This document shows, piece after piece, positions 1 through 64,000 of a stretch of 64,000 nucleotides of DNA; position 1 is the stretch's first letter; each line of letters starts with the position of its first letter. The stretch lies in contig JAHIXK010000010.1 of NCBI GenBank assembly GCA_018815245.1, forward strand, positions 248,001 to 312,000. The letters run 5' to 3'. The DNA comes from Gammaproteobacteria bacterium. Lineage in GTDB: Bacteria; Pseudomonadota; Gammaproteobacteria; Burkholderiales; Burkholderiaceae_B. Below the pieces are notes generated by a model. The model was not told the DNA's origin. It did not search any database and was given only the letters and a program-made list of their open reading frames with translations. The position numbers were made by a program, and so were the translations under genes.

Positions 1-302
1 TTCGTGAAGTCGAGCATGCGCGTGGGCGCGCCGTGGTGTTGCATTAATGCAAGGCAGCGAATGTCGTCGTCCAGCACGCTGGCATCGGGCAAATAGTTGT
101 GTGCTTTGCGTCGGAAAATTCGAAAGGCACGTTCTTCACGCAACCGCCAAGATGTTTTGTCGGGCACATAGTTTTGCAGGTACCGCGACAGCGAACTCAG
201 CAAGGGCCAGTCTGCATCCTGCAAACCACGGAAAGCCCAACCATCGCATTCGGTGGTTAAGGCCACAAACTCGTTCCAGTCGGCAATGTGTATGGTTTCC
301 AG
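1..302 (-). CDS. FRG-domain protein, N-terminal part (runs off the window)
   Basis: Partial gene of about 100 codons whose 3' end lies outside the window. The conceptual protein shows the FRG pattern: a W-A-F-R-G motif near residue 22, an Arg/Glu-rich stretch with E-R-A-F, then M-Q-H-H-G-A-P-T-R-M-L-D-F close to the window edge. FRG domains occur in proteins of poorly known function, some linked to phage defence. The frame lies directly downstream of ppc in the same reading frame, separated by the ppc TAA. No ATG is present before the domain. A purine-rich AAGGGGG lies about 6 nt before a CTG at 302, with an ATT at 305 as the alternative, so a non-AUG start is likely. The family call is from the motif only. 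Confidence 0.72.
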   Translation of the reverse strand, partial: METIHIADWNEFVALTTECDGWAFRGLQDADWPLLSSLSRYLQNYVPDKTSWRLREERAFRIFRRKAHNYLPDASVLDDDIRCLALMQHHGAPTRMLDFT

Positions 303-332
303 AATTGACCCCCTTGAATTTAGTCGCCGTGT

Positions 333-3077
333 TTACCCACTATTCCTTAACCCCGTGGCAATGCCATTGATCGACAAGTGCACACCACGCGCCACCCGCT
401 CATCCCGCTCGCCTTGGCGGTGCCTGCGCAACAGCTCCACCTGCACGTGGTTCAAGGGGTCTACATACGGAAAACGTGCCTCGATGGAACGTTTCAGCAA
501 GGGGTTGTCGGCCAGCAGTTCACTTTGCCCGGTCAACCACAACAAGCCTTCCACCGCACGCGCATGCTCAGCTGCAATACGGCCAAATACTTTGCCGCGC
601 AGCGCTGCATTTTCCACCATGGCGGCATAGCGCGAGGCAATGGCCATGTCGGCCTTTGCCAGCACCATGTTCAACGTAGACAACATGGTGTTGAAAAACG
701 GCCACTGCTTTGCCATGGCTTGAAGATCAAGCAACTCGGCTTCATTCAAACTGTCACGCAGTGTGGCCACTGCAGTACCAAAACCATACCAGCCCGGCAA
801 CATCACCCGGCTTTGCGCCCAACTGAACACCCACGGAATGGCACGCAAATCTTCAATGGTCCAGTTCGCTTTGCGCGAAGCAGGGCGGCTGCCAATGTTC
901 AAACTCGCAATTTCGGAAATGACTGTGGACTGTTTGAAATATTCCAGAAAACCGTCGGTGTTGTAGACCAAATCCCGGTAAGCATTGAAGGCGTGGTTCG
1001 ACAACTTCGCCATCAATTCCAGAAACCTGGCAGGCACTTCACGGGTTAGTTCCGTGTGCTCGGAAACCATCAGGTTTGCAGAAACCAACACTTCCAGGTT
1101 ACGCCTGCCCAGCGATTCAATGCCGTATTTGGCCGCAATTACTTCGCCCTGTTCGGTCAGGCGAATGCGACCATCTACAGCACCGGGGGGTTGGCCCAAA
1201 ATGGCATGGTAACTGGAACCACCGCCACGACCCACCGACCCACCACGGCCATGGAACAGGCGAATCTTTACCCCATGTTGGGCAAACACATCCACCAGTC
1301 CAATTTCAGCTTGGTACAGGCTCCAGCCTGATGTAACAAACCCGCCGTCTTTGTTGCTGTCGGAATAACCCAGCATCACTTCCTGCACATGCCCGCGTGA
1401 AGCCACCAGCACACGGTATTCAGCAATACCAAACAAGGTGTTCATGATCGCGGGCGCGGCCTGCAAATCTTCAATGGTTTCAAACAGCGGCACAATATTC
1501 ACCGCCAATTCGCCCGTGGCCACGTTCAGCAAATGCGCTTCTTTCAACAGTACCGCCAGTTCAAGCAAATCGCTGACCGATGCGGTTTTGGAAATAATGC
1601 AGTTTTGAATGGCAGAAGCACCCAGCACCTGGTGCGCCAGTTTGGCCTTGCGAAAAATCGCCATTTCCGAATGGGTGCGTTCGCTGTATTGCAAGGAATC
1701 ACTGAACAGCAAACGTGGCGTGCGCAATTCAGCGCACAGCAACTCAACTCTTTCTACTTCGCTGCATGCCAGGTAGTCGGTTAGCCCCAAGGTCGATTGC
1801 TTGAGCAAGTCAGCAATCACTTCTTCAAACACATCACTGTTCTGGCGCAAGTCCAGGGCCATCAGCGAAAAACCAAACACTTTCACTTTGCGGGCCAACA
1901 GGGCCAATCGCCCTTCGGCAATGCGCCGCATGCCGTTGTCGTTCAATGCAGAAAACATCACATTCAAATCGGCGAGCAACTCCGCAGGTTCTGCGTAAGC
2001 CAGTGCAGCACATTCACCATTCGCAGCCTGTTGCAAAGTGGCTTGCACGCGCTTGTGAATAGCCACACAAGCCCGGCGCAGTGTTTCATCCAGGCGATGG
2101 GCAGAATCCTCGCCCGAGGTATTGGCCAGCGCGGTCAAGGGCGGGTTGGGTTTCAGGAAATAATCGGTCACGCTGAATTCGCGAATCAGGCAACTCACCT
2201 CGGCAAGGTAATGCTCCAGCACTTTGCGGCTTTGAATCTTCAGGGTGGTGTCCAGCACCTGTGCCGTCACAAAGGGGTTGCCATCGCGGTCGCCGCCAAT
2301 CCACGAACCCACTGTGAGCACCTTGCCCAGCGGGTCTTCATCCACAGGCAAAAAATTATCGGTACTGGGCAGGTTCAACAAGCTTTGCAGCTTGCGGTAC
2401 ACCTGCGGCACCTGGGCAAAAAACGTGGCATCAAAATACGCCAGTGCGTTGTTCACTTCATCGATTACGCTCAACTTGTTTCGGCGCAGCAAGCGGGTTT
2501 GAAACAGGCGCTGCACGGCTGCTTTCAGTTCATCGCGCCACGCATTGGTTTCTTCTAGCGTTAACTGAATTTCATCGCGCTGGCGTATCAGCGCAATAAT
2601 GCTTTGCTGCGCATCCAGCACGCTTTTGCGTTGCACCTCGGTGGGGTGCGCTGTCAACACCGGCACCGATTCAGTTTGCTTCAAGCGGGCAAGCAGCACA
2701 TCGCGGTTTACACCCACGCGCTGTAATTCGTCAATGGTGTAATCCAGGCTTGCTTCGCGCGGCGGCATGCCCGCCAGTTCATGCTGGCGATTGCGGCGAA
2801 TCAAATGGCAGTCTTCTGCGATGTTGCTCAACATCGAGAAAATCGAGAACGAGCGTATCAGTGAAATGGTTTCATCTTGCGTCAGTGCCTCAAGCCGCGC
2901 TTCCAGTTCAGCGCGTGCTGCATTGTCGTCAAACCGGCGGTACTGCACCGACAATTGGCGCACTTCCTCAATGGCGGTGAACACAGGCAAGCCTTGTTGC
3001 TCGGCGATGATTTCGCCCAGCAAGGCACCCAGCAGGCGAATGTCTTCGCGCAACCGGGAATCTTTGTCATCGATCAC
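333..3077 (-). CDS. ppc: phosphoenolpyruvate carboxylase
   Basis: Carboxylates PEP to oxaloacetate, an anaplerotic step in the cytosol. Full length at about 914 residues, usual for bacterial PEPC. Visible family motifs are the catalytic-histidine segment V-L-T-A-H-P-T-E-V-Q-R-K near residue 140, the glycine-rich F-H-G-R-G-G-S-V-G-R-G-G-G loop in the C-terminal half, and F-S-W-A-Q-S-R-V-M-L-P-G-W. I place the start at a GTG at 3077, which overlaps the zwf stop as GTGA and has a strong GGAGGA six bases upstream. A GTG six codons earlier has no ribosome site. The overlap indicates translational coupling with zwf, placing PEPC in the same transcript as glucose-6-phosphate dehydrogenase. Confidence 0.97.
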   Translation of the reverse strand: MIDDKDSRLREDIRLLGALLGEIIAEQQGLPVFTAIEEVRQLSVQYRRFDDNAARAELEARLEALTQDETISLIRSFSIFSMLSNIAEDCHLIRRNRQHELAGMPPREASLDYTIDELQRVGVNRDVLLARLKQTESVPVLTAHPTEVQRKSVLDAQQSIIALIRQRDEIQLTLEETNAWRDELKAAVQRLFQTRLLRRNKLSVIDEVNNALAYFDATFFAQVPQVYRKLQSLLNLPSTDNFLPVDEDPLGKVLTVGSWIGGDRDGNPFVTAQVLDTTLKIQSRKVLEHYLAEVSCLIREFSVTDYFLKPNPPLTALANTSGEDSAHRLDETLRRACVAIHKRVQATLQQAANGECAALAYAEPAELLADLNVMFSALNDNGMRRIAEGRLALLARKVKVFGFSLMALDLRQNSDVFEEVIADLLKQSTLGLTDYLACSEVERVELLCAELRTPRLLFSDSLQYSERTHSEMAIFRKAKLAHQVLGASAIQNCIISKTASVSDLLELAVLLKEAHLLNVATGELAVNIVPLFETIEDLQAAPAIMNTLFGIAEYRVLVASRGHVQEVMLGYSDSNKDGGFVTSGWSLYQAEIGLVDVFAQHGVKIRLFHGRGGSVGRGGGSSYHAILGQPPGAVDGRIRLTEQGEVIAAKYGIESLGRRNLEVLVSANLMVSEHTELTREVPARFLELMAKLSNHAFNAYRDLVYNTDGFLEYFKQSTVISEIASLNIGSRPASRKANWTIEDLRAIPWVFSWAQSRVMLPGWYGFGTAVATLRDSLNEAELLDLQAMAKQWPFFNTMLSTLNMVLAKADMAIASRYAAMVENAALRGKVFGRIAAEHARAVEGLLWLTGQSELLADNPLLKRSIEARFPYVDPLNHVQVELLRRHRQGERDERVARGVHLSINGIATGLRNSG

Positions 3078-4540
3078 AAGCCGTCCTCCGACCACAATGC
3101 ACCAGCCCGCATAGCCATGGCTGTGGCCGACGAGGGGCCATAAGTACCGCTGGTGTAAGGCACTGGTTCCATGCCGTGGCTTTTCAAGTCATTCAGTATA
3201 CGGTCTATAAATTGCCACTGGGTTTGTACCTCGTCGCGGCGCAAAAACAAACCAAGGCGGCCACGCAAAATGTCGGTAATCAAACGCTCGTAAGCATCGC
3301 GCACCGGAATGCGCCAGGTGTTGAAAAAATCCAGATCAAGCGAAACAGGTTTTAACCGCTCACGCTCACCCGGTGTTTTGGCCAGCAACTTCAATTCAAG
3401 TTTGTCTTCAGGCTGCAGGTGAATTACCAACTGGTTGCCCACCCATTGCCCGCCCACAGGTTCAAACAAGGGCTTGGGTACATCACGAAACTGAATCACG
3501 ATTTCCGCAAAGCGGCGGGGCATGCGCTTGCCGGTGCGCACCAAAAATGGCACGCCTGCCCAACGCCAGGTTTGCACTTCGGTACGGAAAGACACATAAG
3601 TTTCTGTGGTGGAATTGGCGGCAACACCCTTTTCGTTGCGGTACTTTTGAACAGGCTGACCTTTCACATACCCTTCGCCATACTGGCCCACCACAATTTC
3701 GGGAATGCCGGTAACCTGCGGCACTTTCAGTGAACGCAATACTTTCAGTTTTTCGTCGCGCAATGAATTGGCTTCAAGGCTTACCGGCGGCTCCATCGCC
3801 ACTGTTGCCAGCAATTGCAACATGTGGCTTTGCACCATGTCGCGCAGTGCACCGGCATGCTCGTAAAAACCGGCACGGTCTTCCACACCCAAATCTTCAG
3901 CCACGGTAATTTGTACATAGGCCACGTGTTCACGCGTTAATAACGGTTCAAATATTCGGTTGCCCAAGCGCAAGGCCAGCAAATTTTGCACAGCCTGTTT
4001 GCCCAAATAATGATCGATTCGATAAACCTGCGATTCATCCAGCTTGGAGGCCACCGCTTCTTCAATCAAGGCCGATTCTTTGGCGTTAAAGCCCAATGGC
4101 TTTTCCAGCACAAGGCGCAGTTTCTCGGGGTCGCGTACCGTGGGTATGCAATTGATTAAATCGATAAATCGTGAAGAAGGCAGGGCTGCATAATGCACCA
4201 CCGGTTCCGGGCTTCCTTCCACGGCAATTGCCATGGCCTTGCAGGCATCTGCGGTGCCCAGCACAACCTGCAAAGTGTGCAGGTAAGGCAGCAAAGCGGG
4301 AATGGATTCACGGGCCGCCTCATCGCCCGCGACCTGTAAAAAGGAATCCACTTGCGCCAAAGCCTGCGCGGGGCTTAAGGCTTCACGTTGTGCAAAAATG
4401 ATTCTTGATTCAGCCGCAAAATAGCCCGATTTGGCCAAGTGCGCCAGCGCCGGAATAATTTTGCGCTTGGCCAAATCGCCACCCGCGCCGTGCAACACAA
4501 AGGTGAACGTGCCAACAGGCAGGGGGGAATTGTCGGTCAT
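3074..4540 (-). CDS. zwf: glucose-6-phosphate 1-dehydrogenase
   Basis: Oxidises glucose 6-phosphate to 6-phosphogluconolactone with NADP, feeding the Entner-Doudoroff and pentose phosphate routes. At 488 residues it has the normal length. The nucleotide-binding loop is H-G-A-G-G-D-L-A-K-R-K at about residues 17-27, and the active-site signature R-I-D-H-Y-L-G-K is at 174-181. The residue after the signature is Gln rather than the common Glu. It is divergent from edd, with a shared 107-bp promoter region carrying a HexR-like inverted repeat, and overlaps ppc by 4 nt. No pgl gene lies next to it, unlike in many proteobacterial zwf clusters. Confidence 0.97.
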   Translation of the reverse strand: MTDNSPLPVGTFTFVLHGAGGDLAKRKIIPALAHLAKSGYFAAESRIIFAQREALSPAQALAQVDSFLQVAGDEAARESIPALLPYLHTLQVVLGTADACKAMAIAVEGSPEPVVHYAALPSSRFIDLINCIPTVRDPEKLRLVLEKPLGFNAKESALIEEAVASKLDESQVYRIDHYLGKQAVQNLLALRLGNRIFEPLLTREHVAYVQITVAEDLGVEDRAGFYEHAGALRDMVQSHMLQLLATVAMEPPVSLEANSLRDEKLKVLRSLKVPQVTGIPEIVVGQYGEGYVKGQPVQKYRNEKGVAANSTTETYVSFRTEVQTWRWAGVPFLVRTGKRMPRRFAEIVIQFRDVPKPLFEPVGGQWVGNQLVIHLQPEDKLELKLLAKTPGERERLKPVSLDLDFFNTWRIPVRDAYERLITDILRGRLGLFLRRDEVQTQWQFIDRILNDLKSHGMEPVPYTSGTYGPSSATAMAMRAGALWSEDGL

Positions 4541-4589
4541 TTTGGGTTCCAGCTTGATTGATCGAATTAGTTACATTAATTGCTAGTTT

Positions 4590-4608
4590 TTTGTAATTAT
4601 GTTACAAA
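4590..4608. promoter_or_regulatory. HexR-like operator between zwf and edd
   Basis: A perfect inverted repeat, TTTGTAA-N5-TTACAAA, lies in the divergent zwf/edd intergenic region. Its core TGTAA-N5-TTACA has the layout known for HexR, the RpiR-type repressor of zwf, edd, eda and related genes in proteobacteria. The match is seen directly. Binding by HexR is inferred, since no hexR gene is in this window. Confidence 0.68.
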
Positions 4609-4647
4609 CAATGCATATCCACAAGTAATCTTATCGAGATTCGTGCA

Positions 4648-6441
4648 ATGGCAACCACACTACACCCCACCCTGCAGGCGCTTCGCGAACAAATTGAACA
4701 ACGTTCCAAAGCCACGCGCGCAGCCTATTTGAACAGCTTGCCACAAGGCCCGCAAAACCGCACGGCCGTGGGCTGTGCCAACCTGGCCCACACCACAGCA
4801 ATTTACCCCAGCAGCACCAAACGCGTTATTTCACTGCACAAATCGCCACACCTGGGCATTGTGACCGCTTACAACGACATGTTGTCCGCACACCAACCGT
4901 TTGTGGCATATCCGGAATTGATTGCCCGACACGCCCGGGCACTGGGTGCCACCACACAAGTTGCAGGCGGCACTCCCGCCATGTGCGACGGCATAACGCA
5001 AGGCCGAGAGGGCATGGAATTGTCGCTGTTCTCGCGCGACGTCATCGCCTTGTCGGCTTGCGTGGGCCTTTCACACGATGTATTCGACGGTGCCATATTG
5101 CTGGGCGTGTGCGACAAAATTGCCCCCGGCCTGTTGATCGGCGCTTTAGGCTTTGGCCACCTGCCCTTTGTGTTCATTCCCGCCGGCCCCATGGAAACGG
5201 GTTTGTCCAATTCCGAAAAAGCCAAAACCCGCCAGTTGGCCGCGCAAGGCAAAGCCACCCGCGAAGACCTGTTGCAATCTGAAGAAAAAGCCTACCACAG
5301 CCCCGGCACCTGTACTTTTTACGGCACGGCAAATTCCAACCAGTTGATGCTCGATTTCATGGGCCTGCAGTTTCCCGGCGGTGCGTTTGAATTGCCCAGC
5401 AGCCCACAACGCAAAGCCTTGATCGGCGAAAGCGTACGCGCCCTTGAAAGCGCCACACGCAACCCGGCGCTGAAGCTGGGCACACTGGTCGATTCCCGCT
5501 GCCTGATGAATGCACTGGTGGGCTTGATGGCTTCCGGTGGATCCACCAACCACACCATTCACTGGGTCAGCGTGGCACGCGCCGCTGGCTATTTGATCGA
5601 CTGGACCGACCTTGAAATCATTTCCAGCGTCACCCCACTGCTAACCCGCGTGTACCCCAACGGCACCGAAGACGTGAATGCATTTCAAGCGGCAGGCGGC
5701 ACCGCCGGCTTGCTGGCCACATTGATAGACGGCGGCTTTGTCGATGGCGAAGCACCCACCGTGTGGGGCACCACCATGGCCAACACCGTGGGTGAAGTGC
5801 TGCCCACTGCACAAGCATTTTCAACACGCAAACCGGGTGCATCGCGCAACCTGGAAGTACTGCGCCCACACACCGACCCCTTCCAGCCCGACGGCGGTAT
5901 TCGCCTGATGAAAGGCAACCTGGGCCGGGGCGTGTGCAAGGTATCGGCCGTGAAACAAGAACACCGGTTTGTGGAAGCGCCTTGCCGCGTGTTTACAGAC
6001 CAACTGCAAGTGATCGACGCTTTCAACAATGGTGAATTCACCGAAGCTGTGGTGGTGGTGCTGGCACACCAGGGCCCGCGCGCCAACGGCATGCCTGAAC
6101 TGCACAAACTCACACCCATTCTTGGCATTCTGCAAGACCAGGGTTTGCCTGTTGCGCTTGTCACCGATGGCCGCATGAGCGGTGCTTCTGGCAAAGTATT
6201 GTCCGCCATTCATGTGTGCCCCGAAGCCAAGGCCGATGGCCCCATTGCACGGCTTCGCGATGGCGACGTGGTGCAGGTAGATGCCAATGAAGGGGTGCTG
6301 CACACCACCGCCGACCTAAGCACCCGCGAACCGATGCCCACACCCGCGCAGGCCGTAAGCCATGGGCGCGGCTACTTTCAGGTGTGGCGCAACACAGTAA
6401 GCAGCGCCGAAGAAGGCGCAAGCAACCTGTTTCCGCAATGA
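4648..6441 (+). CDS. edd: phosphogluconate dehydratase (Entner-Doudoroff)
   Basis: Dehydrates 6-phosphogluconate to 2-keto-3-deoxy-6-phosphogluconate. It has 597 residues, matching the Edd branch of the IlvD/Edd Fe-S dehydratases. Family features include [15 protein letters not shown] near residue 70, [12 protein letters not shown] with an iron-sulfur cysteine, [10 protein letters not shown], and [10 protein letters not shown] near the C-terminus. It starts at ATG 4648 downstream of the HexR-like site. eda follows after a 14-nt gap, so the two form an operon. Confidence 0.97.
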
Positions 6442-6455
6442 ACAAAGGAATTTCC

Positions 6456-7124
6456 ATGAGCACGCAACACACCCCAGACACCCGCACTGAACGCACTCGA
6501 AGCTGGCTGCAACAGGGCGTGTTACCCGTGGTGGTAATCAACACGCCAAAGCAGGGTTTGGAAATTGCCGAAGGCCTTTGCGCAGGCGGCATTACGCAAA
6601 TTGAAATTACCTTGCGCACCCCAGAAGCACTGCAAGCCATGGGCGAAATCGCCAGGCGCTTTCCCGACATGCGATTGTCTGCCGGAACGGTATTAACGCC
6701 CACCCAATTTGACCAAACCGCTGACCTTGGTGCCACCCTGTTCATTTCACCTGGCCTTACTGAAACACTTGCCGAACACGCCTTAAAGAAAGGCTATGCA
6801 TGGGTGCCCGGTGCAGCCACTGCATCGGAGATGATGCGCGGCCTTGAACTGGGGTTCGAGTTGTTGAAGTTTTTCCCGGCCATGGCAGCAGGCGGCCCGA
6901 AAGCACTCGCTGGCATTACAGCGCCCTTGGCCGCAGCACGCATTGTGCCCACGGGCGGCGTAACACTGGAAAACATGCCGCAATGGCGTGAAATCAAGGC
7001 AGTACAGGCTGTGGGCGGCACATGGCTAACAGCGGGGCTTGATCAAGTGGCTGATGTGGCGAAGGTGGTTGAGCAGCGCGCAGCGCAGGCCTTGGCAGCT
7101 TGGAACGGAACTGTGCTGGTTTAA
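6456..7124 (+). CDS. eda: KHG/KDPG aldolase
   Basis: Cleaves 2-keto-3-deoxy-6-phosphogluconate to pyruvate and glyceraldehyde 3-phosphate. About 222 residues, typical of the class I aldolase barrel. The sequence has I-E-I-T-L-R-T-P, a G-T-V-L-T-P strand, the Schiff-base lysine in L-K-F-F-P-A near residue 145, and the P-T-G-G-V phosphate loop. I choose the ATG at 6456 because an AAAGGAA lies a few bases upstream; the ATG at 6438 overlaps the edd stop but has no ribosome site. Confidence 0.95.
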   Translation: MSTQHTPDTRTERTRSWLQQGVLPVVVINTPKQGLEIAEGLCAGGITQIEITLRTPEALQAMGEIARRFPDMRLSAGTVLTPTQFDQTADLGATLFISPGLTETLAEHALKKGYAWVPGAATASEMMRGLELGFELLKFFPAMAAGGPKALAGITAPLAAARIVPTGGVTLENMPQWREIKAVQAVGGTWLTAGLDQVADVAKVVEQRAAQALAAWNGTVLV

Positions 7125-7494
7125 ATTAAAGTGGATGGTTAACAACCCAATCAGCTTGGGCTTCACATCCAGCAGTGCAATGCGCAGTAGCGAAGATTCA
7201 CGGGGGCTAGTTGAGGCCAACTCGGCAGTGGATTTGTCTGTTCCGCACGTTAAAGAAAAGCGCCCCGCGTGAATTGATTCGTTGCGTTCGGCTGCAAGCC
7301 GACAACAAATTCGGCCATCTGTCTTGCCGAATTTGGTGAGCAAGAATCAACTCAACAAGGGAGATAGCGGTTTTCTGTGCGGAATCGGACAATCCCGACG
7401 AGTTGGTCGTGCTTCGCCAATCGCACGATGTAGCTATTCTTCTGAATCCAAGCCGAGTGCAAACGACTCGGACATGGATTTTCTAAGCTGGCAT
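7125..7494. other. 370-bp non-coding stretch rich in hairpins
   Basis: No reading frame here resembles a known protein, and the frames present are short and unrecognisable. Several dyads are visible: CCCAA-N5-TTGGG near 7145, CGGCT-N3-AGCCG near 7289, a 10-bp perfect stem at 7306-7335, and CCGAGT-N7-ACTCGG near 7452. The density of dyads suggests a structured RNA, a dispersed intergenic repeat or a decayed gene. I cannot decide among these. Confidence 0.4.
7306..7335. repeat. perfect 10-bp stem inverted repeat
   Basis: CAAATTCGGC at 7306-7315 pairs exactly with GCCGAATTTG at 7326-7335 around a 10-nt loop. There is no T-tract after it on the plus strand, so it is not a clear terminator. Confidence 0.6.
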
Positions 7495-7743
7495 TTAATG
7501 CAACGTCACAGGATGTTGCATCCAGGGTTTGTAGCTTTCAATAAAAGCTTCAATGTCATCGATATCAGGTTCTTGGGCGGCAAGGTATTTCACCTCTTTG
7601 CGGAATTTTTCAGCCGCATCGCCCTGCAAAAACAGTTCGCGCTGGTTGTTCTTGTCCACGATTTCAATGCCAAGGCTGGGTTGCCCCTCGCTCATGACCA
7701 AATCCACCACGCAGTAAAAGGGGCTATCAATCATCATTAACAT
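7495..7743 (-). CDS. DUF3567 family protein
   Basis: Small protein of 82 residues matching DUF3567, a family found in Burkholderiales. The N-terminus follows the family pattern of S-P-x-Y-C-V-V, then I-E-I-V-D-K-N-x-Q-R-E-L-F, and it ends in a P-V-x-L-H tail. A GGAGG lies six bases before the ATG at 7743. The function of the family is unknown. It stands alone between the hairpin-rich region and the trk operon end. Confidence 0.85.
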   Translation of the reverse strand: MLMMIDSPFYCVVDLVMSEGQPSLGIEIVDKNNQRELFLQGDAAEKFRKEVKYLAAQEPDIDDIEAFIESYKPWMQHPVTLH

Positions 7744-7826
7744 CGCAAACCTCCAAATAATACTTTCAGGTTGAATATGGTGATCTATCTAGCAATATCA
7801 AGGCCACGCACGTGGCGTCAAACCCC

Positions 7827-8234
7827 TTACGAAATTTCCTCCACAAGAGTTATATCGGCAAACCAGTCAGTCCATTGAGGCTCTTTTAATAACTGTAACA
7901 CTTGTTCCGGGTGACTTTGACTTTCCAGTTCGACCAACAGTACATTCGGTTGGTTCAATCTTAAGGTGCGGGCCAGGTGCGTGGACAGCACCAATTTGGA
8001 GGAGCAGCACAAACAACCTGGGCTAAGCCGAAGAACGTGAATGCCACGGGCCTTGCGTTCAGCATCCAGCCGAAACAAGTCTGCCTGTGCCTCAACTGCA
8101 GCAAACGAGAAAATTTCCGTGCTGGCCATCAAGGTAATTTTTCCTGCACTCGCCTGCTCGCACAACAAGCGCTCAATGCGCTGTGCACGCAGTTCCGGAT
8201 TGCGGCCCGAAACAAGAAACACCTGCGTTTTCAT
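7827..8234 (-). CDS. small CobW-like protein without a normal P-loop
   Basis: A protein of about 135 residues. The segment G-C-L-C-C-S near residue 75, followed by a helix and L-L-V-E-L-E-S-Q-S-H-P, resembles the C-x-C-C metal-binding region of CobW/COG0523 GTPases. The N-terminal strand F-L-V-S-G-R-N-P-E-L-R-A-Q-R-I occupies the position of the P-loop but lacks the G-x-x-x-x-G-K-T/S pattern, and the C-terminal CobW domain is absent. The start ATG at 8234 overlaps the trkH stop as ATGA, so it is probably translated with trkH. Function is unknown; a metal-handling or vestigial role is inference. Confidence 0.6.
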   Translation of the reverse strand: MKTQVFLVSGRNPELRAQRIERLLCEQASAGKITLMASTEIFSFAAVEAQADLFRLDAERKARGIHVLRLSPGCLCCSSKLVLSTHLARTLRLNQPNVLLVELESQSHPEQVLQLLKEPQWTDWFADITLVEEIS

Positions 8235-9691
8235 TTGCGCCAGAACGCCGGGGTGAACAGCACAAGAATGGTGAACATTTCCAGACGACCCAACAGCATG
8301 GCAAAGGAATAAACCCAAGTCTGGAAATCACCAAGGCTGGCATAGTTGGAAGATGGCCCCAACTCTCCCAGGGCCGGCCCCAAACAATTGATCATGGCAA
8401 TGGTGCCAGTCAGCGCAGCGATCGGTTCAAGACCCGTGAACATTTGAATCATGGTGATGGAAATGATGCTCATGCCATACATCAACATGAAAGCCAAGAC
8501 ACCAAAAATAACCTGGGCACTGACTGCCGCCCCCCTGATTCTCACCGGATTAACAGCTCGGGGATGCAAGACACGGGACAATTCACCTACCGCATGCTGA
8601 AACAGAATGACAGCGCGCAACATTTTGATGCCACCGCCAGTGGAGCCCGCTGCAGTGGCAAAAATACTGAGAAAAATCATCGTCAGTGGTGCAAACATGG
8701 GCCACTGCGCGTAGTCGGTATTCGCAAAACCAGTCGTGGTCGCCACCGACACCACATTGAACAAACTGAAGCGGAAAGCCTCACTGAAAGTTGTGTACTG
8801 CTGGTGTGCCAACAAAAACACCGTGACAAAAAACACCGATACAAACATCAAGATCAAAAACCATTTGGTTTCCGGACACATCGAGTAAGGGCGAAACGAT
8901 TTGCCGCGCCACGCCATGAAGTGAATGGCAAAATTGATCCCGGAGATCAGCATAAACACCACGGCCACCATCTCGATTGCAGCAGAATCGAAGTACGCGT
9001 AACTGGCGTCGTGGGATGAGAAGCCAGACAACGACATGGTGGTGCCTGCGTGCATGAAAGCATCCAGCCAGGTCATGCCCGCCAGCTTGTAACTGATGGC
9101 GCAACCCACTGACAAGGCGAAGTACACCAGGTACAGTGACTTGGCGGTCTCTGTAATGCGCGGGGTCAACTTGCTGTCTTTCATCGGCCCCGGTGTTTCG
9201 GCTTTGAATACCTGCGAACCACCCACGCCCAACAATGGCAAAATGGCCACGGCCAATACCAAAATACCCATGCCACCAATCCAGGACAAAAGATGTCGCC
9301 AAATATTGATGCTGGCCGGCATTGTATCCAAACCCGTCAGCACGGTGGCACCCGTGGTGGTCAGCCCCGAGACCATCTCGAAATACGCATCCGTAAAACT
9401 GAGGTTGTCAAAATAGAGCACCAGCGGAATGGCACAGAATGCCGGAATCAGGGACCACACCGCCGACACCAGCAGAAAACCATCGCGAGGTTGCAATTCG
9501 CGCTTGAAACGGCGGGTCAGCAAATGCGCCGCCAGACCGACCAGAAATGTGGTCAAAAATCCGGTGCTGAACGCCTCAACGGTTGGTTCGCCCGTGATAA
9601 AAGCATAGACAAGCGGCACCAGAAAGGACACTGAAAAAAGCGCCAGGGCGAAACCCAATACGGTGACAACCGGAAAAATTGAATTTCTCAT
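8231..9691 (-). CDS. trkH: Trk potassium uptake channel subunit
   Basis: Membrane subunit of the Trk K+ uptake system, 486 residues, which fits TrkH. It is strongly hydrophobic, with filter-like glycine segments T-T-T-G-A-T-V near residue 112, S-L-S-G-F-S-S near 220, T-T-T-G-F-A-N near 315 and a final T-I-A-M-I-N-C-L-G-P, giving the four-repeat pore expected of the family. It lies 15 nt downstream of trkA and overlaps the CobW-like gene by 4 nt. The cytosolic TrkA encoded upstream should gate it. Confidence 0.96.
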   Translation of the reverse strand: MRNSIFPVVTVLGFALALFSVSFLVPLVYAFITGEPTVEAFSTGFLTTFLVGLAAHLLTRRFKRELQPRDGFLLVSAVWSLIPAFCAIPLVLYFDNLSFTDAYFEMVSGLTTTGATVLTGLDTMPASINIWRHLLSWIGGMGILVLAVAILPLLGVGGSQVFKAETPGPMKDSKLTPRITETAKSLYLVYFALSVGCAISYKLAGMTWLDAFMHAGTTMSLSGFSSHDASYAYFDSAAIEMVAVVFMLISGINFAIHFMAWRGKSFRPYSMCPETKWFLILMFVSVFFVTVFLLAHQQYTTFSEAFRFSLFNVVSVATTTGFANTDYAQWPMFAPLTMIFLSIFATAAGSTGGGIKMLRAVILFQHAVGELSRVLHPRAVNPVRIRGAAVSAQVIFGVLAFMLMYGMSIISITMIQMFTGLEPIAALTGTIAMINCLGPALGELGPSSNYASLGDFQTWVYSFAMLLGRLEMFTILVLFTPAFWRK

Positions 9692-9706
9692 GCAGCGTGC
9701 GCCACT

Positions 9707-11083
9707 TTAGATAAACCCCACACCAACTTGGAACAATTTCTCAACCTGCGGCACCAGTTTGCGGTTTTCAACGAAAGTAATAATGTGGTCTTCCGCCTCG
9801 ATCACGGTGTCGTGGTGCGCCATGATCACTTGATCACCACGCACAATCGCACCAATCACCGCGCCCTTTGGCATGTCAATTTTTTCAATGGCACGGCCCA
9901 CCACTTTCGACGACTTTGAATCGCCATGCGCAATGGTTTCAATCGCCTCTGCCACGCCACGGCGCAAGCGGTGAACCGCCACCACGTCACCACGCCGAAT
10001 GTGCTTGAGCAATTCGCTAAGCGTGGCATTCGACGGCGCAAGTGCAATGTCAATTTGCCCACCCTGCACCAGCTCGGCGTAAACCTTGCGCTGAATCAGC
10101 GCGATGACCCGGCGTGCGCCCATGCGCTTGGCCAACAAGGAAGACATGATGTTGTTTTCATCGTCGTTGGTCAGCGCAATGAAGGTGTCGACATCTTGCA
10201 CATTCTCTTCCGCCAGCAAATCTTCATCCGTGGCATCGCCGTACAACACCAAGGTGCGCGAACCCAACTGGCTGGCCAAATCTTCGCAACGCTTTCGATC
10301 CGCATCAATCACTTTCACCTGGTAGTTTTCTTCCAGGCTGCGTGCAAGGCGCAAACCAATGTTGCCGCCGCCTGCAATCATGACCTTGGCGACCGGTTTT
10401 GAAACCCTGCGCAGTTCCGCCATCACGGTGCGCACGTGTTCAGTGGCCGACAAGCAAAACACCTCGTCGCCCGGCTGAATCATGGTGTAACCCTCGACGG
10501 CCACGGGCTGGTTTTCGCGGAACAGCGCCACAATGCGCACATCGACTTTGGGCAGGTGTTTGCGCAGGTCTTCGATGGGATGAGAAACCAAGGGTCCGCC
10601 TGCGTAAGCGCGCACAGAAACCAGCGTGACTTTGCCATCGGCAAAGTCAAGCACCTGCAAGGCATCGGGAAATTCGATCAGGCGTTCTATGTGCTCCGTC
10701 ACGCTTTGCTCTGGGCAAATGACATGGTCCACATTAAAACCCTCGTCGCCATGCAGGTTGGCCTGCTCCATCATTTCCGGCGAACGCACCCGCGCAATGC
10801 GGCGTGGCACATTGAACATCAATGCCGCCATGCGGCAGGCCACCAGGTTGGTTTCATCGCTGCGGGTTACCGCCACCAGCATGTCGGCGTCTTCGGCACC
10901 AGCCTGCCTCAACACGCGCGGCAAGGCACCGTTGCCGGCAATGGTGCGCAGGTCGTAACGGTCTTGAAGGTCTGCCAACACCGCGGGGTCTGGATCGATC
11001 AAGGTGATGTCGTTGTGCTCGGACACCAGGCTTTCCGCGAGGCTGGCCCCCACACGCCCGGCACCGACAATGATGATTTTCAT
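9707..11083 (-). CDS. trkA: Trk system potassium uptake regulatory protein TrkA
   Basis: Cytosolic NAD(H)-binding regulator of TrkH. Its 458 residues form two tandem RCK halves, each with a Rossmann loop: I-I-V-G-A-G-R-V-G at the N-terminus and M-I-A-G-G-G-N-I-G near residue 235. Each is followed by a TrkA-C-like domain. It overlaps the upstream ntrX-like gene by 4 nt (ATGA), and trkH follows directly. This ties potassium uptake to the NtrY/NtrX-type two-component pair in one transcript. Confidence 0.96.
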   Translation of the reverse strand: MKIIIVGAGRVGASLAESLVSEHNDITLIDPDPAVLADLQDRYDLRTIAGNGALPRVLRQAGAEDADMLVAVTRSDETNLVACRMAALMFNVPRRIARVRSPEMMEQANLHGDEGFNVDHVICPEQSVTEHIERLIEFPDALQVLDFADGKVTLVSVRAYAGGPLVSHPIEDLRKHLPKVDVRIVALFRENQPVAVEGYTMIQPGDEVFCLSATEHVRTVMAELRRVSKPVAKVMIAGGGNIGLRLARSLEENYQVKVIDADRKRCEDLASQLGSRTLVLYGDATDEDLLAEENVQDVDTFIALTNDDENNIMSSLLAKRMGARRVIALIQRKVYAELVQGGQIDIALAPSNATLSELLKHIRRGDVVAVHRLRRGVAEAIETIAHGDSKSSKVVGRAIEKIDMPKGAVIGAIVRGDQVIMAHHDTVIEAEDHIITFVENRKLVPQVEKLFQVGVGFI

Positions 11084-11802
11084 GCGATATTTTTACGCGC
11101 AGTGCGGCCCACTTCAACACCCAGCTGTTTGAGTTTTCGGTACAAGTGTGTGCGCTCAATACCGGTTCGTTCAGCAAGGCGGGTCATACTGCCATTTTCA
11201 AGGCGCAAGTGGTATTCGAAATAAATCCGCTCGAAGGAATCGCGCGCATCGCGCAACTGCGCGTCCAGATCAAGCGTGGACAATTCTGCCAGGGCTTGAC
11301 CCAAAGGGCTGGTGTCAGGCGTGGACAAGGAATTGCCCGACACAGACATGGCACCGCCCGCAACACTACCGGGCGCACCAGGAACTCCATTGGCTTTGGG
11401 CTGCGATTGCATCAAGGCGCGGGCAGACTGCACCATTTTTCCGCGAGCCAAACCTTTTTCAACGGCACCCAGCAGCTTTTGCAGTGAAATGGGCTTTTCC
11501 AGAAAATCAAGCGCGCCAATGCGCGTGGCCTCCACAGCCGTGTCGATGGTGGCGTGCCCGCTCATCATGATCACAGGCATGGTCAGCAGGCCTTTGACCG
11601 ACCATTCTTTCAGCAGGGTGACACCATCGGTGTCAGGCATCCAGATATCCAGCAACACCAGGTCGGGTTGCTCTTGCTCTCGAATAGTACGCGCCTGGCC
11701 TGCGTTTTCTGCAAGCAGCACGGCATGCCCTTCATCCCCAAGGATTTCGGACAAAAGTTCTCGAATTCCAATTTCGTCATCAACAACGAGAATGGTCGCC
11801 AT
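11080..11802 (-). CDS. NtrX-like response regulator, receiver plus Fis-type domain
   Basis: 240 residues. Residues 1-125 form a receiver with the acidic pair D-D near 8-9, the acceptor Asp in L-V-L-L-D-I-W-M-P near 52 and Lys in L-E-K-P. A low-complexity Gly/Ser/Pro linker follows, then a C-terminal Fis-type helix-turn-helix with T-G-I-E-R-T-H-L-Y-R-K-L. The sigma-54 AAA+ ATPase domain of classical NtrX is absent, so it cannot remodel sigma-54 polymerase in the normal way. An AGAAGGA lies upstream of ATG 11802. Its kinase is the preceding ntrY-like gene, 18 nt away. Confidence 0.9.
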   Translation of the reverse strand: MATILVVDDEIGIRELLSEILGDEGHAVLLAENAGQARTIREQEQPDLVLLDIWMPDTDGVTLLKEWSVKGLLTMPVIMMSGHATIDTAVEATRIGALDFLEKPISLQKLLGAVEKGLARGKMVQSARALMQSQPKANGVPGAPGSVAGGAMSVSGNSLSTPDTSPLGQALAELSTLDLDAQLRDARDSFERIYFEYHLRLENGSMTRLAERTGIERTHLYRKLKQLGVEVGRTARKNIA

Positions 11803-11820
11803 GGTTTGAGAGTTCCTTCT

Positions 11821-14094
11821 TTATGCGGCCCGACTATGTTCGGCATTGTTCAAGGTGTCTTGCAACACGGGAAAAGTTAATTCCACCGCTGCACCAACAA
11901 CCCGCCCTTGTGCATTTACCCTGTTTCGAATGGCAATTCGCGCTTTGTGTTCGTCTGCGATTTTCCGCACAATGGCCAATCCCAAGCCTGTGCCTTTTGT
12001 TTTGGTCGTGATGTAAGGCTCGAAGGCTTTGGCCAACAAATCCGGATTAAAACCCGGCCCGTTGTCAGCCACCACCAACTTCACCCCCACCAGCAGTTCT
12101 TGCTCGCCTTCCGGCGCTTTCAAACCTTCGGTTCGAACCTCAACCTGGGGATTTTCGCAATCTACACACGCGTCTAACGCATTTTGCAACAAATTATGAA
12201 TCACTTGGCGCAACTGCGACGAATCTCCAGCCACCAGTGGCAAATTTTCAGTCAATTTTGGAATGAAGCGCAGTTCGGTCTGCTCTTCAATGCCCACATG
12301 CACATCGTACAGCGCCAACACATCGACCACCAAGTCATTCAAATCCAGTGGTTTTAAATCAGCCGGGGGCAAACGTGCATAGTCCCGGAAATCGTTGACC
12401 AGTCGTTTCAGTGATTCGACCTGGTTCACAATGGTGCGCGTGGCCCGCTGTAAAATACCGGATTCCGGTTCTTGCAGTTTGTCCGCCAGCTTCATTTGCA
12501 AACGCTCGGCAGAAAGCTGAATTGGCGTGAGCGGGTTTTTGATTTCATGGGCAAGGCGACGCGCCACCTCACCCCAAGCGGCTGTGCGCTGGGCGGAAAT
12601 CAGTGCGGTGATGTCGTCGCACACCAGCACGTAACCCGCCTTCTCACCAGGCAGGCGCGAACCACGAACCAGAATGGATTTCGAACTTTGCGAATCAAAG
12701 GCACGGGGGATTTCAAGCTGCTTTTGCCAAATGCCGCTTTCTTCGCTGTCATTGCCCTGGTTGTCGGCCACGCTGGCACGCACTGCCATGGCAAAGCCCT
12801 CAAGACCGGGCATGTCGTCGAGCGGGTGCCCTTGGTTCTCGGCCAGTGAACGATCAAAAATTCGCAGGGCACCATCGTTGTACATTTTCAAACGCAACTT
12901 GTGGTCAAGCACCAGTACACCGGCGGACAAACTGGTCAGCAGGCTTTGCAGAAAGTCATTGTTGGCAGCCAACTGGTTTTGGTTGGCTTGCAGGCGGCGC
13001 TGCGCTTCCGACAACTGCCGCGTCATGGTGTTGAACGAATCAACCAGCTCGCGCAGTTCATCGTCTGCATTCACAGGCTGCATGGCTTTGAAATTGCCGC
13101 TGGCCAGCGCCTTGGTACCTTCAGCCAGCCACAACAGTGGCGACGACAACCTTGATGACAACCAGAATGCGGCCGCTACAGAAACAAACACTGTGAGCAA
13201 CAACGCCAGTGTCAGCGTAATGCCGTAAATTTTCCGAAGGCCAGAACGCGACAGCTGCAATTCCTGATAGTCGCGGTACACGCTTTGCACAGCATTGGCC
13301 CGCTGTGAAAGTGTGGTGGGCACAGGGTGCATAATTTGAACGTAACGCTGGCCCAAATCAAAACTGGTCAATGGGGGTGCAATGGGCACCACCACACGCA
13401 TGTAAAGCCGTTCTTCGGGATCGTCGGGGTCGGGTTCAATTTGCTGAAACGGGCGGGTCATGAGCGCTTGGCGCAACATGACTTGCGTGGGCAGACTGGG
13501 CAACAGGCTGTCAAGCTGACCGCCGGAACTGCCGAGGATCTGACCGGTTTCGGTCAGCAGGGTAAGCTCTTGCACATTGGCAGCATCCCGCAGGCGCGGC
13601 AGTTCGAGCAACTGTTCGCTCGGTGTGGCACGCGACAGTTCAATCGAGATGGACTGCCCTTTTAACGCCAGTTCATTGATCAAACTGTCGAGCGCGGTCT
13701 GCCCCAAATTCAAACCCGATTCCAGTGCACCGTCCACCCGCACATCAAACCAGCTGTCGATACTTTTTGCCAGAAACTGCACCGACACCAGGTACAACAC
13801 GAATCCGGGAATCAAACCCATGAGCGCGAATGACAGTGACATGCGCAGCATCAGCCGCGAGCCAAACACACCTGCGCGGTAACGGCGCACCATGCGCACA
13901 ATCAGCAGCAGCAAAATGGCAAAAAGTCCGGCCGCAATGATACCGTTCAGCGTGATCAACAGCGGGTAATTGCTTTCAAAAAAATCGGTGTTCGATGAGG
14001 CCGAGGCCAGCAAAAACAGAAACACACCACCCAGGCCACCCATGATCAACAAGGTGTAGCGCAACCAACGGGTGTTCTCCAGCCAGGGGTTCAT
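11821..14094 (-). CDS. NtrY-like membrane sensor histidine kinase
   Basis: 757 residues. Transmembrane segments are near 14-32, 45-68, 84-107 and 287-312, and a periplasmic loop lies at about 110-285. A HAMP region follows near 312-365, a PAS domain near 375-495, and a HisKA domain with the phosphorylated His516 in A-H-E-I-K-N-P. The C-terminal HATPase has D-N-G-P-G-F and G-T-G-L-G-L. This is the architecture of NtrY. It is translated with the DUF4390 gene (4-nt overlap) and followed by its regulator. The signal is unknown; linkage to trkA-trkH suggests a role in potassium or envelope homeostasis, which is inference. Confidence 0.92.
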   Translation of the reverse strand: MNPWLENTRWLRYTLLIMGGLGGVFLFLLASASSNTDFFESNYPLLITLNGIIAAGLFAILLLLIVRMVRRYRAGVFGSRLMLRMSLSFALMGLIPGFVLYLVSVQFLAKSIDSWFDVRVDGALESGLNLGQTALDSLINELALKGQSISIELSRATPSEQLLELPRLRDAANVQELTLLTETGQILGSSGGQLDSLLPSLPTQVMLRQALMTRPFQQIEPDPDDPEERLYMRVVVPIAPPLTSFDLGQRYVQIMHPVPTTLSQRANAVQSVYRDYQELQLSRSGLRKIYGITLTLALLLTVFVSVAAAFWLSSRLSSPLLWLAEGTKALASGNFKAMQPVNADDELRELVDSFNTMTRQLSEAQRRLQANQNQLAANNDFLQSLLTSLSAGVLVLDHKLRLKMYNDGALRIFDRSLAENQGHPLDDMPGLEGFAMAVRASVADNQGNDSEESGIWQKQLEIPRAFDSQSSKSILVRGSRLPGEKAGYVLVCDDITALISAQRTAAWGEVARRLAHEIKNPLTPIQLSAERLQMKLADKLQEPESGILQRATRTIVNQVESLKRLVNDFRDYARLPPADLKPLDLNDLVVDVLALYDVHVGIEEQTELRFIPKLTENLPLVAGDSSQLRQVIHNLLQNALDACVDCENPQVEVRTEGLKAPEGEQELLVGVKLVVADNGPGFNPDLLAKAFEPYITTKTKGTGLGLAIVRKIADEHKARIAIRNRVNAQGRVVGAAVELTFPVLQDTLNNAEHSRAA

Positions 14095-14708
14095 TTCAAC
14101 GCCTCGCGCTTGGGCGTGAAATCAAAGGTCAGCCATTCCGAAGACAAGTCCCATTCGCTGTTCACCAGCGCACTGATCTGGAATGGCTTGGGCAATTCTG
14201 TCAACAGCAGGCGAAATCGTACCTGGGCTTGATACGGTTGACCAATGTTGATGCGATCACGCGAAATAACCCCCCAGTCCCTGACCTTGGTCATGTACTG
14301 CATCGCATCTTCCAGGGTGGGCGCGTTGTAGGTGTTTGCGGGGGTGACCACGCGGTAGGTTCGGGTCAGCGCAATGTAGGACAAACTCAATGGGTAAGTG
14401 GTGCTGACCACCTCTTCATCAACCCAATACCAACGCGAACGCATCAGCTTGAAATCGACCGCAAACTGCAGGGGCAAGCCCCGGTCCACCGCCTCGCGCA
14501 GTTTATGACCCAATTCAATATCGAATTCAGCAGCAAGATTCCAACCCGCAGCGGCGGGTGGCTTGCTGGGTTCCAGCTTGACGGCAGTAACCCTTGTGAT
14601 CGAATCTTGCTGCGCAAAGCCCACCGCGAGAACACTCAGTAGCAGCAGGCCGAACAGGCCATGCGCAATGCGCATCCATGACAAGGGGTGGGCCTGGCTA
14701 AATTTCAA
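14091..14708 (-). CDS. DUF4390 family exported protein
   Basis: 205 residues with an N-terminal hydrophobic segment (about 15-32) ending in A-V-G-F-A, which looks like a signal peptide or membrane anchor. The remainder matches DUF4390, a family commonly encoded between rsmB and the ntrY-like kinase in Burkholderiales. Features include R-S-R-W-Y-W-V-D-E-E and L-T-R-T-Y-R-V. Function is unknown. Conservation of its place upstream of the kinase makes an accessory sensing role conceivable. Confidence 0.85.
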   Translation of the reverse strand: MKFSQAHPLSWMRIAHGLFGLLLLSVLAVGFAQQDSITRVTAVKLEPSKPPAAAGWNLAAEFDIELGHKLREAVDRGLPLQFAVDFKLMRSRWYWVDEEVVSTTYPLSLSYIALTRTYRVVTPANTYNAPTLEDAMQYMTKVRDWGVISRDRINIGQPYQAQVRFRLLLTELPKPFQISALVNSEWDLSSEWLTFDFTPKREALK

Positions 14709-14717
14709 GGCACACCC

Positions 14718-16085
14718 TCAAGTGGTTAGAGATTTTTCAAACTTGGCGTAAAAGAACCCGTCAGGAGATGCTTCATAACCCTCGCCGCTGCTTTCCGCGT
14801 GGGTTGGCAGCATGAAGCCTGGGGCTGTTTGCGCCACGGCATCGGGGTGATTGTCTTGAAAAGCTTTTGCCAACAGGGGCCCCTCTTCTGGAAAGATGGA
14901 ACAGGTCACCAGCAAAAGTGTACCGCCCGGCTTTAGGGTAGACCACAAAGCGTTCAGTATTTTGTGTTGTATCTGCGACAACTTGGCAATATCGTCGGGT
15001 CTGCGCAACCACGGGATGTCCGGGTGGCGGCGAACCACGCCCGAACCCGTGCAAGGCACATCGGCCAGAATGCCATCAAACGGCACGCCATCCCACCAGG
15101 TGTCGAGCAATTCTGCTTGAGCCACTTTCAGGCGCAAATCCCACTTGCCATTCAAGGTGGGGGCAATGCGGCGAATGTTGTCTTCCACGCGGCCCAACCG
15201 TTGCGGGCTTGAGTCGAGTGCAACCAGTTCAATGTCGGCCAGTTCCAGCAGGTGGCCGGTTTTTCCGCCCGGGGCGGCACAGGCGTCCAGAATGCGCTGG
15301 CCACTCTGGGGGTTCAACAATTGTGCTGCCAACTGGGCTGCGCTGTCTTGCACCGACACCTGACCCAATTCAAAGCCGGGCAATGCCGACACGGGAACGG
15401 GCTTGGCCAGCAACACCGCCTGCTCGCCAACTACACTGGCCTGCATGCCCGCTGCATTCAATTGCTCGGCGTAAGCCTGTGCAGAACTGGTTCGGCTGTT
15501 GACCCGCAACACCAGTGGCGGGTGGCTTTGCGCCTGGCCTAGCAAGGCTTGCCAATGTTCAGGGTGGCTGGCTTTCATTTTTCCAACCCACCAAACGGGC
15601 AGGTTGTATTGGGCCAGCGGGTCTTCGAGCGCCTTGGTGCGCCAAGTGTTTGAATCGCGCAGAAAATTGCGCAAGCAAGCGTTGGCCAAACCCTTGGCCC
15701 GCGCAAATTCTTCGCTGCCGGTGCAGGCATACACCATTTGGTCCACCACCGTGTGCGCCGGGTACTTGGGATTTTTGGCGTCCCACAGCAAACCAAAACC
15801 CAGGGCCATCAATTCATTCAGTGGCTCGGGGCTCAGGCTGGGTTTGCCGCTGATCAGCCGCGTAAGCACCTGGCCTTTGCCCATGTTCCGCATGCCAAAG
15901 TAGGCAAGGTCTTGAATGGCACCCAAAGCCTGCGGTGTTTTCACCCCGTGGGTTTCGGACGCAAGCGCCTGATCAAGCGAACGCCCTTCGCGCAATACGC
16001 GGGTCAGTACAGCACCCGCCTTTAACAGTGCAAAGGCAAGGCTGGCTTCGGTCAGCTTGGGTGGTTTGGTGTTGACCGGCTTCAA
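14718..16085 (-). CDS. rsmB: 16S rRNA m5C967 methyltransferase RsmB
   Basis: 455 residues. An N-terminal NusB-like domain (about 1-150) precedes a Rossmann methyltransferase domain with the SAM loop [10 protein letters not shown] near residue 265. The two catalytic cysteine motifs are D-V-P-C-T-G-S-G near 341 and V-T-C-S-I-F near 396. It modifies cytosine 967 of 16S rRNA. The stop of htpX overlaps its start by 4 nt. Placement after def-fmt is the common proteobacterial arrangement, with htpX inserted. Confidence 0.94.
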
Positions 16086-16942
16086 AGTGGGCCGCCAGTG
16101 CTGCGGGCCAAATCCATCAAACGGCGAATACGTTCTTCAGTGGGCGGGTGGGTTGAAAACAGGCCGGCAATGCCTTGGCCTGAAAGCGGGTTCATGATCA
16201 TCATTTGAGCAGTTTCCGGGTGCGCTTCAGTGGTACGAAACGGAATGCCTTTGGCATAACGTTGAATTTTATCCAGGGCGCTGGCCAAAGCTGCCGGGTC
16301 GCCACAAATTTCAGCGCCGCCACGGTCAGCCTCGTATTCACGGGCGCGGGAAATTGACATTTGGATCAGCGAAGCCGCCAGGGGTGCCAAAATTGCCAAG
16401 GCAATACTGGCCACCGGGTTCATGGGCTGGCCGTTTTCATTCCGTCCGCCAAAGAACAGGGCGAAGTTGGCCAAGGCAGAAATGGCACCGGCCATGGTGG
16501 CTGAGATGGTGGAAATTAAAATGTCACGATGCTTCACATGGGCCAGTTCATGGGCCATTACGCCACGCAATTCACGCGCGGAAAGCACCTGCAAAATACC
16601 TGTGGTTGCGGCCACCGCCGCGTTTTCCGGGTTGCGCCCGGTCGCAAAAGCATTGGGTGCATTGTCGTTGATCAGGTACACACGCGGCATGGGCAGCTCG
16701 GCGCGTTGCGCAAGCTCGGCCACCATGTTGTAGAAATCAGGCGCGCTGTTGGCGTCCACCTGTTTTGCGTTGTACATGCGCAAAACCATTTTGTCGGAAA
16801 ACCAATAGGCCCCAAAGTTCATTACCAATGCGAAGCCCAGCGCCAGCAGCATGCCGCCACGGCCACCCATCATGCCGCCCAGCACCACGAACAACGCGGT
16901 GATTGCAGCCATCAGCATGAATGTTTTCATCCAGTTGAACAT
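16082..16942 (-). CDS. htpX: membrane zinc protease HtpX
   Basis: 286 residues, the usual HtpX length. Two N-terminal hydrophobic segments (about 7-25 and 30-48) precede the metalloprotease motif A-H-E-L-A-H-V-K-H near residue 130. Further hydrophobic segments follow near 145-165 and 178-197, then the third zinc-ligand region E-Y-E-A-D. The family degrades misfolded inner-membrane proteins. It lies between fmt (87-nt gap) and rsmB (4-nt overlap), so it is probably part of the def-fmt transcript. Confidence 0.95.
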
Positions 16943-17029
16943 GATTTTTCATCCTGGCCGCTTGTGCGGCCTTGTTGATTCGACCATTTAAAAATAAAGC
17001 TTTTTCGCGAAATTTCAAGGTCAATGCAA

Positions 17030-18031
17030 TCAGTTGGAGGGCTCAAACCCCAACTGGGTTCCCGCCACCAAGCCCAAAGCCTGCGCCACTTGCTGCGCAG
17101 GCAGCCGCTTGCCACCAGCCTTTTGCAGGGTTCGAATGCGCAGCACACCCTGCCCGCACTGCACTTCGATGCCCGTGGCGTCAACGGACAATACCTCGCC
17201 GGGTTTACCCATCAGGCCAGCAACAGCCACAGTTTCGGCGTCGAAACATTTCACGGGCTCGGCATTGAACAGGGTGTTGGCCCCGGGAAAGGGGTCGAAG
17301 GCACGCAGTGTACGCTGAAGTTCTACGGCGCTGCGGCCCCAGTTGATCACGCCTTCTGCTTTGGTGATTTTTTCTGCGTAAGTAACGCCAACTGCGGGTT
17401 GGGGAACGAGGGGCAAGATTCCAGACTGCAAAGCATCCAGTGCCTCGACCAGCAGGTCACCGCCCAGCAAAGCCAGTTTGTCGTGCAGTCTGCTTGCAGT
17501 GTCGCTGTGTTCTATGGGCAGCGTGCGCCACAAGCGAACCGGGCCTGTGTCCAGCCCGGCTTCCATTTGCATGATGCACACGCCGGTTTCGTTGTCGCCT
17601 GCTTCAATACAACGCTGGATCGGTGCCGCACCGCGCCAGCGCGGCAACAGGCTGCCATGAATGTTCAGGCAACCCAGGCGGGGTGCATCCAGCACAGCCT
17701 GCGGCAAAATCAGGCCGTAGGCGGCCACAATCAGCACATCCAAAGGCTGACCGTGCACGGCGGTTTTCAATGCGGCCAACGCCTGCTCCGCTTCCTCGCC
17801 TTTTTTCAGGCTGAGTGGTTGCAACACGGGCAACCCATGCGCCACCGCCAACTGCTTCACGGGCGAGGCCTGCAGCTTCATGCCCCTGCCTGCAGGGCGG
17901 TCGGGTTGGGTCAGCACCAGGTGCACGGGGTAGCCAGCGGCCATGAGCTTTTCCAGCGCCACCCGGGCAAATTCGGGTGTGCCGGCAAAACCCACATTCA
18001 GGGTTCGGTTCATAGGGGGTGCAGCAATCAA
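17030..18031 (-). CDS. fmt: methionyl-tRNA formyltransferase
   Basis: Formylates Met-tRNAfMet for translation initiation. 333 residues. The N-terminal formyltransferase domain starts with [10 protein letters not shown] and contains the folate-site signature [16 protein letters not shown] near residues 109-124. The C-terminal OB-like domain is complete. It overlaps the upstream def by 4 nt. Confidence 0.97.
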
Positions 18032-18555
18032 GCGGTTTGAAGCTTGTCTTGCTTCTTTATTTTGCTTTTGATGCGGGTCTGCTTCAGTTGCGAGAGGTAT
18101 TCCACGAACACCTTGCCGTTCAGGTGGTCAATTTCATGCTGAATACACACGGCCAGCAGTTCATCGCAATCGATTTCGAACCACTCGCCCTTCACATTCT
18201 GGGCACGTACTTTCACGGTGTCGGGGCGCTCAACTTTTTCGTAAATCCCGGGCACGGACAAACAACCTTCTTCGTACACCTTGCTTTCTTTGCTGGCGTC
18301 GATGATTTCCGGATTGATGAACACCGTCAGGCCAGAATTGTCCTCGGTCACATCAATCACGATCACCCGTTTGTGTACGTTCACTTGCGTGGCCGCCAGG
18401 CCAACACCGGGCGCATCGTACATGGTCTCTGCCATGTCTTGGGTCAGTTTGACAAGCGCGTCATCAAACTGGGTGACAGGGGTGGCAACCGTTTTCAAGC
18501 GCGGATCCGGATAACGCAAAATTGGGAGCAAAGCCATCTTTCCAAAAACCTTCAC
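18028..18555 (-). CDS. def: peptide deformylase
   Basis: Removes the formyl group from nascent proteins. 175 residues with all three motifs: [17 protein letters not shown], and the metal-binding Q-H-E-I-D-H-L. It is the first gene of the leftward operon and divergent from dprA, with 53 bp between them. Confidence 0.97.
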
Positions 18556-18608
18556 TGTTGATACTTAAAAGGATATACCTTCTGTGGCAAAAATAGTTCG
18601 AAAATTCC

Positions 18609-19709
18609 ATGGCTTATTGCATGAATGATTTGCTCGCGGCCATGAACCTGGCCTACAACACCACCCTGAAGGCCCGCGCAAGGTATGAATTGGCTCAAAA
18701 AGGCCAAGGCGGCATTTTACCCGCACCCTGCGAGGCTGTTCGGCTGTGGCATGCCATTGGTGCGGCTTGGTTGTTGCAAAGCAACAACCGGTTCTGGGTC
18801 GGTATTCACTGCGCGGATTATCCCAGGGGCCTCCTTGAACTGAAAGACCCGCCGCTTATTCTGTTTGGCGAGGGACAAAGGGAATTGCTGCGTGCCCGTG
18901 GCGTGGCCATGGTGGGCAGTAGAAACGCCACACGCACAGGCTTGGGCACGGCACAAGGCTTTGCACAAGCTTTTGCACAAGCGGGTTGGGGGGTGGTCAG
19001 CGGCCTGGCAGAGGGCATTGACGGCGCAGCCCACGCGGGCGCACTCCAGGCAAAGGGGGCAACTATTGCGGTATTGGGTTGCGGGCCCGACGAGGTGTAT
19101 CCCAAACACCATGCGGGCTTGAAAAACCAGATCATCCAACAAGGCGGGCTGGTGTTGTCGGAGTACCCACCGGGCACAGCACCACAGCCTGCCTTCTTTC
19201 CCAGGCGAAACCGCATTATTGCTGCACTGGCAGATGCCCTGCTGGTGGTGGAGGCCGCTTTACGGTCTGGCTCCCTGATCACGGCACGGGTGGCCAGCGA
19301 ACTGGGCAGGCCCGTGGCCGCCATTCCCGGCTCCATTCATAGCAGCCAAAGCAAAGGCTGCCACGCCATGATCAAAAAAGGCGCGCTTTTGGTGGAAACC
19401 GCGCAAGAATTGCTGGATGAAGCATTGGCCAGCCTGCCGGAATACAAAATTTCCTGCATGTTGCAAGAAGATGACATCCCCTGCAACGAAGATTTGAACT
19501 GCCATGATGACACTGACACTGAAATGGATGAGAGCCTGGCCCGGGTGTTGTCCAGCCTTGGGCATGATCCGCTTCACGTCGACACGCTGGCGGATCAATT
19601 GGGTTTGAACACAGAAGACACCCTTGCCGCCCTCACCGAACTGGAGTTACTGGGGCAGGTTCTGAGTGAAAGCGGTGGCCGCTGGGTGCGTGCAAATGGT
19701 GTATTTTAA
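18609..19709 (+). CDS. dprA: DNA-processing protein DprA
   Basis: 366 residues. The Rossmann-like DprA domain contains M-V-G-S-R-N-A-T near 95, G-L-A-E-G-I-D-G-A-A-H near 132-142, P-R-R-N-R-I-I near residue 197 and S-G-S-L-I-T-A near 219. A C-terminal winged-helix region covers about 305-360. DprA loads RecA on incoming single-stranded DNA during natural transformation. The start is ATG 18609, with in-frame ATG codons at codons 5 and 12 also possible. Confidence 0.95.
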   Translation: MAYCMNDLLAAMNLAYNTTLKARARYELAQKGQGGILPAPCEAVRLWHAIGAAWLLQSNNRFWVGIHCADYPRGLLELKDPPLILFGEGQRELLRARGVAMVGSRNATRTGLGTAQGFAQAFAQAGWGVVSGLAEGIDGAAHAGALQAKGATIAVLGCGPDEVYPKHHAGLKNQIIQQGGLVLSEYPPGTAPQPAFFPRRNRIIAALADALLVVEAALRSGSLITARVASELGRPVAAIPGSIHSSQSKGCHAMIKKGALLVETAQELLDEALASLPEYKISCMLQEDDIPCNEDLNCHDDTDTEMDESLARVLSSLGHDPLHVDTLADQLGLNTEDTLAALTELELLGQVLSESGGRWVRANGVF

Positions 19710-19830
19710 AAAAGGCTTGCAAATACATTGAATTCAAGATTCTCCAGAAAGCCTTGATTTGTTGGATGACTGACACTTACACTTCGGCGCACAAGGCCTT
19801 GAAATTACACACACTGACGAGTTGGACTAA

Positions 19831-22395
19831 TTGAGTAGCGAAAACCCCAAAAAACTGATCATCGCGGAAAAACCCTCGGTAGCAGCCGACATTGCGCGCT
19901 CCCTGGGTGGCTTCACCAAACACGACGATTACTTTGAAAGCGACGAGTACGTGCTGTCCTCGGCGGTTGGCCATTTGGTGGAAATCAAGGCCCCGGACGA
20001 ATTCGAGGTAAAGCGCGGCAAATGGAGCTTTGCCAACCTGCCCGTGCTGCCCACGCATTTCGACCTGAACCCGATTGCGAAAACCGAGTCGCGCCTGAAG
20101 GTGCTGAACAAATTGATCAAGCGCAAAGACGTGGTCGGCCTGATCAATGCCTGTGACGCGGGGCGCGAGGGTGAGCTGATTTTCCGCCTGATTGCGCAAT
20201 ATGCCAAATCAAGCAAACCCGTGGAACGTCTGTGGCTGCAGTCCATGACACCTGCTGCCATTCGGCAGGCATTTGCCAGCCTGCGAAGCGATGCTGAAAT
20301 GATGCCGCTGGCCGATGCTGCGCGTTGCCGCTCGGAGGCCGACTGGCTGGTGGGTATCAATGGCACGCGTGCCATGACCGCATTCAACAGCAAGGAAGGT
20401 GGCTTTTACCTGACGACCGTGGGCCGGGTGCAAACACCAACGCTGACCATTGTGGTGGAGCGAGAGGAAAAAATTCGCAAGTTTGTTTCGCGTACCTATT
20501 TTGAAGTACGTGCCAGCTTTGGTGCGCAGGCCGGTGCCTACGAAGGCAAGTGGTTTGACCGTGGATTCAAGAAGGCTGAAGACCCTGAACAGCGCGCAGA
20601 CCGACTGTGGGACGAAGCAAAGGCCAAAGCCATTGTGGCGGCCTGCGACGGCAAGCCTGGCACAGTGGAAGAAGAAAGCAAACCCACCACGCAAATTGCA
20701 CCACAGCTGTTTGATTTGACCAGCTTGCAACGCGAGGCCAACAGCCGCTTCGGCTTTTCAGCAAAAAACACACTGGGCCTTGCCCAGGCGCTGTATGAAA
20801 AGCACAAGGTACTAACTTATCCGCGTACTGATTCTAAGGCGCTGCCTGAAGACTACATGCCCACGGTGAACCAGACCCTGAAAAGCTTTGTGGGCCTGGA
20901 CACCGGGCACATTGCGGGCGCGTATGGCCCGTTCTGTGAACAGATTTTGAAGAACAATTGGGTAAAGCCCAACAAGCGGGTGTTCGACAACAGCAAAATT
21001 TCAGACCACTTTGCGATTATTCCAACGCTGCAGGTGCCCAAAAACCTGAGCGAACCTGAAGCCAAGTTGTACGACCTGGTGGTGAAGCGATTCCTTGCTG
21101 TGTTTTTTCCGCCCGCAGAATTCAACGTGACCACCCGCATTACCACGGTAGAAAACCACCCCTTCAAAACCGAAGGCAAGGTGCTGGTAAAGCCGGGCTG
21201 GCTTGCCATTTATGGCCGTGCCGCTGCCGCTGCAGGCGATGACAGCCTTGTGGCCGTGGACGCAGGCGAAAAGGTAAGCACCGATGAAATTGATGTGCAC
21301 ACCTTGCACACCAAGCCACCCGCACGCTACAGCGAAGCCACGCTGCTTTCCGCAATGGAAGGCGCGGGCAAGCTGGTGGAAGAAGAAGAATTGCGCGATG
21401 CCATGGGCACCAAGGGCTTGGGTACACCGGCCACGCGTGCGGCCACCATTGAAGGCTTGATCAACGAGAAGTACCTGGTGCGTGAAGAACGCGCACTGGT
21501 GCCCACCGCCAAGGCTTTCCAGTTGCTCACGCTGCTGCGCGGGCTGGACGTGGAAGAACTGACCATGCCGGAGTTGACCGGCGAGTGGGAATACAAGCTT
21601 TCCCTGATGGAAAAGGGCGAGTTGTCGCGCGAACAGTTCATGCAGGAAATCGCGAAGATCACGCAGAACATCGTGGACCGCGCGAAAAACTACACCGAAG
21701 AAACCATTCCTGGCGATTACGCCACGCTGGTTACGCCATGCCCGAATTGCGGCAGCGTGGTGAAAGAAAATTACCGCCGCTTTGCCTGCACAAAATGCGA
21801 ATTCTCAATTTCCAAAGTACCGGGTGGTCGCCAGTTTGAAGTAGAAGAAGTTGAAAAGTTGTTGCAAGACAGAGAGCTGCCAATGCTCGATGGCTTTCGC
21901 AGCAAAATGGGCCGGCCGTTCGCAGCGGTGTTGAAGCTGAACGGTGAGCACAAACTGGAATTTGATTTTGGCCAGGCCAAAGATGATGACAACGGCGAGC
22001 CGGTCGACTTCTCCGGCGAAACGCGTTTGGGCCCTTGCCCCAAGTGCGCATCGAATGTGTACGAACAGCCCACGAGCTATGTGTGCGAAAAATCCGTGGG
22101 GCCAAACAAAAGCTGCGACTTCCGTTCAGGCAAAGTGATTTTGCAGCAACCCATTGACCGCGAGCAAATGGAAAAGCTGCTGCTGGATGGAAAAACTGAT
22201 TTGTTGACCCGCTTTGTGTCGTCGAAAACACGCCGGGCGTTCAAGGCGTTTTTGGTGAAAAAACCTGACGGTGCGATTGGTTTTGAATTCGAGGCAAAAG
22301 CAGAGAAAAAACCGGGTGCGACCAAGGGCAAAACAGCCGCAAAACCTGCCACCAAAGCCACGGCAAAACCCAAGGCAGCCAAAGAAACATCTTGA
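19831..22395 (+). CDS. topB: DNA topoisomerase III
   Basis: 854 residues, type IA topoisomerase. An N-terminal Toprim domain begins L-I-I-A-E-K-P-S-V-A with N-A-C-D-A-G-R-E-G-E-L near 106. The catalytic tyrosine lies in L-T-Y-P-R-T-D-S-K. Two Cys-rich zinc-ribbon regions follow, C-P-N-C-G...C-T-K-C near 635-655 and C-P-K-C...C near 730-750. The tail of about 30 residues is rich in Lys, Ala, Thr and Pro. The start codon is TTG; no upstream ATG fits. A 121-bp gap separates it from dprA. Confidence 0.95.
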   Translation: MSSENPKKLIIAEKPSVAADIARSLGGFTKHDDYFESDEYVLSSAVGHLVEIKAPDEFEVKRGKWSFANLPVLPTHFDLNPIAKTESRLKVLNKLIKRKDVVGLINACDAGREGELIFRLIAQYAKSSKPVERLWLQSMTPAAIRQAFASLRSDAEMMPLADAARCRSEADWLVGINGTRAMTAFNSKEGGFYLTTVGRVQTPTLTIVVEREEKIRKFVSRTYFEVRASFGAQAGAYEGKWFDRGFKKAEDPEQRADRLWDEAKAKAIVAACDGKPGTVEEESKPTTQIAPQLFDLTSLQREANSRFGFSAKNTLGLAQALYEKHKVLTYPRTDSKALPEDYMPTVNQTLKSFVGLDTGHIAGAYGPFCEQILKNNWVKPNKRVFDNSKISDHFAIIPTLQVPKNLSEPEAKLYDLVVKRFLAVFFPPAEFNVTTRITTVENHPFKTEGKVLVKPGWLAIYGRAAAAAGDDSLVAVDAGEKVSTDEIDVHTLHTKPPARYSEATLLSAMEGAGKLVEEEELRDAMGTKGLGTPATRAATIEGLINEKYLVREERALVPTAKAFQLLTLLRGLDVEELTMPELTGEWEYKLSLMEKGELSREQFMQEIAKITQNIVDRAKNYTEETIPGDYATLVTPCPNCGSVVKENYRRFACTKCEFSISKVPGGRQFEVEEVEKLLQDRELPMLDGFRSKMGRPFAAVLKLNGEHKLEFDFGQAKDDDNGEPVDFSGETRLGPCPKCASNVYEQPTSYVCEKSVGPNKSCDFRSGKVILQQPIDREQMEKLLLDGKTDLLTRFVSSKTRRAFKAFLVKKPDGAIGFEFEAKAEKKPGATKGKTAAKPATKATAKPKAAKETS

Positions 22396-22399
22396 ATTC

Positions 22400-22429
22400 A
22401 ATCAAGCCCTGACACCTCGGGGCTTGATT
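22400..22429. terminator. bidirectional terminator between topB and mnmC
   Basis: AATCAAGCCC at 22400-22409 pairs perfectly with GGGCTTGATT at 22420-22429, with a 10-nt loop and further T residues after it on the plus strand. It follows the topB stop and overlaps the end of the convergent mnmC-type gene. Confidence 0.85.
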
Positions 22430-23823
22430 TTTTCAAGCAAGCGAATTGAAAGCAGTTGCCCCATGCAGTGGTTGGCCACCATCCACCCGCCCAAGGTCGC
22501 CCACAACAAGCCGCGCGAGGCAAAGCCGGTGCTCATGTATACCCCGGGCATGCCGGGCACTGGGCCAATGGCTGGCAAGCGGTCGTGCCAAACCGAACGC
22601 ACTGCGCAACGGTGATCAAGTAGTTCACCCACAGACCAATCCGGAAATGCCGCTTTAAAACGGGCAATGTTGTCGTTGTCCGCTTGCGGGGTTGGGGTTA
22701 AATCCAACACAGGCCGCTCGTAAGTGGCACCCAGCACCATCCAGTTTTCATCGGGCGGAGCAATTGCATAGCTTTCACCTGACAACACCACCTTTGGCAC
22801 AGCCACTGCCCGCAGCTTGCTGATTTGCCCCTTCACTGAACCCACGCGAGCACCTTCGATGGGGGCAAGAACAATGGATTGTTCTGCACAACACACCACC
22901 ACTGCATCATGCTGCTGCCGAAGCATCTCCAGATCGCTCACGGGGCTGTTGTAGTGTGTGTTCAGCAAACTGCCGCAGGCTTGCAAATTGGCCTGAACCC
23001 AACGGGCCGGTTTCACCCAGCCGCCTTGGGGAAAAAACAAACCACCCAAGGTGCTGGGCAACAACTCATTCGGTGCAACCCAACGAACCAATTCCTCGGG
23101 GAAGTTCAGTTGCAACAGCGTTTCACGCATGCGCGCCGCTTCATCAAGCGGCACGGTTTGCAGGTGGCCGGGGGTGTCCCAATCCTTGCCTTTTTCAAGC
23201 AAGCCCTGCCCGGTCAATTCACCAAGTGCTTGCACAGTGTGATCAAAACCCAGGCGGCTTAACCTGGACAAAGGCGAGTCACCACGCGTGATGTGCGGGT
23301 GAAACGCCCCAACCCAGTTGCCAGATGCACCCGTGGCAGGTTCACTGGCCGAATCAAACAGGTGTACCTGAACCCCTTGTTTGCACAGCGCCAGCGCCAC
23401 GCTGCTGCCCGCAATGCCAGCACCAATTACCGCAGCACTGCGAATGGGGTTGGTGGGGGTCTGCGGCAGGTTTAATCGCCGTGCAGGGGGTCGTTCGGCG
23501 TCAGCGTGCACAAACGCATTCACCGGCCCTTGAAATTCCTGCAAACCTGCTTTGGCAGGCCCAACCCACAGGTGCAGTTCAGCATTGAATTGCGGCAAAT
23601 CAAAATAATGAAGCCCGGGGGCAAGCCACTGGTTTGGCAACGCGGGCAACGCAAGTTTCGGGTGGTCCGTCACCGACAGGTAACGCAAACGCCCCTTGGG
23701 TTTTGTATTCAGAAATGCACAGAAAACAGCACCGTCTGCAAAATTCGGATCCAGCACTGTGAATACGCCATCGCTTGCCAGCCAGGACGCGCACGCAGTG
23801 TGAAAAGATTCAGGAAGGTGCAT
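22402..23823 (-). CDS. mnmC: MnmC-type FAD oxidoreductase with shortened N-terminal domain
   Basis: About 473 residues from the ATG at 23823. Residues 130 onward are the FAD-dependent DAO-type domain of MnmC, with V-I-G-A-G-I-A-G-S-S near 132-141, G-A-S-G-N-W-V-G-A-F-H-P and a C-terminal S-T-G-F-A-S-R-G-L. In bifunctional MnmC this domain removes the carboxymethyl group at wobble uridine 34 of tRNA. The first 130 residues keep only faint similarity to the methyltransferase domain: the G-x-G-T-G SAM loop is not seen and the later D-G-F-x-P segment is missing. The protein may act only in the oxidative step. A GTG at 23865 could extend it by 14 codons. Confidence 0.8.
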   Translation of the reverse strand: MHLPESFHTACASWLASDGVFTVLDPNFADGAVFCAFLNTKPKGRLRYLSVTDHPKLALPALPNQWLAPGLHYFDLPQFNAELHLWVGPAKAGLQEFQGPVNAFVHADAERPPARRLNLPQTPTNPIRSAAVIGAGIAGSSVALALCKQGVQVHLFDSASEPATGASGNWVGAFHPHITRGDSPLSRLSRLGFDHTVQALGELTGQGLLEKGKDWDTPGHLQTVPLDEAARMRETLLQLNFPEELVRWVAPNELLPSTLGGLFFPQGGWVKPARWVQANLQACGSLLNTHYNSPVSDLEMLRQQHDAVVVCCAEQSIVLAPIEGARVGSVKGQISKLRAVAVPKVVLSGESYAIAPPDENWMVLGATYERPVLDLTPTPQADNDNIARFKAAFPDWSVGELLDHRCAVRSVWHDRLPAIGPVPGMPGVYMSTGFASRGLLWATLGGWMVANHCMGQLLSIRLLEKIKPRGVRA

Positions 23824-23900
23824 GGATACACAAAGCAGGTGATGCGGAACGGCATTGTAACCCACACTTTGCGTGGCAGTTTCAAGGCTTCAATGCTAAT

Positions 23901-23912
23901 ATGAGCGCTCAT
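23901..23912. promoter_or_regulatory. palindrome upstream of the YeeE/YedE pair
   Basis: ATGAGCGCTCAT is a perfect 12-bp palindrome 21 bp before the start codon of the first YeeE-like gene. Its position fits an operator for a repressor of the transporter pair. The regulator is not identified. Confidence 0.45.
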
Positions 23913-23933
23913 TCATATGTAAGCAGGTGCCAC

Positions 23934-24365
23934 ATGGTTTCCATCAACTGGGACGCCTTTACCCCCTATCCAGCCTTGCTGGGTGGCCTTTTGATCGGCC
24001 TTTCTGCCGTGATATTGATCGCAGCAACCGGCCGGGTGGCTGGCATCAGCGGTATTCTTGGCGGCTTGTTGAAACCACAGGCCAATGAAACCCTGTGGCG
24101 TGCCACGTTTGTGCTGGGCCTGATGGCTGCGCCCTGGCTGTACACGGCAACCGTCGGGTCTTTTGAATTTGAAAGCCCCCGTGGCACGGCCGCACTGATT
24201 GTTGCCGGCCTTCTGGTGGGTTACGGAACCCGGTTGGGTTCGGGCTGCACCAGTGGCCACGGCGTGTGCGGGCTTTCGCGCCTGTCGCCCCGTTCTTTGG
24301 TCGCCACGGGGGTGTTCATGGGTGTGGGGTTTGTGTTTGCATCCCTTGTGATGCACGCAGTTTGA
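23934..24365 (+). CDS. YeeE/YedE family transporter subunit, first half
   Basis: 143 residues with about four hydrophobic segments. The family's conserved [12 protein letters not shown] motif is at about residues 102-113. YeeE/YedE proteins import thiosulfate or related sulfur compounds across the inner membrane. Here the transporter is split in two short proteins, the PmpA/PmpB-type arrangement. ATG 23934 follows a GCAGGTG. The second subunit begins 13 nt downstream. Confidence 0.88.
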
Positions 24366-24378
24366 TCTGGAGCTTGAC

Positions 24379-24804
24379 ATGAAACACAACAACATCGGGT
24401 TTGCGCTGGTCAGTGGTTTGGCTGGTTTGATTTTTGGTGTGGGGCTGGTCGTGTCCGGCATGGCCAACCCGGCCAAAGTAATCGGCTTTCTGGATATTTC
24501 AGTGCCTTGGGATCCCACGCTTGCGTTCGTGATGGGTGGTGCAATCGCCGTGGCTTTGCCCGGGTTTTACTGGGCAAAACGCCTGAACAAAAGTTTGCTG
24601 GGCATGCCAATGAACTTGCCTGCATCCACGCAAATAGACAGAAAGCTGCTGATGGGCGCAGCGCTGTTTGGTGCAGGCTGGGGCATTGGCGGTTTTTGTC
24701 CAGGCCCCGCCGTGGTGGCTGCTGCCAGTTTGTTGCCTGACGGTTTAATATTTATCGCGGCCATGCTGGTGGGCATGTTCGCTTTTTCAGTGCGTACCCG
24801 ATAA
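24379..24804 (+). CDS. YeeE/YedE family transporter subunit, second half
   Basis: 141 residues, hydrophobic, with the matching [10 protein letters not shown] motif near residues 108-117 and four membrane segments. It pairs with the preceding gene to form one sulfur transporter. TGGAGC precedes ATG 24379. Its 3' end overlaps the convergent hybrid kinase by 18 nt. Confidence 0.88.
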
Positions 24805-26997
24805 AAAACGAACCAGCACTTGCTGCAACAAAGGCACATTAACAGGCTTGGTCAGAAATTCATTCATGCCCGCCGCACGACAAGCCAACTCATCTTCATG
24901 CAGGGCGCAAGCAGTCAAAGCCACAATGGGCACATTGCCTGCGGGGCCGGGCAGTTTGCGTATTGCGCTGGTGGCATCAATGCCGTTCATGACAGGCATG
25001 TGAACATCCATCAACACCAGATCAATGTCGGGGTTTTGCTGCACGGCATCGACAGCCAGTTCACCATTTTCAGCCACTTGAACAGTCACATTCAAGCGTG
25101 ACAACAGCGCCTTGATGACTTGCTGGTTGAGGTGGTTGTCCTCCACGACAAGAATCTTTTTTCCTTTCAGCGAAACCGTATTGCTTACTTGAGGCGACTG
25201 GTTCACATGTTCCGGTTCGGCATCCATACGCAAACACTTGGCTGTGAAACCAAAAATACTGCCTTGACCCATTTCTGAGGAAACGTACAACGAACCACCC
25301 ATCAGTTCTGCCAGACTTTTCGAGATGGCAAGACCCAAACCCGTTCCGCCAAAACGGCGCGTGGTGGTGTTGTCCGCCTGCTCAAAAGGTGTAACCAGTC
25401 GCTCCAATTCACGTACATCAAAACCTGCGCCCTGATCGTGAACTTCGGTGCGGATAACTACCTGACTGGCATTGAATTCCTCCGTTTTCACCTTGATCAA
25501 CACACGGCCTTCCTGCGAGAACTTGATGGCGTTGCTCAACAAATTACCAAGCACCTGCGCATACCGTGTGGGGTCGCCTTTTATCCAGACCGCGGTCGAT
25601 GCATCAAACTCGATCTCAAGCTTTAAACCTTTTCCCTCGGCTCTCAGCTTGAACCGGTCAACTGTTTTGTCAATCTGGTCGCGTAAGTTGAAATCGATCA
25701 ATTCTGTTTTGGCGCGCCCCGATTCAATTTGCGAAAAACTGAGTACATCGTTGAGCAAGGCCAGCAAGTGTTCCGACGCATCTTGTGCCTGTTGGGCATA
25801 CCGGGCGGTTTGTGGATCCTTGACCTGCTCTTTGATCAAATTATTCAAACCAATAATTGCATTTAACGGCGTGCGGATTTCATGACTCATATTGGCCAGA
25901 AACAGGCTTTTGGCCCTACTGGCACTTAGTTTTTTGCGTTGCTGCACCAGGGAAAAAATTGTGAGGAACAACAACAAATTAATAATGCCACCCGCAAACA
26001 GTATCAACTTGGGTGTGGCATTGTGTACCTCTTCGTCAAAATCCGGGGTACTTTGAAACTGAACCATCCAGGTTCGACCCGGCAGTTCAATGGGCACTAT
26101 GGCCGTGTGCCGGTGATCGGCAACCGAGGATCGGGCATTGACTTTTTCGTCGTCGGAACCAGAGCTGTAGATCAGGGATTGCTGGGTCAGGTTTGTGGAA
26201 TCATGCAACTTGAAACTCAAGGGTGTTTTGCCCTGGCCCAATACATTGCCCATCAGGTCGATACTGCGAAACGGACTGTAAACAAATCCACGAATGGCTT
26301 GCCTGCGATCCTGCACAGACCTCAATTCCACACCCGGCTTGTACACGGGCAGGTACATCAGGAAACCGGGCGTTGCATTTTCGGCTTTGTCCTGTTTAAG
26401 CTGCACGATCCCAGACAGGGTGGCGCGCCCCGTGTCCATGGCACGGGTCATGGCCTCTCGCCGTACCGGTTCGGAAAACATGTCAAAACCAAACGCGCGC
26501 TGATTTTGAACATCAAAGGGTTCAATCAGGGTTATGGGGAAATACAGGTCTCGCTGACCGGCCGGCGCAACGGTGTATTGCCCAAACCCTTCGGCCCGAA
26601 TCCGCGCAATATGTTCAGGCAAATCGGCTGGGTTGACCCGCTCGGCGAAAGCAAAGCCCTGAAGCCCGGGCAAGTTGATCTGCAAATTCAGGGAAGATAC
26701 ATACTTGTTCCATTGTTCGCGGTTTACATGTGAATGCGCATCGAAAAATGCAACGCCACCGCGCAAAATTTGCTCGTACTGGTTAAATCGGGTTTGAATG
26801 CGTTGCTGAGCGTCTTGAACTTCAAAAGCGAAACGGTCATTTGCGCGTTTTTCGATGGCTTGGCTGGACAGCACCCAACCCAGCATGGTGATGACCACCG
26901 TCAACACCAAAACCGCCCATGCAACAGCTTCGTGGTGGAGGAAATCCACGACATTTTTTCGAGGTACACGAAGTTGCAAATGGCCTGGATTGATCAT
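24787..26997 (-). CDS. CHASE-domain hybrid sensor histidine kinase
   Basis: About 736 residues from ATG 26997; a TTG three codons upstream is the alternative. A membrane segment near 25-45 is followed by a CHASE domain of about 70-220, with R-G-G-V-A-F-F-D-A at its start. A second membrane segment is near 330-350. HisKA has His372 in S-H-E-I-R-T-P-L, the HATPase has G-G-T-G-L-G-L near 552, and the C-terminal receiver has acceptor Asp664 in V-L-M-D-V-H-M-P. CHASE domains sense small extracellular molecules. No Hpt or cognate regulator is adjacent, so phosphate must go to a protein encoded elsewhere. Confidence 0.92.
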   Translation of the reverse strand: MINPGHLQLRVPRKNVVDFLHHEAVAWAVLVLTVVITMLGWVLSSQAIEKRANDRFAFEVQDAQQRIQTRFNQYEQILRGGVAFFDAHSHVNREQWNKYVSSLNLQINLPGLQGFAFAERVNPADLPEHIARIRAEGFGQYTVAPAGQRDLYFPITLIEPFDVQNQRAFGFDMFSEPVRREAMTRAMDTGRATLSGIVQLKQDKAENATPGFLMYLPVYKPGVELRSVQDRRQAIRGFVYSPFRSIDLMGNVLGQGKTPLSFKLHDSTNLTQQSLIYSSGSDDEKVNARSSVADHRHTAIVPIELPGRTWMVQFQSTPDFDEEVHNATPKLILFAGGIINLLLFLTIFSLVQQRKKLSASRAKSLFLANMSHEIRTPLNAIIGLNNLIKEQVKDPQTARYAQQAQDASEHLLALLNDVLSFSQIESGRAKTELIDFNLRDQIDKTVDRFKLRAEGKGLKLEIEFDASTAVWIKGDPTRYAQVLGNLLSNAIKFSQEGRVLIKVKTEEFNASQVVIRTEVHDQGAGFDVRELERLVTPFEQADNTTTRRFGGTGLGLAISKSLAELMGGSLYVSSEMGQGSIFGFTAKCLRMDAEPEHVNQSPQVSNTVSLKGKKILVVEDNHLNQQVIKALLSRLNVTVQVAENGELAVDAVQQNPDIDLVLMDVHMPVMNGIDATSAIRKLPGPAGNVPIVALTACALHEDELACRAAGMNEFLTKPVNVPLLQQVLVRFLSGTH

Positions 26998-27061
26998 GGT
27001 CAACAAAGGTTGGGCGATATACGCTGTGAGCCAGTATGCACTTATTCACGCGAAGGTGGTC

Positions 27062-28066
27062 TTAAAAATAAATCATTTCCCAGGCATTCAACACTTGTAA
27101 ATCCACTTCATCCCGTTTGGAAAACATCTTTAACAATTCAAGCGATCGCGGAAAGTCATCAAGCAACCTGGGCATCGGTTTCAAAGCCACGGGCTTTCCT
27201 TGTGCAAGCAATGGTTGCGTAAAGTCGTCCCAGTGAATCAGATAAACTTTTTTGGCCTTGGTGCTCACCACCATTTCCTGCCAGTAGTCTGCCATGTATT
27301 GTTCGTCCAGCTTGCCCAAACCACCTGTGCCAAGAAAAACGGTATTCACTGTCAACCCTTTGTTCTGCCCGGGCAAAAAACCTGCACTGGGCTGAATCAA
27401 CGCAAACGGTGCCGGCCCCAGTGCAGGGTGCGACACCACGAAGCTGTAACTCAACCCTTCCTTAAACGACAAGGCACGAGCGGGCAAACGCAAGGGCTGC
27501 GTGTTGAAACCGCCCGTGAAGCCGGTTGGCGCGTGCGCTGACAACACCAGCTTGACCTCAAACTGGCCCAGGCTGGCCAGGCCACCCTTTTGCATCACTT
27601 CCATTTGCATGGCGGGCAAATTTTGGCCTTGGGCAATTTGCCAGGTGGATTGAGAACCATACAGCCGGGCACCAAACTGCATGGCCAGAAACGGTGCATC
27701 CAATGCATGATCGTAGTGTGAATGTGCCACCACAATTCCGCTTAACGCAGCGGGTATTTCCAGCCTGCGAAATACTTCATCGAGCACTTCCAGCACTCGA
27801 CCTTCTTCCACGTTCAAACGCGACAACAGCACTTCACTAACCGGTTGACGCGAGAAAAAACCATCGACCAACCATGTGCTTTGCCCATCCGTCCAAGCCA
27901 TGGACGATGTGCCCAAAAACAGCATTCGAACAGCTTTGTCTGTGGGCTGAGCAGGGCGTTCAGTAATAGAAAAATCCGGATGCGTTTGTAACAGAAACAC
28001 CAACGCCCCCACCGCAATCAATACCGTACAGGTCAACACGGTCAATGAAATTCGCAACAAACGCAT
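27062..28066 (-). CDS. metallo-beta-lactamase-fold hydrolase, membrane-anchored
   Basis: 334 residues. An N-terminal hydrophobic segment (about 5-27) could be an anchor or signal. The metal site H-S-H-Y-D-H-A-L-D near residue 115 is the H-x-H-x-D-H motif. A later I-H-W-D-D near 278 may supply another ligand. The fold resembles the UlaG/NAPE-PLD-like branch, but the substrate is unknown. AAGGAAC precedes ATG 28066. It lies 55 nt downstream of the terminal part of the CHASE kinase gene's 5' region, on the same strand and upstream of it. Confidence 0.8.
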   Translation of the reverse strand: MRLLRISLTVLTCTVLIAVGALVFLLQTHPDFSITERPAQPTDKAVRMLFLGTSSMAWTDGQSTWLVDGFFSRQPVSEVLLSRLNVEEGRVLEVLDEVFRRLEIPAALSGIVVAHSHYDHALDAPFLAMQFGARLYGSQSTWQIAQGQNLPAMQMEVMQKGGLASLGQFEVKLVLSAHAPTGFTGGFNTQPLRLPARALSFKEGLSYSFVVSHPALGPAPFALIQPSAGFLPGQNKGLTVNTVFLGTGGLGKLDEQYMADYWQEMVVSTKAKKVYLIHWDDFTQPLLAQGKPVALKPMPRLLDDFPRSLELLKMFSKRDEVDLQVLNAWEMIYF

Positions 28067-28101
28067 CCGGGTTCCTTGATTCAGTTGTAGGACACCATGA
28101 A

Positions 28102-28129
28102 AAAAGCCACCCTGGTTCGAGTGGCTTTT
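28102..28129. terminator. terminator after the cytochrome P460-like gene
   Basis: AAAAGCCAC at 28102-28110 pairs perfectly with GTGGCTTTT at 28121-28129 around a 10-nt loop. A-rich and T-rich arms make it work in either direction. It ends the minus-strand gene at 28149. Confidence 0.82.
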
Positions 28130-28148
28130 CTTGTGCTCTGGTGAAAAA

Positions 28149-28730
28149 TTATTTGCTTACCAAGGCAGCCAAATGTACTTCTTCAACCGACATTGCAATT
28201 TTGCCTGCATGACCGTCCAAAAGCTGGGCGCTCTTGCGAGTGTCGAAATATTTGTCGTAGTGGAAAATGAAGTCTTTGTCGGCCAGCGGTACGTGGCAAC
28301 CACGGCAGGTGGCGTAGTCCACTTTGGCTGGCTGGCCATTGGCCTCAAATGCAGCGTACACCCAGTCACCCGTCTTCAAACCTTCTGGTGCTGTGCTGCC
28401 CCAGTTGTTGCCCTTGTACATCACAAATACTTTTTCCAGGCCAGCCTTGGTCATTTTGTCGCCGGTTTTGTTCGCCTTGTAAATTTCCATCACACTCACT
28501 GTACCGTTGGCAAAAGCATCGCCCTTCTTGGCTGCTGCGCCTGTCGGGTTGATGTAAATGTCACGGATGTGGCCAGTGGGCTTTTCAATTCCAGCCAGGA
28601 ATACGGGCCATGATTTGTAATCGGTGGGCTGAGCCAATTCACCATCTTTAGGGGCTGGACCAAACGCACCACCAGCGGCGCAACCCGCCAAAATTACAGC
28701 TGCAGAAGCAGCAAGCATCAATTTCTTCAT
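28149..28730 (-). CDS. cytochrome P460 family lipoprotein
   Basis: 193 residues from ATG 28730, which has AAAGGGGAAAT upstream. A signal peptide ends in the lipobox L-A-G-C near residue 17, so it is probably a lipoprotein of the periplasm. A single heme c motif, C-R-G-C-H, lies near 146-150 within a P460-type fold. Relatives include cytochromes c'-beta that bind nitric oxide and P460 enzymes that oxidise hydroxylamine. The heme-lysine crosslink of true P460 cannot be judged here. It is monocistronic, ending at a strong terminator. Confidence 0.82.
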   Translation of the reverse strand: MKKLMLAASAAVILAGCAAGGAFGPAPKDGELAQPTDYKSWPVFLAGIEKPTGHIRDIYINPTGAAAKKGDAFANGTVSVMEIYKANKTGDKMTKAGLEKVFVMYKGNNWGSTAPEGLKTGDWVYAAFEANGQPAKVDYATCRGCHVPLADKDFIFHYDKYFDTRKSAQLLDGHAGKIAMSVEEVHLAALVSK

Positions 28731-28854
28731 TATTTCCCCTTTTTTGTTTGCGCAACAGTTGTTGCCCATTGAAACATAGCGCTGTAGCCCATTCTTCGCA
28801 ACTGTTGGATCAAGGCAGCATTGGATGCAAGGGTTTACCCTAATTCACGCCGAC

Positions 28855-28885
28855 CAGTGTGACAAAGCAATGACCAGTCACACTG
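28855..28885. promoter_or_regulatory. inverted repeat and possible Pho box before phoX-like gene
   Basis: CAGTGTGAC at 28855-28863 pairs perfectly with GTCACACTG at 28877-28885. Inside it, the minus strand reads TGGTCAT, four bases, TTGTCAC, which is two PhoB-like heptamers at 11-bp spacing with two mismatches from the consensus in the first and one or two in the second. The dyad is certain; the PhoB assignment is tentative but fits the phosphatase genes downstream. Confidence 0.4.
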
Positions 28886-28947
28886 AGAGCACCCTCCAAC
28901 CAAAACTGCATTCCACGGGTATTACAGGCTGATGTTGTTCAATCTGG

Positions 28948-30366
28948 ATGTCCACCATGTCATTTTCACCCGCTATCGCGCAACTGCCCAGCGTTAACCG
29001 ACGCAATCTGATTAAAACGTTTTTGTACGGTGCCAGCGCCAGCACGCTGCCGTGGCTGGCAGGTTGCGGGGGGTCAGACAACCCTTCCGGCAGCACCACA
29101 GGGCGCGTCGGCGCATCTGAAACAAACCGTTTTGGCGGCACAGCGACAAGCAACAACCAGTTTCGCTTTCGCAACATCGGCCCACTGGGCGAACCCGATG
29201 CCAACGGCGTGCGCACCGCTGCCGGGTTTTCCACACGCGTGGTAGCCATCAGCAACATGCCGCCGGCATCCGGCGCAACACCCTGGCATATTTTCAACGA
29301 CGGTGGCGGTGTGGTTCCCCGTGAAGAGGGTGGCTGGATATATTGCTCAAACAGCGAAATTCCGGGCTTTGGCAGCCTGGGCTTCGCAGTACCTGAACTG
29401 GCCCCAGTTGGCAATACGCTGGAAACATTCAGCCCTGGCCTGGGCGGTGCCAGCGCACTGGTGTTCGGTCCAGACGGCACCATTGAAGACAGCTACCGGA
29501 TTTTGGGTGGCACCACATTCAATTGCGCGGGCGTGGTTACCCCCTGGAAAACCTGGCTAAGCTGCGAGGAAGTTCCAACCGGACTTGTGTGGGAATGCGA
29601 TCCCCTTGGCATACAAGCTGCGCGCTCCTTGCCCGCCTTGGGCATGTTTAGTCATGAAGCCGTTGCCATCGACAGCGAACGCCGTGTGCTGTACATGACC
29701 GAAGACATGCCCGATGGGCGCTTCTACCGCTGGGTACCCACCGCAGGGGACTGGCCAGAAGGCGCCGAACGCGCCAACCTGAATCAAGGTGTATTACAGG
29801 TTTTAAAAGTGGATGGCCCTGTGGGCAACGCACTAAATGGCCCCATTCGATACAGCTGGGTGAACGCCGCCAACCCCAATGCACCACAAACCGAGAACCG
29901 TCTGCCCGACACTGCCGTGTTCGATGGTGGAGAAGGCGTGTGGTACCAGAATGACCGCGTGTTTTTCGCCACCAAGGGCGACGATCGCCTGTGGATGCTG
30001 AACACGACCAACCAAACCATTGAAGTGGTCTACGACATGGCCACGGCCATGGCCCCCAACAACATTCTTTCCGGTGTAGACAACATCACCATGACCCCAT
30101 TTGGTGAAGTGCTGGTGGCCGAAGACGGCGGCAGCATGCAGGTGGTGGTGGTCTACCCTGATGGCAAGCTGGTGCCCTTGCTTGAAATTGTGGGGCAAGA
30201 CCAATCTGAAATTGCGGGCATTGCGTTCAGCCCCGATGGAAAACGCATGTACTTCACCAGCGACCGCGGCGGCCCCGACGGGCAAGGCGGCTACGGGCTT
30301 GGTTTGGGCATGCTTTATGAACTGATGATCCCGGACTTCCTGCCAAACGCAGTACCCAACAACTAA
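28948..30366 (+). CDS. PhoX-like phosphatase (DUF839 family)
   Basis: 472 residues. The N-terminus has R-R-N-L-I-K followed by a hydrophobic stretch and L-A-G-C at about residues 37-40, consistent with Tat export and possibly lipidation. The body matches PhoX/DUF839, a beta-propeller phosphatase using calcium and iron: T-P-W-K-T-W-L-S-C-E-E near 196, F-S-H-E-A-V-A-I-D near 235, and Y-M-T-E-D-M-P-D-G-R-F-Y-R-W. It releases phosphate from organic esters outside the cytoplasm. ATG 28957 is an alternative start; neither has a clear ribosome site. The PhoD-like gene follows after 16 nt. Confidence 0.85.
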   Translation: MSTMSFSPAIAQLPSVNRRNLIKTFLYGASASTLPWLAGCGGSDNPSGSTTGRVGASETNRFGGTATSNNQFRFRNIGPLGEPDANGVRTAAGFSTRVVAISNMPPASGATPWHIFNDGGGVVPREEGGWIYCSNSEIPGFGSLGFAVPELAPVGNTLETFSPGLGGASALVFGPDGTIEDSYRILGGTTFNCAGVVTPWKTWLSCEEVPTGLVWECDPLGIQAARSLPALGMFSHEAVAIDSERRVLYMTEDMPDGRFYRWVPTAGDWPEGAERANLNQGVLQVLKVDGPVGNALNGPIRYSWVNAANPNAPQTENRLPDTAVFDGGEGVWYQNDRVFFATKGDDRLWMLNTTNQTIEVVYDMATAMAPNNILSGVDNITMTPFGEVLVAEDGGSMQVVVVYPDGKLVPLLEIVGQDQSEIAGIAFSPDGKRMYFTSDRGGPDGQGGYGLGLGMLYELMIPDFLPNAVPNN

Positions 30367-30382
30367 TTCAAGGACTTTCACC

Positions 30383-32125
30383 ATGTCAGGACCACGTCGA
30401 AAACGAAGTCGCATTCAAAAACGCGCCGGTATTACACGCCGCTCATTCCTGAAAGGGTTGGGTTTTGGCACGGCCGGCGTCACCGGTTTGGGTCTGTTGC
30501 ATGGCTGCGGCAGCGACAACAATTCACCCACATCGACCGACAGCCGCACCACACCCAGTGACAACAGGCCCATGCAGAATGTGCAGTTTCTGCACAGCAT
30601 AGCCAGCGGCGACCCTGCCTTTGACAGCGTGGTGCTGTGGACCCGCGTTACACCTGAAAACACGAACCGCACCGTGGCTGGCCGCGTGGATGTGTTCAAG
30701 GATGAAGCGCTGACCATGTTTGTGAAGTCGATGGATTTCCAAACCACTGCCGAGCAAGACTTCACCGTGAAACTGATTTGCGACGGGCTGGAACAAGACA
30801 GCATCTATTTCTACCAATTCCGCAGCAGCGGTGCCACAAGCCCTGTGGGGCGCACCCGCACTGCCCCTGCCGCCGGCAACAAACGCCCCTTGAACTTCGG
30901 TGTGGTCAGTTGCTCAAGCCTGGCGCACGGATTTTTCAATGCTTACAACAAGCTGGCTGATCGCGACGACATCGACGCCATTATTCACCTGGGCGATTAC
31001 ATTTACGAATATGGCACCGGTCAATACGGCACGGTGCGCGAATACGAACCCGCCACTGAAATTATTTCACTGAGTGACTACCGCACCCGCCACGCCCAAT
31101 ACAAACGCGATCAAGATCTGCAAAAACTTCACGCGCGTTTTCCTTTCATCACCATTTGGGACGACCACGAATCCACCAACAACTCCTACCGCGACGGCGC
31201 AGAAAACCACACCGAAGGCACTGAAGGCGTGTGGGAAGAACGCAAGGGCTTTGCCCAGCGCGCCTACGATGAATGGATGCCCATTCGCCTGCCCGAACCG
31301 GGCAACCGCGCCAAAATTTTCCGCCGTGTGCAGTTTGGCGACATGGTGGACCTGTTCATGCTCGACACCCGCCTGTTCGACCGCGACATTGAAGCCGCAA
31401 CGCCCGTGAACCCGACCGATGGTGTTGCAAGCGAACCAGACCGCACCATGATTGGCGAAGAACAGTACAACTTCCTGATCAACGGCATGCGTGAATCGCA
31501 AGCCCAATGGAAATTGGTGGGCAACCAGGTGGTGTTTCACCAGTGGATCATCAAACCCGGTGTCAACAACCCGGCGCCCGCACCAGTAGGCGACTTGCTT
31601 GCCCCTTCCGGCCTGAACGGCGACGCCTGGGACGGCTACAGCGCCGAACGACAACGCATCATCAACGCCCTGCGTGGCGATGACGGTGGCCAAGCCATTG
31701 ACAACGTGGTCATTCTGACAGGCGATGTTCACAGTGCCTGGGTGGCCGATATCACCGACAACCCCAACCAGCCCGTGGATGCTGCAGGTGGCTACAACCC
31801 GGTCACGGGCGACGGCAGCGTAGCCACCGAGTTTGTGGTGAGCTCGGTCACCTCGCCAGGACTGGATGTACCCAACCAGGTCATTGAAGCCATTCGCCTG
31901 AGCAGCCCACACATCAAACACGTGAACGTGACAGAGCGCGGTTACAGCGTGCTTCGGGTGGCTGAAGACAGAACGACCTGCGAATACTGGGCGGTCAGCA
32001 CGATTCTTGAGCGGGGCGGTTCAGAACAGTTGTCGGCGACGTTCGACGTTGCTGCGGGTGCAAACCGCATTACCCAGCAGGGTGTGTTCCCTGTGGACGA
32101 GGTCACAGGCCTGTTGGGTGTTTGA
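30383..32125 (+). CDS. phoD: PhoD-like alkaline phosphatase/phosphodiesterase
   Basis: 580 residues. A Tat signal, T-R-R-S-F-L-K, begins near residue 19 and is followed by L-L-H-G-C, so it may be a lipoprotein. The PhoD domains follow: an N-terminal immunoglobulin-like region with S-G-D-P, then the metal-site strands H-L-G-D-Y-I-Y-E near 205, W-D-D-H-E near 260 and L-T-G-D-V-H near 450. PhoD hydrolyses phosphomono- and diesters outside the cytoplasm. It is co-directional with the PhoX-like gene, forming a phosphate-scavenging pair. AAGGAC precedes ATG 30383. Confidence 0.9.
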   Translation: MSGPRRKRSRIQKRAGITRRSFLKGLGFGTAGVTGLGLLHGCGSDNNSPTSTDSRTTPSDNRPMQNVQFLHSIASGDPAFDSVVLWTRVTPENTNRTVAGRVDVFKDEALTMFVKSMDFQTTAEQDFTVKLICDGLEQDSIYFYQFRSSGATSPVGRTRTAPAAGNKRPLNFGVVSCSSLAHGFFNAYNKLADRDDIDAIIHLGDYIYEYGTGQYGTVREYEPATEIISLSDYRTRHAQYKRDQDLQKLHARFPFITIWDDHESTNNSYRDGAENHTEGTEGVWEERKGFAQRAYDEWMPIRLPEPGNRAKIFRRVQFGDMVDLFMLDTRLFDRDIEAATPVNPTDGVASEPDRTMIGEEQYNFLINGMRESQAQWKLVGNQVVFHQWIIKPGVNNPAPAPVGDLLAPSGLNGDAWDGYSAERQRIINALRGDDGGQAIDNVVILTGDVHSAWVADITDNPNQPVDAAGGYNPVTGDGSVATEFVVSSVTSPGLDVPNQVIEAIRLSSPHIKHVNVTERGYSVLRVAEDRTTCEYWAVSTILERGGSEQLSATFDVAAGANRITQQGVFPVDEVTGLLGV

Positions 32126-32152
32126 ACGTTTCTAAGGTAAGATCCGGGCTGT

Positions 32153-33106
32153 TTGATTCACCTGCTTTCAGCTCCGGATCCCCAAGTGTCTCTGTCCAAA
32201 ATTCTTCCCGCCCCGGTTGTCGGTGTTATCACCGTCACCCTGATGATCCTGTGCATCACATTCTGGTTCATCATTATGTTCCCGTTCATCCTGCTGCGAC
32301 TGGTGCCTGTGTACAAGGTGCAGCGTATCGCCTCAAATTGCTGCGTGCAAATTGCCACCTTGTGGGTCGGCTCCAACAAGCGCCTCTACAAAATATTGCA
32401 TGGCCAACAAGGGCAGGTTGAAATTCACGGACAATTCAAACCACACAGCAGTTATTTGGTGATCAGCAACCACGCGGCATGGGCCGACATTGTGGTGTTG
32501 TTTGATGTGCTGCACGGGCACAGCCCGTTTGGCCGATTCTTTTTGAAGAAAGAATTGATCTGGGTGCCCATCGTGGGTGTGGTGTGCTGGGCCATGGACT
32601 TTCCCTTCATGAAGCGCCACAGCCGCGCCGCCATTGCGCGCAACCCGGTACTGGCCAGCCAGGACCTGGAAACCACCCGCAAAACCTGCGCCGTTTACAA
32701 AGAAAGCCCCGTCACCGTGATCAACTTTCTGGAAGGCACACGCTTTACGCCCGCCAAAAAAGCCAAAACAAAATCGCCCTACACCCACTTGCTTGGCCCG
32801 AAGTACGGCGGTTTGTCCGCCTCGCTGAACGCCATGGGCGAACAGTTTGAAGGCATGGTGAACGTGACCATTGCCTACGGCCCAAGCCGTGGCAACACCA
32901 CCTGGTCATGGTTGTGCGGCCAGCAACCCAATATGCAGGTACATGTTGAAATTCTGCCCATTCCCACCGACATGATTGCAGGCGATTTCCGGGGGGACCT
33001 CGAATTTAAAAACCGTTTCAAAAGCTGGATTGGCGGCATTTGGACAGCGAAAGACCAACGCCTCACACAAATGAAACAAAAAGCAAACCGCTGCAAACAC
33101 GAATAA
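32153..33106 (+). CDS. membrane acyltransferase (PlsC/YihG type)
   Basis: About 317 residues. Hydrophobic segment(s) near 22-55 anchor it in the inner membrane. The acyltransferase motifs are S-N-H-A-A-W-A-D near 106-113 (the N-H-x4-D catalytic motif) and F-L-E-G-T-R-F near 190. It resembles lysophosphatidic-acid acyltransferases of the YihG subgroup. The start is unclear: TTG 32153, or an in-frame GTG about 11 codons later. It begins 27 nt after phoD. Confidence 0.85.
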   Translation: MIHLLSAPDPQVSLSKILPAPVVGVITVTLMILCITFWFIIMFPFILLRLVPVYKVQRIASNCCVQIATLWVGSNKRLYKILHGQQGQVEIHGQFKPHSSYLVISNHAAWADIVVLFDVLHGHSPFGRFFLKKELIWVPIVGVVCWAMDFPFMKRHSRAAIARNPVLASQDLETTRKTCAVYKESPVTVINFLEGTRFTPAKKAKTKSPYTHLLGPKYGGLSASLNAMGEQFEGMVNVTIAYGPSRGNTTWSWLCGQQPNMQVHVEILPIPTDMIAGDFRGDLEFKNRFKSWIGGIWTAKDQRLTQMKQKANRCKHE

Positions 33107-33113
33107 CACACTG

Positions 33114-33455
33114 ATGCGTTCCCGCTGCCTCCATCACTTACTCATCGCGCTGGCCATACTGGCCGCCCAATGGGCAGGGCTTGCCCACAGCATTGAGCAC
33201 CGTCAGCATTTGCATCCGGCACAGCAGGGCTCGGAACACGCCGTTGAACACAGCGGGTCTTCAGCAGATTTACTTCACTCCTGTTTGCTGTTCGATGGGC
33301 TGACCACCGCACACGCGGCGGTGTCCACCCCACCTGCCAATTTGGCTGTGCCCCTGCTGGCACAGCTGGGTACCCAAACCACGGCCATTGCAGCTCCCCG
33401 CAACACCTTGTTTGCGCAACGCGTGCGCGTGCGCGACCCACCCCGTTTTTCCTGA
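33114..33455 (+). CDS. small secreted His-containing protein before a TonB receptor
   Basis: 113 residues. A signal peptide covers about residues 1-25, ending near G-L-A-H-S. Histidines cluster in the next 30 residues and a single H-S-C-L-L-F-D follows near 56. This layout resembles DUF2946-type proteins that accompany metal-related TonB receptors, but similarity is weak. It lies 8 nt after the acyltransferase gene and 90 nt before the receptor gene, in the same direction. Confidence 0.6.
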   Translation: MRSRCLHHLLIALAILAAQWAGLAHSIEHRQHLHPAQQGSEHAVEHSGSSADLLHSCLLFDGLTTAHAAVSTPPANLAVPLLAQLGTQTTAIAAPRNTLFAQRVRVRDPPRFS

Positions 33456-33544
33456 ACCTTTACGACGCACATTGAACAATTTACCGCCATTGCCCAAGCC
33501 ACCAAGCCGGGCTTTTGCGGTTTGCCGTATTTCAGGAAATAAAC

Positions 33545-35599
33545 ATGAACAAATTTCAATTTGAGCGCCGCGCTGTGGCGCTGGCAAGCCTGCTGTTTAT
33601 CGCACAAACACAGGCATTGGCCCAAGAGCCCGTGCTTGAATCCGTGGTGGTCACCGGCACAGCCGACAATCCCGACTCAATCACCAAACCTTTTTCAGTA
33701 ATAAAAGCCGATAAACTGAACGCCAATGGTGCCAGCACCGTGGGTGAAGCCCTTCGCTATCAACCGGGCGTGTCGGCCACCGGTTTCGGCCCCAACTCAA
33801 GTCGCCCGATTGTTCGGGGGCAAGACTCAGATCGAATCAAAATCCTGCGCAACTCCGCCGCCACGGTGGATGTGTCTGCACTCAGCTTTGACCACGCCTT
33901 GCCCGTCGATCCCTTTGCCCTGCATCAGGTCGAAATTCTTCGTGGGCCCGCCGCGCTGGCGTATGGTGGCAATGCCGTGGGCGGTGTAGTCAATCTGGTG
34001 GACCAGCGCATCGCCCGCAAAGCAGTTGAAGGCTTTCAAGGCGAAGTGAACCTGCTCGGCGGCGGCGCTGCCGAGCAAACTGCGGGCGGTTTTAAACTGG
34101 ACGCGGGGTTGGGGCAGGGCGTCAGCCTGCACCTCGACGGCTTCAAGCGCACCACCCGCGACCTTGAAACACCGTCCTTCACCGACCCCGAAGGCGTAAC
34201 AGGCAACCGCGTACAAAACTCGTCGTCGAAATCCGATGGTGCAGCCATCGGTGCCTCGTTTCAAACCGGCAACGGCTACATTGGCGTGTCTGCCGAGCGG
34301 TACAACAACGAGTACGGCGTGCCCAAGTCGCTGGACGTACGCATCGGTATGGAAAGCGAACGCTATGCACTGGAAGGCGAGCAGAACTTCAATGGCGCTG
34401 CCTTCAGCAAAGTGAAGTATCGGTTGGCCAAAACCGATTATCAGCATCAGGAATTTGAAGACGGCGAACCTGCCACCCTGTTTGTGAATGATGGCGTTGA
34501 CGGTCGTTTGGAAGTGGCCCTACGACCGTTTGGGCTGGGCGGATTGAACATCAACACCGACGCCGGCATTCAGTTCGAACGCACAGACTTTTCCGCCACG
34601 GGCGATGAAGCATTCGTACCCAGCACCAGCACCGATCAAACCGGTGTCTTCACCATCTTCCGGGCCGGCCGCGGGCAGGAAAACAGCGGTGTGTTTGAAT
34701 TTGGTTTGCGTGCCGATCAAGTGGATGTGAACGCAGCCAGCAGCGGTTTGTCTCCGCAAAACGGCCCCGTCGCAGGGGCAGGTGTCAACGCCGGGCCGGC
34801 AATCAGCCGCGCCTTCAGCCCGAACTCCGTGTCACTGGGTTACACAGCGCCCATCGGCAACGGCTGGTCACTGGGGGGTTCCCTGTCGCGCGTTGAACGC
34901 GCACCCTCCAGTTTCGAGCTGTATGCCGACGGCGTGCACGTGGCCACTGACGCCTATGAAAAAGGCAATCCGGACTTGAAAGAAGAACGTGGCCGCCACC
35001 TTGAACTGACCAGTACTTGGGCACAGGGAGAATCTAAATTCAACGCCACCGCATTTGCCAGCCGTTACAGCAACTACATCGCCTTGATCGCCCGCTCCGG
35101 GGCTGACGCACAATTCAACGATGGCGGCGAACAGATTGATGTGTTTGACTTCACCGCCGTGCCTGCGGAATTTCAGGGCGTGGAGCTGGGCTATCAAACG
35201 GCCTACACCATGGGTGCAGGCAAACTACAGCCGGCCATTCAATACGATTTGATTCGTGGCAAACGCACAGATGGGGGAGGCAAGCTGCCACGCATCAGCC
35301 CGCAACGCGTGGTAGCCAGCGCAGCCTACTCCCAGCAAGGCTGGACTGTGACCCCGGAAATTGTTTGGGTGAGCGACAGCAAAGCTGGCGCAGGCGATGT
35401 GCAGGTGCAAGGGTATGAACTGGTGAACTTGCGCGTGGCCAAATCGTTCACCTGGGGCAATTCAGGCGGCGAGGTATTTGCCAACCTGCAAAACCTGACC
35501 GATGAGCTGGCATTTTCCGCCACCACCTTGAACACGGTTCGCGGATACACCCCTCTTGCAGGTCGCTCCGCGCTGGTGGGGGTGAAGTTGGCGTTCTAA
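33545..35599 (+). CDS. ZnuD-like TonB-dependent outer-membrane receptor
   Basis: 684 residues from ATG 33545. A signal peptide ends near A-L-A-Q at about 28, followed by a TonB-box-like E-S-V-V-V-T. The plug contains G-E-A-L-R-Y-Q-P-G-V-S-A-T-G-F-G, S-R-P-I-V-R-G-Q-D, R-I-K-I-L-R-N and V-E-I-L-R-G-P-A-A-L-A-Y-G-G, the pattern of the ZnuD zinc receptor family. The barrel ends in a typical C-terminal aromatic (V-K-L-A-F). The His-rich extracellular loops of Neisseria ZnuD are not obvious, so zinc specificity is uncertain. A convergent metallochaperone gene supports a metal role. Confidence 0.85.
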   Translation: MNKFQFERRAVALASLLFIAQTQALAQEPVLESVVVTGTADNPDSITKPFSVIKADKLNANGASTVGEALRYQPGVSATGFGPNSSRPIVRGQDSDRIKILRNSAATVDVSALSFDHALPVDPFALHQVEILRGPAALAYGGNAVGGVVNLVDQRIARKAVEGFQGEVNLLGGGAAEQTAGGFKLDAGLGQGVSLHLDGFKRTTRDLETPSFTDPEGVTGNRVQNSSSKSDGAAIGASFQTGNGYIGVSAERYNNEYGVPKSLDVRIGMESERYALEGEQNFNGAAFSKVKYRLAKTDYQHQEFEDGEPATLFVNDGVDGRLEVALRPFGLGGLNINTDAGIQFERTDFSATGDEAFVPSTSTDQTGVFTIFRAGRGQENSGVFEFGLRADQVDVNAASSGLSPQNGPVAGAGVNAGPAISRAFSPNSVSLGYTAPIGNGWSLGGSLSRVERAPSSFELYADGVHVATDAYEKGNPDLKEERGRHLELTSTWAQGESKFNATAFASRYSNYIALIARSGADAQFNDGGEQIDVFDFTAVPAEFQGVELGYQTAYTMGAGKLQPAIQYDLIRGKRTDGGGKLPRISPQRVVASAAYSQQGWTVTPEIVWVSDSKAGAGDVQVQGYELVNLRVAKSFTWGNSGGEVFANLQNLTDELAFSATTLNTVRGYTPLAGRSALVGVKLAF

Positions 35600-35615
35600 G
35601 CGCTGCTTTGCCTTT

Positions 35616-36179
35616 TTAGTGTTTGTGGTCACCGCCGTCATCGTGACTGTGGTGACCACCCGCCGCATTTTGTCCTGCCACTGCTTTCACAGGTATTTCA
35701 ATTTTGCTGCCATCGGATTTTTCAAACTGAAGGCTCAACTCAATTTCCTGCCCCGCTTCGATGGGCGCCGTCAGCGCCATCAGCATCACATGATAACCAC
35801 CGGGCTTTAATTCCAATGCTTCACCTGCTTTAATGTTGATGCGTTCCGCCATGCGCATGCGCATGATCTCGCCATCCATTTTCATTTCATGCACTTCGGC
35901 AATTTCGGCCGCAGGTGTAGCCACACCCACCAAGGCAACTGCTTCCTGGCTGGTGATGGTTAAATAGGCACCTGTCGAATCTTGCTCGCCCACAGTGGGG
36001 CGAACCCAGGCAGTTTGAACAGAAATGCCATCCTGAACTTGTGACGGGGCTACCGGCTGCTCCACCCCAGCAAGCGTGTCATGCGCATGCCCGGCCGCGT
36101 CACCATGATCATGGTGCTCGGAACAAGCTGCAAGCAGCACCACGGTCGACACCATGGCCAAACGAATCAATGGTTTCAC
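35616..36179 (-). CDS. PCu(A)C-type copper chaperone lipoprotein, His-rich ends
   Basis: 187 residues. GTG start at 36179 overlaps the DUF4197 stop. Lipobox L-L-A-A-C near residue 19, then a His-rich N-terminus (S-E-H-H-D-H-G-D). The PCu(A)C domain has the copper-site spacing H-E-M-K-M...M-R-M...H-V-M-L-M at about 96-131. The C-terminus is H-H-S-H-D-D-G-G-D-H-K-H. The core family delivers Cu(I) to cytochrome oxidase; His tails at both ends suggest an additional, possibly zinc, capacity. Convergent with the ZnuD-like gene, 16 nt apart. Confidence 0.88.
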   Translation of the reverse strand: MKPLIRLAMVSTVVLLAACSEHHDHGDAAGHAHDTLAGVEQPVAPSQVQDGISVQTAWVRPTVGEQDSTGAYLTITSQEAVALVGVATPAAEIAEVHEMKMDGEIMRMRMAERINIKAGEALELKPGGYHVMLMALTAPIEAGQEIELSLQFEKSDGSKIEIPVKAVAGQNAAGGHHSHDDGGDHKH

Positions 36180-36865
36180 TTGATACTCCCGAAAACTTTT
36201 TTAAGCACTGCACTGCCGGCAGCAACCGGGTTGGCTCGAATCGCCTTTTCTTCCTCGGCCACCATCAGGAATAACGCATCGAGTGCCTTGTTGGTGACAT
36301 AGCCTTCCAAGTTCGCATCTTCGGATTTCACCAACCCAAAGCGGCTTCCTTTGTCAGCCAATGCATTGTATTGCTGAGCAAGACCCACCTGTGCGGTTTT
36401 GCTTTTCACGATGGGCAACAATTGTGTGTACAGATCCGCCTGTGATTTACTGCGGAAAAAATCGGTCACAGCCGTGTCGCCACCACCAAGCACCTGTTTG
36501 GCGTCTTCAACCGTCATGTTCTGGATTGTTTTTTTCAGCACAGCTTTTGCCTGTGGCACCGCAGCTTCTGCGGCTCGGTTCATGGACACTTCCATTTGAT
36601 CCAGCTGCGAACCCATGCCCACCATTTTCAGCATGCCTTTGCTGTTTTCCAGAAAATCAGGCAGCTTGATTCGCACCGCCGGGTTGCCCAAAAAACCATC
36701 GGCCTTGCCCAAATTGCTCACTGCCGCGTCTGCTCCCTTGGTCAGGGTGGTGCGCAAAGCAGTCACAGCTTCCTTGCTGGTAATGCCAGACAAATCGGCG
36801 GACTGTGCAAACCCGACAAACAGCATGGCACACAGCACCAACAAAGAACGAACGGAATTGATCAT
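36176..36865 (-). CDS. DUF4197 family exported protein
   Basis: 229 residues with a signal peptide ending near Q-S-A at about 23. Matches DUF4197, with F-L-G-N-P-A-V-R-I-K-L-P near 59, A-K-A-V-L near 104 and D-A-L-F-L-M-V-A-E-E-E near 197. Function unknown. A GGAGG lies seven bases before ATG 36865. It overlaps the PCu(A)C gene by 4 nt, so the two are probably translated together. Confidence 0.87.
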   Translation of the reverse strand: MINSVRSLLVLCAMLFVGFAQSADLSGITSKEAVTALRTTLTKGADAAVSNLGKADGFLGNPAVRIKLPDFLENSKGMLKMVGMGSQLDQMEVSMNRAAEAAVPQAKAVLKKTIQNMTVEDAKQVLGGGDTAVTDFFRSKSQADLYTQLLPIVKSKTAQVGLAQQYNALADKGSRFGLVKSEDANLEGYVTNKALDALFLMVAEEEKAIRANPVAAGSAVLKKVFGSIK

Positions 36866-36892
36866 ATTGCGGCCTCCAAGCCAGATCGATTT

Positions 36893-37555
36893 TCAGGAAT
36901 CAAGCAAACGCGCCTTGCGTTCTACCCGAATGAAAATTTCAACGGCCTGGCCCTTATTCTTGGCACCCAAACGCAGAAAAATTTCCTTGATATGACCACG
37001 AACGGTGTCAGGGCTGATGTCCATTTCACGCGCCACTTCCTTGGCCGACAAACCCTCGGCGGTTTTGCGCATAATTTCAACCTGCTTCCAGGTCAAAGGT
37101 TTGTCGGAACCCGGCGCATAAATATTGGAATGGTATTCGTTGGTGGTCTTCTCGGGCAGACGGGGGGCGTCGTTGAGCACGCGGGCCTCAACCAGCAGCA
37201 AGTGCAGGGTACGCAGAAGCTCAGGGTACGTAGACGCTTTGTTGACGTAAAAATAACCTGCACGTTCGGCTTCACGCGCCAAGTGTTTATCAAGCACGCC
37301 AGAACAAATCAGCTTGGGGCAATCCGGAAACAACACCGCAAAGGTATTGATGGTGTTCACGCCCTTGGAATCGGGAAGATCGAGATCGGCAATGAGCACT
37401 TTGGGCTTGGCGTTGGCAGCCCTTGCTTTTTCCACGCAGTCCACCACAACAATCTCGCTGTTGACAAGAAGCTGTTCAATCATGTCAGCCAGCATGATTG
37501 AAATCATGGGGTGGTCTTCAACAATCAGAATGGTGGGTTTGTCCGTCTGCGTCAT
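36893..37555 (-). CDS. LuxR/NarL-type response regulator, copy 1 of 3
   Basis: 220 residues. A receiver domain at the N-terminus begins I-L-I-V-E-D-H-P-M-I-S and carries its acceptor Asp in L-I-A-D-L-D-L-P-D. The C-terminal helix-turn-helix (about 150-205) has K-P-L-T-W-K-Q-V-E-I-M-R and D-T-V-R-G-H-I-K-E-I. The same N-I-x-A-P-G-x-x-K-P-L-T-W block appears in the regulators at 52068 and 56928. No kinase is adjacent; the patatin gene is upstream. Confidence 0.92.
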   Translation of the reverse strand: MTQTDKPTILIVEDHPMISIMLADMIEQLLVNSEIVVVDCVEKARAANAKPKVLIADLDLPDSKGVNTINTFAVLFPDCPKLICSGVLDKHLAREAERAGYFYVNKASTYPELLRTLHLLLVEARVLNDAPRLPEKTTNEYHSNIYAPGSDKPLTWKQVEIMRKTAEGLSAKEVAREMDISPDTVRGHIKEIFLRLGAKNKGQAVEIFIRVERKARLLDS

Positions 37556-37577
37556 CAGGACATTGTACTGCGAAAAC

Positions 37578-38537
37578 CTAGAGTCGTGCCGGTGGACTTG
37601 CCTGTGCCATCAGCCGTTCCCGACTGCCGTGAATGGCCGCCTGAATGTTTGGTACAAGCCGCTGGGCCACTTTCTCGCCCTCCAGCAAAAATTCGTGGCG
37701 CTGATCCAGATTCAGGGCATCTGCATGTTGCACACTGGGTTGAATCACCACATCGGCGCGCGCCAGTTCTGCGCGAATGGCCTGCTGGCTCAAAATATTG
37801 ATGCTTTGGTCCAGCAAACCCCACCAACCCAAAGCCGCAGCACCCGTGCGTGGCTTCGCAGAGATATCCACCGCAATCACCACATCGGCCCCCATCTCAC
37901 GGGCGGTAAGTACCGGTACCGGGCTGACCAAACCGCCGTCTACAAACTGGCGTTTGCCAATGCGGGTGGGCAAAAACACATTGGGAATACTGCACGATGC
38001 ACGCACCGCCTGCCCGGCATTGCCGTAATTGAATGCTACTTTCTCCCCACTTTCCAAATCGGTGGCCACGGCTGCGAAGCGAATCGGGAATTGTTGAATG
38101 GCTTTGTTCTTGACCTGGGTATTGACGTACTGCTGCAGCTTTTCACCCACCAAAAAGCCCTGGCTGCTCAGGGTCAAATCGCGAATGTCTGCCTCTTGCA
38201 TGCCCAAAGCCACGCGTTGAAGCGCATAGGCATTCATGCCGCTGGCATACAAAGCACCCACAAAACTGCCCGCACTGGTACCCACCACAATGCTGGGCTT
38301 GATACCGTGGTTTTCCAACACCTTGATCACGCCCACATGGGCAAAACCTTTCACGCCACCACCGCCCAACACCAGTGCAACAACGGGTTCCCGGGTTTTG
38401 GGCAACACAGGTTCCTGAGCTTGCGCTTCAGGCAAAGGAACGGGCTCGGGTGTAGGGGAAGGTGCAACCGTGGCGCAGGCCGACAAAACCCACACCAGCA
38501 ACACAGGCCATAACGCGCCAAACCAATTGTTTTTCAT
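37578..38537 (-). CDS. patatin-like phospholipase lipoprotein (RssA type)
   Basis: 319 residues from ATG 38537; a TTG four codons upstream is less likely. Lipobox L-S-A-C near residue 20. The patatin domain has the oxyanion loop L-V-L-G-G-G-G-V-K-G-F-A-H near 58-70, the nucleophile G-T-S-A-G-S near 91 and the catalytic Asp in F-V-D-G-G-L near 205. Predicted lipid acyl hydrolase acting in the periplasm. Its gene lies 22 nt upstream of the LuxR regulator on the same strand. Confidence 0.9.
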   Translation of the reverse strand: MKNNWFGALWPVLLVWVLSACATVAPSPTPEPVPLPEAQAQEPVLPKTREPVVALVLGGGGVKGFAHVGVIKVLENHGIKPSIVVGTSAGSFVGALYASGMNAYALQRVALGMQEADIRDLTLSSQGFLVGEKLQQYVNTQVKNKAIQQFPIRFAAVATDLESGEKVAFNYGNAGQAVRASCSIPNVFLPTRIGKRQFVDGGLVSPVPVLTAREMGADVVIAVDISAKPRTGAAALGWWGLLDQSINILSQQAIRAELARADVVIQPSVQHADALNLDQRHEFLLEGEKVAQRLVPNIQAAIHGSRERLMAQASPPARL

Positions 38538-38703
38538 ACTTATTTTCAAAATTTAACTCAAGATCAAGATGCTACCGCAGTGCAGCAAACTTGGGTTGAC
38601 TAAATACACTAACGGCAAACACACCCATGCGTTTACCGGGAACTCGAATCTAACCACCATGCCTAGAAAGGGTTATGTAAGTTCAATGTAAGGACAACAT
38701 TGC

Positions 38704-38802
38704 CGTGCACCCAAAGGTCGGCAAGCTGACCGATGCCTCACTCGACCCCGATGGCAAAATTCCCGGATTCAAATATTGCTCTATTGCGGTGCACAAAAAC
38801 TA
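38704..38802 (+). pseudogene. possible 3' remnant of a gene (32 codons)
   Basis: A short frame starting at a GTG with AAGGAC upstream and ending in K-N-stop right at a terminator. Its composition (L-T-D-A-S-L-D-P-D-G-K-I-P-G-F near the middle) looks like real coding sequence and resembles the end of a longer protein. An in-frame TAA lies ten codons before the GTG. It may be the tail of a deleted gene or a genuine small protein. I do not recognise the family. Confidence 0.3.
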
Positions 38803-38819
38803 GGGAAAACCCGAGTTTT
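38796..38819 (+). terminator. hairpin terminator after the short frame
   Basis: AAAACT-A-GGG, loop AAAA, CCC-G-AGTTTT: a 9-bp stem with one A/G mismatch, ending in a T-run. It overlaps the last codons of the short frame. Confidence 0.65.
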
Positions 38820-38894
38820 GTCAAACTTTATTGTTTCCAGTGACACATAGAGAGTGATACGCGTTTGCCCAGTTTTGGACAATTTCAAGGTTTG

Positions 38895-38911
38895 TGACAT
38901 CTTTAGTGTCA
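38895..38911. promoter_or_regulatory. inverted repeat TGACA-N7-TGTCA upstream of the unknown gene
   Basis: A perfect 5-bp dyad with a 7-bp spacer, 48 bp before the preferred GTG start. It could be an operator. If the upstream GTG is the true start it would lie inside the coding region. Confidence 0.3.
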
Positions 38912-38958
38912 ATCAATGCATTCGACGCACCTCAAAAGTGCGTGCTGGAGAACTCCTG

Positions 38959-40821
38959 GTGACTTTGCAGATTACCGCATCACATGATTTAATCACCCCC
39001 ACGCTTGATCGCAAGATGAAGAACAACATCGCGCGCAAGTCGGGGCTTAAACAAGTCGCAGGCGACGTTTACAAGCGGCGCAGCAACTGGCAAAAAGCAT
39101 GTGATTTCATCCAGGCTTCGCGTGCTGTTTCCGTGGTGGGTAAAGCGCATTTTGAATCCAAACAATACGCTCAGGCAGCTATTTTAAGGAAAAACCATCA
39201 GGCTGAGCAGCGGACGCAACTTCTTGATCGGGACCTCACAGATGAAGAATACGATGCTCAAGTGTGGAATTCCAATGGTGTCCAGAACCGGCTAACACGA
39301 GAGGACTTCGTTCGCTATAGCCAAAATCATTACACCGCCAAGGCCGGTGCTACACCACGCAACGTTCGGGCTGGAAAAATTTCCCATGTTGGGCATGCCC
39401 TTCACGGCATTTGTGAAATGAACGCCGCGCCCACCGGTATGACTTACAACATCCTGCGCAATACCACTCTGGGTTCAGTGGATGAAAAAAGCACAAAAAA
39501 CAAAGCGTTGATGTTCGGATTGCTGGGATTTATTGGTGTTGGAACCACCGAACTGTTGGGCGCACGCATTCGTAAGGCTGCCGACAGCGCCACATTCATG
39601 GGGCAGGGTCTGTCCAGTGTGTTGATCGCATTCCCGATCTTTTCTTCCTTCATGGGGCTTATAGGTACGCTTACGGGTGTCGCCAGCCAGATGGTGGTTG
39701 AAAAACAGGCTGTCAGCCCAGAACAACAATCGGGGTTATCGAGCGACCTTAGCAAAAATCTTCAAAAGCTGTTGTCGCAACTCAAGTCCATCAAAGACAA
39801 ACCGGAATTGATCCAAGTCATGGGAAAAGCCATGCAGGGTCGAAACCACATCGTCAATAAAATCAAGTCTGACAGCTGCGATGCGCAAGGCGTGCCCGAT
39901 ATATTAAATGATGTGCTTGCAGTGGTTGATCCCACCAAAAGCGATATAGAAAACATGCGGGCCATGAAACAAGCCTTGGGATCTTACTTGCAAGTTGAAA
40001 AGCCCGAGGGCAGACAAGCAACCATGTGGGCGCGTTATCAGTATGCCAAAGCCGTGACCACAAAAGAAAGCCATTATGTTGCCCTGGTTAGTACCGTGGA
40101 CCACATGGAAGTGGCCTATCCTCATGCGGCGGCGCTCAAGGATGCTCGGCGTTGGACTGAGGAAAAAGGCGCTCCCCGGGTACACGATGCCCTGCTCAAT
40201 AACCTGGCAAAGCCCGCTGCATTGATCGATCGCGTGGCCAACACGAATATTTCAACCACACTCAAAAAATGGGCAACCCAGAAATACCGGGACGAGCAAG
40301 CGGCAAAATTAACTGATCCCCGCAGGGCATCAAAAAACCGTTTCAAAGGCGAGTACATGGCCAAGAACAGCCATCAGTACAGACCACTTACCCGATCACT
40401 CATCAGGGTGGCAGAGGGCATGCGCCTTTTCAACATGAACGTGGTACTGGCTTCGAATGCCAATTTGTCCAGAATATTCAACAATGCAGCCCTTCAAACA
40501 CAAGGCACCCTGGGAACAGGCCCGTCTTCCCGCGTGATGGGCAACAGCGTCGGGCGGTTTTTTGGCGGCGCCTTGCTGGCCATCATCTTCGGCACGGTGA
40601 TTCCAATTGCCGCAGACGCCACAGGCCACCCATCCACAGTCAGCACCAATGGAAAATTACCTGTTGATTTCTCAATGACCAACATAGGCATTCTGATGTT
40701 CCTGCTGTCCACACCCACCCTGGCTGTCCAAGGGCTTGCGCAATTGGCCGCCAGAATCGAAGGCTGGGAGGGCAACATAAACAAAACCGTTAAAAAAGGT
40801 ACGCCCACCATCAAGTTTTAG
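38959..40821 (+). CDS. large protein of unknown family with two hydrophobic hairpins
   Basis: About 620 residues from GTG 38959, which has GGAG eight bases upstream. A GTG at 38854 would add 35 Cys-rich residues and has no clear ribosome site. There is no signal peptide. Hydrophobic segments are near 183-200 and 217-244, with another pair near 534-553 and 574-593. The middle (about 250-520) is hydrophilic and helical, and both termini are basic. I recognise no enzyme motif. Two hydrophobic hairpins flanked by long hydrophilic regions and no signal peptide resemble translocated membrane effectors, but this is only an analogy. It is a single transcription unit between terminator-like hairpins. 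Confidence 0.72.
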   Translation: MTLQITASHDLITPTLDRKMKNNIARKSGLKQVAGDVYKRRSNWQKACDFIQASRAVSVVGKAHFESKQYAQAAILRKNHQAEQRTQLLDRDLTDEEYDAQVWNSNGVQNRLTREDFVRYSQNHYTAKAGATPRNVRAGKISHVGHALHGICEMNAAPTGMTYNILRNTTLGSVDEKSTKNKALMFGLLGFIGVGTTELLGARIRKAADSATFMGQGLSSVLIAFPIFSSFMGLIGTLTGVASQMVVEKQAVSPEQQSGLSSDLSKNLQKLLSQLKSIKDKPELIQVMGKAMQGRNHIVNKIKSDSCDAQGVPDILNDVLAVVDPTKSDIENMRAMKQALGSYLQVEKPEGRQATMWARYQYAKAVTTKESHYVALVSTVDHMEVAYPHAAALKDARRWTEEKGAPRVHDALLNNLAKPAALIDRVANTNISTTLKKWATQKYRDEQAAKLTDPRRASKNRFKGEYMAKNSHQYRPLTRSLIRVAEGMRLFNMNVVLASNANLSRIFNNAALQTQGTLGTGPSSRVMGNSVGRFFGGALLAIIFGTVIPIAADATGHPSTVSTNGKLPVDFSMTNIGILMFLLSTPTLAVQGLAQLAARIEGWEGNINKTVKKGTPTIKF

Positions 40822-40822
40822 A

Positions 40823-40840
40823 GCCAACGCAATGGTTGGC
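40823..40840 (+). terminator. weak hairpin after the unknown gene
   Basis: GCCAAC, six bases, GTTGGC forms a perfect 6-bp stem immediately after the stop codon. No T-tract follows, so termination is uncertain. Confidence 0.35.
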
Positions 40841-40898
40841 AAGTCTGGTTCAACTCTGCAATAATCAAGCCTTGGCGTCATAGAACTTCACATACCCT

Positions 40899-45717
<4,819 letters not shown>

Positions 45718-45945
45718 TTAATATTTCCTTATAGGATTAGTTAATAGAGTTGATTCATTTCTGTGGACAACTCCATTTTTCCCTTTGAATTGAGCTTCTT
45801 GGGTTCTTTCAAAATTGGTGTAGAACTACCGGGACTCGATCTGCATACTGTGGATAACTTTTCCGGGATTTCCAGGGTTCTTTTTTTTCTGTGGATAACT
45901 CGTCTCTTTGTGCACTGTTGTTACATACTTTTCCACAATTCTAAA
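45718..45945. other. probable origin of replication (oriC) between dnaN and dnaA
   Basis: This 228-bp gap carries four DnaA-box-like sites: TGTGGACAA at 45762-45770, exact consensus TGTGGATAA at 45849-45857 and 45890-45898, and TTTTCCACA at 45929-45937. AT-rich stretches lie near 45721-45760, and a run of eight T is at 45881-45888. The gene order around it, and the absence of boxes in the dnaA-rpmH gap, support this location. Function is inferred. Confidence 0.75.
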
Positions 45946-47337
45946 TCAACCCTTCAAGGTTTGGTCCAGCACGTGCAGTGCATGGTTCAACTCTGAAGAC
46001 TTATTACGCAATTCCGATATTTTGTTTACTGCATGCAGTACGGTAGTGTGGTCACGGCCACCAAACAATTCACCAATTTCCACGTAACTTTTCTCGGTCA
46101 GTTCTTTGGCCAAATACATGGCCACCTGGCGTGGCAGCACAATTTGCGCCTGCCTGCGCTTGGAAAACATGTCCGCCACCTTGATTTTGTAGTAATCGGC
46201 CACTGTTTTCTGGATGGATTCTACGGATACTTGCCCGTGGTGTACGGAAATCATGTCGCGCAAGGCTTCGCGCACCAGGTCCATGGTCACTGGTTTGTTG
46301 TGAAACGATGCAAACGCCATAATGCGGCGCAAAGCGCCTTCCAGTTCGCGAATGTTGCTTCGCATGTGTTTGGCTACGAAAAAGGCCACGTCCTCTGAAA
46401 ACACGATTTTTTGCTGTTCTGCCTTTTTCAGCAGAATGGCAACCCGCATTTCAAGCTCGGGTGGTTCAATGGCCACAGTCAAACCGCTGTTGAAACGCGA
46501 AATCAACCGGTCGTCCATACCCTGGATGTCTTTCGGATAAGTGTCGCTGGTGATGATGATTTGCTTCTTGGCTGCAATCAGTTGCTCAAAGGCATAGAAA
46601 AACTCTTCCTGGGTGCGGCTTTTGCCGCCAAAAAACTGAATATCATCGATCAGTAGCAGGTCGAGCGAGTAATAAGACCGTTTGAATTCTTCAAAAGCCT
46701 TTTTTTGGTAGGCTTTCACCACATCGCTGACGTACTGTTCAGCGTGAATGTATCGAATCTGGGTATTCGGATTTTGTTCCAGCAGGCGGTTGCCTATCGA
46801 ATGGATCAGGTGGGTTTTACCCAAGCCCACACCACCGTACAAAAACAGCGGGTTATAACTCACGCCTGGGTTGGATGCCACTTGCTCCGCAGCAGCCCGG
46901 GCCAGCTGGTTTGCCCGGCCCGACACGAAGTTGGAAAAACAGAGGTCGCGGTTCAAGCGGCTGCGCTCATATACTGTTGCGGCTATTTCATCGCGCTTGA
47001 CGGCTGCTACTTTTGTCCCGCCTTGGGTGGTGTTTTCGTTGTTCGATTTCGCTGCAGGGGCGGTTTGAGGCATCATCGGGCTGGCCTGTTTGGCCGCAAC
47101 CTGCCACTGAATGGCCATGTCACAGCCAAAAAACTCGGTGGCCAGTTCATTGAACCTGCCACCGTAGTTGTTTAAAACCCAATCCAGTTTAAAGCGGTTA
47201 GGTGCTGCCATGCTAAGGCTGGCTGTGTCTTCATCAAATTCAACCACGGTCAATGGTTCGATCCACAGTTTGATCTGTTGGGCCGGAATTTCCTTCCGAA
47301 GCGCTTCAACACAGTGGTTCCAAAATTGATCAATCAC
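45946..47337 (-). CDS. dnaA: chromosomal replication initiator DnaA
   Basis: 463 residues. N-terminal domain I (W-N-H-C-V-E-A-L-R) and a variable linker precede the AAA+ domain with Walker A G-G-V-G-L-G-K-T near residue 165 and Walker B L-L-L-I-D-D-I near 230. The C-terminal DNA-binding domain has the signature [10 protein letters not shown]. Start codon is GTG at 47337. Confidence 0.98.
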
Positions 47338-47487
47338 GTTATGAACAGCCTTATTATTCGGATGAACTGCTTTGCAGGAATTAACACTTAGCGCTACATT
47401 GTATCCAAACCCCCACGGATTGAGTGAGTCTTTCCTGGTCTTCAGGCGAACTTGCAGATTTTTCTAGGTTTTCTTCTCGTTTGCCGC

Positions 47488-47493
47488 TATAAT
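47488..47493 (+). promoter_or_regulatory. -10 box of the rpmH promoter
   Basis: A perfect TATAAT stands 114 bp before rpmH. A clear -35 hexamer is not visible at the normal spacing, so the promoter assignment rests on the -10 match and position. Confidence 0.45.
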
Positions 47494-47606
47494 TTTGGGT
47501 TCCCTTGGTGTGCGCTTTGAAGTAATTCAGCAGCACCCTGGGTTATAACTGAGTTACCACCTATTTTTCCGCCAAATTTTAAGCCCATGTGGGCCAGAGG
47601 CTTGCC

Positions 47607-47741
47607 ATGAAACGCACTTATCAACCTTCTAAAGTTCGCCGTCAAAGAACACACGGCTTTTTGGTTCGTTCACGTACCCGTGGTGGTCGTGCCGTGCTGC
47701 GCGCGCGCCGCTCCAAGGGCCGTGCACGTTTGTCCGTTTAA
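47607..47741 (+). CDS. rpmH: ribosomal protein L34
   Basis: 44 residues, highly basic, beginning M-K-R-T-Y-Q-P-S-K and ending A-R-L-S-V, the full L34 pattern. First gene of the rightward rpmH-rnpA-yidD-yidC-mnmE cluster. Confidence 0.98.
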
Positions 47742-47766
47742 GCTTTAGTGCATTGAAAATTCTGAA

Positions 47767-48135
47767 TTGCGCGGGGTGGATTCCGGGTCGCATGCGACAA
47801 AAATCACTCGATCTGAATCATTTGGTGGTCTGTTAAAAACAAGGCCAGTGGCCAAAACAGATCGGCTGATGCTTCACGCATTGTTTCAAGACACCCCCCC
47901 GCAGTTCGGAATCCTGATTCCCAAGCGCCTGGCCAAAAGGGCAGTGGATCGAAACGCATTAAAACGTTTGATTCGAAATGCCTGTCACGATACGCTGGGT
48001 AACTACCAAGGCAAATTCCTGGTTCGCTTGAGTAAGCCAGTGAAAGCAGTAGGTCATTCAGATCGAGCGGCATGGTGGACAGAACTTCAACAACTTTTCA
48101 GCGATCTTGCACGGCGCGCGCCATCACAGCGATAA
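47767..48135 (+). CDS. rnpA: ribonuclease P protein component
   Basis: About 122 residues from TTG 47767. Basic protein that assists the RNase P RNA in maturing tRNA 5' ends. The RNR-like motif appears as K-R-A-V-D-R-N-A-L-K-R-L-I-R, preceded by G-I-L-I-P-K-R-L. A GTG three codons later could also be the start; no ATG is in frame. Its end overlaps yidD by 64 nt. Confidence 0.92.
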   Translation: MRGVDSGSHATKITRSESFGGLLKTRPVAKTDRLMLHALFQDTPPQFGILIPKRLAKRAVDRNALKRLIRNACHDTLGNYQGKFLVRLSKPVKAVGHSDRAAWWTELQQLFSDLARRAPSQR

Positions 48136-48350
48136 TCCGTGGTTACCAGCTTGCTGTCAGTCCGCTTTTCCCTCCATCCTGCCGTTTTTACCCAAGTTGT
48201 TCGGAATATGCCCTTGAAGCAGTTAAAATTCATGGCGCATGGAAAGGCGCGGCCATGTCATTGGGCCGTATTTGCCGATGCAACCCCTGGAATGCAGGTG
48301 GGCTGGATTTGGTTCCAAAGCCCCGCGGCACCAGTCACGATTCAAAGTAA
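48072..48350 (+). CDS. yidD: membrane protein insertion efficiency factor YidD
   Basis: 92 residues, with family core I-I-R-G-Y-Q-L-A-V-S-P-L near 21-32, C-R-F-Y-P-S-C-S-E-Y-A near 37-47 and C-N-P-W near 71. Small membrane-associated protein that helps YidC insert inner-membrane proteins. ATG 48072 lies within rnpA; the first 20 residues are not conserved, but no later start is evident. Confidence 0.92.
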   Translation: MVDRTSTTFQRSCTARAITAIIRGYQLAVSPLFPPSCRFYPSCSEYALEAVKIHGAWKGAAMSLGRICRCNPWNAGGLDLVPKPRGTSHDSK

Positions 48351-48362
48351 TTAAGGATTTCA

Positions 48363-50063
48363 ATGGAAACGCGCAGGCTAGTCCTCTTGATGATTTTCAG
48401 TTTGTCCCTCGTCATGTTGTGGGACAACTACCAGGCTTCGATCGGCAAGCCCACCCTGTTTGGTTTAAATACCAGTGTACAAACCGCTGACAAAAACAAA
48501 ATCAGTCAGAAAGGTGCCAATGGCCAAGCCAATGGCCAAGCCAATGACCTGCCTCAAGCGCCTGCAGCTTCGTCAAAAGATTTGCCCGCTGACCCCAGCG
48601 CCATTGCTGCAACCGTAGCGGAACCCGCAGAAACTGCGAGAACCATTGTTGTAAAAACAGATGTTCTTGAATTGCAGTTTTCCACCCAAGGCGCGCAGTT
48701 GATCGGTTCCAAACTGTTGAATCATCCCTCGGCTGAAAACCCGGAAGAACCTGTTCAATTATTTGAGCAATCCCCCAAGCGCACTTACCTTGGCCAAGCC
48801 GGGCTGGTGGGCGTTCAAGATGCTCCCAATCACCGTACTTTGTTTGAACTGGTGCCAGGCCCCACAGATTTCGAAGCAGGCAAAGACAGCCTGAAGCTGG
48901 TTTTCAAAGCCACCAGTGGTGGCATCGAAAGCCAGTACACCTACACCATTTACAAGAACCGGTATGATCTGGATCTCGTGATGCTGGCGCGCAACACAAG
49001 TACAGAGCCGGTAACACCCAGTGCGTATGTTCAAATTACACGCGATGGAAATTCGCTTGAAAGCGATTCCTCCCTCTATGCAACGTTCACCGGTCCGGCA
49101 GTTTATACGCCCGAAAAAAAGTACCAGAAAATCAAGTTTGACGACATTGCAGACCGCAGTGCCGAGTATGTAAAAACAGCGGACTCCGGTTGGCTGGCAA
49201 TGATTCAACACTACTTTGTGTCGGCAATCATTGGTCAAGATGGTCCGCGCGAAAACTACACCCGTCAGGTTGAAGCCAATCTGTATTCAGTCGGTTTGGT
49301 CAGTAGTTTGGGCGTTGTTACACCGGAACAGACTGCCACCTATTCCGCCAAGCTGTACACAGGCCCACAAGACCAGCGAGTGCTCGAAGAACTATCACCT
49401 GGCCTTGACCTGGTGGTCGACTACGGTTGGTTGACCGTGATTGCCCAACCCATTTACTGGTTACTTGAAAAAATCCATGGCTACATAGGTAATTGGGGCT
49501 GGGCAATTGTTGTGCTGACCATTTTGATCAAGCTGGCGTTTTTTCCCTTGTCTGCCGCAAGCTACAAGTCGATGGCGAAAATGCGCAAGGTTGGCCCGCG
49601 CATGCAAAAGCTGAAAGAACAGTATGGCGAGGACAAAATGGGCTTTCAGCGCGCCATGATGGAAATGTACAAACGAGAGAAAATCAACCCCTTGGGCGGT
49701 TGCATGCCCATTGTGGTTCAGATCCCCGTGTTCATTGCCTTGTACTGGGTGTTGCTGGCCAGTGTGGAAATGCGCAATGCGCCGTGGCTGGGTTGGGTAA
49801 CCGATTTGGCTGCACCAGATCCTTTCTACATCCTGCCCGTGGTGATGGCGGTGACCATGTTCATTCAAACCAGGTTGAACCCCACACCACCCGATCCTGT
49901 TCAGGCCAAGATCATGATGATCATGCCTTTGGTGTTTTCGGTCATGTTCATTTTCTTCCCGGCAGGCTTGGTGCTGTATTGGGTGGTTAACAATATTTTG
50001 TCAATTGCCCAGCAGTGGGTAATTACGCGTCAAATTGAGTCTGCACCAACCACAGCACGGTGA
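48363..50063 (+). CDS. yidC: membrane protein insertase YidC
   Basis: 566 residues. A single N-terminal membrane segment is followed by a long periplasmic beta domain (about 80-350) and the five-helix insertase core with G-G-C-M-P-I near 440. Inserts inner-membrane proteins with or without SecYEG. AAGGATTTC precedes the ATG. A short repeat N-G-Q-A-N-G-Q-A-N occurs in the linker near residue 54. It overlaps mnmE by 29 nt. Confidence 0.97.
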   Translation: METRRLVLLMIFSLSLVMLWDNYQASIGKPTLFGLNTSVQTADKNKISQKGANGQANGQANDLPQAPAASSKDLPADPSAIAATVAEPAETARTIVVKTDVLELQFSTQGAQLIGSKLLNHPSAENPEEPVQLFEQSPKRTYLGQAGLVGVQDAPNHRTLFELVPGPTDFEAGKDSLKLVFKATSGGIESQYTYTIYKNRYDLDLVMLARNTSTEPVTPSAYVQITRDGNSLESDSSLYATFTGPAVYTPEKKYQKIKFDDIADRSAEYVKTADSGWLAMIQHYFVSAIIGQDGPRENYTRQVEANLYSVGLVSSLGVVTPEQTATYSAKLYTGPQDQRVLEELSPGLDLVVDYGWLTVIAQPIYWLLEKIHGYIGNWGWAIVVLTILIKLAFFPLSAASYKSMAKMRKVGPRMQKLKEQYGEDKMGFQRAMMEMYKREKINPLGGCMPIVVQIPVFIALYWVLLASVEMRNAPWLGWVTDLAAPDPFYILPVVMAVTMFIQTRLNPTPPDPVQAKIMMIMPLVFSVMFIFFPAGLVLYWVVNNILSIAQQWVITRQIESAPTTAR

Positions 50064-51423
50064 CCCTATCGTGGCCATCGCCACCGCGCCCGGTAAGGGC
50101 GGGGTGGGGGTGGTGCGATTTTCTTTTCCTTCCCCAAAGCAATTTGAATCATTTTGCCTGGTGTTTTGCGGCAAGTTGCCCAAACCGCGCCATGCAACGC
50201 TTCTGACCCTCCGTGATTCCGATCAACACGCCATCGACGAAGGCATTGTGTTGCTGTTCAATGCACCGGCCTCGTTCACGGGTGAATATGTTTTGGAATT
50301 TCAAGGTCACGGTGGGCAGGCCGTGTTACAGGCTGTATTGGGCCAGGCGTTGACCGTGGGGCGGCAATTGAATATTCCATTGCGTCACGCAATGCCGGGC
50401 GAGTTCACACAACGTGCGTTTTTGAACGACAAGCTTGATTTGGCGCAAGCCGAAGCGGTGGCCGATCTAATTGATGCGGGTTCAGTGTCCACAGCCAAAG
50501 CGGCCGCCGCATCGCTTAGTGGCGTATTTTCGAAGCAGGTCAATGCGCTTGCAGATCGAATAGTGCACTTGCGCTTGTTGCTGGAAGCGACGCTGGATTT
50601 CCCCGAAGAGGAAATCGAGTTTCTCGAGAAGGCCGATGCAAAGGGTCAGCTTCGCAATATTTTGCAGATGCATCAGGATTTGTTGCTTGCTGCGCAAGAG
50701 GGTGTGAAGTTTCGTGATGGTTTGCAAATTGTGCTGGTGGGCGAACCCAATGTGGGTAAATCAAGTTTGCTCAATGCGCTTGCAGGGGAAGACGTGGCCA
50801 TTGTGTCCGCCATTGCAGGCACCACGCGCGACCGTATCAAGCAGGAATTAAATATTCGGGGCATTCCCCTGGTGTTGGTGGATACCGCGGGCTTGCGTCA
50901 CACCGCCGATGAGGTAGAAATGATCGGAATTGAACGCACCCGCAAATCGGTTGAAGAAGCGGATTTGTTGTTGGTGCTGAAAGATGCAACATGCCCAGAA
51001 GCGGACACTTTCGATACGCACCTTGCATTGCCTGAGAAGCTGCCCAGCCTGGTGGTATACAACAAAGTGGATCTGCTGGCTGATCGTTCATTGCACCAAT
51101 GCCATGCGGGCAACACAATTCATGTGTCTGCAAAAACCGGTGATGGCCTTGAACAGTTGAAAGATTCGATTTTGGCCAAAGTGGGAATTGCCCACACGCC
51201 TGACCATGGTTTCATGGCACGTCAACGCCATGTGGATGCGCTGATGGTGTGCGGCCAACACTTGACCATTGCGCATGAGTTTGCGCAGCAAGATGATCGT
51301 ATTCTGGATTTGTTTGCCGAAGAGCTACGCCTGGCACACGACGCATTGGGCGAAATAACCGGCCGCATGTTGCCCGATGATTTGCTGGGCTTGATTTTCA
51401 GCCGTTTCTGTATCGGAAAGTAA
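50035..51423 (+). CDS. mnmE: tRNA uridine-5-carboxymethylaminomethyl GTPase MnmE
   Basis: 462 residues from TTG 50035. N-terminal folate-binding domain (A-T-A-P-G-K-G-G-V-G-V-V-R), helical domain, and inserted GTPase domain with G-E-P-N-V-G-K-S-S near 230-238, D-T-A-G-L and N-K-V-D. It ends in the family tail F-C-I-G-K. Acts with MnmG at wobble uridine 34, the step before MnmC. Fits the conserved yidC-mnmE order. Confidence 0.96.
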   Translation: MSLHQPQHGDPIVAIATAPGKGGVGVVRFSFPSPKQFESFCLVFCGKLPKPRHATLLTLRDSDQHAIDEGIVLLFNAPASFTGEYVLEFQGHGGQAVLQAVLGQALTVGRQLNIPLRHAMPGEFTQRAFLNDKLDLAQAEAVADLIDAGSVSTAKAAAASLSGVFSKQVNALADRIVHLRLLLEATLDFPEEEIEFLEKADAKGQLRNILQMHQDLLLAAQEGVKFRDGLQIVLVGEPNVGKSSLLNALAGEDVAIVSAIAGTTRDRIKQELNIRGIPLVLVDTAGLRHTADEVEMIGIERTRKSVEEADLLLVLKDATCPEADTFDTHLALPEKLPSLVVYNKVDLLADRSLHQCHAGNTIHVSAKTGDGLEQLKDSILAKVGIAHTPDHGFMARQRHVDALMVCGQHLTIAHEFAQQDDRILDLFAEELRLAHDALGEITGRMLPDDLLGLIFSRFCIGK

Positions 51424-51439
51424 ACCGGTCCAAGCCGTG

Positions 51440-51844
51440 TTAATCGCACAACACCAGTGAAGGTTCCGCAAACACCATTTGCTCAAGCAACCCGGATTCC
51501 TGTTCAAACACGGCACTGAGAAACATCAATTGCTCGCACAGTGACTGAATTGATTCATCGTGACTTTGTGGGTCGATGTGAACAATCTTCTGTGTGTTTT
51601 CCACTTCCAGCAGGTATTGTTCCATCAGGGTTTGTAACGTCGGCTTGTTCAAGGCCCAGGTTTTCAATTGCACAACCAAGGCAAATCGAGCTTGTGCCGA
51701 ACGGGTTTTCCTCAGTTGCTCACCGAAATATTTCAGGCCGTGCGCAGCATTGTCCAGTTCCATTGTCACGCGTGATTCCGCTTGACGGAAGTAAAGCGGT
51801 TCGTGCGTGTCTGTGCTGTGTTCTTGAACCAGTGCAATGTTCAT
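51440..51844 (-). CDS. hypothetical protein (134 aa), convergent to mnmE
   Basis: From ATG 51844, with GGAG nine bases upstream; a GTG at 51859 would add five residues. No signal peptide or membrane segment. Mostly alpha-helical and acidic, with E-x-R-V-x-M-E-L and L-E-Q-M-V-F near the C-terminus. I recognise no family. Confidence 0.6.
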   Translation of the reverse strand: MNIALVQEHSTDTHEPLYFRQAESRVTMELDNAAHGLKYFGEQLRKTRSAQARFALVVQLKTWALNKPTLQTLMEQYLLEVENTQKIVHIDPQSHDESIQSLCEQLMFLSAVFEQESGLLEQMVFAEPSLVLCD

Positions 51845-51940
51845 GGTGCCGTGCTCCACAAGGGATTCATCATGGTTTCATCTTACGGGTTTCAGTTTCT
51901 TTGCCCATTCCGTGAATTGAGGATGCTTGTTTGTGATGCC

Positions 51941-51954
51941 CCCCCAAATTGCGG
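51941..51954. promoter_or_regulatory. C-rich motif before the regulator gene at 52068
   Basis: CCCCCAAATTGCGG (part of a run of seven C) lies 114 bp upstream of the LuxR-type regulator. It matches the first nine bases of a palindrome at 57756 (CCCCCAAAT). Shared position upstream of signalling genes suggests a common regulator. Confidence 0.35.
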
Positions 51955-52067
51955 AACCCTTTGCATGAAAGGACAAACTGCAGTCTTAATTGTTCGGGCA
52001 AATTCATGTACTCTTTGCGGTGAAGAACAGACTGAATGGTCCGATGGCTTGAATTGACCTGCTAACA

Positions 52068-52724
52068 ATGAAAAATCAAAAAATACTGGTGCTGGAAGAC
52101 CACCCTCTAATTTCCATGGTGATTGAGGATGTTTGCAAAGACATGGTGCCCCATGCGCAACTGACTGTTGTAACCAGCCTTTTGCAAGCGCGTGAACATG
52201 TGTTCGAGCGCCCGGACCTGATCATTTTCGATTTGACCCTGACCGATTCTCGAGGCAAAGAAACCATTGATTGGCTCGATTCCATGTTCCCGAATGTGTG
52301 CGGCTTGATTTATACCGGTTTTGTGAATGAGGATATTCAGGCCAGGGCAGTGCAGTCCGGCTACACGATCATAGACAAGGCCTGTAGCCAGTCGGTGTTG
52401 GCCAAAGAAATAGAAGCGGCGTTGTTCCGTTCAGGTATCTTGAGTCGATCAACTTCAGAGCCTGCGCCCGCCAATGAGCATCAATCCAATATCGTGGCCT
52501 ATCCGGGTGCCAAACCACTGACCTGGCGGCAAGTTGAAATTATGCGCATGACAGCCGAAGGTTTGTCGGCGAAAATGGTGGCTCAGAGAATCGGGCTAAG
52601 TCCCGAAACCGTTCGGGGACATATCCGGGAAATTTTCAAGCGCCTTGAGGTGTCCAACAAGGCGCAAGCGGTCAATGTGTTTTTGAAAGCCGAGCGAAGT
52701 GTAAAAATGAAACTCAATGATTAG
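52068..52724 (+). CDS. LuxR/NarL-type response regulator, copy 2 of 3
   Basis: 218 residues. The receiver begins I-L-V-L-E-D-H-P-L-I-S with acceptor Asp in L-I-I-F-D-L-T-L-T-D. The helix-turn-helix at about 150-205 carries K-P-L-T-W-R-Q-V-E-I-M-R and S-P-E-T-V-R-G-H-I-R-E-I. Closely related to the regulators at 36893 and 56928. It ends 11 nt inside the convergent Cache gene. Confidence 0.92.
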   Translation: MKNQKILVLEDHPLISMVIEDVCKDMVPHAQLTVVTSLLQAREHVFERPDLIIFDLTLTDSRGKETIDWLDSMFPNVCGLIYTGFVNEDIQARAVQSGYTIIDKACSQSVLAKEIEAALFRSGILSRSTSEPAPANEHQSNIVAYPGAKPLTWRQVEIMRMTAEGLSAKMVAQRIGLSPETVRGHIREIFKRLEVSNKAQAVNVFLKAERSVKMKLND

Positions 52725-53316
52725 GGTGAGGCACCCGTTTCAAATCAACACCCACAGTGAGGGTGCCAATCATGGACTCTCCATCGTAGACAGGCACGCT
52801 GACTTGCGCAATCATGGCTTTGGTGCTGTCATCCCACCGTGCACGTGAGATAAAAGAATCGGGTTTTCTAGAGGGCACATTGCTGTCAAATATTTCCAGG
52901 AATTTTTCTTCATCCCCTTGCCAAAAATCAGTAGTGACTTTGTTCATGGCCAGGGTTTCACCCTGATTGCCAGTCAAAATTACTTCCTTGAAGTAGACTT
53001 TCCTGTTCATTTCTACAGCCAATAGCGCTGATATTCTTGATCCCAGAATTTCTTGTGCCTCTGGCAGTTTGCCTTGCATTTTGATCCAGCGGGTGTCCAG
53101 ATCCAGAATGGCAGCGTTGCTCATTTGCTTTGCATTGCCGGCCTTGACGGCGTCTACTACTTCTTTCCGTGCAGCAATGGCCTGGATTTCCCTGACCATG
53201 GTACCTACACAGAACGCATGCGCTTGACCACCCGCACCCACGAGCAAGACGAGCAGTAGCCATGATGGCCAAGCACTAAACCGGACAAGCCAATTTGAGG
53301 GTTTTCCTTGTTTCAT
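52714..53316 (-). CDS. secreted stand-alone Cache (PDC) sensor protein
   Basis: 200 residues. A signal peptide (about 1-34, ending A-H-A-F) exports it; there is no further membrane segment. The remainder looks like a single Cache/PDC sensor domain, with E-x-x-x-K-V-Y-F-K-E near 108, D-F-W-Q-G-D-E near 130 and V-P-V-Y-D-G-E-S-M-I-G-T-L-T-V-G-V-D near the end, the classic Cache beta-hairpin. Free periplasmic Cache domains are uncommon; most are fused to kinases or chemoreceptors. It follows the mini binding protein by 9 nt, so both are probably expressed together. Confidence 0.78.
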   Translation of the reverse strand: MKQGKPSNWLVRFSAWPSWLLLVLLVGAGGQAHAFCVGTMVREIQAIAARKEVVDAVKAGNAKQMSNAAILDLDTRWIKMQGKLPEAQEILGSRISALLAVEMNRKVYFKEVILTGNQGETLAMNKVTTDFWQGDEEKFLEIFDSNVPSRKPDSFISRARWDDSTKAMIAQVSVPVYDGESMIGTLTVGVDLKRVPHPNH

Positions 53317-53325
53317 GTGTGTGGC

Positions 53326-53778
53326 TTACTCTGCCAGTACCTTGATCAATCTCAGTTTCGACTTTGCGCCATTCTCTTGCAATTCGCTTTGTGTCACATA
53401 GCCAAGAGCATTCGGATTGGTCAGCAGCATCTGGATCATGTGTTTGCTGTCGCGTGCCACGGTGGGAGCCTTGCTGACACCAATGCATTCGAGCAAGCGT
53501 TGAACCGTTTTGAATTCTTCATTGGTAAAGCCAAGTGTGCTTAAAATGAAGTGGCTTCGTTCTCGAAATGCCTCGTCACGGTCAATGACCAGCACGTTGG
53601 TACTGCCGACCATCTGGCTTTGGCCTGTGTACAGGTCGCGTAGTTTGGTTTTTGATATTTCACTGAAATGCAGTTTACTTGAACCAACCAGCACCACCTC
53701 CGCATGCGCAATGCGTGGCGCTGCCACCACTGCAAGCATGGCAAGGCCGAGCATGATTGCTTGAATGAAATATTTCAC
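53326..53778 (-). CDS. secreted mini PstS-like substrate-binding protein
   Basis: 150 residues. A signal peptide ends at A-H-A near residue 26. The mature part resembles one lobe of the phosphate-binding PstS family: V-V-L-V-G-S-S at the start, I-S-K-T-K-L-R-D-L-Y-T-G-Q near 42, and A-L-G-Y-V-T-Q-S-E near 128. Such short PBP-like proteins are often encoded beside sensor kinases. No ABC transporter is present here. It lies 140 bp downstream of the hybrid kinase gene on the same strand. Confidence 0.78.
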   Translation of the reverse strand: MKYFIQAIMLGLAMLAVVAAPRIAHAEVVLVGSSKLHFSEISKTKLRDLYTGQSQMVGSTNVLVIDRDEAFRERSHFILSTLGFTNEEFKTVQRLLECIGVSKAPTVARDSKHMIQMLLTNPNALGYVTQSELQENGAKSKLRLIKVLAE

Positions 53779-53918
53779 ATCAAACCCTTGAAAATACTTT
53801 TACTACTTTGGGCAAGTTCTTGATACTAAAAATACTTAGAACTTTTTATTTTTGTGTGTTACTGCCAAGTCAGTGTAAAACAAGCCTCAATTGAAAACAA
53901 ACAGTTCGGTATTTGAGG

Positions 53919-56891
53919 TCAATTTTTCCCAAACCGGTTGATCAGTACCAGTATTTTTTCCGCTTCATCGACAATCTTGGGCCACACTTCTTTCATTTCT
54001 TTTATTACAGCAGGACCCGCAGATGCATTTTCCAGTGATTTGTCCATGCGTGAAAATTGCTGCTGTACGCTTTCAGTACCCAACATACCCAGCACCCCGG
54101 CCAGCGAATGTATTTCCCGTTTCAGGGTCTGGATGTCATTCTGGTTCACACAGTCTTCCAGGCGTTCAATCAAGTTTTCACTGGTTTGCAAAAATTTGCC
54201 CAGATATTTGGCCATGCGTTCAGGCTCAAAGCTGTCTACCTTGAAAATCGACGCGTGTTTGGGTGCAATTACCTCGGGACCTATTGGGTCCTGAAGCTCC
54301 AGCGGCCCGGTTCTCATTTCAAAACCGGTTAGCACGCCTTCGTTGTTGCGCAGGCAACGTTTTATTGCATCGAACAGGTTTTGTTCATGAAACGGTTTGG
54401 TCAATACATCGTTAATTCCGTGTTCTTCACATCGCACACGCGTTTGTTCGAAGGCGTGTGCGGTCAGTGCCATGATGGGGGTGACACAATGCACAGCATT
54501 TTCTCGCACCCACGTTGCCAACTGGTAGCCGTCCACAAAGGGCATTTCCAGATCCGAGATTATCAGGTCGAAGGGTTCGGGTGTGTTCTTGAGAATCTGG
54601 ATGGCTTCTCGCCCGTCTTTGGCACAGCGGATCTGGTAATTTTTCGGGCTCAGGAAGTCCAGCAACAACTCCATGTTCAATGGGTGATCTTCTACAATCA
54701 AAATATTGGCGGTGCGCGCAACGGAGTTACCTGTCATCTGCCCAGTCTTGGGATTCTTTTTCTTGTCGGTCTTGTGGTTGAGCAACACGTCGTGGTTGCT
54801 AATTTTCCGTTCTGCAAGTTTCATCAAGTGAACGGGCAGGATAGGGGTAGTCAGCACCTTGTTGTTGGCATCTGCGCCATGTACGCGTTTCAGTTCGCTG
54901 GCGTTGCGGTTTGACAGCCAAATCAGGTTTTCACGCTGCTCAAGCAGGTTGGTTTGCAACAATGACAACAGTTCAGGCGATGTGGTGGCAATGTCACTGT
55001 CAATGAACACAATGTCTTGCGGTTCGAAAGGCCGATGCTCCATGACCAGTTCTTCCGGCGAAAGCGCGGCCAAAGGCACATAGAACTGATCCAGAATGCT
55101 GGAGATAGAACGGTGCAGTTTCTGGTCAAGTGAGCATATGAATGCGCGTTTGATGTCTGGGCTGTGGAGCAAACTGGGGTTGCGGGCTGGTGCCTCGGCT
55201 TCCTGGATTTTCAGGTTCAATGTGAAGTAGAACACCGAGCCACGTCCGGGGGTGGAGTGGGCGTGAATGTCTCCCTCCATCAAGTGCACCAGTTCTTTGG
55301 CAATGCTCAAGCCCAGCCCACTGCCGCCGAACATGCGTGTGGTGCTTGAATCGGCTTGCGTAAATTTGTCGAACACGCGTTGAAGCTGGTCTTTGCTCAT
55401 GCCAATGCCCGTGTCACTGACGCTGAATTGTAGCGTTACCTGATCATCGAGCTGCTTGAGTACTTTGACGGTCAGGTTGACATGACCTTCCGAGGTAAAT
55501 TTGATGGCATTGCCGATCAGGTTTTTCAGGATTTGCCCAACTCGAAGCGAGTCGCCCACAAGGCGGTTCAGGGTCGATTGCAAGCCTTTGCCTTGCAGGG
55601 TGTAAAGCAGGCGGATATTTTTGTCCAGTGCGGAATTGCCCAAAGTTCCAAACACCTCTTCCAGCACATCGTCCAGCCTGAAAGGACGTTGTTCCAGTTT
55701 GAACATGTCCGATTCGATTTTGGACAAATCCAGAATGCTGTTGAGCAAATGCAGCAGGTTGTCCCCTGACAATTGAATTTTGCTCAAGTAGTCTTTCTGT
55801 TTTTCGTTGAGTTCGGTTTTCAGTGTCAGCGCGGTCATGCCCAATATTGCATTCATGGGCGTGCGAATTTCGTGGCTCATGTTGGCAAGGAATGAGCTTT
55901 TGATTCGCGACTCATTTTTGGCCCTTTCTTTCTCCACATTGGCCAGGCTTACTTCTTCCAAGGCCTGTTTCACCCGTTCGCTTTTTTCCAGGTCGCGTTG
56001 AAAGGAGCGAATCATCCTGTTGAAAGCACGAATGAGCAAGTTGATTTCATGCGAGCCCGTGCGGTTGTTCACGCGCACTGTGTAGTCGCCCTTCATGATT
56101 TCTTCGCTGGCGTTGTACAGCGAGTTGATGGGATCAATCACCTTCTTTTTGATTGACACCAAGCCCACGAACAAACCAAGCAGGAACAGCAGGGTGAACA
56201 CCACATCCAGATAAACGCTGTAAGTCAGTTCTTTGCGTGATGCATCAATCAAGCCCAGGTAGCGGGTTTTCTCGCGTGCAATAAAGCTGGACAGCTCGAA
56301 AGACAGTGCGTTGGTCAGTTCAATGTGTTCACGGTCAAACAGCATGCCGAATGTGTCACGCACTTCCGGTGGAGAAAGGAATTTGTCGTCGGGTTTGTCG
56401 ACAAAGCGCGTGATGCCGCTGGCAAATGCATTCAGTTCATTGCGTTCCAGCCGGTGCCGCAGGTCGAGAATGCGTTCAATGGCCGGCTCGTTTTCGGAAA
56501 TGAACCGAAGGGAATAAAGTCGTTCGCTAAGATTCTGACCAATACCCCAGGACACAGCGGAATCTTTTGTCTGGCCTGTGATCACATCGACCCAATAATC
56601 CACCTCAACCTCGGAGGTGTAAATCCGACTTCCATTGTGCAAGCCGACAATGTCGAGATAGTGGTTGATGTATTCCGGATTGCGACTGGCTGCGTACAGC
56701 AGAACCAGCTTGCGCATGGCTTCGAACTCAGCCAGGGTTCTTGTCAGGATTGCCTCATCCGAGGCCCAGGCGCGGTAGTAGTCCTCTTGTACGGTCTGCT
56801 GATGAATCGATATGCTTTTCACCCCGATGCCGAATATGGAAAAAACCACGATCAGCAGGGCGAAAATTCGAATAAGCAGAGAAAGTTTCAT
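53919..56891 (-). CDS. hybrid histidine kinase with pseudo-receiver, receiver and Hpt
   Basis: 990 residues. Membrane segments near 5-24 and 225-247 enclose a helical periplasmic sensor of about 200 residues. HAMP follows near 248-300, HisKA with His340 in S-H-E-I-R-T-P-M, and HATPase with D-T-G-I-G-M near 493 and G-G-S-G-L-G-L near 522. Region 575-700 looks like a degenerate receiver. A full receiver carries acceptor Asp780 in L-I-I-S-D-L-E-M-P, and the C-terminal Hpt domain has His928 in R-E-I-H-S-L-A-G. This is a complete intramolecular phosphorelay. The regulator gene directly upstream (36 nt) is the likely target. Confidence 0.94.
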   Translation of the reverse strand: MKLSLLIRIFALLIVVFSIFGIGVKSISIHQQTVQEDYYRAWASDEAILTRTLAEFEAMRKLVLLYAASRNPEYINHYLDIVGLHNGSRIYTSEVEVDYWVDVITGQTKDSAVSWGIGQNLSERLYSLRFISENEPAIERILDLRHRLERNELNAFASGITRFVDKPDDKFLSPPEVRDTFGMLFDREHIELTNALSFELSSFIAREKTRYLGLIDASRKELTYSVYLDVVFTLLFLLGLFVGLVSIKKKVIDPINSLYNASEEIMKGDYTVRVNNRTGSHEINLLIRAFNRMIRSFQRDLEKSERVKQALEEVSLANVEKERAKNESRIKSSFLANMSHEIRTPMNAILGMTALTLKTELNEKQKDYLSKIQLSGDNLLHLLNSILDLSKIESDMFKLEQRPFRLDDVLEEVFGTLGNSALDKNIRLLYTLQGKGLQSTLNRLVGDSLRVGQILKNLIGNAIKFTSEGHVNLTVKVLKQLDDQVTLQFSVSDTGIGMSKDQLQRVFDKFTQADSSTTRMFGGSGLGLSIAKELVHLMEGDIHAHSTPGRGSVFYFTLNLKIQEAEAPARNPSLLHSPDIKRAFICSLDQKLHRSISSILDQFYVPLAALSPEELVMEHRPFEPQDIVFIDSDIATTSPELLSLLQTNLLEQRENLIWLSNRNASELKRVHGADANNKVLTTPILPVHLMKLAERKISNHDVLLNHKTDKKKNPKTGQMTGNSVARTANILIVEDHPLNMELLLDFLSPKNYQIRCAKDGREAIQILKNTPEPFDLIISDLEMPFVDGYQLATWVRENAVHCVTPIMALTAHAFEQTRVRCEEHGINDVLTKPFHEQNLFDAIKRCLRNNEGVLTGFEMRTGPLELQDPIGPEVIAPKHASIFKVDSFEPERMAKYLGKFLQTSENLIERLEDCVNQNDIQTLKREIHSLAGVLGMLGTESVQQQFSRMDKSLENASAGPAVIKEMKEVWPKIVDEAEKILVLINRFGKN

Positions 56892-56927
56892 GGCCTAGCC
56901 TTGTTCTTGGTGTTATCCGGCCAGAAC

Positions 56928-57602
56928 TCAGTTGCTTTGTGCTTCTTCAAGCAATCGTGATTGTCTTTCTGCCTTGGTGAAGATCGACACCGCATGGGCT
57001 CGGTTTTGGGCGCCCAGTCTGACAAGGACTTCACGCATGTGGGCGCGTACGGTCTCAGGGCTGAGGTTCATGTCACGGGCCGCCTCTTTGGCGGTCATGC
57101 CGACAGCAATGCGGCGCATGATTTCAACCTGTCTCCAGGTCAGGGGTTTTTTCGATCCAGGTGCAATGATGTTGGACTGAAATTCGTTTTTTGATTTCAT
57201 TTTGTCCGCGTTCATGCCTTCCGGACAGTTTACACCCACGGCCATCAATCCTTTCATGACGGCGTTCAGCAATTCATGGTAGTCGGCAGACTTTCGGACA
57301 CAGGGGATTCCCATGTCTTTCAGCTCTTGCAAGATGCCATCGTGCGTGGTTCCGGTAAAGGCCAGCAATTGGGAAAAGGGATAAAGGCTGCGCACCCGTT
57401 TGGCAGAGTCAATGCCTTCGCAATCTGGCAGGTTCAGGTCGAATATCACCAAGCGAGGGTTTTCTTGCACATGTTGTTCACTGGCTTGAATGCTGGGAAC
57501 TTTTCGAACGTTCAGGTCTGGTGCGTGCTCGGTTAGCATGTCCGCAAGCATCATTGACACCAGAGGGTGATCTTCGACCAGAAGTACAGCGTTGGGGCTC
57601 AT
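56928..57602 (-). CDS. LuxR/NarL-type response regulator, copy 3 of 3
   Basis: 224 residues from ATG 57602, which has GGAGG eight bases upstream. The receiver begins V-L-L-V-E-D-H-P-L-V-S, with acceptor Asp in V-I-F-D-L-N-L-P-D. The helix-turn-helix at about 155-210 carries K-P-L-T-W-R-Q-V-E-I-M-R and S-P-E-T-V-R-A-H-M-R-E-V. Its position next to the Hpt-containing kinase makes it the likely final receiver of the phosphorelay. Transcription probably runs from here through the kinase, PBP-like and Cache genes. Confidence 0.93.
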   Translation of the reverse strand: MSPNAVLLVEDHPLVSMMLADMLTEHAPDLNVRKVPSIQASEQHVQENPRLVIFDLNLPDCEGIDSAKRVRSLYPFSQLLAFTGTTHDGILQELKDMGIPCVRKSADYHELLNAVMKGLMAVGVNCPEGMNADKMKSKNEFQSNIIAPGSKKPLTWRQVEIMRRIAVGMTAKEAARDMNLSPETVRAHMREVLVRLGAQNRAHAVSIFTKAERQSRLLEEAQSN

Positions 57603-57755
57603 GAGGCAACCCTCCAAATTTTATTTTGCCTGAAAAAAAGCGGAATCGGTGTTATCGATTTCTTGAATTTATGTTACGTGCTTACCCTCTTGATGGTGAC
57701 CCTTCATTTGGAGGATGGCTTCATTTGAAGCGTGTGAGGCTTCAAACTGATTCGT

Positions 57756-57770
57756 CCCCCAAATAGGGGG
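57756..57770. promoter_or_regulatory. perfect palindrome CCCCC-N5-GGGGG in the divergent promoter
   Basis: CCCCCAAATAGGGGG, with 5-bp arms, lies between the divergent regulator gene (starting at 57602) and the single-receiver gene (from 57848). NarL/LuxR-type dimers bind short inverted repeats, so autoregulation is plausible. A related half lies at 51941. Confidence 0.45.
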
Positions 57771-57847
57771 GGATCACTTTGTGTCTACAGTATGCCACGG
57801 GTCATCCACTAACCTAACATCATTGGGTATTAATGCCGACTGACTAG

Positions 57848-58345
57848 GTGATTGTTGTGAGCGAATCCGGATCAAAACTTTTGGAAGTGTGGGTTGCTGA
57901 GGATTCTCCTTTTTATCGCCTGGTGGTTGAAGAGGCGATTGAGGAGATAGCCAAAGTCACCTATTTCGCTATTTCACTGACCGTGTTTGAACGGTTCGGT
58001 GACATTCGCCAAGCCTTTGACGAAGCCGAGCAAGGCCTTCGCGCCTTGCCTGCGGCGGTGTTGTCTGATCTTCATTTCCCAGACAATGCATACGATGACT
58101 TGCATGACATCCTGGCTTTCTATAGCCGTTACGTGCATGTGGTGCCTGTGTCTTATATGTCGTGCAATCTGGAAAGTCTGGAGTTGGCCGAGAGCCTGAC
58201 CGAGCATCGTTCAGATGCATTGCAAAAAGCCAGGTTTTTGCGCAAAGACACTTCCTCAACCATGAGCAATCTGGTCAAGACCATTCACTGCATGGTGTTT
58301 GCACCACGCACCCAGAACCTTAGTTTGGGCGCCACACTGGTTTAA
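57848..58345 (+). CDS. single receiver-domain protein
   Basis: About 165 residues. Receiver features are visible: acidic pair in A-E-D-S-P near 17-21, acceptor Asp74 in L-S-D-L-H-F-P-D, Ser102 after V-V-P-V and Lys133 in F-L-R-K-D. No output domain. It could act as a phosphate sink or shuttle like CheY. The start is uncertain: GTG 57848 or a GTG four codons later. Divergent from the regulator gene across the palindrome and convergent with the GAF/PAS gene. Confidence 0.75.
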   Translation: MIVVSESGSKLLEVWVAEDSPFYRLVVEEAIEEIAKVTYFAISLTVFERFGDIRQAFDEAEQGLRALPAAVLSDLHFPDNAYDDLHDILAFYSRYVHVVPVSYMSCNLESLELAESLTEHRSDALQKARFLRKDTSSTMSNLVKTIHCMVFAPRTQNLSLGATLV

Positions 58346-58351
58346 ATCTTC

Positions 58352-60730
58352 CTAGTTGTCAAATACCCTGAATACGATAAGGAAGCACGGCGCGTTGCGT
58401 GCTGTGTCCAGAAACGGGGAGATCAGAATGTCACAGTTTACTTTTTGTTCTGGGTTAACTTCGTACTCGGTCTTCACCAAAACCTTTTGTCGGCTCAGAA
58501 ATGCAACCAGCAGTTGCCGATAGTGGCGTGTGGGAATGCGCCCATGAATCAGATGGTATGGGTTGCGCCCCAGCCATTTGTCTCTGCTTTGCCCCACGAA
58601 TGTCTCGAAGGCGGAATTTACATAGAGCAAGCCGAATGGTTCTTTGGTTTTCCGGATGTCGTTGGTCACAATGATGATTTCACGGATCTGTTCGATCGCG
58701 GAATTCAGCATGTACAAATCGCTGCTCTGGTTTTTTCGTTTGGTTACGTCTTTGATCAGGATGGTGTAACCGGAGCCGGATTTAAAAACGCGAAGCGAAA
58801 TCCAGCGTTTGATGAACCCCACGAATTGTTCAACCGATTTTGAAACCCCGACTTTATTGACAGATTCAAGCAATGCAGCAAACTGTATTTTGTCCAGGTC
58901 TGGAATCAACTCTTCCAGCGGCAAGGCATGCACAAACAACTCGCGGTCTTTCTGCAGCAACGTCTTGGCGTTGCGGTTGACGAAACTGACATTCAGGCTA
59001 GCGTCTATTTCAATCAGTCCGTCTGTCAGATTGTCTACGATCAGGTTGTAGGTCAGCAGATTTTTTTCCAGCGCCTGTTCAACCCGCTTGGTCTCCGAGA
59101 TGTCGGCGATGGATCCATACAAACCCATGGGCACGCCATCTTCACCAACGGATGGGCGAATCATGATGCGGAACCATTTCTTTTTGTCCTCAGTTTGTGA
59201 GGCTTCAAATTCAAGACTTGCAGGTTTCCTGTTGTTGATGCATTCGATGAACAGCACGGCGATATTTCGACCCGAGAGTCTCGACAAAATTGAACTGAGG
59301 TGGAAGACCGAATGAAGGGAATCCTTGTTGACCCCCAGCACCTCGCGCAACATGTCCGTGGTTTTCAGTGAGCCACTTTCCAGATGGTAATACCAGCCCC
59401 CCACCTTGCCCAGTGTGCCTGTCAGGTTCAGCAGGCTTTCATCAAAAATGGATTTTTGCGCCGACGAAGACTTGTTGATCAATGCGGTGAATACGGCATC
59501 CACAGTGGGTTTGTTAAATGCTGTAAATCGTTTTTTCGGGTTCAACTCCATTCGCAACCAAGTGCGGTCGTCATGAATGTTCAGGCGAACCCATGCTTCG
59601 CTGGGTGAATTGTTTTTCAAACATAGCGCCAGCGTTTTCCGGAATGTTTCCTGGTCTTCTTTGTAAAGCAAATCAACAAAACTTTCTTTTTGCCTGATTT
59701 TGGTAATTTCCTGTTCACTGGCACTTGCCAGCCCGGTGATGAAGCCTTGATGATCCAGCGACAATTTTCCTTTGACTGTTTCACGTAGAAATGACTTTGG
59801 AAAGCGCTTCAAATCCACCTGAATTTCCATGCGAGGCGTGTTGGTCTCGTTGGCAGAGGGACTTATTTCAATGGGTGTTGCGGTTACGTTGTGGATTTTT
59901 TTGACCAACCCAAACAAGCGTTGATCATTCGGGTTACCGTTGTCGTACACCTGTTCTTCAAAACGGACGATGTCCCCGCTGGGCAAGCGGACACGGTAAA
60001 CGAATGGATTGCCTGTTCTTTCAAGCCGAGCCGTGCTTACCATGTCCCTGTCTTCTGCCAGGGGCAAGTCGAAGAACCACTTTGCCTGAACAAGCCGGGT
60101 TTGCGACAGGCACAACCATTTTTCCATGGATGGAGACAGTTCAATCTGTCCATTCTGGCTGGCACTTTTCCAGCTGCCCAGTCCCTGCTGGTTGCTGTGT
60201 AATTGGGAGGGTATGGAATTTACTTCTGCTGATTCTTTGACTTTTACCGCGCGCTCAACAAGATTGTGTTCAACCAGTTTGCCCAATGCCGAGGCAATCG
60301 AAATTTCTGCCTTGCTCCAAGATCTGGGTGCATTGTCCAGCACGCAAAAAGTACCGATGTTGTTGCCCTTAAGGGATTGAATTGGCACGCCCAAATATGC
60401 CCGCACATGTGGGGCGCCTGCTACCAGTGAATTGGTTTTCAATTCAGGGTGCTCAAGGCAGTTGTTGATTACGTTGGGTGTGTTTTGCTTGATCGTTTGA
60501 GCGCAGATTGAAAGGTCCCTGGGTATTTCTTTAATGTCGAATCCGCGTTTGGCTTTGAACCACTGCCTTGTAGAATCAACAAACGCAATGAAGCAAAAAG
60601 CGCTGTTGAATGCGGAAATACCCAGATCCACCAAGGCTTCAAAATATTCTTCATTGTTTGTGTCCAGAATATCGAGTTGGTACAGCTCTGTCAGCCGTAC
60701 CGCCTCGTTAATTTCATTTGGACTGCTCAT
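58352..60730 (-). CDS. GAF and multi-PAS sensor protein without output domain
   Basis: 792 residues, no membrane segment. A GAF domain at about 25-160 has A-Y-L-G-V-P and T-F-C-V-L-D. PAS-like repeats follow near 190-290, 435-550, 560-665 and 670-790; the fourth starts N-L-T-D-G-L-I-E-I-D, and I-A-D-I-S-E-T-K-R near 541 is a PAC-like end. The protein stops after the last PAS, with no kinase, GGDEF, EAL or DNA-binding domain. It may act by binding a partner. Gene neighbours are all signalling proteins. Confidence 0.85.
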   Translation of the reverse strand: MSSPNEINEAVRLTELYQLDILDTNNEEYFEALVDLGISAFNSAFCFIAFVDSTRQWFKAKRGFDIKEIPRDLSICAQTIKQNTPNVINNCLEHPELKTNSLVAGAPHVRAYLGVPIQSLKGNNIGTFCVLDNAPRSWSKAEISIASALGKLVEHNLVERAVKVKESAEVNSIPSQLHSNQQGLGSWKSASQNGQIELSPSMEKWLCLSQTRLVQAKWFFDLPLAEDRDMVSTARLERTGNPFVYRVRLPSGDIVRFEEQVYDNGNPNDQRLFGLVKKIHNVTATPIEISPSANETNTPRMEIQVDLKRFPKSFLRETVKGKLSLDHQGFITGLASASEQEITKIRQKESFVDLLYKEDQETFRKTLALCLKNNSPSEAWVRLNIHDDRTWLRMELNPKKRFTAFNKPTVDAVFTALINKSSSAQKSIFDESLLNLTGTLGKVGGWYYHLESGSLKTTDMLREVLGVNKDSLHSVFHLSSILSRLSGRNIAVLFIECINNRKPASLEFEASQTEDKKKWFRIMIRPSVGEDGVPMGLYGSIADISETKRVEQALEKNLLTYNLIVDNLTDGLIEIDASLNVSFVNRNAKTLLQKDRELFVHALPLEELIPDLDKIQFAALLESVNKVGVSKSVEQFVGFIKRWISLRVFKSGSGYTILIKDVTKRKNQSSDLYMLNSAIEQIREIIIVTNDIRKTKEPFGLLYVNSAFETFVGQSRDKWLGRNPYHLIHGRIPTRHYRQLLVAFLSRQKVLVKTEYEVNPEQKVNCDILISPFLDTARNAPCFLIVFRVFDN

Positions 60731-60850
60731 CTTGGAAGTGTCTCCGTCCAGCTTTTCCTGTCTGTGCTCACTTTACACTTTGTCACCCGTATGAGGGACT
60801 ACACGTTTGAACTACCCACAAAAAATAGAGGAGTTTGGTGGGAATTTGCC

Positions 60851-61312
60851 TTAATTTGTACTTAGAAGCTGGCGTATTTGTTCCACGCGTTTGCGATTTG
60901 CATCCAGATCGCTGTAACCCACCCGCGATGCGGACCGCACATGCAGCAGACCGCTGCCTTGGTCAACACGGAATTCAACGTCGTCGACGAAGCCAAACAA
61001 TTCGCTGGTGAAGGTGCTTGCCATGTAATTGTCGTCGGCATAATTTACGTCGCCGCCCAACAGCTCCACCACCTCCTTGACCTTCAGCAACGGTTCCTCA
61101 CCCATGGCAGGTGTGATGGTCATCGCGGCGATCGAGTGTTTGTCGGATGGAGAACTTTCACTGCTTACGCAGTTGGGCTTGCTGGGGCAACTTTCAAGTT
61201 GCCCGTTGGCAAGTCCGGGTGCGGAACCGGTTTCTGAATAAAGACCCATGGCGAAGAATGCAACGATCACAACTGTGATCAGGATAATCAAACCGAGCAA
61301 TGCTCTTTTCAC
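60851..61312 (-). CDS. DUF1499 family protein, membrane-anchored
   Basis: About 153 residues from GTG 61312, which has AAGGGG eight bases upstream; ATG 61333 would add seven residues. An N-terminal hydrophobic segment (about 3-22) is followed by the DUF1499 hallmark C-P-S-K-P-N-C-V-S-S and a later S-A-S-R-V-G-Y-S-D-L. Function unknown. Confidence 0.86.
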   Translation of the reverse strand: MKRALLGLIILITVVIVAFFAMGLYSETGSAPGLANGQLESCPSKPNCVSSESSPSDKHSIAAMTITPAMGEEPLLKVKEVVELLGGDVNYADDNYMASTFTSELFGFVDDVEFRVDQGSGLLHVRSASRVGYSDLDANRKRVEQIRQLLSTN

Positions 61313-61379
61313 GGAAAAGTCCCCTTCTGTCATATACTGATTATTGAATTTTCATCAGTGTAGCGGTCAGCGAGATCCG

Positions 61380-61655
61380 ATGTCCAAGCCTTTGCAAATT
61401 AAGTTGTCCCATGAGGAGATTTCCCGCATCGTTGAGATGGCGTGGGAAGACAGAACGCCTTTTGAGGCAATCAAGCTCCAGTTTGGTTTGAATGAATCCC
61501 AAACAATTGAACTGATGCGAGCCAATATGAAAGCCAGCAGCTTTCGGATGTGGCGCGAGCGCGTAACCGGCCGAAAAACCAAGCACCTCAAGCTGCGAGG
61601 TTTCGTGCAATCCAGAGCGTATGCACCCGCACACTACAAAGTACGGCGCAGCTAG
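61380..61655 (+). CDS. TIGR03643-type small protein
   Basis: 91 residues from ATG 61380. The sequence matches the small family with I-V-E-M-A-W-E-D-R-T-P-F-E-A-I near 17-31 and M-W-R-x-R-V-T-G-R near 57. Probable helical nucleic-acid-binding fold, basic C-terminus. Function unknown. Confidence 0.85.
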   Translation: MSKPLQIKLSHEEISRIVEMAWEDRTPFEAIKLQFGLNESQTIELMRANMKASSFRMWRERVTGRKTKHLKLRGFVQSRAYAPAHYKVRRS

Positions 61656-61679
61656 GCCGTTGAATTTGAGGGTTCTCCA

Positions 61680-62708
61680 ATGACCAAAACGCTTCACACA
61701 TCGGCATTGGCTTTTCGGGCTGGCCATGAATGGATGTTGTGGTTGGGTCGCGCAGCACAACACATGCCCGACCTGCATCGGGCCTTGCAGTTTCTGGAAT
61801 CCAGTTGCGAGCTGATGGATGCCAGCGATGGGGCTGATGTGAAAACGCGCACTCGTCAGCTCAAGCAATTGATCAATCGTTTTGTCGGTCAGGCCCGGTG
61901 TCCATCTGCGCAATCATGCGAAAAAATTGCCATTCGAACGCAAGTTCTGGATGGCTGGTTACAATCCGAGTTGCAACGCACACCCGACCCGAACTTGCTG
62001 GTTGAGCTGGGCGCACATGGCTTGCAAAAACTTCTCACGATTTGCGAGGGTGCAGACGACAAACATGGGCTGTTGCTAAAAGCTGTAAGGGAGCTCACAC
62101 GTGACTGGCTGAATATTGTGTCAAGTCAGGTTGAAAGCCCGATCGAGCGCGCCCATTTGGTTTATCCCGTGGCCATGCTGGACCAGGCCGGCTTGGTAGA
62201 TCCATCCTGGTGGTGGAAGCAGATTGCATTGTGCGACAGGCACACTGTGCTGGGCTTGGTAGAACTTGAAATCAACGACATGAATGAGATGCAGCCCACC
62301 AGCAATGTGAGCTGGCGATCGTTTGACAAAAGATGGCGCAGGCTTCGGCTGCGTGCGCTGCTTGAGTACATCGGAGAGAAGCGTTTGCTGGCCGAGTTAT
62401 TGAGAAAATCGGCAGTGGACGATTTTGAAGCCGTAGTGGCGGTTCGAATGTTGCGTGATGCCGGGCGATCGCGCGATGCAATTGTGCAGGCCGAACAATG
62501 GATGCGGGCTTTGCCGCGTAGCCCGGTTTTGGCCGATGTGCTGTTTGATTTGTATACTGAAGACGGCTGGGATGAAGAAGCCCTTGCCTTGGCGGTGGTT
62601 CACCATGGTTATGATCCCAACCCGGTGTGGATCGAAAAGTTGGAGAGGCTGGGCACCCCGGCGGCGAAAGCGAAAATCAAGGCATGGAAAAAACAGCACG
62701 CTGCTTAG
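61680..62708 (+). CDS. hypothetical helical protein (342 aa)
   Basis: No signal peptide or membrane segment. Almost entirely helical, with Leu/Ala-rich repeats of about 30-35 residues in the C-terminal half (R-M-L-R-D-A-G-R-S-R-D-A-I near 256), suggesting a TPR-like solenoid. It ends with a Lys-rich tail. Twenty-four nucleotides after the TIGR03643-type gene, so probably the same operon. I recognise no family. Confidence 0.68.
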   Translation: MTKTLHTSALAFRAGHEWMLWLGRAAQHMPDLHRALQFLESSCELMDASDGADVKTRTRQLKQLINRFVGQARCPSAQSCEKIAIRTQVLDGWLQSELQRTPDPNLLVELGAHGLQKLLTICEGADDKHGLLLKAVRELTRDWLNIVSSQVESPIERAHLVYPVAMLDQAGLVDPSWWWKQIALCDRHTVLGLVELEINDMNEMQPTSNVSWRSFDKRWRRLRLRALLEYIGEKRLLAELLRKSAVDDFEAVVAVRMLRDAGRSRDAIVQAEQWMRALPRSPVLADVLFDLYTEDGWDEEALALAVVHHGYDPNPVWIEKLERLGTPAAKAKIKAWKKQHAA

Positions 62709-62721
62709 TGGTTGCGGGCTG

Positions 62722-63327
62722 CTACAACAGATCCATTTGCCCTTTTTGGGTTTTCAGTCTGAATGAATCCATCACGGTTTTGCCATGAGGGTTTTCAAAG
62801 TGTTTTAGCGCAACGCCAGCCTGAATTTTGCCGGTTTGAACCACACGCAGGTACCAGCCGCAGTTGCCCTGTTGGATCATCTGTTTTGGGGCTGCACCGA
62901 AACCCATGCGGATGGCAAATTTGTGGCAGGGCTCGCGCGGATCCGTCACCCGCAATCGAACCTCACCCAATTCGAACTCATCGCCAATTCGAACGCTGTT
63001 TTCGTTCAATCCTTCCACCACCAGGTTTTCGCCGAGGAACCCCCAAGGCAGGTCGGTGTCCAGATTTTTCTCCGCACGGCGTTCTTTCCAGAATTCATAA
63101 TGCTCAGCGGGCATCATGTACACGGCCTTGTCCAAGCCACCATGCACAGACAAATTGCATTGTTCGTCGCCTTCAAGGCCAAGTTTTTTAAGTTCAATGA
63201 TGGATGGGTTTTCTTCGGTGCTGACCGCCTTTTTTTTGATGCCGCTGGCCTCTGTTTTGATGGCACCAGATGCCGTTCGGTACACCAGTGGGGCAACCAG
63301 GCCTGTGCAAACTGCAATCAACTTCAT
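62722..63327 (-). CDS. MOSC-domain protein (YiiM type)
   Basis: About 201 residues from ATG 63327. MOSC features: G-D-E-Q-C-N-L-S-V-H-G-G-L-D-K-A-V near 52-68, a central G-E-N-L-V-V-E-G-L, and the conserved cysteine in R-E-P-C-H-K. MOSC proteins handle sulfur bound to the molybdenum cofactor; YiiM reduces N-hydroxylated compounds. The 20-codon extension upstream has no ribosome site. Confidence 0.88.
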   Translation of the reverse strand: MKLIAVCTGLVAPLVYRTASGAIKTEASGIKKKAVSTEENPSIIELKKLGLEGDEQCNLSVHGGLDKAVYMMPAEHYEFWKERRAEKNLDTDLPWGFLGENLVVEGLNENSVRIGDEFELGEVRLRVTDPREPCHKFAIRMGFGAAPKQMIQQGNCGWYLRVVQTGKIQAGVALKHFENPHGKTVMDSFRLKTQKGQMDLL

Positions 63328-63585
63328 GTGGATTCCGTGACAATGCAATTTTGTCACTTTACATGGCCTGTGCCGGAAAGCAAACACCGTATGCGATTAG
63401 GTGATTGAACCTATAGGAAAAACTTATTTCTGTTTGCTTACAACATGTTAAACTCGAGGGCTAAGTTTGCGGATAAGCGACACATCGATCGCCCGTGCGC
63501 TTGGTGTCATGTTCCGGTCACACTGTAGAGCAACGCCAAAGCCCCCGCACAAAAGAATTACATTTGTCTATCTGGAGGTTTTAGC

Positions 63586-64000
63586 ATGAGTGCAGTGCTG
63601 TCTATGGTCAGCCAGACCGTGCCGTCGTATGTCAAGCACGAGAAGCTTGTGGCTTGGGTGCAAGAAATTGCAGCCCTTACCGAGCCCAAGAACATTGTGT
63701 GGTGCGATGGTTCACAAGAAGAGTACAAACGCCTTTGCGCGGAAATGGTTGAAGCAGGTACGCTTCGCAAGCTCAACCCTGAAAAGCGCCCCGATTCCTA
63801 CCTGGCCTGGTCTGATCCTTCAGACGTGGCCCGTGTGGAAGACCGCACCTACATCTGTTCTGAAAAGAAAGAAGATGCCGGCCCCACCAACAACTGGGAA
63901 GATCCCGCGAAAATGCGCGCCACTTTGAACGGTTTGTTCAAAGGCGCCATGCGCGGCCGCACGCTGTATGTGATTCCGTTCTCCATGGGCCCACTGGGCA
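63586..64000 (+). CDS. pckG: phosphoenolpyruvate carboxykinase (GTP), N-terminal part
   Basis: 138 codons before the window ends. The N-terminus matches GTP-dependent [16 protein letters not shown] near 36-46, [13 protein letters not shown] near 73-85, and [13 protein letters not shown] near 124-136. TGGAGG lies seven bases before ATG 63586. The enzyme makes PEP from oxaloacetate for gluconeogenesis, the reverse of the ppc flux. The 258-bp region between the divergent MOSC gene and this start should hold its promoter. Confidence 0.95.

Follow-up and report, generated by a model that had tools for sequence, protein, structure and literature searches.

A conserved Limnobacter signalling block in which a single-lobe binding protein and a free Cache protein may jointly feed a hybrid kinase

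Hybrid kinases fed by a soluble periplasmic binding protein (PBP) include TorS and LuxQ, whose partners TorT and LuxP are full two-lobed PBPs with no known Cache partner. VpvABC of Vibrio cholerae consists of a porin, a PBP and a diguanylate cyclase, and is described as a predicted three-component module (PMC12456836). Stand-alone PBP-II or stand-alone Cache proteins are moreover encoded in operons with bacterial ART-LGIC channels (PMC549065). A literature search that took in few subscription papers and no preprints gave no pointer to a free Cache protein and a free mini-PBP combined with a kinase.

The window, i.e. the whole stretch of 64,000 nucleotides that was analysed, carries at positions 51440-60730 an eight-gene signalling block flanked by mnmE and a DUF1499 gene; its host is Limnobacter, a water bacterium. 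Open reading frames and Pfam searches recovered all eight genes of an earlier note's inventory at their places and with the domains named there, the lone receiver being too divergent for a Pfam match. The features are as follows:

51440 to 51859, minus strand: 139-residue protein, family unassigned, first block gene after mnmE (orthologue comparison).
52068 to 52724, plus strand: LuxR_A, response regulator with receiver and GerE domains, convergent with the Cache gene (Pfam).
52714 to 53316, minus strand: free secreted single-Cache protein, signal peptide ending in AHA (read from the sequence), one cysteine in the mature chain, C36 (Pfam family matches and model).
53326 to 53778, minus strand: mini-PBP, a single PstS-like lobe, GTG start, signal peptide ending in AHA (read from the sequence), one mature cysteine, C98 (profile and model).
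53779 to 53918, minus strand: kinase-PBP gap of 140 bp with the inverted repeat AAGTTC...GAACTT, which several relatives share (alignment).
53919 to 56891, minus strand: hybrid kinase of 990 residues, with a transmembrane segment, helical periplasmic sensor (about 29-226), second transmembrane segment, HAMP, HisKA (H340), HATPase, REC (D780) and Hpt (H928) (Pfam and alignment).
56928 to 57617, minus strand: LuxR_B, response regulator with receiver and GerE domains, opening the kinase cluster (Pfam; synteny in 9/9 loci).
57848 to 58345, plus strand: divergent lone receiver (conserved receiver-like blocks).
58352 to 60730, minus strand: GAF and several PAS domains without an output domain, last block gene (Pfam).

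We read the block as a single phosphorelay whose periplasmic input is soluble and made of two parts, running from HisKA through REC and Hpt to the LuxR regulators, and give this reading a probability of about 0.5. A soluble PBP feeding a hybrid kinase, as proposed here, would be shared with TorT-TorS and LuxP-LuxQ, which differ in using two-lobed PBPs where the block has one lobe plus a Cache. With VpvABC the block has in common a small, here single-lobe, PBP encoded beside a membrane signalling protein; it differs in that no porin adjoins, the signalling protein is a HisKA-REC-Hpt kinase with LuxR output and not a diguanylate cyclase, and a free Cache is added. This link is drawn from the layout of mini-PBP relatives and not from the VpvB sequence. 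The ART-LGIC operons likewise place a free PBP-II or Cache beside a membrane receptor, whereas they hold one or the other protein and their receptor is an ion channel. The earlier note had called a free Cache and a free PBP beside one kinase an unfamiliar layout; its parts have precedents in free Cache-MCP pairs, in mini-PBPs that adjoin a porin and an MCP or diguanylate cyclase, and in VpvABC.

Synteny of the block is retained in eight other genomes, including that of L. humi, which has no Cache gene. The kinase and mini-PBP genes are adjacent in all nine loci, and a Cache orthologue follows in the order kinase-PBP-Cache in 8/8 loci that have one (window included in both counts). Such recurrence of the gene order, in eight more genomes of the genus, exceeds what chance would give. 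These adjacencies support the earlier suggestion that two soluble proteins feed one kinase; as a qualification, the PBP seems to be the older partner of the kinase, since L. humi pairs these two in the absence of a Cache gene. At the orthologous site the block is missing in four genomes, of which two (G008 and G009) fall inside the block-bearing clade, so that loss as a unit is likely in these. Orthologues of the 139-residue protein, for which no Pfam match above cut-off, NCBIfam match or PHROG match was found, occur in seven other block-bearing genomes (59-78% identity), with a weak match in L. humi (28%). A mobile island was considered and rejected: the window holds no tRNA, the block ends no telling repeats, three scanned proteins gave no PHROG match, and GC content is close to that of the near flanks.

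The kinase matches Pfam profiles for HAMP, HisKA, HATPase, REC and Hpt, and H340, D780 and H928 are invariant in 9/9 rows, as suits a hybrid-kinase phosphorelay. Against TIGR02956, the TorS equivalog, it scores 313 bits, below the cut-off of 676.5, and the 50 structure matches listed for its sensor include neither TorS nor LuxQ. The periplasmic part contains no cysteine. Within the Cache-bearing group the sensor is 84-91% identical, above both the PBP (65-77%) and the Cache (61-73%), and because of this higher conservation it may have a ligand or partner of its own. One alternative takes this further: PBP and Cache would be envelope proteins that happen to adjoin a kinase whose helical bundle senses a small ligand in the manner of NarQ. 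NarQ is the best Foldseek match of the sensor (E 1e-3, but with an rmsd of 12.6), the high sensor conservation fits, and the genome also encodes a paralogue of the kinase, with a related sensor, beside which neither PBP nor Cache is found. We nevertheless consider this alternative unlikely in view of the conserved adjacency and inheritance as a block, the replacement of sensor R60 by glutamine in genus g13, and the nitrate motif of NarQ-type sensors, which is not evident here.

The mini-PBP, 150 residues long including its signal peptide, has no Pfam match on its own. Nine orthologues combined in a profile match PstS structures (4q8r, E 1e-5), but only over chain residues 76-188; the mini-PBP is therefore one lobe, and not a two-lobed protein with a ligand cleft as in PstS-like phosphate-binding proteins. 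The phosphate-binding motif of such proteins, SGT, is absent: in 4q8r it aligns to FGE in the orthologue consensus and to FRE in the window protein. The same nine-orthologue profile alone finds 23/23 porin-linked mini-PBPs at E <= 7.4e-6 within a small ORF set. In the 20 best-scoring class loci, which lie outside this genome in 19 genomes and are not a random draw, a porin adjoins the mini-PBP every time, and a same-strand MCP or GGDEF gene adjoins the pair in half of them (10/20), an arrangement like that of VpvAB(C). A porin profile gives no match across the window and seven block-bearing loci; in L030, L031, L032 and the two g13 loci it does match, next to the mini-PBP gene. In genus g13, of the same family, the two genomes that gave a match both run LuxR, kinase, separate Hpt, porin, mini-PBP, and the sensor there is homologous. 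Gene fusions lend the proposed PBP-kinase pairing no support: among six long-frame mini-PBP proteins opened, none is fused to a kinase. Read by eye, the fusion partner in four seems to be a one-transmembrane protein carrying a J-domain-like segment; in a fifth it seems to be a different membrane-anchored protein, and the sixth is probably a start-site artefact.

Assignment of the free Cache protein is weak but consistent across profile matches and a predicted model. The window protein has Pfam matches below cut-off only (E 0.006-0.01), the MCP-like_PDC_1 profile reaches E <= 0.1 in 9/10 members of the family, with 2.9e-4 as the best value, and a joint read-through AF2 model of low confidence (pLDDT 60, pTM 0.39; pLDDT low to moderate) matches, over unspecified ranges, known sensors of Cache type, KinD and Mlp24 among them (E 1e-3 to 5e-3). 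A Cache profile run against the PDB returned nearly all lysozymes (best E 0.011), weak matches that we took as chance. Cache-like regions also lie inside two kinases, where they look like ordinary larger Cache sensors.

Relatives of the free Cache point towards chemotaxis. Its Limnobacter paralogues stand directly before an MCP gene in nine of ten loci, the tenth being a contig end. In the class sample, drawn without G457 and without the weaker second matches of G292 and G413, and with several short contigs among its regions, 10/11 free-Cache regions opened show the pairing, two with a gene for a 421-residue protein in between. These pairs share the Cache family with the block, and the one Cache-linked Limnobacter MCP scanned also has a four-helix-bundle sensor; the block differs in having a hybrid kinase as partner and a Cache with an added N-terminal cysteine. 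The island Cache groups with the MCP-linked Caches of Limnobacter in a single clade (support 100/99), which identifies the island protein, as judged from sequence, as a within-genus duplicate of a chemoreceptor-linked Cache placed beside a kinase. Among the alignments used in this analysis, A5 is without rows L011, L012, L015 and L017.

On the minus strand, regulator and kinase are 36 bp apart, kinase and PBP 140 bp, and PBP and Cache 9 bp, and the Cache gene overlaps the convergent LuxR_A by 11 bp. The operon that the earlier note suggested would thus have to span the 140 bp from kinase to PBP. The inverted repeat in the 140-bp gap is a possible operator or separate promoter, and together with the MCP-adjoining Cache relatives it would suit a separate PBP-Cache transcription unit serving a different receptor, such as a chemoreceptor encoded at another locus. 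We regard this as very improbable. Although PBP and Cache paralogues are present in other settings, no orthologue of either was found away from the kinase in 16 Limnobacter genomes, so that the scattering which the earlier note had named as refuting its proposal did not occur. Promoter and terminator scans stayed at chance level, and an RNA structure in the gap was rejected, its fold being no better than shuffles (z -0.21).

Wherever PBP and Cache co-occur, each mature chain has exactly one cysteine, C98 and C36, respectively. An equivalent cysteine is absent in 30/30 sampled PBP relatives (one L. humi, four Limnobacter porin-linked, two g13 and 23 class rows) and in 21/21 sampled Cache relatives. 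Since each cysteine may have arisen once only, the correlation amounts to one event per protein. The pairing favours soluble proteins that act together over two separate inputs, and the two small secreted sensors may be locked together as one. Independent inputs, with their own ligands, separate kinase contacts and no mutual disulfide, would agree with the Cache-less L. humi locus and with Cache relatives that adjoin MCPs without a mini-PBP; we hold them to be unlikely, given cysteines confined to loci with both proteins and the 9 bp between the two genes. Homodimers or a thiol redox sensor, with no PBP-Cache bond, would also suit one cysteine per chain, and C36, which would be residue 2 of the mature Cache (cleavage site read from the sequence), is probably flexible. 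This, too, appears unlikely, as position 98 is tyrosine in Cache-less L. humi and tyrosine or phenylalanine in the 29 other sampled mini-PBPs.

Under the two-part input that we prefer, the mini-PBP would dock on the kinase at its helical periplasmic domain, and the free Cache would join it, probably through a C98-C36 disulfide made by the oxidising Dsb system (a DsbB gene is present in this genome). A ligand bound to the Cache, or an altered Cache tether, would shift the PBP-kinase contact, and the signal would pass through HAMP. Phosphate would then move from H340 to D780 to H928 and on to LuxR_B and probably LuxR_A, at their receivers. Should the disulfide prove real, it would exemplify one route by which bacteria build multi-domain sensors from free secreted parts and not by gene fusion, and a simple gel test would be at hand for partners of single-lobe PBPs.

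As to origin, we tentatively propose, at less than even odds, that a chemoreceptor-linked Cache was duplicated and set behind a kinase-linked single-lobe PBP, and that a new intermolecular disulfide produced a covalent, wholly soluble two-domain sensor, which took the place of the porin in a Vpv-like module and now drives a phosphorelay with LuxR output. Living relatives (g13, L. humi and other Limnobacter) would then display the rebuilding of a periplasmic input module, in which the porin may have been lost, the Hpt fused, the Cache recruited from chemotaxis and the cysteines gained.

LuxR_A and LuxR_B are paralogues by sequence comparison, the window copy of one sharing 36-39% identity with the copies of the other in relatives. 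The lone receiver keeps the blocks VAED, SDLHFPD, SYMS and LRKDT in 8/8 rows, whose residues we take to have receiver roles. Together with the GAF-PAS protein it may modulate the phosphorelay, as their shared inheritance suggests. A GAF-PAS paralogue of 37% identity is encoded directly upstream of the porin-mini-PBP pair in L031.

Between mnmE and a DUF1499 gene, positions 51440-60730 of the window hold a block of eight signalling genes, four of which follow one another on the minus strand:

56928-57617, minus strand: LuxR_B, a regulator with receiver and GerE domains
53919-56891, minus strand: hybrid kinase of 990 residues
53326-53778, minus strand: mini-PBP, a secreted single-lobe PstS-like protein
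52714-53316, minus strand: Cache protein, free and secreted

Successive gaps measure 36 bp (LuxR_B-kinase), 140 bp (kinase-PBP) and 9 bp (PBP-Cache). The gene for LuxR_A, the paralogue of LuxR_B, converges on the Cache gene with an 11-bp overlap; the rest of the block encodes a 139-aa protein, a lone receiver and a GAF-PAS protein. Domains were assigned by Pfam scan, which returned no match for the lone receiver; its receiver-like blocks are conserved in 8/8 alignment rows. The operon suggested for the minus-strand genes in the earlier note is plausible, but the 140-bp gap (53779-53918) carries an inverted repeat, AAGTTC...GAACTT, conserved in several Limnobacter loci, and may bear its own promoter; the repeat could be a LuxR operator or mark such a separate promoter.

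Seven other genomes carry all eight genes in unchanged order, G013 having them spread over two contigs. Limnobacter humi (G014) lacks the Cache gene and keeps the other seven; its 139-aa gene shows weak similarity (28%) and its GAF-PAS gene partial matches only. G004, with broken contigs on which the presence of PBP and Cache cannot be judged, retains the gene for the kinase and, in part, that for the GAF-PAS protein. Among the 16 Limnobacter genomes, the island kinase is found in 10, the PBP in nine and the island Cache in eight, and a PBP-profile scan of named genomes gave eight loci (six Limnobacter, two metagenome bins), which assigns the window to Limnobacter. In G008, G009 and G015 the block is absent and DUF1499 directly follows mnmE, while in G003 the two are separated by a single gene, homologous to the small one at 61344-61655; this scoring left out the incomplete genomes G001 and G010. 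In a midpoint-rooted tree of five proteins, several branches of which are weak, G008 and G009 are sisters (100) within the block-bearing clade (with G006, 78). Because both nest inside this clade, they probably lost the block in one piece. No mobile element was seen at the block.

The layout of the block is a new variant, in which a porin-PBP-receptor arrangement is combined with a free-Cache-receptor arrangement. A profile of nine mini-PBP orthologues matches PstS structures over a single lobe only (4q8r, E 1e-5), in agreement with a fold search, and the PstS phosphate motif is not conserved in the mini-PBP. A wider profile has matches in 92 of 369 class genomes, the window's own included. 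At the 20 best-scoring places outside the latter (19 genomes), a porin gene directly adjoins the mini-PBP in every case, and a same-strand gene for a methyl-accepting chemotaxis protein (MCP; six) or a GGDEF protein (four) adjoins the pair in ten; L189, one of the six, has two mini-PBP pairs, and its MCP gene lies next to the second. A profile built from the island orthologues only recovers all 23 mini-PBPs of these loci. Porins were recognized with an iterated profile, one being confirmed by Pfam (Porin_4); with this profile, neither the window nor seven block-bearing loci gave a porin. The window's genome also holds an ordinary porin-mini-PBP pair (L030 7018-8675, G000:C15). In four further loci (L216-L219), the mini-PBP domain is C-terminal in 560-750-aa proteins with one transmembrane stretch, across which we noted a J-domain-like segment by eye.

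The class loci, with a porin beside the mini-PBP and often a receptor, have the same layout as VpvABC, described as a porin, thought to let a signal in, a periplasmic binding protein and a membrane-bound diguanylate cyclase, with vpvAB pairs lacking vpvC in many Gamma- and Betaproteobacteria (PMC12456836). Bacterial channel genes adjoined by stand-alone PBP-II or Cache genes have also been described (PMC549065). In both genomes with a match from g13, another genus of the family, the order is LuxR, kinase, separate Hpt, porin and mini-PBP; a Pfam scan of one g13 porin gave no match, and the kinase sensor is homologous to that of the island kinase (24% identity in the one aligned). In Limnobacter, by contrast, kinase and Hpt form one fused protein, the porin is absent and the Cache follows the PBP (L. 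humi excepted). We infer that the older state is the arrangement seen in g13. A second link between the GAF-PAS orphan protein and mini-PBPs is provided by L031 (G011, 6236-10265), where a GAF-PAS paralogue lies directly upstream of a porin-mini-PBP pair; no GAF-PAS gene adjoins the L030 pair.

A second kind of free Cache occurs in 10/16 Limnobacter genomes, and the next gene encodes a chemoreceptor in nine of the ten, the tenth ending at a contig end; the one partner scanned has a 4HB_MCP_1 sensor. In the genus search, the window's genome has the island copy only. In a 29-row tree, for which the program gave a long-branch warning and in which many deeper branches are weak, island and MCP-linked Limnobacter Caches group in one clade (100/99), with the eight island rows as a subclade (100/100); the island Cache therefore probably arose by duplication within Limnobacter. 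Matches in the family sample are confined to Limnobacter (5/151 genomes). The class sample has matches in 14 genomes besides the window's, and we opened 14 regions in 13 of them. Eleven hold a free Cache, and in the other three the match sits within a longer protein. In eight of the 11 the Cache gene immediately precedes an MCP-like gene, in two a 421-aa protein, identified as Peripla_BP_6 in the one that was scanned (L167), is encoded between Cache and MCP, and the last, close to a contig end, was assigned to neither group. The order sample has matches in five other genomes; of six regions opened, two lie beside MCP-like genes, three are distant matches beside another gene pair and one is ambiguous. 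None of these 20 class and order regions showed a mini-PBP in the vicinity of the Cache. L166 and L167 represent another layout of free Cache, free PBP and receptor. Their clusters comprise a receiver, a CheW-like gene (by eye), the free Cache, the 421-aa protein, an MCP and a long, possibly CheA-like protein. L213-L215 encode free Cache-like proteins of 188-194 aa, all distant, next to genes for an about 500-aa protein, resembling a membrane transporter by eye, and a 794-aa protein.

The AF2 model of the kinase sensor (nine rows; pLDDT 72, pTM 0.58) is almost entirely helical, although the insert at 85-119 is uncertain, and its best solved match, NarQ, is weak (E 1e-3, TM-scores 0.32 and 0.42, rmsd 12.6). 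We take the predicted sensor to be a helical bundle without a separate pocket domain, like that of the chemoreceptor partnering the paralogous Cache. L084 (5471-8326, G000:C1) encodes a paralogue of the hybrid kinase, 951 aa long and with a related sensor; it is present in 11/16 genus genomes, and the five loci examined have neither PBP nor Cache next to it. Two observations count against a simple model in which soluble periplasmic proteins feed the kinase: the kinase sensor is the most conserved periplasmic part of the block, and this paralogue from the same genome has no adjoining PBP or Cache. We favour a mechanism in which the PBP, carrying the Cache, would dock on the helical bundle of the kinase; the signal would cross through the HAMP domain, and phosphate would pass from H340 (HisKA) via D780 (REC) and H928 (Hpt) to LuxR_B and probably also LuxR_A. 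The observed part of this scheme comprises only its components, their inheritance and the conserved residues.

PBP and Cache each carry a single mature cysteine, C98 and C36, respectively, in all eight genomes with both proteins (alignments A1 and A2) and in locus L066; C36 is the second residue past an AHA cleavage site read from the sequence. Of the 36 rows in the PBP set, the 30 others have Tyr (7) or Phe (23) in place of C98, among them L. humi, whose genome lacks the Cache; of the 29 Cache rows, the 21 others all lack Cys in the C36 column (one is a gap). Mature cysteines are rare in these other rows (by eye, about 1/30 PBPs and 1/21 Caches). The simplest reading is an intermolecular PBP-Cache disulfide. 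This reading is limited in that each cysteine may stem from a single gain, that L. humi sits on a long branch and that homodimers would suit either protein by itself. The periplasmic part of the kinase (29-226) has no Cys in 9/9 rows; the L. humi kinase has one at 241, inside the second membrane helix. The window's genome has a DsbB gene.
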